This document shows, one piece after another, positions 1 through 64,000 of a stretch of 64,000 nt of DNA. The position numbers and the translations under genes were made by a program. Position 1 is the stretch's first letter, and each line of letters begins with the position of its first letter. This DNA comes from Polytrichum commune (lineage: Eukaryota; Streptophyta; Polytrichopsida; Polytrichales; Polytrichaceae), in the NCBI GenBank assembly GCA_950295325.1, contig OX485806.1, positions 45,131,169 through 45,195,168 of the forward strand, read 5' to 3'. The notes beneath the pieces are model-generated. The model saw only the letters and a program-made list of their open reading frames with translations, searched no databases and had not been told where the DNA came from.

Positions 1-1385
1 TTAATGTAGTGAATTAATGATTGGTCGAGGTACAATTTACTATCTAAAATGGCACATGCAGGCTATGTTGGTTGCCCTCCATGCGGGCCTAAGGTGACAT
101 CGGGATACTCAAAATAACTCTTGAAGTGTTTGTACACAAGTTTAAAATGTTGGTTACGCTCAAGATATCACCCTTACAAAATACCAAATTACAGTATTTC
201 ATTTGGGAATAAAACATAGTCATGAGCGTAAACAAAAACCAAAATTTGGAACAAAAAGTTGAATACAAATCTTCATTCACAACCGACAATGTCATAGTGT
301 GAAAAACATATCATGTTTCTTCCACCTCCCACATTCTAAAGTGAGTATATTTTGAAACTCCATAGCACATAAAAATATTGTAGCAACATGAAATTTGCAA
401 AAATTTCTTCAATCGTTTGTATTAAATGCTACATGCATCATATTAGTGCAATAATGAAATTCAAACTATCTATCCTAGAATTTCTATCTAGCAAAAGATT
501 TAATCTGTACCACAATTGTTGAATTATAGCTAATTAAAAAATGATAACATGAAGGCCATAGGTTATAACACCCATATTTTAGATTTTTTCAATAATAGAT
601 TAGATTGGACAATATTCCAACTCTACATTTTATTTTTAATCTTTTCTTTAATGAAATGGTTGAAATATGTTAGGTTGCATTGGTGACATTGTTCCATGTG
701 GGTTGTCAATGTTGGTTGTAACCTATACATATAGATAAAGGCAAAATGGGAGTAACTTATCACTTTCTTCGTTGTATGCAATCCTTGTGTATTGTGCTCC
801 ATCATTTTACGCTGGTTTCTTTGCCTTCTTCTTTCATGTTCCAACATTGACAAGGCTAGACCTCAACACTTCCACTAAGTTGTCTTGGTTGTAACTCTCA
901 CATGCACTAGTAGATAACATGGCTAAAAAAAACCGCAGTCGTTTTCTCATTGCGGTTCTTTTGACCACTATTTTTTCACATGGTCCACCAAATGCAAAAT
1001 CAAGCTACACTTGACGTTTCCATTGACTACCGGGTGGAAATACACATTTCTTCCACATTCGTTCGGAGTGGCCATGGCTTGCATATTGTAGAATCTAAAG
1101 CAGAAGTCACTGCTTTGGAACAACTCAGTTCAATTATTTCAAGAGAGATACATAGTACTTATATCGGAAGAACCCTAACCATCTGAGGTAACCCTAAGGT
1201 AAATGGTAACCCTAAGTGGTCTATACAGAATTACAGAAGTAACCTACGTGTGTGTGCATAGGGTTTCAACACCCTTCTTGCACACAACGTCCTTTGAGCT
1301 TTCGGGGACAGTGAGTGCAATGGATCTGAAACTAAAGGAGATAACGTTTATAAGGTTGTGGTTTTTAATGCTATAGATTTTTCTG
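1..1385. other. AT-rich DNA, no gene recognised
   Basis: No reading frame here resembles a family I know. The short open frames lack support such as splice sites or conserved motifs. This is background DNA upstream of the first relic. Confidence 0.5.
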
Positions 1386-2020
1386 ATGATACTCAAGCGA
1401 GGCATCTTGTTATTGATAAAGTTGATTGAAAGTCGTGTCTTTGAGGAGACTGGGCAATCTCTGAATGAATTTGTGGGAGGAAGAGAAATCAAAAGGGCGA
1501 CGTTGTTGCCCCCTCTAAGTGATGAGTTGGTGCTTTCCCAAATTTGGCCTTGCTTTCATCAGAGAGTGAATCGTGCTTGGAAAGAAGGTGTATGTACAAC
1601 ACCATAGTGGGCAGCTTTGGACATGGTTCGGGTGGACACTCCAAGTTTCATTCGTCATCTTCCAAAGTATCGCGAACGTCGCCCTTGATTGCGAGATCAT
1701 GTTGAGAGTGAATTGGAGTCATTTAAGTCACTCTTCACAAAACGCCCAACTGATTTTGAGATTCGGTCGGAGGCTAGAAAACTAGAGATTGAACAATTGA
1801 ATTTTTTGCGATTAGTGGGAGCAGTTTTGACAGGTGGAAGGAGGGGTCTAAGAATCAATTGTGTACTGGAAGGATAGAGAATTATGCTCCTGAGTATTTT
1901 CTAGACTACTATTAGAGTGACTTAGTTTGGGAAGAGGAGGAGATTTTTTATGAGACAGATGCTACGAGTTCTAAAGGTTCAATGATAGCTTATTTTCCTT
2001 GTCATTCAATAGGGTCATGA
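1386..2020 (+). pseudogene. Relic of a moss-type uncharacterised protein family
   Basis: Pieces in two frames read LLPPLSDELVLSQIWP, then HQRVN followed directly by RAWK, then WAALDMVRVDTPSFIRHL, LRDHVESELES and a tail ending near SSKGSMIAYFP before TGA. I remember this order from uncharacterised proteins abundant in moss genomes: an F-box-like opening, a VSLLWRLRRVS linker, then WAALEMVRVDTP and an SSTEGSMRVYYPRHS-like end. That memory is unverified. Here the linker between HQRVN and RAWK is missing, and there is a frameshift near 1600 and stops near 1605 and 1687. The copy is therefore dead. Its stop abuts the 3' end of the copia fragment on the other strand. No function is known to me. Confidence 0.55.
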
Positions 2021-2380
2021 TGACTGAGAAGATAGTTGTTTGCGAAGATGGAGTTTTTTTCTGCAATCTTCGATGTTAATCCTCCCTAGTAAATTTGTAA
2101 GAAGATCTGCTGGTTGTTCTTGAGAAGAGATGTATTCTACTCTGATAGTGTTATCTTCTACTTTCTGACGGGTGAAGTGGTAATCTATTTCAAAATGTTT
2201 TGATTTTTCTTGAAAAAAAAGATTGTAGCTAAGTTTGATGCTACTCTGATTTGTCACAGTAGAGGTTGGTTGGTTTGTTATCCAAAATTTTGAGTTCTTG
2301 TAACAACCTTCTAATCCAGATAGCTTCACATGAACATTGAGCTAGGGCTCTGTACTTGGATTCACAGGAGGATGTAGGGG
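2015..2380 (-). pseudogene. Ty1/copia RNase H fragment (3' end of pol)
   Basis: The minus strand carries two frames that together form the end of a Ty1/copia polyprotein. The first has SSCESKYRALAQCSCEAIW, LLQELKI and NLYCDKSE. The second, after a frameshift near 2240-2260, has NQSSIKLSYN, FQEKSKHFEIDYHF, VEYISSQEQPADLLTN and the final CRKKLHL. These match the copia RNase H signature, in which SKHIEIDYHFIRE and EQPADLLTK are nearly invariant. The upstream part of RNase H is missing above 2380, where a TGTCGTGGCC start of other DNA begins. Only the last 120 codons or so remain, with no RT or integrase. Confidence 0.85.
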
Positions 2381-3605
2381 TATGTCGTGGCCCGGGTTTT
2401 CTTGATTTTCCAATTATCCTTGTTTTTAGGTTAAAAGAATAGTACGGACGTAGGAAAATAGGATGGGTGGAGTAAATGGTAGGCATAATGTAGGTTAGTT
2501 CTTTAGAAGAGAAAAGAAAAATAAAAATCCTTAAAGTAGTTAAAAACCCCAATTTAAGTTATGTTAGAAATCCCACTTCGGGTAGTGGAAATGGGGGAAA
2601 GAGGAAAAATATGAGACTTTGGCGAGTTAGGAGAGAGGCAACTTACGAGAGGAAAGCGGCAACTTGGCCAAGAGAGGCAGCTTGAGAAAAGAAAACGGCA
2701 ACCTGGGAGAAGGGATATGTGGTGGAAATTCAAGGTGCCGCGGTAGGAGGTGGAAACCAACATGTGGAAGAGGTGGACCAAGTGGAAGATATCACGGCGA
2801 TCACGGCGCTCACGGCCCCGCTGGTTTCCGCCACTGAGGTGGTGGTTCCCATTGCCACCCCAGTTTCTTCCACGGTTGGGGAGGAAACCCTAGATGATTG
2901 CCACGTGGCCGAGGTAACACCACCAAGCCCTGCCATGGCCTTCCAGATGGTTGCCCGGGATCCGCCGCCGCTTGCACTACTTGCTCCGGGATTTCCGCCG
3001 GACAGCCAACTATCCGCACCACTGGCGCTGGACGTTGCGGAGACGGTGGACCACGTGGGAGTGATTCTCGGGCCCGATGGACACGAGGTGTCAGTGTCAC
3101 CACCACGTGCTCCATCTTTGGCAACGGACAGAGTGGACCGGCGCGAGAAGCGAAAGTAGAATAAGAAGGAAGCCAAGCTGAAGAAGTGGAAGGATAGGGA
3201 GTAGATTTTAGTTAGGATTCCATTTTGGGTTGTTTTGGGCAAGTAGTTAGTTGGCCCCGAGTTGTGGGCTTTGTCAATTTCTTTGTTTAGGTTCCGACCT
3301 CTCAATAAGATGGATTGTCATGACTGCCACGTGGCCCGCGATTTCCAGCATGGAAACCATGGCATGTGGGTGTTAGTTTGGTTTAAGAGGGAGCACTTCG
3401 GTGGTTTTCTCATCATTTTGCAATGCAAGTGTTCTTTTGTTCAATTCAGACCTTATGTTTTACTCCACCTTCGGTTTGAGTTGAGTCTTAAGTCCATGTG
3501 TAATGCAAGTGGTCCCTCCTTTCCGTACTTGAGGTTTCCGAGTTTTCTTGCAACCCCACATGGTTGATTTGGACAAGTTTTCCTCTAGTGTCGTAACCTC
3601 ACATG
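2381..3605. other. GC-rich insert, possible LTR or gag-like segment
   Basis: The stretch starts with TGTCGTGGCCCGG right where the copia fragment stops and ends near CCTCACA, next to the piggyBac relic. ATGTAGG occurs just outside both ends, which could be a target-site duplication but does not sit exactly at TG/CA. Inside is a plus-strand open frame at 2719-3159 (146 codons). It is rich in Val, Ala and Pro and ends in a basic run (REKRK, then after a stop KKEAKLKKWKDRE). I cannot name it. It could be an LTR, a solo LTR carrying a short frame, or part of a gag. Confidence 0.3.
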
Positions 3606-5102
3606 TAGGCCTTATACTCTACAATGATAGGAATAATTTCAATAGGAATCTTTTTATCTTGCATTTTTCTTTTTGCATAAATGTGGTCACCTTCTCTAAC
3701 AACAGGTTCATGGTGTGTTGATAACATTAATATATGGTTTTTTTGTCAACCCAAGATACTATGCTAATGGATCGTGACTTGTGCATCCGCCATACTATTG
3801 TCCCCTAGGGGCTTTGCCTAAGTTTTCCTTTGCTCTAAGAACCTTCGGCAATCCAATCCTATCCAACCTAATTATGTCAGTTGCATAGATACCCATAGTA
3901 ATTAATTGGATTAAAAAGGTGTAGATGTAAGAAAATTGTTTGTTACGTCCATGTGTCCCAAATCCTCCAACCCCTTCACCATATGCTTCATTATTTTTAG
4001 TCCAACTTATGATTCCCCTTTGTTTGGAGTTTCTACACCTAGCATTCATTTGTTTTTTCCATAGTAAGTATCAAAGTTATAAACTAACCATACCTCGGCA
4101 TCCACAAGTGCCCATCTTCAATCCCCATTTTATCAGTTTTGAAAGCATATATTGTTGCACATGACAATAAATTCCCTAGTATCACACCATCATCTCATCC
4201 AATATTACTTGCTCATGTAGATTCCACTGCTTTTGACAAGTGTCCCGCATGACATCAATCAACCAACGCACCTTATACACTTTGTCATAATCGGGTGAGG
4301 TTTTATTCATGACCTCCTCCTCATGCTTTATAAAATGAAAACATCTAATTAAGCACTCAAAACATGCACGTGCCATGGACCCCAAAATTGTGGAACAATA
4401 ATAATAAGAAATCTTTACTCCAATATGATCACACGCTAGGATTCCTTTTTAAACCCATTAGAATATGCATGTCTAAGAATGCCTTAGACTCTTCAATTTC
4501 TATGCAAACCCAAGCAGACCATTTTTTGTTGGATGAATTCAAGTGGTAGGGATGCCATTATTGAGCCATTGGCCTTCCTATTGGTCTCACATACAATTTT
4601 CCTCAAAACATCATAACTCCAAAAAATAGTGAACGTGGCCTTCATACTAGGCACATCTCTAAATTTTTTTGCAACCTGAGCTTAGGGCTTCTGAAAGTTT
4701 TCACCCTAGGCATGTATGTAGAGAAATTATGCTCCCAGGTAACCTCCCCAAACATTTTTCATAACAGGATTTTTCTTCTTTCTTTCTTCTTGTTGGTCAT
4801 CACCATCTTCATCCAAAAAAATAAGAAGGAACCTTAATTGGATCTACATTATGTGGACCAAACAACTGTGAGGGGATTTGGTTGCGGCCCTCTATTGTGT
4901 GTAAAATTATTTGTTCAAAATCACAACCATCTACAATTGGGACACTGCCTGCATTACTATTGCTCAATGAAGATTGTCTTTGGTGGGGTCTACTGTCAAG
5001 ATTTGGGGTTAACTCAGAATCCCTTATGCATGTGTCTTCCTCATAGCAATATGGCTTGCAAGTGGTTCCAACCTCAGTTTGATGTACCTGGTGCACCACC
5101 CT
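3585..5102 (-). pseudogene. piggyBac-like transposase, decayed
   Basis: Reading the minus strand through frameshifts and stops gives the piggyBac (DDE_Tnp_1_7) order. An acidic N-terminal part lies at 5099-4809. FLDMHILMGLKRNPS and YWSKD follow near 4430-4500. RCFHFIKHEEE, PDYDKVYKVRWLIDVMRD and EQVILDEMMV lie at 4385-4182; the D of ILDEMMV corresponds to the first catalytic aspartate. Then come QQYM and KWGLKMG, GLEDLGHMDVTNNFLTSTPF (the family's DNFFTSVPL block), ATDIIRLDRIGLPKVL, SWVDKK and finally EYKAYM near 3610, the site of the family's YNxxMGGVDxxDQ. Many in-frame stops show the gene is dead. I did not find TTAA target sites or terminal repeats. PiggyBac is unusual in plants. Confidence 0.85.
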
Positions 5103-5399
5103 AGCAAATGTATGAAGTAATTAGGATTGGATGTAAAATCACATCACACTTTTTTGGGAAAATACATGAATTACATGTGTTGTCCAATTATTTGTCTGAC
5201 ATCATAATGCGGTCATGTTTGAGACATTCCATGTTCATGAAGAAATAATTATAGGTGTGTGACGAATTCAAGATTTTGTTTATGTGGCATTATCACAAAT
5301 TGAATATTGGTAGTATACCCAAAAGTGTGACTTGCTCTTGAGGCCCTCCCTTGTCTTCATGGTCCTGACCACCTCTAGGGCGTTTTGTCCATCTAGGTT

Positions 5400-6200
5400 T
5401 GTGAACCCTTTGAGTGGTCCACCACTCTGCGGGATCACTTTTAGTTAGAATGTTAGCATTAAAAGTTAGAATTGATAGGGAATTTAGGAAAAATTAGTTC
5501 ATTTAGCATTTAGCCTAGAAGAAGGAAGGTCAAAATGAAACTAAGTAGTGCTAGAAGATAGCAAAGTAGAAAAAATGTGCTAGCTAGTAAAAACAACTAG
5601 CTAAGCAAATATTAGTAGATGCTAGTTATTAAGCAAATGTTAGTAGATGCTAGCTAAGCAAGTGTTAGTTTATTAGTTAGTGTGAGGCACACAAGACTAT
5701 TGGAGGTGTTTTACGTAAGAAGATAAAATCGGCGTGAAGAATTTTGAAGACAAAAAAGAAAGAGAGCAAGGGGGATACTTGCCCACTTGCCCCCTTGCCA
5801 ACTCGATGGCGGAAAAATTAGAAAGATTTCTAAAGGTTTTTTGTCGGAGCCACCTCGGCGAGAGGGTGGCAACCTCAACCGGGAAAACCCCCGAGCCAAA
5901 ATTTCGGGAAAGGGTTTGAAAAATGGATCCGGTGGAGGAGGGGTCCAACCCTTTTGTGAGAGGGTTTAAAAACCCCTCCTTCCACCTTGTAGCACTCTCT
6001 CTTTCTCTAGTTTTTGGGCGAAGCCCTGCTTCAATGTAGTTAGGAAAAAATCCTTTAGCATGTATTCTCAATGGTCTAAAAGAAAGGCTTGACAACCTCC
6101 TCTACTCTCTCTCCTAGTTAGAATGTGTGTTTATTAACACACCAACAAAATGATTCCTTCTTTTGTAGAGGTAGGTTGGATGGTAGAGTTTTGAGTAGAG
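5400..6200 (+). mobile_element. LTR-like stretch
   Basis: TTAGTTAG/TGCTAG-type short repeats (5440-5690) lead into a purine-rich block. A pyrimidine-rich segment with CACTCTCTCTTTCTC and AGCCCTGCTTCAATG follows, then TCTCAATGGTCTAAAAG. This order resembles the U3-R-U5 layout of a plant LTR. No primer-binding site or second LTR was found, so the call rests on appearance alone. Confidence 0.3.
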
Positions 6201-6399
6201 GCATTATAGACCTCATCTGCCAATGCCCTGAAGGCTTAGTTCAAAAGCTAGAACAAGATACTTATCATTTTTCTCTTAGAGAGATTTCCTATAGCTATCC
6301 ATAGCCGTTTCCCATTTGTGATTTGGTTGAGATGACAATTAGTTATGGATTTTCAAAGATGGAGTAAAAAAACTGGGTGGTCTTGTGGGTAGCGGCTGC

Positions 6400-6960
6400 T
6401 GGATCAGACCTGCGAGCCCAATAGGAATTTTAATTCCAAGAAATTATATTTTTCCCAAGTAGAACTTTTGTGTAGCTTTCCAAAATGGCTTAGAACATTT
6501 GATTTGAGCATGATTTGAATGAGATATGAATTGTGCAAGATGGGACACATAGTTTGAGAACTTTTGGTTGACTGCTGCATTACAGAGGACCTGCTGGGTT
6601 CACTTCGGCTTACCTTTCTAATCACATATTTTTATCAAATACACCTTTTCAATATCTCTCCAGGGTCATATAGAACGTTTGATTTGACTAAGATTTGAAT
6701 TAGATATGAATTGTTGAAGGCGAGATACATAGTTTAAGCCTTCTTGATTGACTGCTGTGTTACAAGGAGTCCGCTGAATTTCTATTAGCTTAACCTGCTG
6801 ATGTCATAATTTTTTCTAGTTAGAGCTTGTTCATAGCTTTCCAATGGTATAAGGAAAGCCTAGATCCAAGTAGTAAGGAATGTGCTATGAATTCTTGAAG
6901 TTAGAAGGTAGATAGGTGGGTTGGAAGGGTCGGTTGAATCGACCTCACACTTCCAACCCT
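6400..6960 (+). repeat. About three tandem degenerate units of roughly 190 bp
   Basis: Each unit contains a TAGCTTTCCAA-like block, a block near GAACnTTTGATTTGA, then AAGATTTGAATnAGATATGAATTGT, GATACATAGTTTnAG and TTGACTGCTGyrTTACA. Units begin near 6420, 6605 and 6790; the third is the most degenerate. Such leader repeats are common between the LTR and gag of plant LTR retrotransposons, which would fit the LTR-like stretch just upstream. Confidence 0.55.
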
Positions 6961-9900
6961 CATAACTTTTGCATTTCTTATTCGATTAGAGTGATTTTTA
7001 GATCATTGGAAAGATAATTTGGTGCACTAAGTATAAATATTATGCTTAGGATTAAATTACAGGGCAGAATAACACTTTATATTTTAATTGTTAACTAAGG
7101 TACGCTTACTACCAAACTAGTTACAAAGAAGGAGGCAAGGTCGACGCTCGGAAAGTGGAGCAAGGAAGGAGGTAGCGGCTCGGCCTACATCAAGCCCAAA
7201 TCAACCGAGGAAAATTGAGGTAAATTAACTAACCTTAAGCCTTCCATTTAGGATTTGAGGGAGCACGGCTAAGGTACGCATCTCTAAATCCACTCACCTA
7301 TCTCGTAAGGTCAAGTGGCTTGACCACTTGACCGCCAAGGGAGTACCCAATTCCATTGTTTTCGGGGCCCTTGGTATGTTTTGTGGTAGTAGCTTCATTT
7401 ATTAGCAAGTTTCGTGTGTGGTAAGTCGGATTAATCACCGACACGACCACTCTGAATGTTGTTGGTGGAAAGGTGGGGTTAATGACCCGCGAATCCACTA
7501 TTATGTTGTTGGCCCCATAGATTGGGAGTAATGGCCCCAATTTATGAAGATTGCGCAACAGGTTGAACCTACAGGTCGCCCGTCACCCTGGTCCCATTGA
7601 GTTGCATTTCGTGGTCTATCCAGTGTAAACACATTTAACAATCAAAACATACAAAATAAATCGTAAACCCTTGTTGGCAAGAGACCCGAGGTAAGGGGTG
7701 ATGCCTAATATGTTAATGTAGTGAGTTAGGACGTGCAAACAAAAGTAAGTAATTAAGAAGGAATTTGTGTGAAGGGTGGGACTTAGGCCAAGTTCCCCCG
7801 CTTAGAAAACTAAATAGAACTAAATAAAGAAATAGGAAGAATTGAATGGTCCATCAAATTGTCGTTATTCCGTTCGTTGAGTTAGGGTGGTATGAGTCAC
7901 ACCCGGTTGGGTGTATCAGAACCATCCCAATTCACAAATTAGAATTGCCTTGGTTTCAAGGCTGGTGCGTCTGCGCGTAGAATAGGTTGTAGGTTAAGGT
8001 TAGAACTAGATATGAAATTGGTTAGTGGAGTTTAAAGCCACACTAGTAAAAAACTAAGGCCTAACCTCCGGAGGTACTACGACGCATATTTAATCTCCCT
8101 TAAAAATCTAACTACTCACGTTATACACCTATCATCCGGGTTCGGCTTGGGCGCCTGCAAATGCAGGCCACCTTCACCGAAGGGCTTGTGTGATACTTTT
8201 AGGCTCCCTCGAAAGGGGGTGGCCCAAAAGTACCACAAGGTTTGCATCCATCTTCTCCGTAATTCATCTACTTAGGCAACACAGTTTTCCTTTTTGGCCT
8301 TCTTTGCTGAACTTGTGTCTTCAATGACTGAAGTTTGCTTCATGTACTAGTATTCATAACACCATATAAAACATTAGGATATCCAATCACATGTAAATCA
8401 AGTTAGCATACACCATGCCATGTCTTAATTCTACAACAAATTTAGCATTGGTTAAAAATTGCACTCAAATGACGCCTCAATATGGAAAATGAAAATGGGT
8501 ATGATTCTTTTCAAGGGATAGTTCTTGGAGATTAGAATATATTATGGTAAATCAATTTGCACAAAAATCTTGAAAAGTGCACATTTGAACACAAAATAAA
8601 GCTCCAAGTAAATTTTTCATTGCTTTGGAATTAATACGAGCTCCAAAAGACACCAAGAAAATGGTGCCGTGCATGGATTGCATGCACTAGCCATCTCAGA
8701 TTAATATACAGAACAATGTGTAATGTCGACATTTTAGCATGTGGCAACCTACTTGCACATATTATTGTTGTAAAGAGAGTAACGAAAACAAACTACACAG
8801 TTCCGTGGCAATTGTGCCTTCACAATGAAGTTGCCTTTTTGCCTTTGCAAATCACCATCAGGCAAAAATCCATTTAAACTTTTAAAAAATTCATTTAATT
8901 TCTCCGCATTCCACACACAGTAAATAATGGAGATGATACAGTTTGTTATTGCCAGTGTGGTATTATACATGCTCAAAGTATTGTGCTACGTCAATAAATT
9001 AGCGTGGGCTAATTTTATTGCACCATTTGCATGAAGTCATTAGGATGGGTAGTTGGACTATGACATAGTCATAATGTAAATTTTGGAAGGGGTTCACCAT
9101 GGACTTACTTCAATGAGAGCCTACTGCTGCCACGAAGCCAAGGCTATGTGACAAACAAACTATCCCCAGTTTGATCTTTGATGCACGGTGCCATGGATGA
9201 TGTAACCTGAGGTGTCTTCACTCTTGAAGTTGTGATTTGCTCTCCATGGAGTGGAAGATGGGTTGTTGTCTCCTCTGCCAATCCAGGAGCGGCATTTTGG
9301 AGCACTATTGAGGTTCTCACTGCAGACTCCAGAGGAAAGATCAGGGTTGCCATGGGAGATAGAGCAGGCATCAATGACATTGTAGGTTGGAAACTCTTGG
9401 AGGTAGGCGTGTACATAGAATTGGGAGACAATGGCAATCCAAAATCTTGACCAAAAAATTTACAATTTTTTTACATATAACACGCCAAAAATTGCAGCCC
9501 AAAAAAACACATCAATTGACTCGCACAATTTAGAATTTGGCATGCATAGTAAGACTTGAAAAAAAAAACACACGTTAGGAATTGAAATGGCACATACTAC
9601 TAGGGACGTGACATCAAGCTGACTTGTTAACATAAATTGTAGATGTCAATTTAGTTGTAAATGACATTCAATCTTGTTTTTGAAAATGTCATGTGACACT
9701 TTGGATTCGAAGTTACACGTGAAATGAAATTGGCCAAACAGACACACTGCTTCACAGTACCCTTGAGAGCCCCTAACCACAGTATTGAATGCCAGGACCC
9801 TACTGACACATGAATTCATTGAAATAGCATTTGTTTGAGGGCCTGGCCACATATGACTTCACACTACACTTGATGGCCCCTGAGCACAATACATGATTTT

Positions 9901-12900
9901 GTAAGTGTCTTGGGATAGCCTCTGAACAATTTTTTTTCATCTCTTACACTTTCATGGCCACTGCTCTCACTAGAGGAAATATTATTGTTTAGCGTCATGA
10001 AACTCCTTTGGAAGTGATGTGGTCTGAGTTTCTAGAGAGGTGTCCAAAGCCTCTTATTTAGTGCCTTCATTGTGACACTATTTAGTTCCTCTCCAATTGT
10101 TTGTCATGTAGTACCATATTTATCAAGGCTTTACTGTGACTAAAGTCATCTCTACCACATGTCTCCATATTCTGGAGTCCTTTTTGTTGTTATGTACTTG
10201 TATGCTAATTGCATGGGTGGCTTTAGTGGATTTATCCTTTGACTTGATTGAATGTATCCTTGTAAGTTATTTGCATGGGTGGTTTGCGATGCCCAACTAG
10301 AGCGTTTCCGAATACTCCATGTTGATGTCTCATCCTATAGGAAGTGTAAGAAAGGTTTCGCTACGGAATTATACCATATCCATGACCTCAGGTGGAAGAG
10401 CGAGGCATTTGACATAAAAATGTGGGTGTAATGTGTAAAGTTAATCTATGTGGCGCCAACTTGCATGGCAGGGCATGCATGATTAAGCTCATTGTATATG
10501 CTATATAAACTGATCTGTTAAATAAAGTGTTCTACTTCCATTATAACAGTCCTAGAACATGGAGAATTAATATTACCTTGGCACAAATGTCAAGCATGCA
10601 TGAGCTTGGAATCGTAGGAAGTCTTTGAAATTGTACCGCGGTGATTGAGCAGTTCACGAAAAAGATGCTGAACAGATCACATGCAATTCTGCTCGTTAAA
10701 ATTGACACAATCTGGCCAAATCCAATGGCATTGAATGTACAATGGTAGCGACAGCAAAACCAATATGCAGTAAAAATTGGGTTGTGCTTACTTCATTTCA
10801 CATAGTGAAAATAAGTGGGAAGTCCATGAATTACTGACAGTGTAGTCAATATAAAAAGTGAAACAGTATAACCTCTGAAAGTGTCATAAATATATTGGAG
10901 AGGTAAATATGGTCTGAGAGACGTGGTCCAATGGAAAGGGGTTTTGCCCAAAAAATTTAATGTAATCCTAGCATTATCGACAGTGATACTATTAGTTAAT
11001 GCCACAAGTTACCAACACTTAAACTACACTGCGATGTAGTTTCGAAGAACAACACTAACAATCACCCAGTCACCATTTAGCGTCGAAATTGCTGTAGCTA
11101 AATGTGTGTTTCCTCTAGTGTCTAGGCTATTGGCTATCAGACTGTCATGGCCATGGCCCTTATTGGCTACTGATCAGCGTTGGTATTTCGATCATGTGGC
11201 CTACCAGATGCAGACTTCCTAGCCCCAAGTTATCATAGCAGAAGTACGAGTGTCAAAGGTACAGAGAATGTTCTAAGTAATGGCTGCACTTGGCCTCATA
11301 GGGGTACAGAAGGCTTCAGAGTGAGCTCTATCACAGCTGGGATGATTGCAATTTGAAAATTATGCAAACAGACTTGAAGAAGTATCAAAATACTAGCACA
11401 GCGGTAGATTCAGCCAAACAAGTTCATGCATTACTTTGGCACTAGCAGTCGAAAGAAAAGTGAAACTAAGACGGATGCATTGCAGTTGAATTTTTTGAGG
11501 AACTTCAAGACGTCATGACTTGATGAGCATGCAGGAACTCTTCAGTAGCGAAAGCGAGAGAAGTCCTTGATTGAAAAATCCACACTCTGAACACAAAAGT
11601 GAAAATCAGATTGTTTGGGGAAAAAAGAGGGACTCGTCACTTGCATTGACACATTGAGAAGTGGTGTGAAAGAGGGCAACTTTTACGGAAATGCTTACGG
11701 CCGTTGTTGGAGCTAATCGGACAATGAGTTCAAGGTGGAAAAGATGGGTCTGGCCACATGTTCCATCGTATTTTGTCGTAGATAGAATCACTTATGGCCT
11801 CTTGTTCTCCTTCTCCATGTTGGGACCCCCACCCAACGATTCTTGCCACATTCCAGTAGAATAAGTAACAAACTGTGACCGGCATGAGAGGTGTGCCACG
11901 GCCACATGCAAAGTGAGCATGTGGTAAGCTAAAAAGGTGCTCTACATTCAAGAGGCGAATGGGAGCAATAACTGGCATGGCTCTTCATTTGCTTTTTAAA
12001 CATGATGAGCCCATACCCTAATGAGATGTAAGAGGCGTGGAACTGTTTCAGGAAATTGAGTATGTTGGACATATTCAATTGGTAGGCACTTATGGAAAGA
12101 GAAGAGAGGTGTGATTTCAAACAAGAGCTTCATGTTTGTTATGAAGGTTTCTTGAGTGTGGAGCTCAAGCTTCGCATGGGGAATCCTTCATTGAATGGTG
12201 TGGTTGTTAAATTTTTTTTTTGAGAGGCAATATCAATTGACATGATCATGGTAAGCTATGGATTCTTGCGCTCAAATTTTGAAGAGCAAGTGAATTGAAT
12301 TAAATGTGATATCTTGAGCTTGTGGTGTAATTTTTCCTCCAAAAGCTTAGTGAGATATCTTTGGCAGTGAATGAAGGATACTCAAGTTTGTGGAAATTAT
12401 TCCATGACATTTTGCCCCACCAATCAAATGCAGTGATCAATATTTTCCGTCATTTTCAAATTTCTTAGTTCGGTGTGGAGGCGCCGTCGAACTCTCCTAT
12501 GTTGAGTTGGGGCGGGAGAGCGATGTGGGGTCAATGGCAAGAAGGCCGCGGGGCTTGCCACCTGCCCCCATCCTTAATGGCAGGATGTACGTGGTTGGGC
12601 TCCATGCCAAGGCTGGCAGCCAGCCACGCTAGCCCCTAGCCTTGCTTTTTAAGCCCACCAAGCCAGGGGCAGAGTGGTGTGAGCCCCAAAGTCGCATTCA
12701 CATGCTAATTAATCTTAAAACAATGTCTCTTGGGAATAAAAAGAAAATGAAAAAGGTGAGAACCACCCAAAATATGTCAAAAATGAATTAAAGTTATAAT
12801 GGGATAAGCTCAAGTGGAAGGCGGAATCAAAAACAATGAAAGGTCAAGGGGAAAGGGTCAAACTCGTTTTTTTTCCGGGCGGCCCCCAAGATGCTGGGCA

Positions 12901-15400
12901 GTGCGACAAAAAAAAGGAATTCGGAAGGGTCTTGGGAGGTAGGGAAAGAGATTCTCATTAAGGAAAGAAGGGGAAAAAAGGAGGAGCAGAGTAAAGGGAA
13001 GCAGGCGGAAGCCCTGCCCTACTACGATGAAAATTGAGGGAGAACAGGGAAGAGAAGGGAAAAAAAACAAAAAAACGGATGCACTACTGTTGAGTAGATT
13101 TTTGTCTAGTAAAAGGAAGCTAATGCGACTCTGTTGAGAATCCGATAGCAGTTGATGGGGGAGTGCTCAAGCATGGGGATTGAGGGTGTTGTCGCACATA
13201 CTTGACGTAGATCTAGCAATTGTGGAGTGGGGGTAGATCCCACGGTGACAAGGAGCAAACGAACCGTCATCGGAGGGCACAAAAATTTGATGAGGTTGTC
13301 GGAAAGAAGTGTTAAAAGTGAGATCCATGAGGGTGATGATCGCGAGCCGATCTTAGAAAAAAACTTGGGAAAAAACCGAATGCACATAGTGAGGACGTGA
13401 CCCAATTGAGTGATAGATGAGTCGCATGCTGGTTTAAGTGAAGGTTGAGGAGGAGATATGAGATGTTTGTTGTGCTGCTTGGGTGCATGAAAAGTTGGTT
13501 CCCAGTGATTCCGGAAGGTGGTGTCTGCTGGACCTATCCCGAAGTCGGCAATTTAGATTGGTGGTATAATGACAGCCCATGGCGCGGTGATGTTCTGCTG
13601 TTGTCGCATGTTGTTCAACCTGCAGTCGAGAGCGGAGGAACTATGGAAGAAGTGCAGACTAGCAGTCATAAAGGGCGAAAATTCAAGACTACATTAGATT
13701 GTCGGCTACCGGAATTTCCACCATCCATCTTCCTCACTGTGTTTTCCACGTGCAGTTGGCTATGTGAGAATAGCATCCAAAATAATGCTTTTGCATGATT
13801 GTTGATGTTGTTGGCGGTTCGTGTGTATGGTCGGTTGGTTGGTAGTATGGTTGTGGGGTTGAGTAGCCTACATCAAAGTCAACCACAGTAAAACCAACTT
13901 CTGAAGAGGACGTTTCGGTGAGGAGGAATGAAAAAAATAAAATATGGGTGAAGCATTTTGGCCTGGGTAAGTGGACCGAGCTAGTGTGCACCGTTGTTGA
14001 AGCGGGTGCACATCGCGTAATGAATGATTGCAAGCTTGAGGAACAAAGATTCGGCATAAGGGGGTCACCATGAATGCTACATAGTGGGTCTTAGGGCCAT
14101 TGTTGTTGATATTGGTTGCCGTAACGAGCAGCAAATTGTCGTAGGAATGTAACCGCTGAAAGGGTTGATGGGATAGGAGGAAAAATTATATTGTTGTGTG
14201 ATAGGGAAGACGTGAATGACAGTAGTGAGTTAGCAATCATGGTACTATATTGGCGCATTTGAGGCCAAGGATCGGGGGGGTCGCACGAAAACTTGGTGTT
14301 GGGAGGCAAGTGGTCTGCAATGGGTTCGAAAAAAAAGAGGGGTTGTGATTCGGAGTCGGGGGATTGGTGTGGGCAACATAGTGTAGCGAAGGGCAGAGGT
14401 GCGGAGAGGTGTTTTCGGTCAATTTTATTCTCTCTCTTTCCCTCGTTATTGGGTTTGCCATTGCCTTGGTGAACTACATCCAAGGCCCTTAGTGTACCGC
14501 CGAAGGTGATCCTCAAGGGGTGGTTGACACTTTACTCCACTATTTTGGGTTAGCTCAATTTTTTAGTTGCTTTGCTAATACGTTGTTCCCTAATTTGGAC
14601 AACATTGTTGGTGAATTTGTTGGGTCAATTCTATGTCTTGCGAGCATGGGCTTTGTAGGTGGTTCAACAAGCTTGAACAACAAAAGGCTATGTGTGATCC
14701 ATGTCTCGTATGGTCAGAGGAGGGTCATATTGTGGAATTGAGGTTTCAGTGAGAAGACAACAATCATGGCTTCAATGATCATGTTAATGCTTCAATTTTT
14801 TTTGTAGTGTTGCTGTGGTTTGTATCCACATTGTGATTAATTGGAATGTATTCTGCATCCCCATGGGTGCTATAAAACTTTGAAGAGGATGGCCACGCCT
14901 CATACCCACTAGGATGGATTAGTATCAATTGTGTCGACCTTGCATCATGAATTGAAAAAAGTTGGAAAGGGGGAAATTGGCTACAAAATTGAAGGTTGAA
15001 GGCTTCATGCTTTGTGTTAACTGGGTGCTGAGATTGATGGCCACGACTCGGAAGGCTAAGCTGCCTCCTTTCTTTCTTTTCCTCCTTTTTGGTGGTTGTT
15101 GTCTGGATGGAGAGTTGCAACGGCCAAGGAAACTCAGCCTCTGGAGGCAACATTGTGTTCTAGGCTCTAGAAAGGGGAGCGGAATTGAGGTACAAACGTT
15201 CCTTGGCTACTTCGAACTGTGCAATGTTGAAGACATTGACAACAAGCAAGTAGAGAAGCATTGAATCTAGAGCTACAAACACCACCAAGAGGAAGAGGAT
15301 CAACACCGAGCAATGGAACAACGAAGAAGAAGAGGAGCTCTCGGCCATGGAGCTCGGCCGCGGAATTAGGCTCCCCTTCCCACGGCTTTACACACAAGAC
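6961..15400. other. No recognisable gene
   Basis: I read both strands of this 8.4-kb stretch and found no frame matching a family I know. Open frames at 9144-9437 (minus, Pro/Thr-rich), 13445-13798 (plus) and 14091-14516 (minus) lack convincing splice signals or motifs. 12.5-12.7 kb and 15.2-15.4 kb are GC-richer. Old retrotransposon leader or UTR DNA is likely for 7.0-8.3 kb. Confidence 0.4.
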
Positions 15401-15954
15401 GCGCGGTTATAGGTCCCACTACCCACGGCAATGGGTGCCCAACGGGTTTTTGAAGGAGAACTTAGGAATTAAGAAGAAATGCTACTACATTAGCATTGAG
15501 GAATTAGTATTAGGCATTATGAAATATATTAGGACATATAGAAAATAGGATTTTGAGATTCAAAGACCATTAAAGAGGCAACATGGGAGGAATGAAAGAT
15601 TTTGAGGATTAATGACTATGAGGCATAATAATGGAGTATATAGGAATGTAGTAGAATATGATTAGGGAATATATTAGAATGTAGGAGAAGACATGATTAT
15701 GGGGAATATAGCATGAAGAATTTTGAGGAAAACATGATCATGAATTATAGATGAATTTTAGATTCTTATGATACAAAAACATTATGAAGATGCATTATGA
15801 GCATATAGGACAAGGATAGATTCTACTAGGATGATTAAATACAAATCATTGGAATCAAGCAAATGTGAAGACTTGATTACATTCTCAAAAGGAAGTACAA
15901 TGTAGCCACTACAAGGATTTAGTAGAATCTTAAGACTTGAACATTCAAATGGTA

Positions 15955-15972
15955 AAACGGTTATAACCGTTT
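15955..15972. promoter_or_regulatory. 18-bp perfect palindrome with two MYB-core sites
   Basis: The sequence AAACGGTTATAACCGTTT is its own reverse complement. It contains the plant MYB core C-N-GTT-R once on each strand. It lies about 100 bp upstream of a CTATATAAGG box, a suitable place for an upstream element. Function is inferred from the motif only. Confidence 0.4.
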
Positions 15973-16070
15973 AGGATAGATATTATCTACACATATCAAA
16001 GATAGTTAGTATCTAGGAAAGTGGAAGTTAATTGCCACTCTTAGTATAGATTTTGGATAGGAAGGAAAGA

Positions 16071-16080
16071 CTATATAAGG
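16071..16080 (+). promoter_or_regulatory. TATA box of candidate LTR
   Basis: CTATATAAGG matches the plant TATA consensus and precedes a pyrimidine-rich leader-like block. No transcript evidence is available. Confidence 0.4.
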
Positions 16081-17759
16081 GAAGCAATTTAGGAGATCTA
16101 TACCTCATTTTCTACACAACGAAGTTATTTTAAATTTGAGTGTCAAAAACACTTGAGTTTCTTGTACCTCTCCACTCGGAGCTCTTTTGCAATACAATAT
16201 ATTTTCCCACAAATGTGTGTGTGACATTTCTATCTCTCTCTCAAATTGTCTTACAAGTTGTCAAGCGGTACTTGGAACTTGAGTGAGTGAGCAACCGAGA
16301 GTAGAGTAGATTGAGTAGACTCTTTTGAGAAAGAACTCAAAAGATAGTGCGAGGGTGAGAACAAAGCGCTCAAGACAAATTGAAGAATCAATGGAACTTT
16401 GAGAGATATTGAATTGAGAAAACGATTGTTAAACTTGAGTGAAAGAAACAAGATTATCTCTCAAAGCGGAACTTATCATTGATCTCCTCAAAAGGGAATT
16501 ATAATTATTCATGTGATTAATTGATTGAAGAAATATATACAAGTTATGATTTGAGCAAAATTACTTAACTCCTTCAAAAGAGGAGGAGCTTATTATTATA
16601 AACTACATAATCGACTTATACATATTATACCACATATTGATTGATTGAACTTATGATTGACAAGAATGATGAAGACATTAATTCACATCAAAGTTTGAAT
16701 ACATATGAATGAAGTAATATTGATATAAGATAATCTACTTACTACAATTGTTATTGAAGCTTCTTACTTTAAGATTCTTTGTGAGTTGTTGGATGTCATT
16801 ACAATTTGAAGGATTATCTATTCAAGAAAAGATTTCTCTCTCTCTTGAGCAAAACTCAAGAGAGATAGGTTTACTTCTCGTCATCAAGAAACACTTTGAA
16901 GTTAAACGTGACATTGCAAAACAATCAATGATGTGTTCATGAAATTATAACCACTATATATATACATGTCAAGTTACAATATTATAGGTAGTAACACTTG
17001 AGCTTAAAAAGGAAGACTCAAGAATATTAGATCTTCCTCATCGTTATAAGATTATTATCAATTGTGTAATTGATGTGTATGAACTACAAAACTTAATGAT
17101 TCATAGAACTTATTGAAACTATATGCTATTGTTACACCTCTTGAAGCTTTCTTAAATCTAAAGGTTCTTATTGTCAATGATGCCTTACATTGAGAACAAG
17201 AACTAAGATAATGAGATTGTGTTCACTCCGATAATGTATTCATACCATAAGGAGAAGAGAGGAGTTATTAAATTGAGGACCGAACATATTAATGAGGCAC
17301 GGTAGTTCTCAAGCGAATATAAATTTACGTGATGAGCATCGTGAGTCTTCTTAGCTAATTTTGCAAAGGAACGACCCACGGCGCCCATCATGCAACACCG
17401 GCGTGAGGAAGCTCATCATCAGTCCGCGTGGGTGACGGAGGTAGATAGGTGCAGGTCATGCAACTGGGTCGGAGTGGACGAGAGGGAGTTTGGTGGCAGC
17501 GGGGTGGACATTGGGATTGTATTAGGGACCTCAATGCTGTAAGCAGTGGGAGCATACTAAGGGGTTGGGTAGTGGTGGCTCAATCATGTGGGAGCCCAAT
17601 ATTCTACGGAAATACGGAAATACGGATCCATTTTCCATATTTTACCCTGCTCGTATGAGGACAATAGGGTCTCTTAGGATAAATTAATTGTACTAGGAAA
17701 TAGGGCGTTCTAAATCCGCCTCGCACGATAAAAATGATAAAAAGGGGTACTATTACCGG

Positions 17760-18224
17760 TCCGGCAAATTGGACTAGGAAGACCGTTTGATTATGGTCCG
17801 GACCAAGTAACGGTTACGCCACGTTTACCCAACGGTCCGGAAGTGGAGAGCCGGCTGGTAACGACGGTTACAACGGACTTGTGGCGGTTGGGGGAAACCG
17901 TTGGTAAATCATCGGAAGACGGTTGGCAACCGTTTTCCGTTAAAACGAACGGTAACAGGGGAAGGAAGAGGGAGGATGGATATTTAAGGGTCCCTTCCTT
18001 CTCCTCCCCACTTTTTCGCAAGAGGAAAATTTGTTGAGAGAACGAGTGGTGAGGTTGTTTTTTTTTTTCTATCGAGCCGCCAGCAGTGGGATTGTTGGGA
18101 CTCCGCAATTTCTAGTTACCGGCAGTTGGCTTGCCGAGACTCCGTAGCAATTAAGCGGAAAAGAGGGAAACCGGAGGGGAGAGAATTTCCGTAGTTGTGA
18201 CAGAGGTTGAGACAAGAAAGGAAA
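17760..18224 (+). promoter_or_regulatory. Promoter and leader of gag element copy A
   Basis: The stretch is dense in AACGGTTAC-type MYB-core sites (near 17809, 17866, 17925 and 17950) and is followed by TATTTAAGGG at 17981, a TATA-like box. A leader with a T-run (18058-18070) and TGGGATTGTTGGGACTCCG runs up to the gag ATG. Copy B (36130-36528) shares the same order: GGTTACCGTAAACGGTTACC, then a purine leader, then AGCAATTGGATTGCTGAGA. The shared order supports a U3-R-leader of one element family. Confidence 0.45.
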
Positions 18225-20247
18225 ATGCCGGAAGCACGGGAAGAGGATCGGAGGGAACCCATCCCGATTCCGCTCAAAGCCCTCATCCCTGCAATTCCGA
18301 GGGAGGACGGGGAGCTGCAGGAGCTAGCGGAGGATCTCCGGGTTATGGGTTGCGAGGGTTTTCTCCGCAAACCCTAGAACCTCCGAGCGGAAGATACCCT
18401 CCGGGAATTCAAGTTCGAGAGAGGGAATCAGTGGCTAGGAACTAAAAGGAGGGATCCGGATAGTTGGACTCCGAAAGTCTGGAATAGGGTTTACGGGTTT
18501 CCGAGAGGAATTGCAGAGGGATGGGCCGGCCGCCGCGATGGCCTGTTCACCGGAAAGTTTAGAGGAGACGCGGACCCGAAGGACGGCTTTCACCCCGGGA
18601 ACTGCCAGAACCTTAGAGAGCGGAGGGTATTAGAGTTCCTCATGCCCATCCTTAACCCGGACAAGCCTAAGCGGATCAGCCTTACCATGGCTAACACCTT
18701 GTTCGGTGCTATGTCCGGAGTCCGGCCCGTGAATTGGGGGTTGATAATCACGAGGTAGTAGGGCGGGCCCTTCCCAATGTAGGCCGGAAACCCTCCTTCC
18801 TCTGCCCCTTCATTCTGCACCTCTATCAGCACTTTGACTGCATCACGGCCGAAGAGGAGGACATGCTGACTATAGCGGCGGACGAGGTCACCTACAAGCT
18901 CCATCCGGAAGTCGGAGACATCGAGACAGAAACCTCAAGCGACCCCATCATTCCGGAAGCGCCTCCCTCTTCACCCGGCAGTCCGCCGCCGACCCTCCAG
19001 AGACTCCAACCTCTCTTCTCCCTCATTATCATCCGGAAGCCGGACCCAGCCGGGAGACCACTTGGCGGAACGTGGATCTCTCCGCTTGGGACTTTCCGGA
19101 AAATCCCTTCAAGCGGGTCCAGGAGGGGCTGGAGGATCTGCAGAACCAGTACTTCCGGCTGGAACACATCGCCCGGGGAGCGAACCAGGCCTTGGACAAC
19201 TGCGGACCCGGAAATATTCTCCGGGAGTTGGCGAAGAGGGCGGACAGGAAGGAGCTCGAGCAAGCCAAGACGGAAAACGCTCACCTCACCGCGCAGGTAG
19301 CGGCCATGACTCAGGAGCTGAGTCAAAAGAGTGAGGAAATCCGGAAGTACCACGCGGAGCAGGCAGTGGTCTTCAGCCGGATCCGGGAGCTGGTGGGGCA
19401 TCCGGCAGAGATCGTCAACAAGGCGCATCTCTACGACCGGATGATGGAGTCCGGAGAACCGGCTTCCGCTAGGCAGGCCCTCCCCATCCTCATGAAATAC
19501 TCACGGACGATGAAGGATCTCCTGGCGGAAATCCAGAAGGTGGTTCCGCCAAGCGGAACACCCCGGCGGGTACTCTATCCGGGTCCGCCTGGGTCACCAA
19601 CCGGAACCCTCTACGAGGTAGTTGGTGAAGTCGCCCTGGTCCAGAATCCGCCAACGGCTGCAGGACCCAGCCAACAGGGAGGCGGCTCTCGGCCTGCCAG
19701 TTCCAGAAGAGCTCCGGAAAGGATCCGCTCTCCCCAAGTGAGGCGGAAGAGCACCGGGTCTGTTAGATCCGGACGAGGCCAATCCCCTGTTCCGTGGACA
19801 TCGGATTGGTCCCGAACTCCGGACAGAGCTCGGACCCCTATAAGGCACCGAACTCCGGATCAAGAGGCGACTCCGAGTAGGGGTAAGGCCCCTATGACCC
19901 AAGCCTCGCCGTCGTCTCCTCCGACCTGCCAAATGGTGAACACATTCCCTCCGCCACCCTCAAGGGCGGCCTCCACCAGGGATCCGCGGACTACCTCGAT
20001 CTCGGGCGGACAGAATCCGGAACAACGCACCGGAAGCGATCCTTCCCCCATCCGGAGCGTTCGGAAGGGAAGTACAGTTTCCGAAACACCACGGACAGAA
20101 GGAGCAGGGGATTCGGAGGACGAGATTGCCCCTTCTCCAAACATGAGGAGGATGCTTACGCGACTACAGAAGGCATCACCGGGAGGGGGCTCATCCGCCG
20201 TCAGCGGCCTCGGCGGTGCTTCTAGAATGGACAACACAGCTATGTGA
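18225..20247 (+). pseudogene. Gag-like protein of a non-autonomous LTR element, copy A
   Basis: The frame opens with MPEAREEDRREPIPIPLKAL and continues in frame through one stop (TAG at 18375-18377, where copy B has TGG). It passes TLREF, ERGNQW, DPKDGFHPGNC, RERRVLEFLMPILNPDKPKR and MANTLFG to WGLII. A -1 displacement at 18749 leads to HEVVGRALPNVGRKPSF and FILHLYQ. A second shift near 19000-19060 leads to a long open frame from about 19072 with DLSAWDFPENPFKRV, a coiled-coil-like part (ELEQAKTENAHLTAQ), and a Pro/Ser/Arg-rich basic tail ending SRMDNTAM. There is no zinc knuckle, protease, RT or integrase. The layout fits a gag-only (TR-GAG-like) element. Copy B at 36529 is its paralogue. 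The region is very rich in the hexamer TCCGGA. Confidence 0.6.
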
Positions 20248-20495
20248 GCATAGAGCGGAGAGCAGAGAGGAAGTAAAAATAGTAAAATGCTTAGACTAAA
20301 TTTAGAAATGTTTTCAAAAAGATTCGGATATACCCAAAATATTCCAGATTCTCCCAAAAATAGTAAAAATTTGTGACCTATTTCCGTGAAATGTTTAGGT
20401 CATAAATTAAATAAAAATACCCTGAATTTGAAATGGTCTCATTGAGTTTGGAAACCGTGAAGTGCTAAAATGATAGGAAAGTTGTGATATAATAG
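20229..20495 (+). repeat. Dispersed 270-bp repeat, copy 1
   Basis: This begins GGACAACACAGCTATGTGAGC, then repeated AGCGGAG and AGGAAGTAAAAAT. It runs through CTATTTCCGTGAAATG and TTTGAAATGGTCTCATT to CCGTGAAGTGCTAAAATGATAGG. The same order occurs in reverse complement at 45350-45622. A partial copy lies at 34460-34570 and a fragment at 24856-24886. It overlaps the last codons of gag copy A. Copy 45350-45622 interrupts a pogo-like gene, so this is a mobile short repeat (MITE-like), not an LTR end of the gag element. Confidence 0.6.
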
Positions 20496-20499
20496 ATAA

Positions 20500-22480
20500 G
20501 TAAATGATAAAAACCAATGTTGATCCCAAGAAAAAATAAATGAAAAAGTTTTTTTGAGATTGGTATAATTGAAGAATGAGTTAATCAAAATACAAAGGGC
20601 GACCAACTTGCTTCGTTTTTATTTCATCACTTTTGTCTTTGTCTTATGTGTGAGTCAACTCTAGAGCTTGGACTCCAACAATTATTGTTTGTGGTCGAAG
20701 AGATTATCTTGAGCTGAATATATATATGAGGACATAATTTAGACTCATACCCAATATGAATGTAGAGACACACGCACACAATGGGAGAGGAGAGAGACAT
20801 GTTTGTTGGCCTAGGATGGGAGAAGGAGATTAGAAGTATAGGAGATCCCCATGTTCCCTTTAATTCATCGCCGGAACATGACATAGATGTTGCAAATCGA
20901 TATAGAGATATACACACGTACTTAATTACCTCCTCTTCCCATTGAACTCAGCACTGAGGCACCTTCGGTATTCATGCCACGCCATAATTTTACTTACAAG
21001 CATTAAAAAATGCCTTTCTCCCGCGTGAAATATATTCACACCTTCACTAGTTGAGTTCCAAACACACCACCCTATCAACACATTCCCACAAGTTCTTTCC
21101 CAACATAATACAACACAATGCTAACTCCTACGCTACACCTAAGCTGGCCTCCTTAATTAATTATCCAATGCTCTAGCATGTTAAGTGGATGCCTAAACCC
21201 AAACTCCCAGAACCTCAACTGCCGCCCTTCAATCCTGGTCTTCCGACCAGCAACTCCAGTACTCTGCCTAGGTACAGAGTAGTGTTGATCTGCATCAATT
21301 GCACTCACCCTCGAAGAGGCCCAGTTCACCTAGGGCGCCCACCAAATGCAGACAGCAGCTTTGCTGGGAAAATGCCTCTCTACCTCCCCGAATCCTCTTG
21401 GTAGCTCCAAGCCCAGCTCCTTGTTGTCTTCCCCTCGCCTCGAACGGCTTCACCTCTGCCTCAGTATACACCCAAGGGATAAACTCCCGTCCCCTGTTGC
21501 TGCATTCTCAGAAGAGCCCAGGCATGCTTCAACTCACTGCGGCGAAATGCCCAGAGGTGAATTGCTCCTCCGAATTAACCACCTTTTCAGAGGGAGAGCC
21601 TTGCGCAGATGCACTGGACCAGGGCGATCTCCCTCCCAAAATTCATTTATTTAGCTCTCAACACCTTCACAACTGCGTGGGATTAATGCCATGATTGTTA
21701 CCTTAAGCAGCTGGAATTCAACATGAATAAATGTCGATCTGGCCCTCCTCCATTTCTTCGACACACAAGTCTTAATTTCTCCGCCCAGCTTGGCCACTGG
21801 AGGAAAGAGCCTCCCGACAGAGCTGCAACCGCAATACCTCACAGCGATTCCTGACCCTCCGTTGGCCTTTGCAGACCTTTCCCTCACAAGCAACCAGCTC
21901 CTTGTCGCCACTTTGATTGCAGCGATTCCGCCACTTAATCTGGCAGGGTTTTCACCCTCTGTGTAGCAGGCCACCGTCCAAACACCTTAGATCGAGATTG
22001 GCACTTCCGAATTCAGGAGTTGGAGATTGTAATTCGCACCTGCCCAGTCTACGACAAACACAACTAGCGCCTTGCTGGCCTCGTATGGTGAATGCTAAAA
22101 CCCGAATCAAAAATCTAGCAGGGGCTCTGCCCCACTGTCGCCGCTCCTTGTTTTTGGTGTTCGGTGAAGCGAGAGAAAATGAGAGAGGAGGCCCCTGGAC
22201 TTGCCGGACCTCTTTCCTGGGCACCCCAAAAATCTAGATGCCTCGTCCCTTCAAAACAAGACCCCCTTCCTTAAACAGGCAGACCTCGAATCCAAACCAA
22301 CAATATTTTTTAAGCCCGACACCCATAATCCTAACCTAAATCCCTTGACTTTAAGCGTCACATAAAATCTAATTGACTAATTACTTGTTGTTGGCCTTCT
22401 CCCTTACATTTCACACAGTCTCACATAAAACTTAAATCCCCTTAACTTTTAGAACTCTAGAACTCTCTAGATTCTATCTA
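20500..22480. other. No gene recognised; C-rich stretch
   Basis: 20.5-21.0 kb is AT-rich and featureless. 21.2-22.25 kb is C-rich with several overlapping open frames in all phases, none resembling a known protein. A block near 22155 (GTGTTCGGTGAAGCGAGAGA) resembles GTGTTCGGCGAGGTCAGAGA at 62157, hinting that both belong to one old repeat. Confidence 0.35.
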
Positions 22481-22509
22481 ATTCAATCAAAACACTATTG
22501 CACCCGTTA

Positions 22510-23270
22510 AAATGTTATAAACGTTAAATTGAAATGTGGGCACCATATTGGGCTCACATAACTGGCGACATCAGGGGATGGATCCAAAATCTCTTTCTGC
22601 AAGAAAATTGTCGCTTGCAGATCCCCGCCAGGTTGCATGCGCTTAACCAAGTCGACCCCACTACCAGGGCTAACCTCCGACATCTTGAAAACAAAAACTT
22701 TGTCCGTCTCGTCACCCTGGCCTGGGAATTGATTATGCTGGACATAGGCCCAAGTGTTGACACCTCTAAGCTTGGCGATGCCATCCATAACTCCCAACCT
22801 ACGTAAGTATTTGAAGGGTGTAATCTTGTTTCGGAGGTGGGGGGAATTCAACTCCTTGCACCGATCAAAAATGGGCTAAGTTCTTCCAACGAAAGAAGTT
22901 GATGAGGGTCACTATCATTACGAAGGAGGAACTCACCCACAAGATTTTTGCTGGCTTCAAGAACAATTTTGGTATGAGTGGATTGGGGCGTTCTCTTGAC
23001 GTGCTCCTCGATGAAGACGTCGATGCGCTTGCGGCTATCTCTCCAGTTGCCAACCTTGACGGGGTGCCGATGGTAGCCCAGATGAATACATGCACGCTGA
23101 GTGGTGTCACTGCCGCGGACGTAGAAGATTTTGGCGTGGCATAGAGCAATGCAACTGGGAGGCTCCTTACAGATCCTACACACTAGGGTGGAGAAGGTAG
23201 GCACGGGACCACCAATGGGAAAGGACTCTTTGGTGAATCCATCAAATTCAGTATCATTGACTCAGGAGGT
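22510..23270 (-). pseudogene. Zinc-cluster transposase-like protein relic
   Basis: The minus strand reads FDGFTKESFPIGGPVPTFS, VCRICKEPPSCIALCHAKI and FYVRGSDTTQRACIHLGYHRHPVKVG. WRDSRKRIDVFIEEHVKRTP and HTKIVLEASKNLVGEFLL follow. After one frameshift near 22850 come CKELNSPHLRNKITPFKYLRR, LGVMDGIAKLRG, NTWAYVQHNQFPGQGDETDK, VFVFKMSEV and DLVKRMQPGGDLQ. The spacing CxxxxC then HxxHRH suggests a WRKY/GCM1-type zinc cluster, as in MULE/FAR1 and related transposases. The second half resembles a conserved protein that I remember only as uncharacterised in seed-free plants and algae. I infer the N-terminal part of a transposase or its host derivative; the catalytic domain is not present. It abuts the palindrome array. 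Confidence 0.5.
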
Positions 23271-23437
23271 ACAATGAAAACGTTGGAGGTAGTCGCAATG
23301 ACGATTATGGCACTCGAGGTGGCCAACTCAGGTGGATGAACAAAAAGCAAAGGCTAAGTCATTGCTAATGTTGGTGGTTTGGATTTTGGTCCAGACATGG
23401 CTGTCGTAGCGTTTGTCCATGCCGTCCATTGACCCGA

Positions 23438-24740
23438 TTCCGAGAGGGTGGTGGAGGGGTAGGATTTTGCTGTGGGACCTAGTTTTGAATGGGCATAACT
23501 TCCTCAATACTTTCGTGAATGTTGCAAGTGAGTAGTCCATTGACATCTACAAGAAATGTAGATGAAGATGGAGTGGTCGTTTGTTAGAATCAAAGATTGT
23601 ATGAGGAAGTTATGATGGTCTGAAGTTTGTACGGGCTTCTAGGCCTACCGGCTAAGGGAAAATGTATACTTGGCCCCAACTCTTGGTAGGGACCCTCTCG
23701 GTTCCGAGAGGGTGGTGGAGGGGTAGGATCCCCACATCAAATTTTGCTTTGCGACCTAGGTTTGATGTATGTGTGATGTTTTTGTATGTGTAGATGATAT
23801 GTCACATAGACACCCTCTCGGAACCGAGAGGGTGGTGGAGGTGTAGGATCCCCACATCACATTTTGCTTTGGGACCTAGGTTTGATGTATGCGTGAGATT
23901 TTTGTTTGGGTATATGATATAGGAGAGTATATGTTTGTGTATATGATATGTCACATAGACACCCTCTCGGAACCGAGAGGGTGGTGGAGGGGTAGTATCC
24001 CCACATCAAATTTTGCTGTGGGACCTAGTTTTGAATGGGCATAACTTGCTCAATACTTTCGTGAATGTTGCAAGTGAGTAGTCCATTGACATCTACAAGA
24101 AATGTAGATGAAGATGGAGTGGCCGTTTGTTAGAATCAAAGATTGTATGAGGAAGTTATGATGGTCTGAAGTTTGTACGGGCTTCTAGGCCTACCGGCTA
24201 AGGGAAAATGTATACTTGGCCCCAACTCTTGGTAGGGACCCTTGTTAGGGTTCCGAGAGGGTGGTGGAGGGGTAGGATCCCCACACTTGATTTTGATCAT
24301 TTGAGCTAGGTTGCTTGTATGTGTTGAATGATTATTGGTGCAGATAATATGTGCAAGTTAAGGAGTCTGGTAGTATAAGGAGGCCAAATCTTGATTAGTT
24401 AGGTTAGGTTGAAAATAATTTCAAGTTAAGAGGTTGGGACATATAGAGACATATATAGGATCTTCACACCTGATTTTGATTGTTGAGGCCGAGAAGCTAT
24501 TATGTAGAAAATGTTTGTAATCCTTGATTTAGTTACAAGGTAGGGGATTGGGTGCGCCTTAGACCCTCTCGGTTCCGAGAGGGTGGTAGGGATAGTATAT
24601 GTGAACCTGATTTTAGAATGTTAAGGCCGAGATGCAGGTATGTGTTCCATGTTTGAAACTCGTTCAACTAGTTAAGAGGTAGGGGGTTGGGTGCAACTAA
24701 GACCCTCTTGGATCCGAGAGGGTGGTAGGATAGTATATGT
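23438..24740. repeat. Start of palindrome array 1, GGTGGTGG-type units
   Basis: Palindromes (ACCCTCTCGG, TT or AA, inverted half) recur at 23697, 23815, 23960 and 24561. Degenerate ones occur at 23445, 24247 and 24703; the last has a GGATCC centre. Most are followed by GGTGGTGGAGGGGTAGGATCC. A 240-bp segment with CATCTACAAGAAATGTAGATG and CCCCAACTCTTGGTAGGGAC occurs twice, at 23466-23700 and 24013-24243, nearly identical, which indicates a recent 547-bp tandem duplication. A third, diverged copy lies inverted at 41265-41480. Confidence 0.85.
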
Positions 24741-24839
24741 GGGTTATATTTCTGATTGTTAAGGCCGAGATGTTGGTATGTATTCCATGTTTGAAACTCG
24801 TTCAACTAGTTAAGAGGTGGGGGTTGGGTGCAACTTAGA

Positions 24840-25745
24840 CCCTCTCGGTTCCGGGACAACACTCCTATGTGAGCGGTGAGCGGAGATTTAAAGAGCGGAG
24901 AGGGTCTAAGTGGCGGTTGTTTGGACCAAATTTTGACTTGAATGGGTTGTAATATAGATGTGTATATATCTGGAATAGATAAATTCATATGTTGAAATCC
25001 TTTTGAGTTGCACTAGGATCCGACCCTCTCGGAACCGAGAGGGTCTAGGTGGCGGTTAATTGGACCAGATTTTGACAAGAATGAGTTGTAATATGGATGT
25101 GTATGTATGTGGACTACATAGACTCATATGTTGAAATTCTTTTGGAATGCACTAGGATTCGACCCTCTCGGAACCGAGAGGGTCTAGGTGGCGGTCGATT
25201 GGACCAGATTTTGACAAGAATGAGTTGTAATATGGATGTGTATGTATGTGGACTACATAGACTCATATGTTGAAATTCTTTTGGAATGCATTAGGATTCG
25301 ACCCTCTCGGAACCGAGAGGGTCTAGGTGGCGGTCGATTGGACCAGATTTTGACAAGAATGAGTTGTAATATGGATGTGTATGTATGTGGACTACATAGA
25401 CTCATATGTTGAAATTCTTTTGGAATGCACTAGGATCCGACCCTCTCGGAACCGAGAGGGTCTAGGTGGACCAACTTTTGACAAGATTGAGGTGCCTTGT
25501 GTATGTGTATGTATGTGGACTAGGTAGGTTCCTTTGTAGAAATTGTTTGAGTATGCCCTAGAGTTCGACCCTCTCGGAACCGAGAGGGCGTAGGTGGTGG
25601 TTGTTTGGACCAGATTTTGACTTGAATGGGTTGTAATATGGATGTAAATGTTTGTGGACTAGCTAGGTCCATATGTTGAAATTCTTTGGGAATGCACTAG
25701 GATCCAACCCTCTCGGAACCGACAGGGTCTAGCTGACGGTTGTTT
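24840..25745 (+). repeat. Palindrome array 1, forward block with GGCGGTTG units
   Basis: Units of about 130-140 bp each carry one CCCTCTCGG palindrome, then TCTAGGTGGCGGT, GGACCAGATTTTGACAAGAA and GTATGTATGTGGACTA. Next come CATATGTTGAAATTCTTTTG and a closing GCACTAGGATCCGA. Cores lie near 25021, 25162, 25300, 25440, 25567 and 25706, all with an AA centre. Adjacent units between 25.0 and 25.4 kb are almost identical, so amplification was recent. Confidence 0.9.
24854..24898 (+). repeat. 45-bp fragment of the dispersed 270-bp repeat inside a palindrome core
   Basis: The palindrome starting at 24838 reads normally to CCG at 24853 and resumes with AGAGGGTC at 24899. Between them lies GACAACACTCCTATGTGAGC plus GGTGAGCGGAG, matching the outer end of the repeat at 45622 on the minus strand. 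Only the terminal part is present. Confidence 0.6.
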
Positions 25746-27500
25746 AAACCTAATTGTGCAAAATCTGGTGCTTCATTACTACACCAAAACCCTCTCGGTT
25801 CCGAGAGGGTGAAATTCTAGCCCCAAAACAAACCAGTTGAACCTAAGAACAAACTAGTTGGAACTATCCACACATACAAGCTAACAACCTTATTGTGCAA
25901 AATCTGGTGCTTCATTACTACACCAAGACCCTCTCGGTTCCGAGAGGGTGAAAATCTACACCACAAACAAACTAGTTGAACCTAACGACCAACTAGTCGA
26001 ACCTATCCACACATACAAGGTAACAACCTTAATGTGCAAAATCTAGTCCTATATTACTACACGGAGACCCTCTCGGTTCCGGGAGGGTGAAATTCTAGAC
26101 CACAAACAAACTACTTGAACCTAACGACCAACTAGTTGAACCTATCCACACATACAAGCTAACAACCTTATTGTGCAAAATATGGTGCTTCATTACTACA
26201 CCAAGACCCTCTCGGTTCCGAGAGGGTGAAAATCTAGACCACAAACAAACTACTTAAACCTAACGACCAACTAGTTGAACCCATCCACACATACAAGCTT
26301 TCAACCTTAATGAGCAAAATATGGTGCTTCATTACTACACAAAGACCCTCTCGGAATCGAGAGGGTGAAATTATAGCCCCAAAACAAACCAGTTGCACCT
26401 AACGACCAACTACTTGAACCTATCCACACATACAAGCTAACAACCTTAATGTGCAAAATCTGGTCCAATATTACTACACAATGACCCGAGAGGGTAAAAT
26501 TCTAGACCAAAAACAAACCAGTTGAACATAAGAACAGACTAGTTGGACCTATCCACACATACAAGCAAACAACCTTATTGTGCAATACCTGGTCCTATAT
26601 TTCTATCCTAAGACCCTCTCGGTTCCGAGAAGGTGGAATTCCAACACACATACAAGCTTTCAACCTAAATATGCAAATTTTGGTCCTATATTACTCCTTG
26701 AAGAACCTCACGGTACCGACAGGTTGAAAATCCAGCCCAAAAACAACCCCGTTGAACATATGAACCACCAAGTTCAACCTATGTCCACAAACAACCTTTC
26801 AACCTTAATGTTCAAAATCTCTTGCTTCATTACTACACAAAGACCCTCTCGGTTCCGAGAGGGTGAAATTCTGGAACACAAACAACTAGTTGGACCTAAC
26901 GACGAACTAGTGCACCTCTCCACACAAACAAGCTAACAACCTTTATGTGCAGAATCTGGTCCCATATTTCTATCCTAAGACCCTCTCGGTTCCGAGAGGG
27001 TGAAATTCTAGCCCACAAACAAACTAGTTGAACCTAACGACCAACTACTTCAACGTAACCAAACAATGAAGCTATGAACCTTCAAAAATAAAATCTAATC
27101 CTTGACACCTATACTAAGACCCTCTCGGAACCGAGAGGGTCTAATTCCAGCCACCAAGCACACTAGTTGAGCCTAACAACCAACTTGTTGAACCTATCCA
27201 CACATACAATCTAACAACCTTAATGTGCAAAATTTGGTGCTTCATTACTACACGAACACCCTCTCGGTTCCGAGAGGGTGAAATTCCAGCCGTAGAACAA
27301 ACCAGTTCAACCTAACAACTAACACCCTTAGTGTGCAGAATGTAGACCTTTACTTCTATCCAAAGACCCTCTCGGTTCCGAGAGGGTGAAATCCTTGCCC
27401 ACAACAAACTAGTTGAACCTATGAACCACCTAGTTGAATCTATCCAAACATACAAGCATTCAAACTTAATGTGCAAAATCAATTCTTATATTTCTATCCT
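25745..27500 (-). repeat. Palindrome array 1, inverted block
   Basis: Here the cores mostly have a TT centre and are followed by GTGAAATTCTAG, ACAAACTAGTTGAACCTA, ATCCACACATACAAGC, AACAACCTTA and TGTGCAAAATCTGGT, i.e. the reverse-complement arrangement of the forward units (GGACCAGATTTTG). Cores lie near 25788, 25926, 26066, 26204, 26343 (TC variant), 26612, 26842, 26979, 27118 (AA, flipped), 27256 and 27365. Two are badly eroded (26484 and 26703). The block is more diverged than the forward blocks. Confidence 0.85.
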
Positions 27501-27689
27501 TAGACCCTCTAGGAACCGAGAGGGTGTAGGTGGCGGTTGTTTGGACCAGATTGTGGGAATTATGTATGTGGACTAGGTAGGTACTTAGGTTGAAATTTTT
27601 TTGTGTGTGCATTAGAGGGAGACCCTCTCGGAACCGAGAGGGTCAAGGTGGTGATAGTATGGACCAAATTTTGCCAAGTGTAGGGCGGC
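27500..27689 (+). repeat. Palindrome array 1, forward units left of the TIR element
   Basis: Cores near 27504 (AGGAACC variant) and 27621 are followed by forward-type unit sequence: GGCGGTTGTTTGGACCAGAT and GGTGATAGTATGGACCAAAT. The second unit is broken at AGGGCGGC by the inserted element and resumes at 28333. Confidence 0.85.
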
Positions 27690-28332
27690 CTCATGGAGTG
27701 CACTATTCATTAAAACCAAGTATCACGTGCGTGCATGCCCCTTATTAAAATACCCCTGTATACATTTTATTTTTGCTAAAATCAAGCAATATACTTACAA
27801 ATCTCATTGCTTCAAAATACATTTCCATACGTACACAAGGGTCCAAAACCAAATACAGAAATTGTATATAACATGTGTACAAATGTTTGGAAATGCAAAA
27901 ATATGGCCCTATTATATGTATACTATCAAATCATGGATTTTTAGTTATAAAGTCGTTAAAGACTTTTTCATCACTTGGATGAAGTTCGTACGTGTCTGTT
28001 TCAACATCATACGTCAAATTGGCCAAAGCAATAACCGTATCCAATTCTACCATAATATGATCTGTGAGATCATAACTCCAAATAAGGTTGTTACTTAGTG
28101 GATGAAAAAACGCATGATTCTTGGTCTAGGTCTAACTTGAACACGTAAACGCATAAACCCGTACTTTACATATATTTTTCTATAGCCTTATCTCCAGCCT
28201 CATGTACATCTACTTCCTGCTTAATAGCAATATGTCTCTTGTACGTACATTTTGTACATGCTTGTTCTAAATAATACCCCATTTGTGCACGCACGTGTAT
28301 ATTTACAGTACTTGAACAGTGCACTCCCTGGA
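27690..28332. mobile_element. 643-bp TIR element with 8-bp target duplication
   Basis: The element is bounded by AGGGCGGC on both sides (27682-27689 and 28333-28340), the sequence expected once in an intact array unit. Its ends are inverted repeats: CTCATGGAGTGCACT at the left and the reverse complement of TCCAGGGAGTGCACT at the right, extending to ATCACGTGCGTG / ACACGTGCGTG over about 40 bp. It is a sibling of the 708-bp element at 55684. An 8-bp duplication fits hAT-like or P/Novosib-like elements; the superfamily is not settled. Confidence 0.85.
27940..28100 (-). CDS. Conserved ORF fragment within the TIR element
   Basis: The minus strand reads LSNNLIWSYDLTDHIMVELD, then TVIALANLTYDVETD and TYELHPSDEKVFNDFI. 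The sibling element at 55926-56225 encodes WTYDLTDHLMIDLETIIALA, then TMTYIGES and YELHPGDDKNFNDFV. The frame is kept between copies although the DNA has diverged, with many changes at third codon positions. I do not recognise the domain. It may be the C-terminus of the parental transposase or a small protein of the element. Confidence 0.45.
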
Positions 28333-30690
28333 AGGGCGGCTTGTGTATGTGAATGTATGTGGACTAGGTAGCTACTTAGGTTGAAATTTTTTGTGTCTGC
28401 ACTAGAGTGAGACCCTCTCGGAACCGAGAGGGTCTAGGTGGTGATAGTATGGACCAGATTTTGGGAATTATGAATGTGGACTAGGTAGGTACTTAGGTTG
28501 ATATTTTCTTGTGTGTGCACTAGAGTGAGACCCTCTCGGAACCGAGAGGGTCTAGGTGGTGATAGTATTGACCAGATTTTGACAAGTTTAGGGCAGCTTG
28601 TGTATGTGAATGTATGTGGACTAGGTAGCTACTTAGGTTGAAATTTTTTGTGTCTGCACTAGAGTGAGACCCTCTCGGAACCGAGAGGGTCTAGGTGGTG
28701 AAAGTATGGACCAGATTTTGGGAATTATGAATGTGCACTAGGTAGATACTTAGGTTGATATTTTCTTGTGTGTGCACTAGAGTGAGACCCTCTCGGAACC
28801 GAGAGGGTCTAGGTGGTGAAAGTATGGACCAGATTTTGGGAATTATGAATGTGCACTAGGTAGATACTTAGGTTGATATTTTCTTGTGTGTGCACTAGAG
28901 TGAGACCCTCTCGGAACCGAGAGGGTCTAGGTGGTGATAGTGTTGAACAGATTTTGGGAATTATGTATGTGGACTAGGTAGGCACTTAGGTGGAAATTTT
29001 TTGTGTGTGCACTAGAATGAGACCCTCTCGGAACCGAGAGGGTCTAGGTGGTGATAGTATGGACAAGATTTTGGGAATTATGAATGTGGACTAGGTAGGT
29101 ACTTATGGTGAAATTTTTTGGTGTGTGCACTAGAGTGAGACCCTCTCGGAATCGAGAGGGTCTAGGTGGTGATAGTATTGACCAGATTTTGACAAGTTTA
29201 GGGCGGCTTGTGTATGTGAATGTATGTGGACTAGGTAGGTACTTAGGTTGAATTTTTTTTTGTGTGCACTAGAGTGAGACCCTCTCGGAACCGAGAGGGT
29301 CTAGGTGGTGATAGTATTGGCCAGATTTTGACAAGTTCAGGGTGGCTTGTGTATGTGAATGTATGTGGACTCCCAAGGGACTTCGGTTGAAATTGTTTGG
29401 GTGTGCACTAGAGTGAGACCCTCTCGGAACCAAGAGGGTCTAGGTGGTGATAGTATGGACTAGATTTTGACAAGTTTAGGGTGGCTTGTGTATGTGAATG
29501 TATGTGGACTAGGTATGTTCTTAGGTTGAAAATGTTTGTTTGTGCACTAGAGTGAGACCCTCTTGGAACCGAGAGGGTCTTAGTGGCGAATGTATGGACC
29601 AGATTTTGACAATTGTGAGGTTCCGTGTGTACGTGTATGTATGTGGATTAGCTAGGTTCATATCTTGAAATTCTTTTGGAATGCACTAGGATCCGACCCT
29701 CTCGGTTCCGAGAGGGTCTAGGTGGCGGTTGTTTGGACCAGATTTTGACTAGAATTGGGTGCCTTGTCTATGTGTATGCATGTGGACTAGATAGAACCAT
29801 ATGTTGAAATTCTTTGGAAATGCACTAGGATCCGAGCCTCTCGGTTCCGAGAGGGTCTAGGTGGCGGTTGTTTGGACCAGATTTTGACAATAATAGGTTG
29901 TAATACGGATGTGTATGTATGTGGACTGGGTAAGTTCATATGTTGAAATTCTTCTGGAATGCACTAGTGTCCGACCCTCTCGGTTCCGAGAGGGTCTATG
30001 TGGCGGTTGTTTGGACCAGATTTTGACAATAATGGGTTGTAATATGGATGTGTATGTATGTGGACTAGGTAAGTTCATACGTTGAAATTCTTCTGGAATG
30101 CACTAGTGGCCGACCCTCTCGGAACCGAGAGGGTCTAGGGTGCAATTGTTTGGACCAGATTTTGACTAGAATTGGGTGCCTTGTCTATGTGTATGCATGT
30201 GGACTAGATAGAATCATATGTTGAAATTCTTTGGAAATGCACTAGAATCCGACCCTCTCGGCACCGAGAGGGTCTAGTGTGCGGTAGTTTGGACAAGATT
30301 TTGACTTAAATGAGGTTCCTTGTGTATGCGTATGTATGTGGTCTAGCTATATTCATATGTTGAAATTCTTTGTGTATGCACTAGAATCCGACCCTCTCGG
30401 GACCGAGAGGGTGTTGCTTGCAGTATTTTGGACCAGATTTTGACTAGAATGAGGTGCCTTTTCAATGTGTATGTATGTGCACTAGTTAGGTTCATATGTT
30501 GAAATTTTATTGGAATGCACTAGAGTCCGACCCTCTTGGAACCGAGAGGGTCTTCCTTGCGGTATTTTTGACTAGATTTTGACTAGAATGAGGTTCCTTT
30601 TGTATGTGTATGTGTGTGGACTAGCTAGATTCATATGTTGAAATTCTTTGTGTATGCACTAGAATCCAACCTTTTCGGACTACGTTTATG
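28333..30690 (+). repeat. Palindrome array 1, main forward block
   Basis: Eighteen or so units of two lengths (about 118 and 139 bp) share a core, TCTAGGTGGTGATAGTATGG, ACCAGATTTTG, GTGGACTAGGTAG, CTTAGGTTGAAATTTT and GTGCACTAGAGTGAGA. The longer type adds ACAAGTTTAGGGCGGCTTG. Cores lie near 28411, 28530, 28671, 28789, 28907, 29023, 29141, 29280, 29419, 29558, 29696, 29833, 29972, 30113, 30251, 30389 and 30529, with a last ruined one at 30668. Most have an AA centre; those at 29696, 29833 and 29972 have TT despite forward flanks. Confidence 0.9.
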
Positions 30691-30699
30691 TTTGTGTTA

Positions 30700-33110
30700 T
30701 CTTAGTTTGAGAAAGGGGTTGAGGGTGAGATCGCCTCATTTGAAAATGAATGCTTCATCGACATTGACTGGGTTTCTATGGAAGATCTTTTCCAACCTGT
30801 TTATTTTGTCGAGCATTGAAGGCTCATTTTGTGAAACAAGGCTTGTAGAGTATATTTTGATGACAAGGGTGTCTTAAAGTTCACCAAAGGGCTCGATCTC
30901 ATGGAGTTCGAGGAAGGCCCCTTAGCTATCAAGCGTGTTGCTTACCGGTAATCATTTTTTCTTTTTCTTTTGTCCTTCATATCTTCGTTTCTTTTCACTC
31001 CATTTCTTTGTTCTAATTTTCTTCACTTTGTAGGTACATTCACCATGAGCTTGTCGTAAAGAATGCTCTTCCTTCTTCGTCCTTGACGTCTTTCCTTGAC
31101 GAGTGGATCGATGACAACTCAAATCTTAGTGTATACACGCCCATGCAACTTGAAAAATTTCCACGCGTGCATTTAGTCGCTGGTGGTTGGTGCTTGGATT
31201 GTTCTCGTGGATTTGTTCATGACGTAGAAGAACCCCTCTACAATAGCCTCACTTCCTCTGTCCTGAGGTAATTGAATTGGAGGAAGAGCCGGAAAAAGAT
31301 GAGAATCCGGCTCCTCCCACCAATGACAAAGAGGTTGCACCGGTGAAGGCCAAGGCCAAGGCCAAGGCCAAGGCCAAGGGTAAGAGGGTGGCATCTAGTT
31401 AAGTGTCCACTCGTTCAACGCATTCCAACTACGACAGTTGTCGGAAGTCCAATGGCAACTCCTTCTGCCCCTTCTCGGGACCATGTTCCAGCTCTTTCCC
31501 ATAGCGGTGTCACCATTTCCTCCGTGCCATGCAAGAGGAAGGCCGTCGCTCCAGATACCTCCGCAACTTCTCTCTCTTTGATTAAAAATGTCCACATGGG
31601 GAGCTCATAGAGGATCTCATGCGGTCCAAGGTTCCCCCTCCGGCTTACCGCCGTATCCAAGAATTCCTTACTAAGGTTTGTGGGACATTCTATTGTTTTC
31701 TCGTTCATTCATTCTAATTCAACAATTATTTTCTTATATTTTCCTTTGGATTTTGGATTTGCAAATTGGAGCGGGTCGTACTCGTCCTAATAGCAAGCCT
31801 AAGGTGCATACAGGGCTTGATCTACTCCTCGCAGATATGCCGGAGAACCTTTGTGTGTCTGGCATCTTGTCATCATCGTCCGATGTTCCTATATGGAACA
31901 AGCGTTCTTCGACTTATTTTGAGGTTCTCTTTACCTTTGCTAACGCCAACCTTCATGACGACGACATTCTTGTCTTTGCACATGCCGCTGATCCTGACGT
32001 GTCTAGATCCATACATAACTGGGCACATACAGAGGACTTCTACGTTGCCGAAGACTGGTTTGGCATGAATGACCTCGATCTCCAATCGCATACTAATCCA
32101 CCCGAGTTGGTAATTTCTTTCTTGCCTCATCATTTTGTATTATTATCTTCTTTTCCTTGCATTTTTGTATTCCTAATTCTACCCTTCTCATTTCTTGCAG
32201 ACTCGCAAGTTCTTCATCAAGGTGCTCGTGCGTAATGATTCTGTTTTGAATGTCCGGACCTCGACCTTCAAAGACATGGGTTACAATCTCAAGAGAGATG
32301 GTTGGCTCAATAGCTTCCCCGATTCGAAGAACTAGTCGGTGAGGGAAGACGGAGTGCCTTGGAGAGGTGCTCGTCAAAAGCGCCCTAAGTTATTTTCCAT
32401 CATTTTCTCCGCCCTCACTGACAATGACGACATTATCATGGATTGGCAATGTGGCCTTAGATTGTTTTTCTTTTTCTTGTTTCTCATGACTTTGTTCTTT
32501 GTTGTTTTTTTTTACTTGTTTCATTTCCCATTAATTCCCTTATGCTCACCTTCTCGTATTTCGTTCTTCTAGGAGGTTCCGTCATTGCATGTTGATCCAT
32601 TCAACGCCATATTATGGCGCTTGAGTCGGATATCGATATCTTCAAGTCCATCATCTTCCCTATGCGTGAGACTGAGCAAGAACACACTTATCAGCATGCT
32701 GCCCCACAACGAGGATTGGTTTTTGCTCCTCCTCCCCGGAAGATGGTGAAGCGCAATTTTAATTTGTTATGTGCGTAAGTTTGTTCTTGGCTTCTTACTT
32801 GCTTGCTTGCATTTCTATCTTCTCGATTCCAGATTTTTGGCATGTGTTAATTTTTTTTGTTTTCTCGTTCTATATTTTCAAAGTTCATATTGAGAGCCCG
32901 ATTGGTGTTCTTAATGCGGACATGTTTGCAACCCCTTCGACGACGTTTGAGCTCCCTTCGTATGCTGCTGACCTTCCCCATCTTTTGGCGGAAGCGTCGT
33001 CCCCACCTCCTAGTCACACCCGCCCTTTCAACAAACTAGTTTTGGATTTCCTAGACATAGAGGCCGAGCAGGGCGAGGATAGTGATAGACATGGTAGTCC
33101 AAGTTTTTGA
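30700..33110 (+). pseudogene. Decayed multi-exon gene with a methyltransferase-like motif
   Basis: Exon A (to 30947) reads EGEIASFENECFIDIDWVSM and GLDLMEFEEGPLAIKRVAYR. A clean intron GTAATC...TTTGTAG (30948-31033) keeps the frame into YIHHELVVKNALPSSS, DEWIDDN and YTPMQLEKFPRVHLVAGGW. A low-complexity KAKAKAKAK stretch follows (31345-31380), then LMRSKVPPPAYRRIQEFLTK. The next exon (to 32109) has GLDLLLADMPENLCVSGILS, IWNKRSSTYFEVLFTFANAN and FYVAEDWFGM. Intron 32110-32200 leads to TRKFFIKVLVRND and MGYNLKRDGW, then DDIIMDWQCG. After an intron come GGSVIAC, RHIMALESDIDIF and LPHLLAEASS before TAG/TGA. DWQCG-x-GGS followed by a strand ending in ALESD resembles motif I plus the next acidic strand of N4/N6 amino-methyltransferases. 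Stops and frameshifts (near 30818, 31262, 32334 and 32607) show decay. The function is inference. Confidence 0.45.
31343..31380 (+). repeat. Hexanucleotide minisatellite inside the coding relic
   Basis: AAGGCC is repeated about six times (AAGGCCAAGGCCAAGGCC and onward), coding for alternating Lys-Ala. It lies between the VHLVAGGW exon and the serine-rich part of the relic and would form a charged linker. Confidence 0.8.
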
Positions 33111-33314
33111 CTACGCCTCGTGCGTTTATGTTTGAGTTTTTTTATAAGTTCATTTGTGGAATTTTCATGTGCCTTTTGCAAACCACATTCAACTCCTTCT
33201 TCATCTTATGTTGTCGTTTGTTTTCAATTGCTCTTGAAGGTTGAAGGCTTGTATTAATTTTGTACATATGTTCAACTACTTGGTTGATAGATTCAACTAC
33301 TTTGTTGTTTGGCT

Positions 33315-33725
33315 GAAATTTGACCCTCTCGGAACCGAGTGGGTCTTAGTGTAGGAATCAAGGACGAGATTTAAGATAGGTTCGGGTGGATGGGGTTGTA
33401 TCTTTTTTGGTTAGGTTGATATTTCTCAAGTTAAGGTGTTGGGCAATGTAGGGACCCTGTTGGTTCCGAGAGACTATATGTGTGAACCGCATTCTCAACT
33501 TTGATTCATATGATGAATCTTTTTGTTTTTTGGATGCTCTCACTTCGGAAGTGAGACTAGATGCGTAGGCCAGATTCTCAACTTTGATTCATATTAAGAA
33601 TGTTTCTGTTTTTTTGGATGCTCTCACTTCCGAGAGCCTAGATGGATAGGCCACATTCTCAACTTTGATTCATATGTTGAATATTTGTGTTTTTTGGAGG
33701 GCTCTCACTTCGGAAGTGAGACTAG
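33315..33725. repeat. Residual CCCTCTCGG palindromes and a CTCACTTC palindrome array
   Basis: Single degenerate CCCTCTCGG-type cores occur at 33321 and 33452. Three units of about 80 bp then carry CTCACTTCGGAAGTGAG (33539-33555 and 33704-33720) or the variant CTCTCACTTCCGAGAG (33621). Each is followed by AGATG, GTAGGCCAGATTCTCAACTT and TGATTCATAT. The palindrome sequence differs but the layout (one palindrome per unit) repeats that of array 1. Confidence 0.7.
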
Positions 33726-33729
33726 ATGG

Positions 33730-34440
33730 GCAGGCCAGATTCTCATTTAGGCCACATTTATTTGGATTCTCATTTTTTAACTGGATACACATTTTTGTAA
33801 CTCTTGAGTTTGACACCTAACTTCACCTACATTTTCTCGGCCAATCAAATATTTTGTAAAACATTCCGCTCCTTCATCAGAAGGTCTAAGAATACTTGGA
33901 AAGAATACCCTAGCTACTTGGGGCAATGTATCACTTTGGACAAAATCATTTAAGAACACTTAAGTACATTTAAGGGCTACTTCACACACGAGCCAAGAGC
34001 TGTGACCATGAATTGTGAGAGCCCACGAGAAGGTGTCCAAAGGCCGTCCCAAGACACCTCCAAAATTATGTAGTGTGGTCACGGATTTTCAAGTCTAGTA
34101 TGAAGCCATATGTGACCAGGCCCTCATTCAAATGCTATTTCAATGGATTTCTATTCATGTGAGTCTTCACACATGATAAAAACAAAATAAATCAACGGTT
34201 GTGAATATTCAAAATGATAGGGTCTTTTGATTTTGTGTTAGGCCTACCTCCCAAAGGTGGATTCTTATGTTGTTGTTCGATTTCAATTGATGACATCAGC
34301 CCTAATTTAATATGAAACCATTTGAAACCTAGACTATAAGATCTTTGATAACAAATACATTCTTCCACGCCTTTAGGTTCTACTTGTTTCTCGAACCAAG
34401 ATGCGTTATAATCTCCACGGGAATGGGGTGCCTTTCCAAC
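33730..34440. other. No gene recognised
   Basis: AT-rich DNA between the minor palindrome array and the partial dispersed repeat. Short open frames here show no family features. Confidence 0.5.
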
Positions 34441-34459
34441 AAATTGAATTCACTCTATC

Positions 34460-34570
34460 TATAAATTCCACGGAAATAGGCACCGCTTGTCCTAAAATTA
34501 TCCAACAAAGTCAAAATTTTCTGCTCTCCAATCTCCGCTCTCCGCTCTCTGCTCTACGCTCACACTACTA
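34460..34570 (-). repeat. Dispersed 270-bp repeat, partial copy
   Basis: TTCCACGGAAATAGG, then CTGCTCTCCAATCTCCGCTC and TCCGCTCTCTGCTCTACGCT, then CACACTACT match the outer half of the copies at 45350-45622 (same orientation) and 20229-20495 (opposite). It lies upstream of the leader of gag copy B. Confidence 0.5.
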
Positions 34571-35039
34571 AGTTTCGCATTCGAAGGAGGGAGCAGCTTA
34601 GAAGAAGCACCGCTCTTCTTAGCTTAGGACGGTAGTTAGATTAGTTAGGCAGAATAGAGATAGGAAGATAGGACTTAGGAGTTTTGGGAAGTTGAGGAAT
34701 AAAATTCTCCCTTGGATTTTGTCAGCGGAAAATCGGGATCTTGATCCGGGAAATCCGGGAGGATGGAACCAGTTAGGGTTTTTTTAGGGGCCGCCGCCTT
34801 CAGATAAGGGATTTTGGGCCTCTACTTAAGGCTGAATAAGGAGCTGGATAGGGGTTCCTTCTCCATTGTTGTACTTTGATTGCTCCAACTCTAATATACT
34901 CCTTGATTTCTCACTCCTTGACTTTCCTTGATTGATTTTGTGTACGAATGATTCGGAGATCGTTAGCGGAGGAGAGAGAGCATGAGGGGATAGGAGTTCC
35001 GGATAGGACATGGGAGAAGAGACCCGGATCAGATCTAGT

Positions 35040-35535
35040 GCCTTGCGAATCCTCTCTGTGGGTAGTGGGAGGGAGACCTCACTATTCCGGATGGTTGACT
35101 AACGTCTAGGTGGGATAGCCGCTGGGAGGATAAGGTGAGATCCGGAAGGGATCCGGACTTGCGCCGTCCGAGCTTCTAAAGAGGTCCCACCGCCCTTAGA
35201 CGGACCAATCATGAAAGTGGTACGGATCGCCCAGTTAGCTCAGATTTAGTAGAGCCCAAGGTAGTGGTAGCCGGATCAATCTGTTAGGAGGAGGAGGGAA
35301 GTACAGGAACAGTTAGAATTCCGGGTCGGAGGCCATCTCCGGAGTGTAGTGGGAAGGGGACCTCATTGTTCCGAATGTCTGGGTAACGTCTAGGTGAGAT
35401 AGCCGTGGGGAGGACTGGGTAAAGATCCGGAAGGGATCCGGTCTTGCGCCAATTTGATCTTCTGAAGAGGTCTCACTGCTTTTGGACGGGACAATCCGGA
35501 AAGTGGTACAGATCACCCACTTATCCCCTCGAGTC
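35040..35535 (+). repeat. Two diverged direct repeats of about 190 bp
   Basis: Copies at 35048-35240 and 35345-35535 share TAACGTCTAGGTGnGATAGCC, GATCCGGAAGGGATCCGG, CTTGCGCC, CTTCTnAAGAGGTC and GTGGTACnGATC. They are part of the leader of the gag copy B element, which is dense in TCCGGA. Leader repeats of this type are common in plant LTR elements. Confidence 0.6.
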
Positions 35536-36129
35536 AAATCTCCGGGTGGAATCCGGAATACTCCAGTCGTTGTAGTCCTAAGATATAATCCGGATTTCCC
35601 TGTGTGACCTACCAAGACGGATTTGGCCAATCCGGATTGGTTGAAAGGGAATATCCAAATCCCAATCTTATAAGGGACGTCTTCACCGGAAGAAACCAAC
35701 TATTCTAGAGGGTAGAACGTAAAGGGGTAAATCTGGACCATAGGGGTGAGTAAGTATTATAATTAGGACCTAAAGATACAATCCGGAAAGGCAAACTCCG
35801 GAAGAGGAAGAGTTTCCAAAAGACCGGAAAGCCGGAAACCGGGGTTTCCGGAAATTCGGCTAAGGAGTGGAAGATAAGTGGGTACGGGGAGTTCTCGACC
35901 TCCTACACTTCACAAAATCCCTGGACAATACTAGGGTCATCCGGACAAAACCGGATTAGGCACTTAAAAACGCCAATCCGGATATTTTGGTGTTCGTGTG
36001 TTCCCACAAATCACATACGTGAGCAATAGCGCAAAGCAAGTAGGCTTAGTGATTCATTGATGTGGGAGCCGGTAAATGCCCGGAAGTCCGGATTAACAGC
36101 CAAACCGGTCTTTAGAATAGGAATAGGTA

Positions 36130-36528
36130 GTCTATTTTGGTTAGGTTAAGGGAATTTAGGATAGCTTAGCCGTTTTAGGAAATCACTTTTTGCACGTCCG
36201 TCCAATCGCAATAATATGGTTAAAACGGCCCTCTTAGCCTAGCCGGAACCGTACCGAAAATACCGTTAAATAACTGCTTGCTCCGAAGCAACCGGAATGA
36301 TGGCAGTTGTACGGGAATAGGGCGGTTACCGTAAACGGTTACCCTAGGCGGTTACGGGCCGAACTCGAGGAGGACGGGCCCACTTAAAGGAAATCAGCCC
36401 TCCCCTTGAGTCATTTGCGTAGTGCAACTGTGCCGAGAGAAAGAATGGTGAAGTGTTTTCTTTTTGTCGAATCATCAGCAATTGGATTGCTGAGATTATG
36501 CTTTAGGACGGATAGGAATTAATGCACA
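36130..36528 (+). promoter_or_regulatory. Promoter and leader of gag element copy B
   Basis: MYB-core motifs are packed as GGCGGTTACCGTAAACGGTT and ACCCTAGGCGGTTACGG (36323-36357). They are followed by a purine-rich leader and AGCAATTGGATTGCTGAGA just before the gag ATG at 36529. The order parallels 17.8-18.2 kb. Confidence 0.4.
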
Positions 36529-38395
36529 ATGCCGGAAGTGCGGGAGGATGAGGATCTTGTTCCGATTCCTCTTAAAAATGTAGCGCCTGCCATTCCGACT
36601 CGGGAATCAGAGCTGAATGAGCTGATAAAGGACCTCACCTGGATGGATGCGAGGGCCTTCTGGCGAAGCCCTGGAATTTGCGGAGCGAGGCCACATTGAG
36701 GGAATTTTTGTCGGAGAGAGGGAATCAGTGGGAGAGGACAATGCGGCTGGTTCCGAAACAGTGGACTGCAGAAGCTTGGGTTGATGTCTATGGGTTCGCA
36801 CCGAGGAGGGGCGAAGGGTGGGCAAACCGGAAGGATACCTATTTTGTACGGAAATTCAGAACGGAGCATGATCCGAAGGATGGGTTCCATCCGGGAGATT
36901 GTCGAAAGCCTAGGGAGCGTAGGGTAATAGAATTTCTCCTCCCTATTCTCTACCCGGAGAAGCCCAAGAGATTGAGCATCACCATGGCCAATACCATCTT
37001 CGGAACACGGCCGGTCAAGTGGGGGCGACTCATCTAGGAATTGGGGGAGAAGTCGATCCTCCACATCAGAAAGAAACCCTCTCCCCTCTCCTGTACATTC
37101 TGCATCTCTATCAGCAGAATGGGTGCGTTAAGGAAGAAGAGGAGGATGCCTTAACAATTGCAGAGGACGAGGTCGTCTATAAACTTGGGCTGGAGGTTGA
37201 GTTGACAGAAGCCGGAACAGAAGAGTCATTGAGCAACCATGTCGTCCCTGAGCCGCCTCCTGTCGCACCCACCCCCGAAGCAAGAAGAGCGGCCACTCCT
37301 CAGCCCCGAACCGAAGTTGGCCCAAGCAGGGAGCCGCACTGGAGGGACATTGACCTGTCCTCCTTCGAATATCCGGAGACCCCCTTCAAGCGAGTCCGGG
37401 AGGAGCTGACCCACCTCCAGAATCATTATTTCTGGCTAGAGCATATTACCTTGGGCGTAAGCAGGGCATTGGATAACTGCGGAACCGGAAATATCCTTCG
37501 GGAACTGGCTAAGAAGACGGACACGTCAAAAGTGGACACACTGGAGACTGAGAAGGCACAATTGGCCGCGCAGATGGCACCATTGACTCTGGAGCTTGCG
37601 CACAAGAGCGAGGAAGTCCGCCGCTACTAGGTGGAGTAGAAACTGGTACTGGACCGGGTCCGGGAGCTGGTCGGATATCCGGGAGAGACCGTCAACAAAA
37701 CCCACCTATACGACAAACTCGTGGAAACGGCGAATCCCTCCTCAGCCCGGCACACCTTGCAGATTTTGGTTAAGTACTCCCACGGGTAGGTCACTTAGTG
37801 CATTTTAAAAACGACGTGCGGCATAATATAGAGAGGATTAAAATCATTTGAAATTAAAATTATAAAGGAATTCCAAATAATGAAGGGGCCATTAAATGTA
37901 GACAATCCCATTATAAGTAAGTTAGATGGACATAAAATGTGGGCCATTATTTTTTTGTAAAATTAATATAGGGGCTGAAGATAAGGATCCTAGAAGGTAT
38001 GTTTAGTATGTTTTCTATGGTCTCCTATGTGTTTTCTTCATAACTTTGTTTGCAATGATATTATTGTTTGCACCCTTCTTTGTTTCCATGGTTTCCCTTA
38101 ACACTTGTCAATGCGTTAGGAAGTAGATTAGCTTTTATTACTTAAAAAGAATATAGAGTACAAAAAATTGGAGTGACTTGGACAATATAAGTAATGGAAG
38201 GGTGCAAACAAATGGGCCATTTTTGAAATTTAAGTAATTATAGGGAGGCTTTAATTCAACCCTTGAAGGTAAATAGCCCCAAAACAAAAAAAACCCCTAG
38301 CCGCACGTGGTGCACAAAAATGCCTTAGAGTGACCTACCCGTGAGTACTCCAGGTCAATGATAGACTTGTTGAAGGAAATTTAGAAGCTCCTGCC
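36529..38395 (+). pseudogene. Gag-like protein copy B, interrupted by a TIR element
   Basis: The gene starts MPEVREDEDLVPIPLKNVAP and shifts frame near 36655 to LAKPWNLRSEATLREFLSER. It continues KQWTAEAWVDVYGFAPRRGE, DPKDGFHPGDC, RERRVIEFLLPILYPEKPKR, MANTIFGTRPVKWGRLI and TAG at 37035. A -1 shift leads to the frame from 37019: YILHLYQ, EDALTIAEDEVVYKL, DIDLSSFEYPETPFKRVREE, LDNCGTGNILRELAKK and SEEVRRY, then stops. Residues like VRELVGYPGETVNKTHLYDK and ARHTLQILVKYS follow to 37780. The 563-bp insertion intervenes, and SMIDLLKEI resumes at 38352 and fades near 38395. The same order in copy A, including the coiled-coil part, proves they are paralogues. The C-terminal basic tail of copy A is absent. 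No pol genes are present. Confidence 0.65.
37781..38343. mobile_element. 563-bp hAT-like MITE inserted in gag copy B
   Basis: The ends are perfect 15-bp inverted repeats, CACGGGTAGGTCACT and AGTGACCTACCCGTG. They extend imperfectly through TGCATTTTT to GTGCGGC/GCCGCAC over about 45 bp. The 8-bp direct repeat AGTACTCC flanks it exactly (37773-37780 and 38344-38351). Removing the insert and one AGTACTCC restores the gag reading order (KYS followed by RSMIDLLKEI, as in copy A KYSRTMKDLLAEI). The 8-bp duplication and CA...TG ends fit the hAT superfamily. No transposase frame is visible inside. Confidence 0.9.
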
Positions 38396-38406
38396 CTTGC
38401 GCTGTT

Positions 38407-38501
38407 GCAACCCTTGCTAGTCTCCTTAGCAATTTTGCCAATTTTCCTTTCTAGCAAAGGTTACGAGCGCAAATCCTTCGCATTCCACCATACTAATGGT
38501 T
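38407..38501 (+). repeat. 95-bp direct repeat, left of array 2
   Basis: GCAACCCTTGCTAG, TTGCCAATTTTCCTTTCTAG, CAAAGGTTACGAGCGC and CTAATGGTT recur at 40853-40946 with few changes. The two copies frame the second palindrome array. Confidence 0.85.
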
Positions 38502-38509
38502 CATACTAT

Positions 38510-40830
38510 CACCACCTAGACCCTCTTGGTTCCGAGAGGGTTTCACTCTAGTGCACACCCAAACAATTTCAACCGAAGTCCCTTGGGAGTCCACATACAT
38601 TCACATACACAAGCCACCCTGAATTTGTCAAAATCTGGCCAATACTATCACCACCTACACCCTCTCGGTTCCGAGAGGGTTTCACTCTAGTGCACACACA
38701 AAAAATTTCAACCTAAGTACCTACCTAGTCCACATACATTCACATACACAAGCCGCCCTAAACTTGTCAAAATCTGGTCAATACTATCACCACCTAGACC
38801 CTCTCGATTCCGAGAGGGTCTCACTCTAGTGCACACACCAAAAACTTCCACCATAAGTACCTACCTAGTCCACATTCATAATTCCCAAAATCTCGTCCAT
38901 ACTATCACCACCTAGACCCTCTCGGTTCTGAGAGGGTCTCACTCTAGTGCACACACAAAAAATTTCCACCTAAGTGCCTAGCTACCTAGTCCACATACAT
39001 AATTCCCAAAATCTGTTCAATACTATCACCACCTAGACCCTATCGGTTCCGAGAGGGTCTCACTCTAGTGCACACACATAAAATTTCAACCTAAGTACCT
39101 ACCTAGTCCACATACATTCACATACACAAGCCGCCCTAAACTTGGCAAAATTTGGTCCATACTATCACCACCTTGACCCTCTCCATTCCGAGATGGTCTC
39201 CCTCTAATGCACACAAAAAAAAATTCAACCTAAGTACCTACATAGTCCACATACATTCACATACACAAACCGCCTTAACCTTGTCAAAATTTGGTCAATA
39301 CGATCACCACCTAGACCCTCTCAGTTCCGAGAGGGTCTCATTCTAGTGCACACACAAAAAATTTCAACCTGAGTACCTACCTAGTCCACATACATAATTC
39401 CCAAAATCTAGTCAATACTATCACCACCTAGACCCTCTCGGTTCCGAGAGGGTCTCACTCTAGTGCACACACATAAAATTTCAACCTAAGTACCTATCTA
39501 GTCCACATACATTCACATACACAAGCCGCCCTAAACTTGGCAAAATTTGGTCCATACTATCACCACCTTGACCCTCTCCGTTCCGAGAGGGTCTCCCTCT
39601 ATTGCACACACAAAAAATTTCAACCTAAGTACCTACCTAGTCCACATACATTCACATATAGAAGCCGCCCTAAACTTGGCAAAATTTTGTCCATACTATC
39701 ATCACCTTGACCCTCTCCATTCAGAGATGGTCTCACTCTAATGCACACACATAAGATTTCAACCTAACAACCTACCTAGTCCACATTCATAATTCTCAAA
39801 ATTTGTTCAATACTATCACCACCTAGACCCTCTCGGTTCCGAGAGGATGTCACTCTAGTGCACACACAAAAATTTCAACCTAGGTACCTACCTAGTCCAC
39901 ATACATTCACATACACAAGCCGCCCTAAACTTGTCGAAATCTGGTCAATACTATCACCACCTAGACCCTCTCGGTTCCGAGAGGGTCTCACTATAGTGCA
40001 CACACATAAGATTTCAACCTAAGTGCCTACCTAGTCCACATACATAATTCTAAAAATCTCTTCAATACTATCACCACCTAGACCCTCTCGGTTCCGAGAG
40101 GGTCTCACTCTAGTGCACACACAAAAAATTTCAACCTAAGTACCTACCTAGTCCACATACATTCACATACACAAGCCGCCCTAAACTTGGCAAAATTTTG
40201 TCCATACTATCATCACCTTGACCCTCTCAGTTCCGAGAGGGTCTCACTCTAGTGCACACACAAAAAATTTCAACCTGAGTACCTACCTAGTCCACATACA
40301 TAATTCCCAAAATCTGTTCAATACTATCACCACCTAGACCCTCTCGGTTCCGAGAGGGTCTCACTCTAGTGCACACACATAGAATTTCAACCTAAGTACC
40401 TGCCTAGTCCCCATACATTCACATACACAGTCCGCCCTAAACTTGGCAAAATTTTGTCCATACTTTCACCACCTTGACCCTCTCGGTTCCGAGAGGGTCT
40501 CCCTCTAATGCACACACAAAAAATTCAACCTAAGTACCTACCTAGTCTACATACATAATTCCCAAAATCTGTTCAATACTATCACCACCTAGAGCCTCTC
40601 GGAACCGAGAGGGTCTCACTCTAGTGCACACACATAAAATTTCAACCTAAGTACCTACCTAGTCCACATACATTCACATACACATGCCGCCCTAAACTTG
40701 GCAAAATTTGGACCATACTATCACCACCTAGACCCTTTCGATTCCGATAAGGTCTCATTCTAGTGCACACCAAAAAATTTCGTCATAAGTACCTACCTAG
40801 TCCACATTCATAATTCAAAATTTGGTTTCT
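38510..40830 (-). repeat. Palindrome array 2, inverted relative to the main block of array 1
   Basis: Eighteen cores (near 38519, 38659, 38800, 38918, 39039, 39177, 39314, 39431, 39571, 39710, 39827, 39965, 40081, 40219, 40337, 40475, 40592 and 40731) alternate with unit bodies. The bodies read TCACTCTAGTGCACACACA, AAATTTCAACCTAAGTACCT, ACCTAGTCCACATACATTCA, AAGCCGCCCTAAACTTG and ATACTATCACCACCTAGA, the reverse complement of units at 28.3-29.5 kb. Centres are TT except at 40592 (AA). Unit lengths fall into two classes, about 117 and 138 bp, often alternating. Confidence 0.9.
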
Positions 40831-40852
40831 CCGGGTTGTCTCCCTATCTGTC

Positions 40853-40946
40853 GCAACCCTTGCTAGCCCCTTAGCAATCTTGCCAATTTTCCTTTCTAGC
40901 AAAGGTTACGAGCGCTAACCCTTCGCATACCGCCATGCTAATGGTT
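40853..40946 (+). repeat. 95-bp direct repeat, right of array 2
   Basis: Partner of 38407-38501 (GCAACCCTTGCTAG through GCTAATGGTT). It is followed by C-rich DNA that resembles an LTR. Confidence 0.85.
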
Positions 40947-40949
40947 AGC

Positions 40950-41900
40950 TCCTCCTACCCCGGACCTTATAGTTCATAGGAGGGAACCAGCCCTCCTATT
41001 TTGCTTTTGGGACTCACCCCTTAATCGGTAACCCATTCCTAGATGTGGACCTCCATCCATGGAAGTACAATCCTATGTTGATCATCACGTTGCCGTAGCA
41101 ACACTACAACAACCCGAAGCGTACTTGGCAACTATGGCCTCACATTGGGCCAATGCCCATGGAGGCCGTGACGTTTGGCCTCGGGTGGGTGAGGCCACAC
41201 CACCTCACCCATATAAGCCCCTAAGACTCTACGCGGGGCCCCTACCCCACTGTCAAGAGACCTCTTGTCTCTCTACCAAGAGTTGGGGCCAAGTAGACAT
41301 TTTCCCTTAGCTGTTGGGCCTAGAACCCCCCCAGCAGCTTCAGACCATCATAACTTCGTTGTATGATGTCAAATGCTAACAAGCGACCACTCCATCTTCG
41401 TCTACGCTTCACGTAGATGCCGATGGACTCCTGAATTGCCCCATTTAGGCAAGTATTGAGGAGGTTATGCCTGTTTGAACCTTAGCAGTCCCAGGAATCA
41501 CACCCAGGCACTGCTGTACCAGGGCGCTGTCCCGGGACAGCGCCCCACTCAAATGGTCATAACTCCTAGCTCACACCTGCAATTGAGGTCTTCTTGAGCG
41601 TTCTAGAATCACCATGCCATGAGCTATGCATAGCTCTTGGCCTTACCCTCATGCCTCCTAGTCTCCGTGGGTGGGAGGCGTTCCCAACGCCCGGGGCCCT
41701 CACCCACACTAAGATCACTTGGGCCCTCTCACCAACGGCGCCACAAGTCCCGGGTGTCACTCCGGGGTCCCCCTTGTGCCCGTGGTGTTTCGGGCACTCC
41801 TCATGGAGAGGTGCGCGACACTCACCCCCACTAAAAATGCTTAACCGGATGTTTTTGTCGATCATGTGTTCCAACAATTTACATTGCTTGCAATCCAAGT
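40950..41900 (+). mobile_element. LTR-like segment with TATA box
   Basis: CACCTCACCCATATAAGCCC (TATA-like at 41211) precedes 41265-41480, a diverged, inverted copy of the 240-bp segment found at 23466-23700 and 24013-24243 (CCAAGAGTTGGGGCCAAGTA, CTTCAGACCATCATAACTTC, CACTCCATCTTCGTCTACGC). A perfect 24-bp palindrome lies at 41522-41545. The end is C-rich with GCGCGACACTCACCCCCACT. Open frames here are not convincing. The layout suggests part of an LTR or its leader. Confidence 0.4.
41522..41545. repeat. Perfect 24-bp palindrome
   Basis: Half-site GGGCGCTGTCCC followed by its exact reverse complement GGGACAGCGCCC. It is isolated, not part of an array, and lies in the LTR-like segment. Confidence 0.8.
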
Positions 41901-44900
41901 AATTAATGTGTATGACTCAAGTGTTTGTGAATGTTTGCACGTTCTTAATAAAAGGGTGTGTTGCACACCACTCTCCGCACACTACATTGGAATGAAGATG
42001 CATGTGTATGTGGTAGCTTAATGCGTGTGAAAAAGAATTTCGCACCCGGACTAGGACGCATTTAAGGGGGGAAAGGATTCTTGCTCATAGGTGGGCCCAC
42101 CGCACTTCTGCACCCTTGGCAACAATTCATGATTTGAGCTGGAGATAAATCCAAGGTGTGCATTCTCACTATCTATACATTGAAATTATCATTGCCTCCA
42201 CCTCTTGGTGATCTTACTCATTGAATGGGAACATAAAATGTACAAGGCTTCATGACATAACAATTAATATCAACGACTTGTAAATTATATTACACCCAAA
42301 AACAATTCATGAAATGAATTGTAGGAAAGAAAATTGTTATGTTGTTCACCAACTATGAAGTCATCAAACCTCTCCCAAGGTAAGATTCCATAGTTTATAG
42401 TGTTGTAACGATTGTTTCCGAAGATAACTTGTTGAGTCCACTAGAGGTGCCCAAATGCCAATGGGTTTTTTAGTGGGTGTGGAGTCAATTCTTGTAATTT
42501 CATTATCAAGTTTGCATGCACAGTTTTAAAGCAACCGGATCAAAGTGGCATCTTTGTCATTTGTTTCGTAGTTGGTTTTGAAGTCGATAAAGTTCATTAT
42601 CTTGTAATGAGAATTATAAGTTTTTTGTGCAAACTACAACCTATTTCCGGCTATGTTTTGATAAACTGTGTTGGAACCACAAAACTCAACATATTAATGT
42701 GTTATGTGCATGTGGAAATATGTTATTAATTCAACAAGTCCGTGTTATTAAACCAATTGGATTAACTAACCGATTAAAGACTCACAAAACTCATAGATGA
42801 TGACTTAGTCAAATTGGTACAAAATAATCATGGGTCTATATTGATATAAATGGAAGATTGTGGTGAATCAACATAATCATCAAACAAAGAAAACTTTCAT
42901 AACATCGCATCAACTATTAGCACATGATCGAGTTAGGTGCAATCATAAATACTCATGCACAACCTACAAATCATGTGAGTGTAGGCATAGAATAAGAGAG
43001 TGTTTACACTAAGCTATAAAATATTGGCATCACATGCTTAGAGAGGAAGACCACTTGATTACATGCACTATTTATATGAAATAATTGTGCACATTAACAA
43101 ATTCATATTCGTTAATTTAGTTGCATAACACATTTTTGGATTTCGATCTAAATCTTGCGCAAAACACATTTATGGGTTTCGATATAGTGTATAATACATT
43201 CCACATATTCCGGGGCATAATACATTAGCAAAGTTCATTTGCACAACACATTAATAGATCTCGTTAGGATAACACATTGATAGATGTAGTGCACACCAAG
43301 GAAATGGGAGAATGGAATATTTCCAATGTCCAAGGAAGGTCCGTGGCTTGAAGGATGACTAACGTCGTTGGAACGGATTCCATCCATGGTTCCATACGGT
43401 CAAGCAAGCTACATGCAACAACGTGGGCATGACCAATATATTTTGGTTTGGGCATTGACGTGTGGACCAAGGGTGGCGGGTTTTTAGGCGGACAAAGCTT
43501 GATAAAGGTGGTTTAGCATTTAGTCACCTCACCCACCCCAATGAGATATGCCATTCCCCTTTTGGGTTGTGTTCATTTTATTTTAGTTTTGGCACCTAGT
43601 GGATGGCTCATGGAAAACCCTACCAACTCAAGGTATGCCAAACACTAAAAAAATTCTCACACTTGGAATATGAGGTTTTGTTAAAAAACATTTGTCCACA
43701 TGGTAGTGAGGACCACCCTTCACCAGTAGATACATCTCATCCACGTAGATTGTCACCTATTGGATTGCAAATTCCATTAGAATATTAGGTGATGACACAG
43801 TTTGGGTTGTATGAGCACTTAAGAGTTAATTCAACCCTCAATTTGTATAGGTCAACTAACCTAAAACATTTGTAGACATTAATATGTGGGATGTTTAATT
43901 GTCTCAGAAGGTAAGATGTTGAAGTTCACTAGGGTAATGGATCAAATAGAGTTATTAATTTGTTGAGACCCGTACAGATTTATTCCATCCATTGACAAAC
44001 CCAATCTGGCATGGCAATGGTCATACACCAAGAATGGCCATATTTCCTTTGTATGCTTATCCATTGTATCCCCCCACCCCCCGCGTCCCTATTTTGACCA
44101 TCTGAAGTGCGTTACATGTTAAGGTAGAGGGTGCTTAAACCAACACTTTAAGCCATTGTGGGTACATGTGGCCATGTTACGGGAGGGGGGGGGGGAATAG
44201 TGGATCATATTAGCATTTCAACCCAAAATAGCCTCAAAGAAAAGAAAAAAAATTCAATGGAAGTATAATATTTTATGAATTGTCAAAGTCAAAACTAGTA
44301 GCTTCCTAATTCCACTAGCTAGGCCAAACGAATAAAGTGAGTGAGGAACCCAAAGATTAGCTCATTTATTATATAATGTCAACCTTTACCAAATACATAC
44401 TTAGCCTACCTTATACCGTGAACCAAGCTTATACTCTCATTAAGCCCCACCATGTAAGGCCTTAAACCAACCCAAATCTAATCATGAGCCGAGCTTAATG
44501 GATGCGTGCCGAGACCCTGGCCTACCAAGTCTACCAACCAAGCCCTAGACTTTAACTACTATACCTACATGACATATCCCAACCCCCTTGGCTTTGTGGG
44601 CCTACTTCCTTGGCAACAACCTTGACCTTGGTTACCAACCTACGTTTTCACCATTGGTTATTATTAGTACAAAATACGGTTAACTTACTACAATTGGTAA
44701 TTGCAATTACCCATTTAGATTTTTAATGTGTTTAGACTTTCATTAAGGTAGATGGGTTTTAAATGGTTATTTTCTAATAACCGTTTTATTCTAATTGTGT
44801 AAGATGAAATTATATAAAACATATAAATTAATTTAGCGTATATTCTCTTGTAGTTCAACTTGAAATTGGTGACCCCGTTGCTAGCCACTCTTTACGAGGG

Positions 44901-45230
44901 GCTCGAGATAATGCACCCAAACAAGCTTTTGCAATGGACATAAATTTTCACTAGTTTTTTTTTTCCATAGTCCTCCACGTGCAATTTTCTGGGTTCAACT
45001 TTAAGAGTGAATGCATTGTATCACAACATGGGGCCCAGTATGCCCCTCTAGCAAGAGGTTTATTAGCCCTTATTGCCTCGTGCAATTAGACCCCAATTTC
45101 AATGCATCATTTAGTTGGCCACATTACTCCATGTTTTTTTGCATGTACCTAAGCCCTCGTTTTTTTCTCCTTTGTTTTTTTTTTCCTTTTGATTTTTATT
45201 AATTTCAAGGTCAATATTTAAAAAAAAATT
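41900..45230. other. No gene recognised; small ATAACACATT repeat
   Basis: Mostly AT-rich DNA. At 43120-43280 a degenerate unit of about 45 bp (GCATAACACATTTTTGGATT and TTCGATnTAG variants) recurs five or six times. A G-run lies at 44182-44195. Open frames at 43264-43470 (minus) and 43603-43788 (plus) have no recognisable family. Confidence 0.4.
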
Positions 45231-45239
45231 CCCCCTCTT

Positions 45240-46212
45240 GATACCTCCTTATGTCTCTCTTGATTTTATTCTAAAGCGGCAATGTATTCATCATCAGTCA
45301 TAATTATAGACTTTGAATAATCTTTAAATGGTGTGCCACGATTCTGTCAAAGAATCGACACCATTTATAATTTTCCTATCATTCAAGCACTTCACGGTTT
45401 CCAAACTTAATGAGACCATTTCAAATTCAGGGCCTTTTTTAATTTTAGGACCTATACATTCCACGGAAATAGGTCCAATTTTTTTTATAATTTTTAGAAG
45501 ATGCTAGAATATTTTGAGTATATTCAACTTTTTTTAATAACTATTTCTAAATTTGGTCTATAAAGTTTGTTATTTTTACTTCCTCTCCGCTCTCCGCTCA
45601 CCGTTCACATAGGAGTGTCGTCCACTTTTGTTAGAAATGCCATACATTTGACCAACGTGGTGTAAGAAGTGGTTAATTCACTCGTTGAACAATGTTCCCG
45701 TCATCTACATTTTTTTTTGCATGGCCATACAAACTCCCTCCTCACACTTAATTATGAAGTTTTGCCTAAATGACATACCCTTAAATATATAAAAATTAAG
45801 AATGCTAGAACCGGAGGCATCAATGCACGACTATACAAACAACCATTCTTTCTCATCCGGAGTGACAATATGCACACTTCATATCCTTTTTTTGATTAAA
45901 ACATGTCCCCCGTCATTCTTCCATACTTGGGCCCTGAACTCATCATAGTTCCAAATTTAAGTGTCTAGATATTTGTGCCTTGTGTACGTATTCAATAAAT
46001 TATCATATAAAGATGCAACATTCTTAGGGCATAAACCCTTTGTCTTGCACTGCTCCAATCCTTGTGCCACTCCAAGTGTCAAGGTTGGATTCCTTAGTTT
46101 GAACCATTTTACCCACCCTGGACTGGGAATGCCTTTATCACTATATTCGGTAATTGGAGATTTTTTGATGATTTTGAGACTTTTTAAGGACGCAATTTTG
46201 AAATGTGGACCA
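45240..46212 (-). pseudogene. pogo/Tigger-like transposase relic
   Basis: The minus strand reads SDKGIPSPGWVKWFKLRNPT and LTLGVAQGLEQCK, typical of a CENP-B-type helix-turn-helix. VASLYDNLLNTYTRHKYLDT and IWNYDE then carry the first catalytic Asp of the DDE domain. Next come KNDGGHVLIKKR, VHIVTPDEKEWLFV, SCIDASGSSILNFYIFKGMS and CEEGVCMAMQKKM, then HHVGQMYGISNKS at about 45625. A copy of the 270-bp dispersed repeat intervenes (45350-45622). On its far side the minus strand resumes as TPFKDYSKSIIMTDDEYIAA and LExNQERHKEV, like the C-terminus of plant pogo-type proteins. The LDGHxSH block and about 90 residues are missing. In-frame stops confirm decay. Function in life: cut-and-paste transposition at TA sites. 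Confidence 0.75.
45350..45622 (-). repeat. Dispersed 270-bp repeat, copy 2, inside the pogo relic
   Basis: The reverse complement reads GACACTCCTATGTGAACGGT, GAGCGGAGAGCGGAGAGGAA, CTATTTCCGTGGAATG, TTTGAAATGGTCTCATTAAG and CCGTGAAGTGCTTGAATGAT, collinear with 20229-20495. A hairpin AAATGGTGT...ACACCATTT lies at its inner edge (45328-45367). Pogo-like coding on both sides marks it as an insertion. Confidence 0.7.
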
Positions 46213-46517
46213 ATAATGACAACATAAGAATCCCAAATATATAGTTTTGTATATAATTATCATACATAACTGAATGAAAGTGGAAACAAATATGAAGCAT
46301 ACATGAAAATATTTGCGTATGAAATGAGAAATTGATGCTGATGGAAGGGAATATGAGGAGAACGATTGCAAATTGAATCTATTCAATGGATTTTAAATAC
46401 AAATATAATGGAAATACCATCAATGTCTTGAAGAAATTCAAATATAATAGAGAACCAAGCACCATGTTCTACCCCTACACACATTTACATCTAAAGTAGA
46501 CGTTTCTAGTCCCATTA

Positions 46518-47380
46518 TTATTTTTTTGCAGCTATTTTGGCGGCCTCCATGGCTCCGAAAATCTCCGGCCCACGACTGTATCCTTGTTTGTTGATTGGAC
46601 CGGAATATGTGTCGTTCTTCCTTATTTCCGGACGCGCTCCCGAATTGTACGAGGTGGTATTGTAAGTAGAATATGAGGGGGTTTGTAAGAAGGAACGTCT
46701 TGCACTTCTCCGGAGGGCCAGACAACGATCGGACTCGGAAGATGCGGCCTTGAGGGCGTGCCTTTCCAATGACAAAGTCGAAGAGGGTTGGCCACCAAGC
46801 GAGCGGTGAGCCACCTGCGAAACAATGCCATAGGAAGATAAGAATAAGAATGGAGTGGGGAAAATAATGAGGGCGATTTGGGATGGGCGCTTGTAAACCT
46901 CTCAGCACGTGGAGACAAGAGAAAAACAACGATGAAAAAGGGTTTAAGGGACAAAGAAAGGCACCTTGGATTTGGTGACGTCGATCCCGGGGACGATGGG
47001 CACGGCGGGGGCGTCGAGGAGAGCATGCGAATCCGGTTGAATTGCGGTACAGTTGAGTAATTTGGGGGAAGCATGGCAAGGAGGGCCAACGATCGCGGAC
47101 AGGTTTGTAGGAGGAGGAACAAAGACGACGGGGGAGGGGTCGCACCGGGGAGCTTCCATGTGGAGACACCGGCTCGGCCCACGACGAGCGATGGCGTCCT
47201 CCCTCAAGGGTGACACATGCCCCAAACGAACGAGCGTTCACTTCTCCTTGGAGAGGGGGGAGGGTGACGGGGCATACGCGCGGGCGACAACTCTGGGGGG
47301 CGGGCTGTTGACAACACCGTTGTTGATGTCGACGTCCCAGGAGTAGTCCACAGCCGAGGCTGCATCTCGGGGAGTTCACT
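46518..47380 (-). CDS. Putative two-exon gene, unknown function
   Basis: Exon 2 (46518-46814) encodes VAHRSLGGQPSSTLSLERHA, SESDRCLALRRSARRSFLQT, NTTSYNSGARPEIRKN and YSGPINKQGYSRGPEIFGAM before a stop. Exon 1 (from 46965 upward, at least to 47225) encodes HMEAPRCDPSPVVFVPPPTN, LNCTAIQPDSHALLDAPAVP and IVPGIDVTKSK. The joining intron 46815-46964 has GTGCCT at the donor and TTTCGCAG at the acceptor, and both exons join in phase 0. An upstream ATG (MSSELPEMQPRLW, near 47380) lies in another frame, so the real start is unclear. I do not recognise the protein; it is rich in Pro, Ser and Arg with a basic tail. It is the least damaged gene model of the window. One TTTACGAACG-type palindrome variant lies inside it at 47225-47245. 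Confidence 0.4.
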
Positions 47381-47429
47381 AGACATGTATATATGTATAC
47401 ACGTGCGTGACAAGGGTATTTATTCAAGG

Positions 47430-48620
47430 CGTATTTAATTATCCATCCTTAATTTTTTGTACCATATTATTATATAATTTTCAAATTTCTTGTTTTTCAA
47501 ATGACCCTATAATTACTTTTAAATTTGATGAAGCTCTAATTTTAAGCTAGGTATGTTCATTATAATTATTTGATTTTGCTCCAAATGGTTTAAGAGCATT
47601 CAAAGTACTAAATCACCAAAATCCAAGGCACAACAAGGTTTTACATTAAGAGTGTTCATAAACAGTTTCAAACAACAAAATCAGCCCATGTTCCTCAATC
47701 AAGTTACACCTACAATTAAACACAACGATACTGAGTGTAAAAAAACAATTACAACACCAACAACAAAGCAAGCAAAAATAGGGTCCATGCAATAATGTAG
47801 AAGGGTATAGAGTCAATACTACAACATCCTGCTTGAAGCAGACAGACACAAGACCAACCAAAACTCCTCTAATTTATCTTGAGAAATTGTTTCTAGCATT
47901 TAAAAATACTAGCAAAACTGTTCATAGCAAATGAAAGATGTCATGTTCATCTTGCAAAACAATTCCTAGCTTTTAAGAACACTAGTATATAATCAACAAA
48001 TAATGCATGCCTTTAATCCTAAACCCAGGAATCCGTCATCCGCCCTCATCAATCTTTCATCCCATTTTCTCAACTGAATCGACGTAGTTTTTCATCCAAA
48101 ATCGTCCCGCCTCTGAACACAAAGGACACCCTATTCCTTAAATCCTACGGTATATTTTTACAAATATTTAAAAAATATTCTTTATTTGTATCAAACCTAA
48201 ATTATTTATAATACAAATTTAATCATACATACTCACCTATATTACTTCTAAGAAAATTCTAAGTTTTTCCTTTTGTGAATATAAATTACCCCATATTTTC
48301 CCGCACGTTGTTTTTTAATATTATCGCAGTAAACTCCCCAAGGGCTGCATCCACCACCGAGAAGTGGTAGAGGGAGGGGATCTGGGAACCCGTCACGTCG
48401 CGGGAAGGGGAGCTTGGGGACGAGGGGGGACGGGAAAGGCCGTCAAGGAGAGGGGTGTCACATAGGGGGGCAAACTATGCGCAACAACAAAAAAGACACC
48501 CAGATATGGAGCAAGCATTAGATATGTAAACCACATGGACACAACCACATGCACGGAGATATTTCAAATGAATTTATTAAATTTTGTGAGCCTCATGATG
48601 CTCTTATATACATTATCGTG
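47430..48620. other. No gene recognised
   Basis: AT-rich intergenic DNA up to 48.3 kb, then a G-rich patch (48330-48480). No frame resembles a known protein. Confidence 0.5.
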
Positions 48621-48629
48621 GGGGCTTAG

Positions 48630-49308
48630 TCCCGCATTGCCGATGGGGTTGGACCTAACAAAAAAAGGGATGCTACCGGCGTGGAGCACAAGCCTTCTAA
48701 GGTATGGACCAAAATTGTGTCGTTCCTATCGTCGGTCCACGGGTCGGGGAAGATAACATTGCCCGGGGCGTTCAAACCGCTCTTGGATGGGCTATCATCG
48801 ATGAGGAGGGTGTTTTCCGGAGTTGGCCACCACCCGTGGGGTACCCCCTGCAGCCAGGGGATGCCTCGCCACAGTCAAAACCTGAGGACCTTGAGGAACT
48901 GTTGTCCTCCGCCGAACTTGGAAACCGGCAGACCCTTTCGTCGAGTAATTCATTTCATTCCTCTTGCCCAAGGACAAGGCAAGGGCTCAGGGGATCACAG
49001 AATAGGAAGTCGACGATGGGCTCCGTGTTCTTCATGACCATGGAGTTCCACACAATGACGTGAGCTAAGTCGAGCACCTTGTGAAAGAAGTCCCACAAGC
49101 CGGGACGGGCGCGGGCAACCTTGCGGTTTATGAGGGTGTCAAGCTCACCGTCAAAGTCCCTTTCGTCGGGGTGACAGAAGGGACGCGTGGGGACCTTTGG
49201 GATGTGTTTGGTGTGACACAACACCCCGTTGAGGTCAAAAATGACGAACGGTTTGTTTTGGGTCTGAGGTCCACTGGTCGAGGGGTTGCGACCTATCTCC
49301 AGGGGGTC
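48630..49308 (-). pseudogene. FCP1/NLI-type (HAD) phosphatase pseudogene
   Basis: After an acceptor-like TTAATCACAG the minus strand reads DPLEIGRNPSTSGPQTQNKP, then FVIFDLNGVLCHTK (HAD motif I), RARPGLWDFFHKVLDLAHVI and VWNSMVMKNTEPIVDF (motif II region), ending GQEE before TGA at 48955. In a shifted frame the C-terminal half follows: PENTLLIDDSPSK (motif IV), LNAPGNVIFPDPWTD and ILVHTLEGL. The order matches FCP1-homology phosphatases of plants. Motif I reads DLNGV where active enzymes have DLD, so the second aspartate is replaced by Asn. With the frameshift, activity is not expected. It lies next to the DGQHS-type relic on the same strand. Confidence 0.75.
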
Positions 49309-50117
49309 CTGTGATTAACAATTTGACTAGTTTAATGATATGATCCAATAAAGAATTTTGCATAAAACATGAAGACGATGCATTATGGAAAAAGACGAAA
49401 GACGAGAACAAGATTGTAAGGAGAATGTGCTAAAGGGTACATTTGCGAACGCTCGTTCGTGAATGAAGGCCAGAAATGGCGAGGTGCATAATTCACGAAT
49501 GCTTGTTCGTGAAAGAAGGCCAACAGTGACCAAGCGCATCATTCACGAACGTTCGTTCGTGAATGATCCTTATAGTACATTTACGAACGGAGTCGCGTGA
49601 AGGAGATGGACGCGGGGTCACATCCTTTTACGAGCATCCGTTCGTGAACGAGGCAGAATTGCACAAGCAAGCAAACCTGCATGAACATACACAATACAAG
49701 AAATGCGAGACGATACAAAGTGTGTGCGATTCGATGCAAAACTCATTTCATAATATGAATTCCGTAAAAATTTACAGTTTGTCTCATATGATAATCTATC
49801 ACACAGGTTCCTAAGGCAAGAGGATGCCGTGTCCTACAAAACTGATCGACCTAAGGTAGTTCGCAAAAATGGGCTCTCAGAGGTCTCGGATGTCGATGCA
49901 GACAACGCGCCAAAAACACAACGCAGGTGGTTAGAGATGTTACTAACGCACGTTTGTCAATGCATGTGGTATTCTCAGAGATGAGGCAAAGAGTCAATCA
50001 TATACGAACGCGCGTTCGTGAACATCAAGGCTATGAGTGAGGCAATAATAACAAAAAAATTCACAAAAGAATAATACATGCCGGTTGCCTAAGATTGAAA
50101 GTTGTAGCATGCAGTGT

Positions 50118-52755
50118 TTACGAACGAGCATTCGTCAAAAATGTTGGGAGATGGCTGACCATGGCAGCGTACATAAATTTGCTGCCCCCAAAGACGTTGT
50201 TGACAATCTTGCCATTCATTGCCAAACCCTGCAATATGGAGAAGCAGAACTCCATCCTCAACTCCAGCACTGGGAAGACGATGTACAATGTCGCCTGGAA
50301 GAGATCATTTGGAGGGGGGTGAAAGATGCTGTAGATCTTCTTGAACGTGTTGATTGCCTTGATGAGTGTTTGCCCATTCCTAAGCGCATTGTACGTCAAG
50401 AAGATGAGGCTCACCGCTCCCACCTGTTTGTTGCCCCTCGCCTCGTTGATGGCCACAATCCCTTCCGTCTTCGCGGGAACGTATAGGCTGTGGAAGATGT
50501 TGTACTCGAACTTGATCGTGTTCTCGTACAAATCGGTGACGACGAAGAGTTTGTCCTGCTCCACAATCCACAGCCATACGTCTGGTGCCCTCATAGCTGG
50601 CGATTTGTGCTCCATGAATTTTGCCATGAAGGGGTTGTGAAAAGGCTCCCCCGTCGCCCCTGTCTTGAGGCACCTGGGATCCCCCTGAAATTGAGGACCG
50701 CAAAGGGACAACCCCTTTGGTCCTCCCTGACCTCGGCCCTGCTCATGGTGCCATCCCACTTGGAAAACGTGGTCCTCTCCAGCCCCGTTGTCACCACACA
50801 AAATCTTGCCACGCCCTCGAATGTGGCGTTCCTCTTCCTCTCCAAGAAGGAGCACATCGCTCCATACTGCGCATCGAGGCACCGTTGATGTTGTACAACG
50901 CCTTGAACTCCTTCCATTTCGCCTAGTTAACATCGCCGTTGGCATGGAAGAGGTGCATCTCAAGCAAGAGTCCACTAATCTCCCGCATGGCAGCGGTCTT
51001 CAGCTTCCTGTGGTTGCACCACTCTTTGATTGAGTACGTGCCGGGCTTGTGCTTTGGTCTCTTCAAAAATATCTTGGGATAAAGGATGGTCCTTCCCACG
51101 GTGTTCCCAAGAATGTGCACTGCACAACGCTGCAATTCTCACTCTGTCAGTCCTTACAGGGCCCTGAAAATTTCCCTTAGTAGAGGCGGGGTTTCTTCGC
51201 TCTTATCATTGCTGTACTTCTCTTCAATGTCGGGGTTCACTAGATCACCCGAGCTGTGAGCGTCAAAAAACTGGGTCCACAACTCCCAGGTGTCTCTGTT
51301 GCAGCAAATCAGACGGAGCTCACCTTTGAGCTCCATAACTGATTTGGTGCTCGTGGGCTTCATGTCGATGGAGGAGAACTTGTCCACCATCGCATCACAG
51401 AACGCCTGCAACATACATACAAGGATGTCAATGTTCAATATCAAATATGAAAGCACGTTCGCAAGTTGGCAACTTTTCAAAATTTTGAGTGCAACATATA
51501 CTTTATGAACGCTCGTTCGTAAACTCACCTTCCATTGTGGAGATTGGATCTTTGCGTTCTCCCTCTCTTTTGGCAGGCATCCATGCGCGACCCACACATC
51601 TCTGGCCGCCACTATATTCTCCGCCCACGAGGCCTCGAATGCCTTGATCTTGTTTCCATAATTCAAAAATGTAGATATTTTCCGGAGTTTGTCCCAGTAG
51701 AGCAGGTTCACCTTGAGCTCGTGTTAGAAGTTATCGTCCTTGAGGATGATTTGTGACGCCTCCAGACTGTGTTGTCCATCGATAATCCAGAACTCTTCAT
51801 TCCAGATTCGGGACCAATCCTTCTCATTGGGACGGGACGACATGCCCTTTGGCATTACGCAGACGGTCTGCCTATCAAACTTCACGTTGTTCATGAGGTT
51901 ATTTATTTGCCACTTCACGCCCCTGCTCTCACGAGACCTAACCACCCACTTGTTGGGGGATTTCTTGCACTTGAAGCAGTCCACGTTGAAAATGAAGTGG
52001 CGTCCCATGGGCCAGCAATCCTTTGAGTAGTTGTTGAAGTCTCTCAAGATTTTTGTCATTTTTGCAGCGTCCGGATTTTCTCCCTTCTTCAAAAGGGTTG
52101 GCATCACTGGCGGCGAATTCACCTCAGCGCCCTCTGTCACTCCATACTTCTCCATGTCATCCCTCGACCTCTTGGCCCTTCGGTCAACCTGCTCCCTGAA
52201 GGCACTGGCCTGGGAGCACTTCTGGAACCTCTTGCCCTCGAACCAGATGGTTTTCTTGGACTCTTCTTTCTTTTATTGGCCTCAACGGCCACACTGTTGA
52301 ACTTCGAAATATTTAAAGTGAGGGCGGTTAACTTCCTCGCCGTCCAGTGTTGGCTCAGGGCGTACTTGGTGAAAAGAGCATCCATATTGAAATGTTTCGC
52401 ATCGGAGGCGACATTATTGCTTGCATAAACGTAGGAGAATGGGTGCAAGAGGTAATTCAATAGGAGGTTGATATAGTCTTTGTTGTACAAAGTCTCCTTG
52501 GGCCTCTACGGACTCTATCTCCCAATTCTTTGTCTGCACCCATTGATATGGTTGGTCTGCCTTTGTTTGCAGCTCATAACCTCAACGCAACGCAAATAAA
52601 CCTTCTTCGGTCTTCTTTGGGATTGCCGTCCACTCTGCCATGACTTCCTCTTTTGGGACATAATTGTCGTTCCCATTGGTATTCGAAACACCTTCTGGAA
52701 GGCGTTCCACAAGCACTGCGAACAAATCGACAACGTTTCTACTTGCTTTAGCCAT
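50118..52755 (-). pseudogene. Large decayed gene with a DGQHS (ParB/DGQHR-like) motif
   Basis: The minus strand starts MAKASRNVVDLFAVLVERLP after an acceptor TATGATGCAG. It passes stops and frameshifts through YINLLLNYLLHPFSYVYASN, ALFTKYALSQHWTARKLTAL and IWFEGKRFQKCSQASAFREQ, then MEKYGVTEG. A long clean part follows: MPTLLKKGENPDAAKMTKIL, GRHFIFNVDCFKCKKSPNKW, WNEEFWIIDGQHSLEASQII and LLYWDKLRKISTFLNYGNKI, up to SPQWK at 51529. Intron 51406-51528 (GTGAGT...TTGCAG) leads to AFCDAMVDKFSSIDMKPTST and LICCNRDTWELWTQFF. Later, in broken frames, come YSIKEWCNHRKLKTAAMREI, PFMAKFMEHKSPAMRAPDVW, NIFHSLYVPAKTEGIVAINE and NGKIVNNVFGGSKF. DGQHS followed by LEAS recalls ParB/DGQHR nucleoside-hydrolysing or DNA-binding folds; the rest is unknown to me. 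At least 600 residues originally. Confidence 0.5.
51406..51528 (-). other. Intron with a palindrome just after its 5' splice site
   Basis: The donor GTGAGT runs directly into TTACGAACGAGCGTTCAT, a copy of the TTTACGAACG palindrome. The acceptor is GTATGTTGCAG. Coding on both sides stays in one frame, which supports the intron call. Confidence 0.6.
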
Positions 52756-53424
52756 CTGCATCATACCAAAGCATATTAGAATCGTTTTTACGAACGTTCG
52801 TTCGTAAGCAACAACGCTGCCCAAAAAACTAAAAACATCATGGCATTGTTGGACATACGAAGTTTTGTATGTGCTTTATGCATGTCAAAAATACTTGACA
52901 GACTAATTTTCACATTCGTTCACATCTTTTATGAACGCGCATTCGTAAATGCAGATGCCTTGTTAGGTGGTATTTTTGTACATAACTTTACGAACGTGCG
53001 TTTTTTAAATCATGCGCTAAACTAGAACCTACTTGGTTAAATTTATTTTCTTCATGTAATTGGGTTAATTGACATATGATATAAATTACCGTATATACGA
53101 ATGCTCGTTTGTATATATAGCCCTCTATTTTGTTCACATTTTTACGAACGCACGTTCATAAACATATAGTCCTGGGGTTTGTGCGTATCTTTACGAACGC
53201 GCGTTCGTAAAAAAAGGGTATATTATGCGTTGTATAGGTATTTATGAACACTTGTTCGTAAATGAGCTTGTTGTTTGTTTATATATAATATTATTATAGT
53301 GTCCATACATATACGGATACGTATACATACAAATATGTATATAGGTATGGCAAGGGATTGCTTGCTGTGTCTCAACAATGCTTGTGATTGACTTATATTT
53401 GTGGTCATTCCATGGTGGTTTGTT

Positions 53425-54080
53425 TAGGTGGGTTGGCGATGGATATGGGAGATAGTGCATTTGAGTTGTCGACGAATGACATGAACATGGAAGATGATAT
53501 GGCCACTATAGTTCATCCTAGATCAAGATGCAAGAGGAAGAGGCCATTTAAAACCAGTTAGCAAGACCATGCATGTGAAGAAGGAAACCAAGAGAACTAC
53601 ATGAAACCTATGAAGGCAACACAACTGACAGCAAAAGACAAGTCGGTGGTCATCAATGCTCTTTAGGAGCTAGTTGGCAATTCTCAACGGGCTTTTGATA
53701 TTATTGTCAGGACACTTTAGAAGCACGTTGACAGGCCTGATCGGTACGCAATAAGAAAATGATTGTATGTTAAAAGCTGCAAGAAGATTTGGGTGCACCT
53801 GGATGACTAAGGGTTTTTGGAGGGATGTTGCTACCAACATGCTGAGAGTAGGAATGTTATACGAATAGCAATTTGTGAGCATGGCGTGAATGCGGCTCTT
53901 ATGGAATTGTCAAAAAATTGGCAAAGCTACACTATGAACAATTCAAGAAGGTGAAATAAATTGCAAGAAATGCTACTACTGTACACATCTAAAAATAGAA
54001 AATCCACAAATTTGGGCAACTTGGAGCGAAGGGTGCTATGAACAAATTTGTAGGCACTGTGATAACTGAAATGGTGGTGA
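53425..54080 (+). pseudogene. Possible coding relic, unknown
   Basis: One plus frame starts MDMGDSAFELSTNDMNMEDD and MATIVHPRSRCKRKRPFKTS. It continues through several stops as AKDKSVVINAL, ELVGNSQRAFDIIVRTL, KHVDRPDRYAIRK, KIWVHLDD and EHGVNAALMELSKNWQSYTM. The low stop density (about one per 25 codons) and the basic KRKRP stretch suggest an old coding region. I do not recognise it. It lies on the opposite strand from the DGQHS relic. Confidence 0.25.
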
Positions 54081-55683
54081 CATTAAGATGAATGTTTGCA
54101 ATATGAATGTAGTTGGTTAACATCTCTCATAAGTTGAGTTAAGGTCACTTACCTGTTGATTTTGTCTAGCAATCATTGAATGTGCTAGTTGGAATTAAAA
54201 GGAGAGGTTGGTAGTATTGGAAGGGTAAACTGTCCATTATAATATGTGAAATTCATATAAGTATATCATGACATAGAATTTTTGCCATAACATTACTCAA
54301 ATACTAGTGTCTATTCCGTGGCCCCTTTGGACCCTTAATGCAGATTCGATTATTTGTTGGTGGGATGCCAACATCTTCAACTAGTCAGTCAGAATTTGGG
54401 GTTGGGCCGGGCCTTGTCCCTAAGGGCGGGACAGACAAGCGTTTGCGCCCTTGCCGCCCGCCCTCAACCTCCTGCCGGCCCCTAACTCGCTGCCCGCTAC
54501 GCTCGCCTGCCTTGCTGCAGCTGGGGCCCTCCACCAGGCCGGGGTCGGGCCAGGCTCGCCCCTGAAGGCGGGACAGACAAGGGCTTGCACCTTTGCTGCT
54601 CGCTCTCAACCTCTGCCTGTCTCTCAAGCCCCCCTTCCCTGGCGGTCCACGTCCACCAACTGCAGCCGGGGCCCTTCACCAGGTTAGGCTCGGGTTCTTG
54701 AACCACAGGCCAATTATGGGTTCGAAAAAAAACCAATTGCTTTTCCGACATTTTTTTCGGATCTGTTCTCTCAAGCCCCCTCTCATCCTCACTTCTTTCC
54801 TATCTCCCCCTTCTCTCACCTTCATTGATTGTGATTCACATTTAGTATAGAGATGTCTATAGTTAGTTACAATCTTGGTGTATATGTTGTAGTATTAGAG
54901 AGGTTTTTTTGTACATGTTTTTATTTTGTAACATTGGTTGTTAGCGTTTTGTAAGGGTTTAGCATTTTATAATATAGGGTTTGTCAAAATTAAGGGTTAA
55001 CTAGATGAATATAAGTATTGAGATGTTAATGTATATATTATAATGTTAGAAAATTTTATTTGTACATGTTTTTGATTTTATAACATTGGTTGTAAATTTT
55101 TTTAATGCACATCGTATATTCTTTTTTTCCATTATAGTTGTTAAATTTAAGATCTTTGATTTAAGATTCACAAACAACGACTAGAATTTGTAAAGATTAA
55201 GGATTAACTTTATGTACCCTATGTATTGTTTTAAAATGTGTGTGTGTGTGTGGATCGGGGGGGTTTGATTACACAACTTACATGAATATGCGATGTCAAA
55301 TATAGAGGATGATAGACAATTTTTCCATGATGATTATTTCAATCTATCGGATTTTGAAGATGATATGTGTAAATTGGTGGAAGTAGAAAAAATTCTTCAA
55401 AATGTTTATGAAGATGATGATACAAGTGTTGACACTTCAACAATCCAAGAAACATACTTCTAATCATTGGATTTGGAGTCGGATTCTGATGAAAATGATA
55501 GAGGTGATGAAATATTGGGCACTTGGGAGGATTTGAAAGGTATTGGTCAAGAACATATTGACATTAGAGCACCAAATTCTACTCATGAATTTCTTCATAT
55601 ATGTTAGAAAATATTCATATTGAGACATTTTCAAAGTATGTGCACTCTATCCTTGATTCCCTGAAACTTATGATTGGTTGGTT

Positions 55684-56391
55684 CTTGGGGGTGCACCTTT
55701 CATTAAAACCTAGAATCACGTGCGTTCACTGCATACTCTAAAAACCCCCTATATACAAGTTATTTTTTGTGAAATGAAGTAATACACATACAATTGCAAC
55801 AATAAATACACAAGTGACAATATGTATACACAAAAGAACATCCATTCATATGTAGTCATTAACATAAGTATACAAATATACTTTTGAACAATAATCAATC
55901 CCTATAATATGTATAACAAAATATCCTAGCTTTCATCAACAAAGTCGTTGAAATTTTTGTCATCTCCCGGATGTAACTCATAAACATTTGATTCACCAAT
56001 ATATGTCATTGTAGCCAATGCAATTATTGTCTCTAAGTCTATCATCAAATGATCAGTAAGATCATATGTCCACTTGTTGTTAGCCCTTTTTTTATACCAA
56101 CATAAACCAATCTCCACGTTTGATGGACGGTCCATCAAGTCAATTGGATCCCTATACTCCACCCAACGATTACCAAATGATTTCCAAACGATTTCATCCA
56201 ATATATAGTATAGTAACAGTACCATACAAATACAAATATTGTATACTTTTTAAAGGCCTTCCATATATGTACGTAATTATAAATTATAACATGTATACCA
56301 TATGTATACGTAATACGGCAAGGTCCAAATCAATACCCCTCCTGTGCACTCACGTATACTCATACATGTTTAGTACAGTGCACCCCCCGAG
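55684..56391. mobile_element. 708-bp TIR element, sibling of 27690-28332
   Basis: The 8-bp repeat GGTTGGTT flanks it exactly (55676-55683 and 56392-56399). The ends are CTTGGGGGTGCAC and the reverse complement of CTCGGGGGGTGCAC. The subterminal CATTAAAACCTAGAATCACG matches the sibling's CATTAAAACCAAGTATCACG. It is nested within the long-TIR element. It carries a minus-strand frame (55926-56225). Confidence 0.88.
55926..56225 (-). CDS. 99-codon ORF conserved between TIR elements
   Basis: The frame runs MVLLLYYILDEIVWKSFGNR, WVEYRDPIDLMDRPSNVEIG, LCWYKKRANNKWTYDLTDHL, MIDLETIIALATMTYIGESN and VYELHPGDDKNFNDFVDES. Its last 50 residues match the sibling's frame at 27940-28100 with conservative changes. 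This is the only long open frame of the element. The protein is unknown to me. Being open over 99 codons in otherwise AT-rich DNA, it may still be intact or may be the tail of a transposase. Confidence 0.5.
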   Translation of the reverse strand: MVLLLYYILDEIVWKSFGNRWVEYRDPIDLMDRPSNVEIGLCWYKKRANNKWTYDLTDHLMIDLETIIALATMTYIGESNVYELHPGDDKNFNDFVDES

Positions 56392-56432
56392 GGTTGGTTA
56401 CAAGGCAATTTTTTTCCTATCTTTCATCAAAT

Positions 56433-58140
56433 TTATGAAGCAAATGTAATTTTTTTGTCCTCTTTCAAATTTATATGGGCGTTCCATAAGTAGTAATGTA
56501 GAATTTCATACCATTGAGCGGTGGAAGAAACTACAAGGAAAATTGAAAGTGATAAAGGGAGTTTACGGATTTGCATTGTCACCTTTGAATGATACAAATG
56601 GTAGATAAATTCCTTCAATAGAGAGTTGGCGTTTAATTGTACAAAAATGTCATGTTGATAGTAATGGTGAACATTTATCGTTAACTTTAACAATGAATGC
56701 AATTCATACATAATAGAGGATTGATATTAATGTGAGAGGTATTTATGTATCTTTCAATCGCAATTGTGTGAATTCTTATGAAATATGCCAAGAGGTTAAG
56801 ATTTGGGATGAAATTATTATGATTTTCCAAGACATTTAAAATCTCATTCTTGATACACTTTGCAGTAAATATATTGTTCTTAGAAGATGTTATAAACATC
56901 GAGAGAGAAAAAAATCAAATTGTGATATTGTACCATTGTCATCGGCCTGGAAATAAAGACCATACTCATAAAAAATTCAATGATATTAGGTCTTAAAAAA
57001 TTTATTCTAGAAGAGATATGACATCTAGATTGGAAAATTGTGAATTTCAAATCAAAGTAATGAATACGAGGGAAACAAAAACATCTACTTCATTGATCGA
57101 AGGCCAATTCCAAGTCACTATATATGTGCACACTAAGCATAGTGGACATACCCTTGGATCTGATGGAGATAGTTTTTTCCTTCCCGTCCACCCATATGTC
57201 ATATCTTGGGCTATGGAGAACTAAAATAAATGCATTCTGCAAGAGCTCTAAAAGCTACATCAAAGCGAGTACGAGAGTTATTTTCTCAAAGTGTTGGAAA
57301 GCTAGAACGGATAACTTATCAATTTCACATCATTAAGAAAGAAGAAAAACGTTTGCATATTCTATGAGAGTACATGGTATGTCAATTATTTAAACATGCA
57401 TATTTTTAATAATCATTTTTTATTTGTTTAAATAAATTATTATATTTATTTTGTTTATTAAATAAATTTATATATATTGTTATTTTTATGAATTTTCTTT
57501 GCAATGATGATTGGAATGCTGCTCAAATTGAAATTATAAGGTTGCAAGAACAAGAAAATGTTATCTATTGCCAACCGTATACACCAACGGATGAAGATCC
57601 TCAAAGGAGGCCTTTTGTGGTTGTTATTCAAACGACCTAACATCATTGGATTTTCGATAAGCACGGTCTTTGGTTCCATCCCAATGAAAACGGTACAATC
57701 TTACAATTTGATTTTTTGGTCTCGACGTTTATAATGTTTTATAAAAATAGTGTGTTTAATGCAAAATGCATCAAGATTGACATTTTAAATGTCTTGGAAA
57801 ATCGTAATAATCTCATCCAAAATCTTAACTTCCTGACATATTTTACAAACATTCAAACATTTTGCAAATAAAAAATATATGAATATCTTCTAAATTGATA
57901 TCGGTATTCCATTGTATACAAATTGCATTTATTGTTGAAGTTAACAATAAATATTCACCATTACTATTAACATGACATTTTTGTACAATTAAACGCCAAC
58001 TCTCTATTTGAAGAACTTGTCTACTCTTTGTGTTATTCAAATGTGATCTTCCTCTATCACATTCAACTTTTCTTATAGTTTTTTCCACTTCTAAATGGTA
58101 TGAATTTCCAAATTACTTCTTATGAAAACACACACTACAA
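56433..58140. repeat. Inverted pair of coding-like segments inside the long-TIR element
   Basis: 56433-56900 and 57730-58140 are imperfect inverted copies. Plus-strand FALSPL, SIESWRLIVQKCHVDSNGEH and LSLTLTMNAIH at 56560-56710 recur on the minus strand at 58090-57843 as QIESWRLIVQKCHVNSNGEY and LLLTSTINAI. Both arms keep the same peptide although their DNA differs. Confidence 0.7.
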
Positions 58141-58899
58141 CGGAAAAGAAGAATATACGATGTGCATGAAAAAATAATTACAACAAATGTCATAGAATCA
58201 AAAACATGTACAAAGAAACCTCTCCAACATTATAAAATATACATCAACATTGTAACTAACCATATACATCTCAATACTTATATCTATCAAGTTAATCCTT
58301 AATTTTGACAACTTCTATATTATAAAATCCTAAACCTTTGCAAAACCTTAACAACCAATGTTACAAAATGAAAAGCATGTACAAAGAAACCTCTTTAATA
58401 CTACAACATATACACCAAGATTGTAACTAACTATAGACATCTCTATACTAAATGTGAATCACAATCAATGGCACTTACAAGTTGTAATGAAAACCCCCTT
58501 GAGTATGCAAGAATGTTCAATCAATGAAGGTGAGAGGAGGAGATAGGAGAGAAGTGAGGATGAGAGGGGGCTTGAGAGAACAGGTCCGGAAAATGTGCCA
58601 AAAAGGCACTTGGTTTCTTTTCGGACCCATAATTCAGGGTTCAGGACCCTGGCCTCGGCTTAGTGGAAGGCCCCGGCTACAGCAAGGCGGGCAGGCCCAC
58701 GGGTAGGGGGGGCAGCTAGAGGGTGGGGGCAATGGACAAGGGGGTAAGCTAGCAGGCGAGGACAGCGGGCAGGCCCACAAACGGCAATTTAGGGGCAGGC
58801 TAGAGGTCGAGGGCAGGTAGTAGGGACACAAACCCTTGTTTGTCCCGCTCTTAGGGGCGAGGGGGGCTGACCCACCATACCACCGCTTGTTCCTATCGG

Positions 58900-59560
58900 C
58901 ACTAATTTGTAATTGCCTAGCCTGTGATTAGTAGGCCTCAAGTTATTTATTTAGCCCTATTGAGTGTATAACCAGGGTGTTTTTAGGTGCTAAAATGTAC
59001 ATCTAGCTGGATCCAGCTACACCTTCTCCAATGAAATGAGATTCGTTTTAGGTCCATTAAGTCAAAAGATCAATGAGGGCCGTTTCACACTATGGCCAAG
59101 AGGCCATCAATTTCCACCAATCATATTGCAAGAAACCAAGAATTCGGCCTTTCGACCCTTCACACTAAAGGCCAAAGTTCAAAAGCCATCACAATTTAAA
59201 ATGTCTACATGGCAATATTTTTTGACCAAGGCGACTGTTACACACCTCTCGTCGGTTGGCAATTGGTTTCACGACAACAATCTCTCAGAGTAAGGAATTG
59301 AAAAAAACACAATTTATTTCTTTATGAGACCTTTAAATACATTCTGAGACCAAGTAAGTTTTGGTCAAAGAAGCTCTACCACCCGACTATAGGAGAGAGA
59401 GCTAACAACCAAAAAACCCCTCTCTCCTCCCCCAAACTTCCTCTTATGCCAAAGGCACTACTTTTACTTTCTATCTTTACATATAGTAAAAATATTCTAT
59501 TCATAGCTCTATCTAGTAGTTCTACTATGAATCTATTTTCTATTTTTGGCTCTTCTCAAA
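58900..59560. other. No gene recognised
   Basis: An open plus frame at 59036-59293 begins MRFVLGPLSQKINEGRFTLW, with no known relatives in my memory. The remainder is featureless. Confidence 0.4.
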
Positions 59561-59570
59561 CCTTCTTCAA

Positions 59571-59935
59571 GTTGGAATTGTTTAACTCCAACTTAGTTTA
59601 TCCATTCCATCTTCTAGTTGGAACTGTCTTATTCCAACTAATTCATTCAATCTTCTAATTGGAACTGTCTAATTCCAACTAGCTTTATCTATTCATTGAG
59701 AGTTGTCTAACTCCAATGAATAACATTCATCTTTCCAAATATGGAGTGGTCTAACTCCCGTGCACCTCATCGAGAGAGTTGTCTAACTCACGTGCATATG
59801 TTCTCAATTGGAATAGTCTAATTCCAATGCACTAAATGCGGAGCTGTCTAACTCCAGTGCACATGTTCTCAATTTGGAGTTGTCTTACTCCTATCCATTC
59901 ATCTTCAATTGAGAGTTGTCTAGCTCTTATCTTTC
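59571..59935 (+). repeat. Array of about ten small hairpins with a GTCTAA loop
   Basis: Imperfect stem-loops recur every 25-50 bp: GTTGGAATTG/TTTAACTCCAAC, GTTGGAACTGTCTTATTCCA, ATTGGAACTGTCTAATTCCA, GAGAGTTGTCTAACTCCAAT, TGGAGTGGTCTAACTCCCGT, GGAATAGTCTAATTCCAATG, GCGGAGCTGTCTAACTCCAG, TTGGAGTTGTCTTACTCCTA and GAGAGTTGTCTAGCTCTTAT. The stem pairs GGAnT with AnTCC (or GAGAG with CTC), while the loop TGTCTA is constant. Compensating differences occur between copies (GGAAT...ATTCC versus GGAGT...ACTCC). Confidence 0.8.
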
Positions 59936-59939
59936 TCTG

Positions 59940-62580
59940 CTTACACACTGGCACATGCAGTTAGAATATTCCTTAATAATTCTAGTTACATTACAGCGAC
60001 GGACTCTCGAAGGAAGTTTGGTGACATGAATGGAAACCTAAACTATGGTTGAGATCTCGTTAAATGTTTTTCATAAAAATATAAAAATTTGACAAGATCT
60101 TGGCCGTTAGATTGGAAGGGTTGTTTTGGGTAGCATATAAAGTGGGATGCTCTTTCTTCCTTTGGCCTTTGGAGGCTTCACACTATGCCCAGCCAAAGGC
60201 TCCAATTTCTATATTTTGTTGGTTATTTTCAACCCATTTCTTTGGTCCCTCAACAAAGTTTGGCCATTAAATCCTATGGCCTCTCAACTTGGATAGCCAT
60301 AGTATGAAGTGGCTCTAAGAATCAACCTTGTTATCCTCACACTCATGTGGGACCACTACCTCCCAACCATGGTTTGGAGCTGATGACATCTATGACACAT
60401 ATATTGTTCCAATGGGTATTAGTTTAAGCATAGTTAGTCATTAGGAGTCTAGTTGCTAGGAGCCTAGTCTAGTCGTTAGGAGCTTAGAAAGTCATTAGGA
60501 AACCAGGCAACACACTGGGTGACTTGTTGGAAAACCTGCCATAGCCACTAGGATGGGTGGCGTGCCCCACCCAAGCCCATTACCCTCAAGTGAAGATACC
60601 TCATCAGCATAGTAATGTTATCACATGAACCTATGAAACCTATAATTGTTGACCTGAAAGGACCCAATATATTTCCTCATTGTAAATAGGCATAACATTA
60701 CTTAGCGTGCAAGTCTCATTCTGTGGGCCATTAGAATATAACAATGGAATGCTCAAAAAACCATGAAAGGGAGATTCAAATTCAAATTGAACCCCCAACA
60801 TTTGATTGTTCTATTCTGAGGGCCCATATTGTGTGAGTAATATTATGATAACTAAGTCGTGTTGTAATATTCGCGTTCAAGAGGTATAGGTCTGATTGTT
60901 TCATACTGATACAAACATGTACTCCATCAACCTTTATGGTGTTACGTGCAAACTATACTTAGTTCCAAATTCCAGTTGTTAATGGCGAACACTAAACCTC
61001 CTTCTACGAACTTTCAGGGGGAGGTGGATAGGGACTGGGATAGTTTTCCAACCAAAAATTGCTACCCGCTCCGCCTGTCAACCCTAAACCCCACCCTTAA
61101 TGCGTCCGAGTCCAGGTGGAATCTAAGCCTAACATGTGTTCAACTCCTATAGCAGGTTTGATCAATCAAGAACCATGCCAGTCCCACTGAAGGCATTTAT
61201 AAATCTTTTACCTTTATTTAGAGATCACAAGGTAATCAGTGTTTAACAACACTCTAACACCTTGTGATCGTTCCAGACCCACTCAATGTCATAACATAAT
61301 ACACAACAATCCCTATCTACGTCATTCCACACCCATAACCCACTAATGCTTCACTAATCTAATCAACTTCACTAATTCCACTAATTAACCTAATCAAACT
61401 CCTAATTCCACCCATTTATTAATCATGGCCTTATCAACCCTAGATGCCCCACCATGTAGGCTCAAAGCCTAGCTAGGTTAGGAACCTTCAGAAATTATTA
61501 GCAGCAGGTAATTCTACGTTGTTTCTCCTTCGCTCCTGCCTGTCAAGCCCGTCAAAGTAGTCTGCACCGAACTAGTGCCAGCCGACCTTCCTGGTTCGGC
61601 TCCTTGGAGGTCTGTTGGCTTCGACAGTCTGGCCTTAGCCTGATGCATTCGCCACATTGCCTACCGCCTTGCTTCAGATGGTGAAGCCTCAACCATAAGT
61701 TGGCTGCTTGCATTCAACTCGGTCAAGCTCAACCGTATCTCCCTCACAATTTCGGCACTCTGCCGACTCTGCAATTCACACTCTGTGCGCTCTTCCCAGC
61801 GGTAGAGTTCCTGCTTCCCTCTGCTTCCACTTACCTCTTAATCGTCACCTAAATTCTTACAGCTTGTATTCCCTAGACGCATTTTTACTCAGTCCTCAAT
61901 CCTCAATCCACCAACCCACTGCAGGGTGATTCTCTGACTCTCCTCACAGTAGTTAAATTCCTCCTCAACCGCATTCCCTTCACACACATTCCTCAGCGCT
62001 TCTTCTGTTGTCGAAATCCTCCCTCACTGCCTCAATTCAATACCAACCATGCCACCCAGCTTGGCCGAACTTCCATCTGCGGCATTCTCGCCTTAATCAC
62101 CCAATCCTCCTTGAAGCAGCCAGAGCTCGCTCCTGGCTCCGGCCGCTGCCTCCAAGTGTTCGGCGAGGTCAGAGAGAGTTCGAGAGAGAGTCCTATCTCG
62201 AAAACAGGGGATTCTCCTTCGCTCCTGATCCGAATTTGCCGCATCTCATCCAAGGGCGAACGGTTGCAGGCCCTCAATGGCTTGCCCTTGAGCCTAAAAC
62301 GAACATCTGGCTGCCTTAAAAGAGCAATTAATTCTAAGCCTAACTCAGCCTATCTTGCTGCCTTGAACACACATTAACCAAACTAAAACTACCTTCAACT
62401 AATACAACACTAGCAAAAACTCAACCCAGCTCTTAAGGAACTTACTTTAACTCCTGCCCACTTAACACTCTTTTTAAGTTTTAAAATAATGCAACAAAAA
62501 ACCAAAGCCTAAGTTTTACACATTTAGGAGGTTAACCACAATTTGGGCCCCCAGTTTGGGCTCATACCGCCCAAGTTCAA
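59940..62580. other. No gene recognised
   Basis: A short repeat with TAGGAG and TAGTC/TCGTTAGGAGC occurs at 60420-60510. 61490-62350 is C-rich, with several shadow frames but no recognisable protein. GTGTTCGGCGAGGTCAGAGA near 62157 resembles 22155. Confidence 0.4.
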
Positions 62581-62589
62581 AAAAAAATT

Positions 62590-63512
62590 ACCTTTGCATT
62601 CTTTAAGGCCATTGGTCCATATAATCCATATTGAGTGCACTTCATATTCAAGGTCTAAAATCCAATATATATATGTTCATTTCCATTAAGTAAATAAGCA
62701 ATTGATTGGGATTTCATTTTTGAGGTGAAACTGTGAATGAAGCATGTAATAACATTACAAAACCCTCATTAGCATTAAGGTTATAATTTGTGTAACTTAC
62801 CATTGAAAGGGTCTTTGTCAATCTTAAATGGAACTAAAATTAATGTTTTATTTTGGGAATATTTATTTTATAATATTTAAGTTAACACCTTCTATTTTCA
62901 CAAGTATTTATACACATTCAAATTAATAGAGTGGGATTGAATGTAATTAGGTACAATCAATCCTAATTAATCCTAATTAAGCCCAATTTAATTAAAAAGT
63001 ATGCTTACCAAACTAATTAAGCCTAATGAATTATAAAATGCACTTTCTGGAATCAATCATGATTTAATTCAGATGAGTGATGTGCTTAATTAAAAATTTC
63101 AAGGCTTCATGTTGCTTAGTTAGGCTAAAAGCACCTATTTGCACTTAATTGGGCTTAATTAGTTTGAATGTGTATGAATACTTTGTGAAAGTAGAAGGTA
63201 TTGACTAAATTATTATAAAATAAACATACTAAAAATAAAAACACTAATTTTAGTTCCATTTTAAATTGACAAAAACTCTTTCAATGGTAAGTCACAAAAA
63301 TTATAACCTCAATGCTAATGAGAGTTTTGTAATTTTTTGACTTCCAAGTTAATTACATGGTTTATTGATAATTCCATTTCGAAATGAAATCCCAATCAAT
63401 TGCTTATTTACTTAATAAATGTGAACATATAGATATTGGATTTTGAACCTCAAAGATGAAATGGACTCAATATGGGTTTTATGGACAAGTGACCTTCAAG
63501 AATGCAAGGGTT
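62590..63512. mobile_element. Fold-back element of about 920 bp
   Basis: The left arm (62590-62990) and right arm (63120-63512) are imperfect reverse complements. Matching pairs are GCATTCTTTAAGG / TTCAAGAATGC, TCCATATTGAGT / ACTCAATATGG, AATAAGCAATTGATTGGGAT / ATCCCAATCAATTGCTTATT, ACCATTGAAAGGGTCTTTG / CTCTTTCAATGGT, and TTCACAAGTATTTATACACA / TGTGTATGAATACTTTGTGA. The loop is about 130 bp, centred near 63055. No coding frame is present. It may be a fold-back MITE or a long hairpin transcript source. Confidence 0.75.
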
Positions 63513-63514
63513 TC

Positions 63515-64000
63515 GTTCTCATGAGTTGGATCTTAGTTATTAAGGTTGCAAATTGTGATTATGTAGATAAGTATGGCAAGCTGTAGCCCAATAGACTTCT
63601 GATTTGGACTTTGAATGTATAGTTTTCAGGACAGTGCCCAAGGTTAGTTTAATTTTGTTTTAAAAATTTGGTTAAATAAATGAGGCAATGATGCCATCAA
63701 CATGAAATGTTAAGTTGAAGAACAGTACGGGAAATGGACTCCATGCTTTAAATGATTACATCAATTCTCAATACAAAGGAAGTCTACCCTGTAGCCAATG
63801 TTTGGGGAAAACCAGTGGTTCTTTACAAATAAAGCGATCGGTTTGGACAAAAAACCGGATATGGAAGAGTGTAGTCAGATGGGCATCCGATCCATCAAGG
63901 GAGGGCACCCGATATTGACGGGTATTCATTTTGAATCCCCGGATAATACATGGTTTCAATGTGTAAGTCTCCGGATATTAACCGTCCCCTTGAGGGTATC
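63515..64000. other. No gene recognised
   Basis: Two antiparallel open frames (63715-63918 and 63768-63959) overlap each other and show no family features. Confidence 0.4.

Follow-up and report, generated by a model that had tools for sequence, protein, structure and literature searches.

The locus analysed here raises the question of why a short palindrome is retained while the DNA around it changes. The window, a stretch of 64,000 nucleotides from contig OX485806.1 of Polytrichum commune, was followed from the individual sites to the whole genome in order to ask what kind of sequence the palindrome belongs to and what might read it.

Palindromes of the window and their spacers

The palindrome is 22 bp long and consists of 10-bp half-sites with the inner sequence CTCGG-NN-CCGAG. 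With up to 6 mismatches allowed, 65 full palindromes were counted in the window, 35 of them with perfect arms and 22 with one mismatch, while each of five Markov-shuffled control windows contained 0 to 1. The half-site ACCCTCTCGG, at no more than one mismatch, is matched 121 times, against 2.3 expected from shuffles. The sites span positions 23428 to 40753 and comprise 44 in array 1, 18 in array 2 and 3 between the arrays (Table 1), in agreement with the sequence-only reading of the locus, which had described about 65 palindromes in two arrays over this extent. Arrays 1 and 2, which are 97% alike across 486 nt, face in opposite directions, and array 2 appears to be part of a second degraded element in inverted orientation.

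Table 1. Features of the window (exon bounds of gene B are approximate and drawn from protein matches)
Feature	Position	Strand	Remarks
Element 1, degraded two-gene copy	20229..34578	+	gene A side left, gene B side right
Element 1, gene-A-side terminal region (GGACAACACAGCTATGTGAGC...)	20229..20483	+	82% to 45369-45624 (inverted); 78% to relative at C1:24.585 Mb
Gene A remnant, transposase-like	22588..23432	-	truncated, two frames, includes Cys/His-rich block
Palindrome array 1	23428..30680	+	44 sites, 29 perfect-armed; between divergent genes A and B
Remnant of terminal sequence within array 1	24854..24886	+	85-94% to element left ends
Inverted block within array 1	25789-27504		
Foreign insert within array 1	about 27690-28325		
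Gene B exons	30704..33107	+	30704-30823, 31020-31745, 31765-32175, 32141-32359, about 32790-33107
Two degenerate palindromes 3' of gene B	33323..33475	+	
Element 1, gene-B-side terminal motif	about 34518..34578	-	resembles right ends of both relatives, ...CGCTCACACTACTAAGTTTC
Palindrome array 2, inverted	38520..40753	-	18 sites, 6 perfect-armed
Second, inverted element: gene-A-side terminal region	45369..45624	-	

The repeat units had been assigned to three unrelated types. This assignment fails for the GGCGGTTG and GGTGATAG types, which are homologous after all (z 25), and similarity of the GGTGGTGG type reaches only p 0.02-0.03 when single representative units are compared with mononucleotide shuffles. 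The inverted block of array 1 is weakly similar to one of the GGCGGTTG/GGTGATAG types (p 0.01; representative units, mononucleotide shuffles). Within five unit groups, the divergence of the arms lies 1.8- to 7.6-fold below the spacer mean. The palindrome had been called the best-conserved part of every unit, and in four of the five groups the arms indeed diverge less than every 20-column spacer window; the exception is the GGTGATAG group, the best spacer window of which diverges by 3.4% versus 6.5% in the arms. Core and flank thus do not diverge at equal rates, with one group of the five less clear. Within the arms, mutation is about twofold more frequent at CpG positions than elsewhere (8.6% versus 4.5%), so that CpG effects oppose the conservation of the arms. 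Conservation is stronger between loci than within unit groups, with an identical palindrome and almost unrelated spacers; 18 of 20 representative spacer comparisons between loci do not rise above shuffles at p 0.05. The palindrome is thus retained across differing flanks, and this points, as the sequence-only reading had suggested, to selection over simple satellite drift.

The perfect inverted symmetry of the palindrome is what would be expected if it worked as a folded structure, be it an RNA hairpin, a cruciform or a replication origin. Folding as an RNA or a cruciform is not supported, because a change in one arm is rarely matched in the other. Across 242 sites, 222 single-arm changes stand against 17 changes in both arms, 6 of which preserve pairing; among 224 sites with at most 4 mismatches, the corresponding counts are 127, 5 and 1. 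The stem would, moreover, be merely 10 bp long. A hairpin or RNA structure was consequently rejected, and a role for the palindrome as a folded structure of any of these kinds is considered extremely unlikely.

Arrays as internal parts of a transposon family

The palindrome arrays are internal parts of a family of DNA transposons of 20-25 kb and not a free satellite. The ends of the elements begin with GGAC and bear terminal inverted repeats of about 30-55 bp, in which a TGTGAGCGTAGAGCGGAGAGC-type sequence is found at both ends in inverted orientation. Perfect target duplications, of 10-11 bp and 10 bp, flank the two relatives for which both ends were found; a target duplication of the window's own degraded element 1 was looked for and not found. 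Target-site duplications of Mutator-like elements (MULEs) measure 8-11 bp, and the element is most likely a large Mutator-like DNA transposon. In alignments, the left end of element 1 falls no more than 3 bases from those of two relatives. In both relatives with two ends, the arrays lie inside the bounded element, a placement unlike that of an ordinary satellite.

Each element carries a divergent gene pair composed of a transposase-like gene A and a gene B. Among the 106 gene A copies listed, 82 have a gene B listed upstream within 45 kb, 81 of these in divergent orientation, and 5 have gene B on the downstream side. All three loci examined closely have an array between the two genes, and arrays are found again in different introns of gene B (L007, 5512-6997; L021, 3126-4335). 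No palindrome was found inside a matched exon in the 5 stretches checked.

By tblastn, the gene A remnant of the window displays 69-79% amino acid identity to gene A of two relatives, and the gene B of the window 36-61% identity to gene B of relatives. Gene A contains the blocks DGT, (A)DS, CxFHW and NxAESxHxxW, which we take, by eye, to be MULE-like. For the two halves of the L008 gene A, a Pfam search up to E 1 gave no family, and the L009 gene A had two matches, FERM_M (E 0.028) and UreE_C (0.22), neither of which reaches the cut-off; the same holds for the open reading frames of the window, with below-cut-off Pfam matches only. A sequence search of the PDB with one gene A half gave no matches. 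Gene B has no Pfam family over the cut-off, the match to Laminin_I being weak (E 0.22), and when its exons were joined (357 and 475 aa), Pfam gave no match even at an E of up to 10.

A second palindrome, a probable helical spacing and the candidate reader

The genome-wide search proposed in the sequence-only reading places the core well beyond this locus, with 1998 exact copies of the window's palindrome (palindrome 1) and none of its reversed control. Another branch of the family carries a second palindrome, GAGGCCTCGG-NN-CCGAGGCCTC, which has the inner CTCGG-NN-CCGAG in common with palindrome 1 and occurs in 1917 copies genome-wide (reversed control, 0). Of the palindrome-1 clusters, 32 were sampled; ten have a gene B, among the copies listed, at a distance of no more than 15 kb, against 0.35 expected under uniform placement, and the remaining 22 have no listed copy at that distance. 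Two of the latter are isolated sites, at C1:467242 and C1:9750566.

Gene B falls into three identity bands, one of them at 46-59%. The gene B copies near the ten clusters have identities of 79-92% (six) and 48-51% (four), with none of the ten in the 66-76% band, and the three gene B copies found beside palindrome 2, among the copies listed, have identities of 69-73%. Gene A adjoining palindrome 2 is 93-95% identical to the gene A of a palindrome-1 reference, to which other palindrome-1 gene A copies are 79-90% identical. The two genes have apparently been reshuffled with respect to each other. The palindrome-2 copies show 95% identity in gene A versus 70% in gene B, and two elements on C1 show 73% in gene A and 81-91% in gene B, depending on the exon. 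Some elements combine a gene A of 92% or more with a gene B at about 51%; among these, L059 has only half-site-like repeats. Judged from gene A copies of one band, palindrome-2 copies are nearly identical, and at least this branch has therefore probably been mobile recently.

The reader of the palindrome is likely encoded by the element. Gene B would be a better candidate than gene A, because palindrome type follows the bands of gene B better than the identity of gene A. Palindrome type does not simply track the distance between gene B copies, since palindrome 1 accompanies both the copies at 48-51% identity and the window gene B at 36-61%. A gene B reader requires a switch of palindrome on one branch, of which the palindrome-2 side is represented by three gene B copies.

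Two alternatives bear on the identity of the reader. The palindromes may serve the transposition machinery in the manner of TnpA sites, at which the A or B protein assembles the ends or represses the element. The linkage of the second motif to the element agrees with such a role, as does the example of CACTA elements, for which PMC2613891 describes repeated, partly palindromic, subfamily-specific motifs and a fast-evolving DNA-binding protein as their proposed reader. The main arrays, however, occupy the interior of the element, in introns and in the stretch separating gene A from gene B, with kilobases between them and either end, and palindrome type does not follow gene A, which is more alike across the two types than within palindrome 1; machinery sites are accordingly rather unlikely. 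Alternatively, a host activator, insulator or heterochromatin factor could bind the palindrome, the transposon having collected its sites. Binding as a dimer to half-sites of 10 bp would be compatible with many plant factors, and the sampled clusters without a listed gene B nearby would be in keeping with a host protein if they lie outside the family, but a reader carried along by the element would account more readily for a whole palindrome-2 branch. A host reader is thus judged unlikely.

The spacing of the sites was analyzed for both palindromes, whose units within one array are related, so that spacing counts are not independent. For palindrome 1, the best period in a scan of 5-30 bp is 10.55 bp (215 spacings, R 0.845), with R 0.501 at this period for spacings distinct per locus (n=49). 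The peak of palindrome 2 is likewise at 10.55 bp (43 spacings, R 0.863); its 9 collapsed classes give p 0.00015 at the preset 10.55 bp, and its three basic classes give p 0.00045, which becomes 0.0099 once 179 bp is added. Pooling the distinct palindrome-1 spacings leaves weak phasing, with the strongest peak at 5.2 bp (37 values), or at 11.25 bp for spacings up to 160 bp (21 values), and out-of-phase units of 82, 91, 113, 120, 121, 131 and 153 bp are present. A preference of both palindromes for multiples of the helical turn (10.55 bp) is supported, not proven.

These observations also bear on ordinary satellite turnover, according to which the palindrome is a preferred point of breakage or exchange that is kept by amplification and not by function. 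The arrays clearly expand and homogenise, their spacers turn over, and a palindrome would be a plausible break point. From such turnover one would expect neither a helical spacing of both palindromes, nor a location in noncoding DNA of a single transposon family, nor a sister-branch palindrome with the same inner core; it is regarded as very unlikely, and pure satellite drift was rejected.

The palindromes are more probably arrays of putative binding sites inside a large Mutator-like DNA transposon. A dimeric protein, for which gene B would be the foremost candidate within the element, may occupy each palindrome with one subunit per half-site, and adjacent dimers sharing one face of the DNA could cooperate. 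More speculatively, the bound arrays might protect the introns of the element and the region of its promoter against silencing, or regulate its transcription. The arrays would grow by unequal exchange, which would explain the fast turnover of the spacers.

Comparison with known repeat systems

In the CENP-B box of satellites, a short protein-binding box persists in monomers that otherwise drift. The arrays described here likewise combine a conserved short box with a drifting remainder, but they belong to a mobile element and their box is a complete palindrome. The TnpA-type repeats of CACTA (En/Spm) elements are, according to PMC2613891, subfamily-specific, partly inverted motif sets, the proposed reader of which is a fast-evolving protein of the element. 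Repeated motif sets that vary between branches are common to both; by contrast, the present family has GGAC... ends and 10-11 bp duplications in place of CACTA ends and a 3-bp duplication, and its arrays are internal. Gene A has no Pfam match to Transposase_21, and ten CACTA transposase loci of 3.6 kb in this genome contain no full palindrome. CACTA subterminal repeats were rejected on account of the differing ends and duplications and the absence of palindromes from these ten loci. In the full-text literature, 52 papers contain one of the two half-site 10-mers, and the 15 listed look by their titles to be chance matches; no title on an array system of the present kind stood among those listed for Mutator-like elements, CACTA, VANC, helical phasing or satellite palindromes.

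VANDAL elements are Mutator-type DNA transposons, and tandem motif arrays in transposons are already known from them. PMC5735166 and PMC10398659 describe a short motif retained in fast-changing tandem repeats, which precede the transposase gene and also occur in accessory-gene introns, with different motifs in related families. The present family is similar: the elements are large and probably of Mutator type, motif-bearing tandem repeats with fast-changing spacers lie upstream of the transposase-like gene and in introns, and related branches have different motifs. A transposase that is better conserved than the accessory gene, as can be the case in VANDAL, is seen here in the palindrome-2 copies (95% versus 70%), but not between the two C1 elements. 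The motif is a 9-bp word in VANDAL and a 22-bp palindrome here, and the main text of the two papers lacks the terms "palindrom", "helical" and "spacing". VANC proteins contain DUF1985 or DUF287 domains (PMC5735166), whereas gene B matches neither. Anti-silencing is the function described there; here, it is a candidate function by analogy.

The palindrome-array system is thus most likely an analogue of the Arabidopsis VANC anti-silencing system and not a member of it. We tentatively entertain the possibility of a second, independently evolved system for the sequence-specific protection of transposons, in which a dimeric gene B reader would coat phased arrays on one face of the DNA, keep promoter and introns unsilenced, and have co-evolved with its motif as the palindrome changed from ACCCT... 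to GAGGC... within a single genome. With about 3900 exact palindromes of two kinds and no fewer than 81 gene A/gene B pairs in divergent orientation, this one genome allows asking which protein reads the motif, how specificity switches and whether array geometry matters. The family bears on how a short motif, the spacing of its arrays and its reader protein evolve together.

The palindrome, its spacers and its spacing

A search for palindrome 1 (ACCCTCTCGG-NN-CCGAGAGGGT) with up to six mismatches found 65 sites in the window, 35 of them with perfect arms, and 0-1 sites when the same search was run on five Markov-shuffled windows. The sequence-only reading of about 65 palindromes in two arrays is thus borne out: array 1 (23.4-30.7 kb) has 44 sites and array 2 (38.5-40.8 kb) has 18, and three lie in between. 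The word is not confined to this locus: the 408-Mb genome (64 contigs) contains 1998 exact copies and none of the reversed control, and seven contigs hold nearly all matches listed.

Spacers were compared among the window and two further arrays on contig C1 (L007/L008 and L009/L010). The palindrome is identical at all these loci, and when representative spacers from different loci were paired, 18 of 20 comparisons did not rise above mononucleotide shuffles at p 0.05 (the remaining two reach p 0.015-0.02), in agreement with the earlier claim that the palindrome is kept across different flanks. The claim of three unrelated unit types does not hold for the GGCGGTTG and GGTGATAG types, which are homologous. 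Mean pairwise divergence in five unit groups is 2.5-10.6% for the arms and 11-23% for the spacers. The palindrome, said to be the best conserved part of every unit, is less diverged in its arms than every 20-column spacer window in four of the five groups, but not in the GGTGATAG group, where one spacer window is 3.4% diverged versus 6.5% for the arms. Arm changes are mostly uncompensated: 242 sites, 18 of which have 5-7 mismatches and may be spurious, display 222 single-arm, 17 both-arm and 6 pairing-preserving changes, and the 224 sites left after removal of those 18 display 127, 5 and 1, respectively.

Most spacings of palindrome 1 lie at 96, 105-108, 117-118 and 137-139 bp. In a period scan from 5 to 30 bp over spacings up to 450 bp, some of the longer ones being sums of shorter ones, all 215 spacings peak at 10.55 bp (R 0.845), as do the 49 distinct per locus (R 0.501); the strongest peak is at 5.2 bp for the 37 spacings distinct overall and at 11.25 for the 21 distinct ones no longer than 160 bp. 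Palindrome 2, the word of a sister branch, was tested separately and peaks at 10.55 (43 spacings, R 0.863). At this preset period its nine collapsed classes give p 0.00015, the three basic classes only (96, 117, 127.5) p 0.00045, and these plus 179 p 0.0099. Eight amplified classes from both palindromes reach a best R of 0.92, matched by 0.3% of random sets. Because the spacings tend to cluster near multiples of 10.55 bp, we tentatively read the sites as lying on one face of the helix. The symmetry of the site, its uncompensated arm changes and this spacing are in keeping with a model in which a dimer would occupy each palindrome, in phase with neighbouring dimers.

The transposon that carries the arrays

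The palindrome arrays are parts of a transposon. Gene A, a transposase-like gene, adjoins each of three arrays (in the window and at two C1 loci) and is directed away from it, and gene B, which has several exons, occupies the opposite flank in the opposite direction, with the main array between the two genes at all three loci read. The two C1 copies of gene A share 73% amino acid identity over 681 residues, and the truncated remnant in the window has 69-79%. Element ends were defined by comparing the two C1 loci, adjoining stretches being joined for the comparison; they bound elements of 25.35 kb (including a 200-N assembly gap) and 20.9 kb, with perfect target duplications of 10-11 bp and 10 bp, respectively, and the two element ends have in common a short GAGCGGAGAGC-rich sequence in inverted orientation. 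No target duplication was found for element 1, the copy in the window. Array 2 and an inverted end at 45624 would fit a second, inverted, degraded copy.

For one copy of gene A, Pfam gave nothing at E up to 1; for the other it gave two weak, unlikely matches and none over the cut-off. A PDB sequence search with one half of the gene returned no relative. Gene A contains the blocks DGTYQ, ADSAQANW, CFFHW and NLAESVHNKW, which look Mutator-like by eye; together with the length of the target duplication they suggest a Mutator-like element. CACTA transposase is abundant in the genome (best 150 of 643 candidates scored).

The arrays occupy noncoding parts of the element and move between them. Each C1 element has a further array in a different gene B intron, and the intron that holds it in the 20.9-kb element is short in the 25.35-kb element. 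No palindromes lie within matched exons in the window, L007, L008, L009 and L021 (L010 left out).

Coordinates of features in the window and at other loci
Feature	Position	Observation
Element 1	window 20229 to ~34578	degraded
Foreign insert in array 1	window 27690-28325	~640 bp; palindrome spacing 790 bp; ends resemble short inverted repeats (GAGTGCACT...AGTGCACTC); part resembles 55688-56072 (67%); a small non-autonomous transposon is probable
Open frames of one protein family	window 18348-20247, 36621-37627; L007 203-1837	window copies 58-61% alike over parts; first extends into left end of element 1; nothing over cut-off in Pfam; probably another mobile element
Direct repeats flanking array 2	window 38402-38501, 40848-40946	100 bp, 91% alike
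Segment shared with C1	window 40883-41820	91% similar to C1 DNA outside the 20.9-kb element; 200-bp piece recurs inverted in array 1 (23492-23692, 24038-24238)
Long imperfect palindrome	window 62590-63511	922 bp, 75% to own reverse complement
Intron array, 20.9-kb element	L007 5512-6997
Intron array, 25.35-kb element	L021 3126-4335
Further array	C4:25453767-25457777	spacings 125-132 and multiples
L059	C1:65546150-65546549	gene A 93%; CTCTCGGA half-site-like words ~75 bp apart, no full palindromes

The family is big and probably recent. Gene and palindrome lists comprise the best-scoring or first matches. The gene A search gave 1896 candidates, of which the best 106 were scored (79-100% identity); the next-best 29 copies (93-95%) have a median DNA difference of 1.0%, with 0 in some pairs. 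For gene B, 1060 candidates yielded 152 matches, and the 150 listed were used. A listed gene B lies upstream within 45 kb of 82 of the 106 gene A copies, divergently in 81; 24 have none listed upstream, and a listed gene B is found on the downstream side in five. Among those listed, a gene A of at least 92% has a gene B of 66-76% as its partner in 43 pairs, while in 11 pairs the partner is at 59% or less. The identity bands of the two genes thus occur in more than one combination, and the genes seem to have been reshuffled, which suggests recombination between element lineages.

Palindrome type, gene B and known systems

The repeated word of palindrome 2 is GAGGCCTCGGATCCGAGGCCTC, found twice within 1.9 kb on the upstream side of a gene A copy that has 95% identity to the reference, and 1917 times genome-wide (reversed control, 0). 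CTCGG-NN-CCGAG is common to both palindromes, and the outer halves are unlike in both arms. The palindrome-2 clusters listed all fall in the first 14 Mb of C1. At 2.25 and 12.94 Mb they are 1.4-2.5 kb upstream of the stretch over which listed gene A copies match; at 13.97-13.98 Mb they adjoin a gene B at 69%, with a gene A 18 kb farther; and a lone site at 13.84 Mb has no gene nearby among those listed.

Palindrome type is not sorted by gene A identity: gene A is 93-95% identical to the palindrome-1 reference beside palindrome 2, and 79-90% beside other palindrome-1 arrays. For gene B, 100 of 125 genome-wide matches to the rarer-centre pattern of palindrome 1 were grouped into 32 clusters, ten of which have a listed gene B no more than 15 kb away, against 0.35 expected under uniform placement. 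These ten have gene B at 79-92% identity to the reference (six) or 48-51% (four), and none in the 66-76% band, though 61 of the 150 listed copies fall there (p 0.004); next to palindrome 2, three gene B copies are listed, with identities of 69, 70 and 73%. The short stretch L058 (gene A 90%, gene B 86%) has one degenerate site with a palindrome-1 half intact. Because palindrome type sorts better with gene B bands than with gene A, the simplest history is that palindrome 1 is old, was kept across gene B copies about half identical, and was switched once, on the 66-76% branch. Against it, the palindrome-2 side consists of three gene B copies, 22 of the 32 palindrome-1 clusters have no listed gene B nearby, and in the L059 element (gene B 51%) a palindrome-1 site is broken and there are repeats that resemble half-sites. 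The reader of the palindrome is probably encoded by the element, since an entire branch has a different word; gene B, for which Pfam returned no known domain, would be the better candidate.

Excerpts of two papers (PMC5735166, PMC10398659) describe VANC as binding a 9-bp motif in Arabidopsis VANDAL elements, where quickly evolving tandem repeats built of the motif lie in introns as well as upstream of the transposase gene, related families have other motifs, and the element loses DNA methylation as a result of VANC expression. Gene B has neither DUF1985 nor DUF287 by Pfam and is therefore not a VANC, so that an anti-silencing role of the arrays is proposed by analogy and is, in our view, less likely than not; transcriptional control or a part in transposition are the alternative roles. 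As far as these excerpts describe VANDAL elements and VANC, the anatomy of the moss element is the same in kind.
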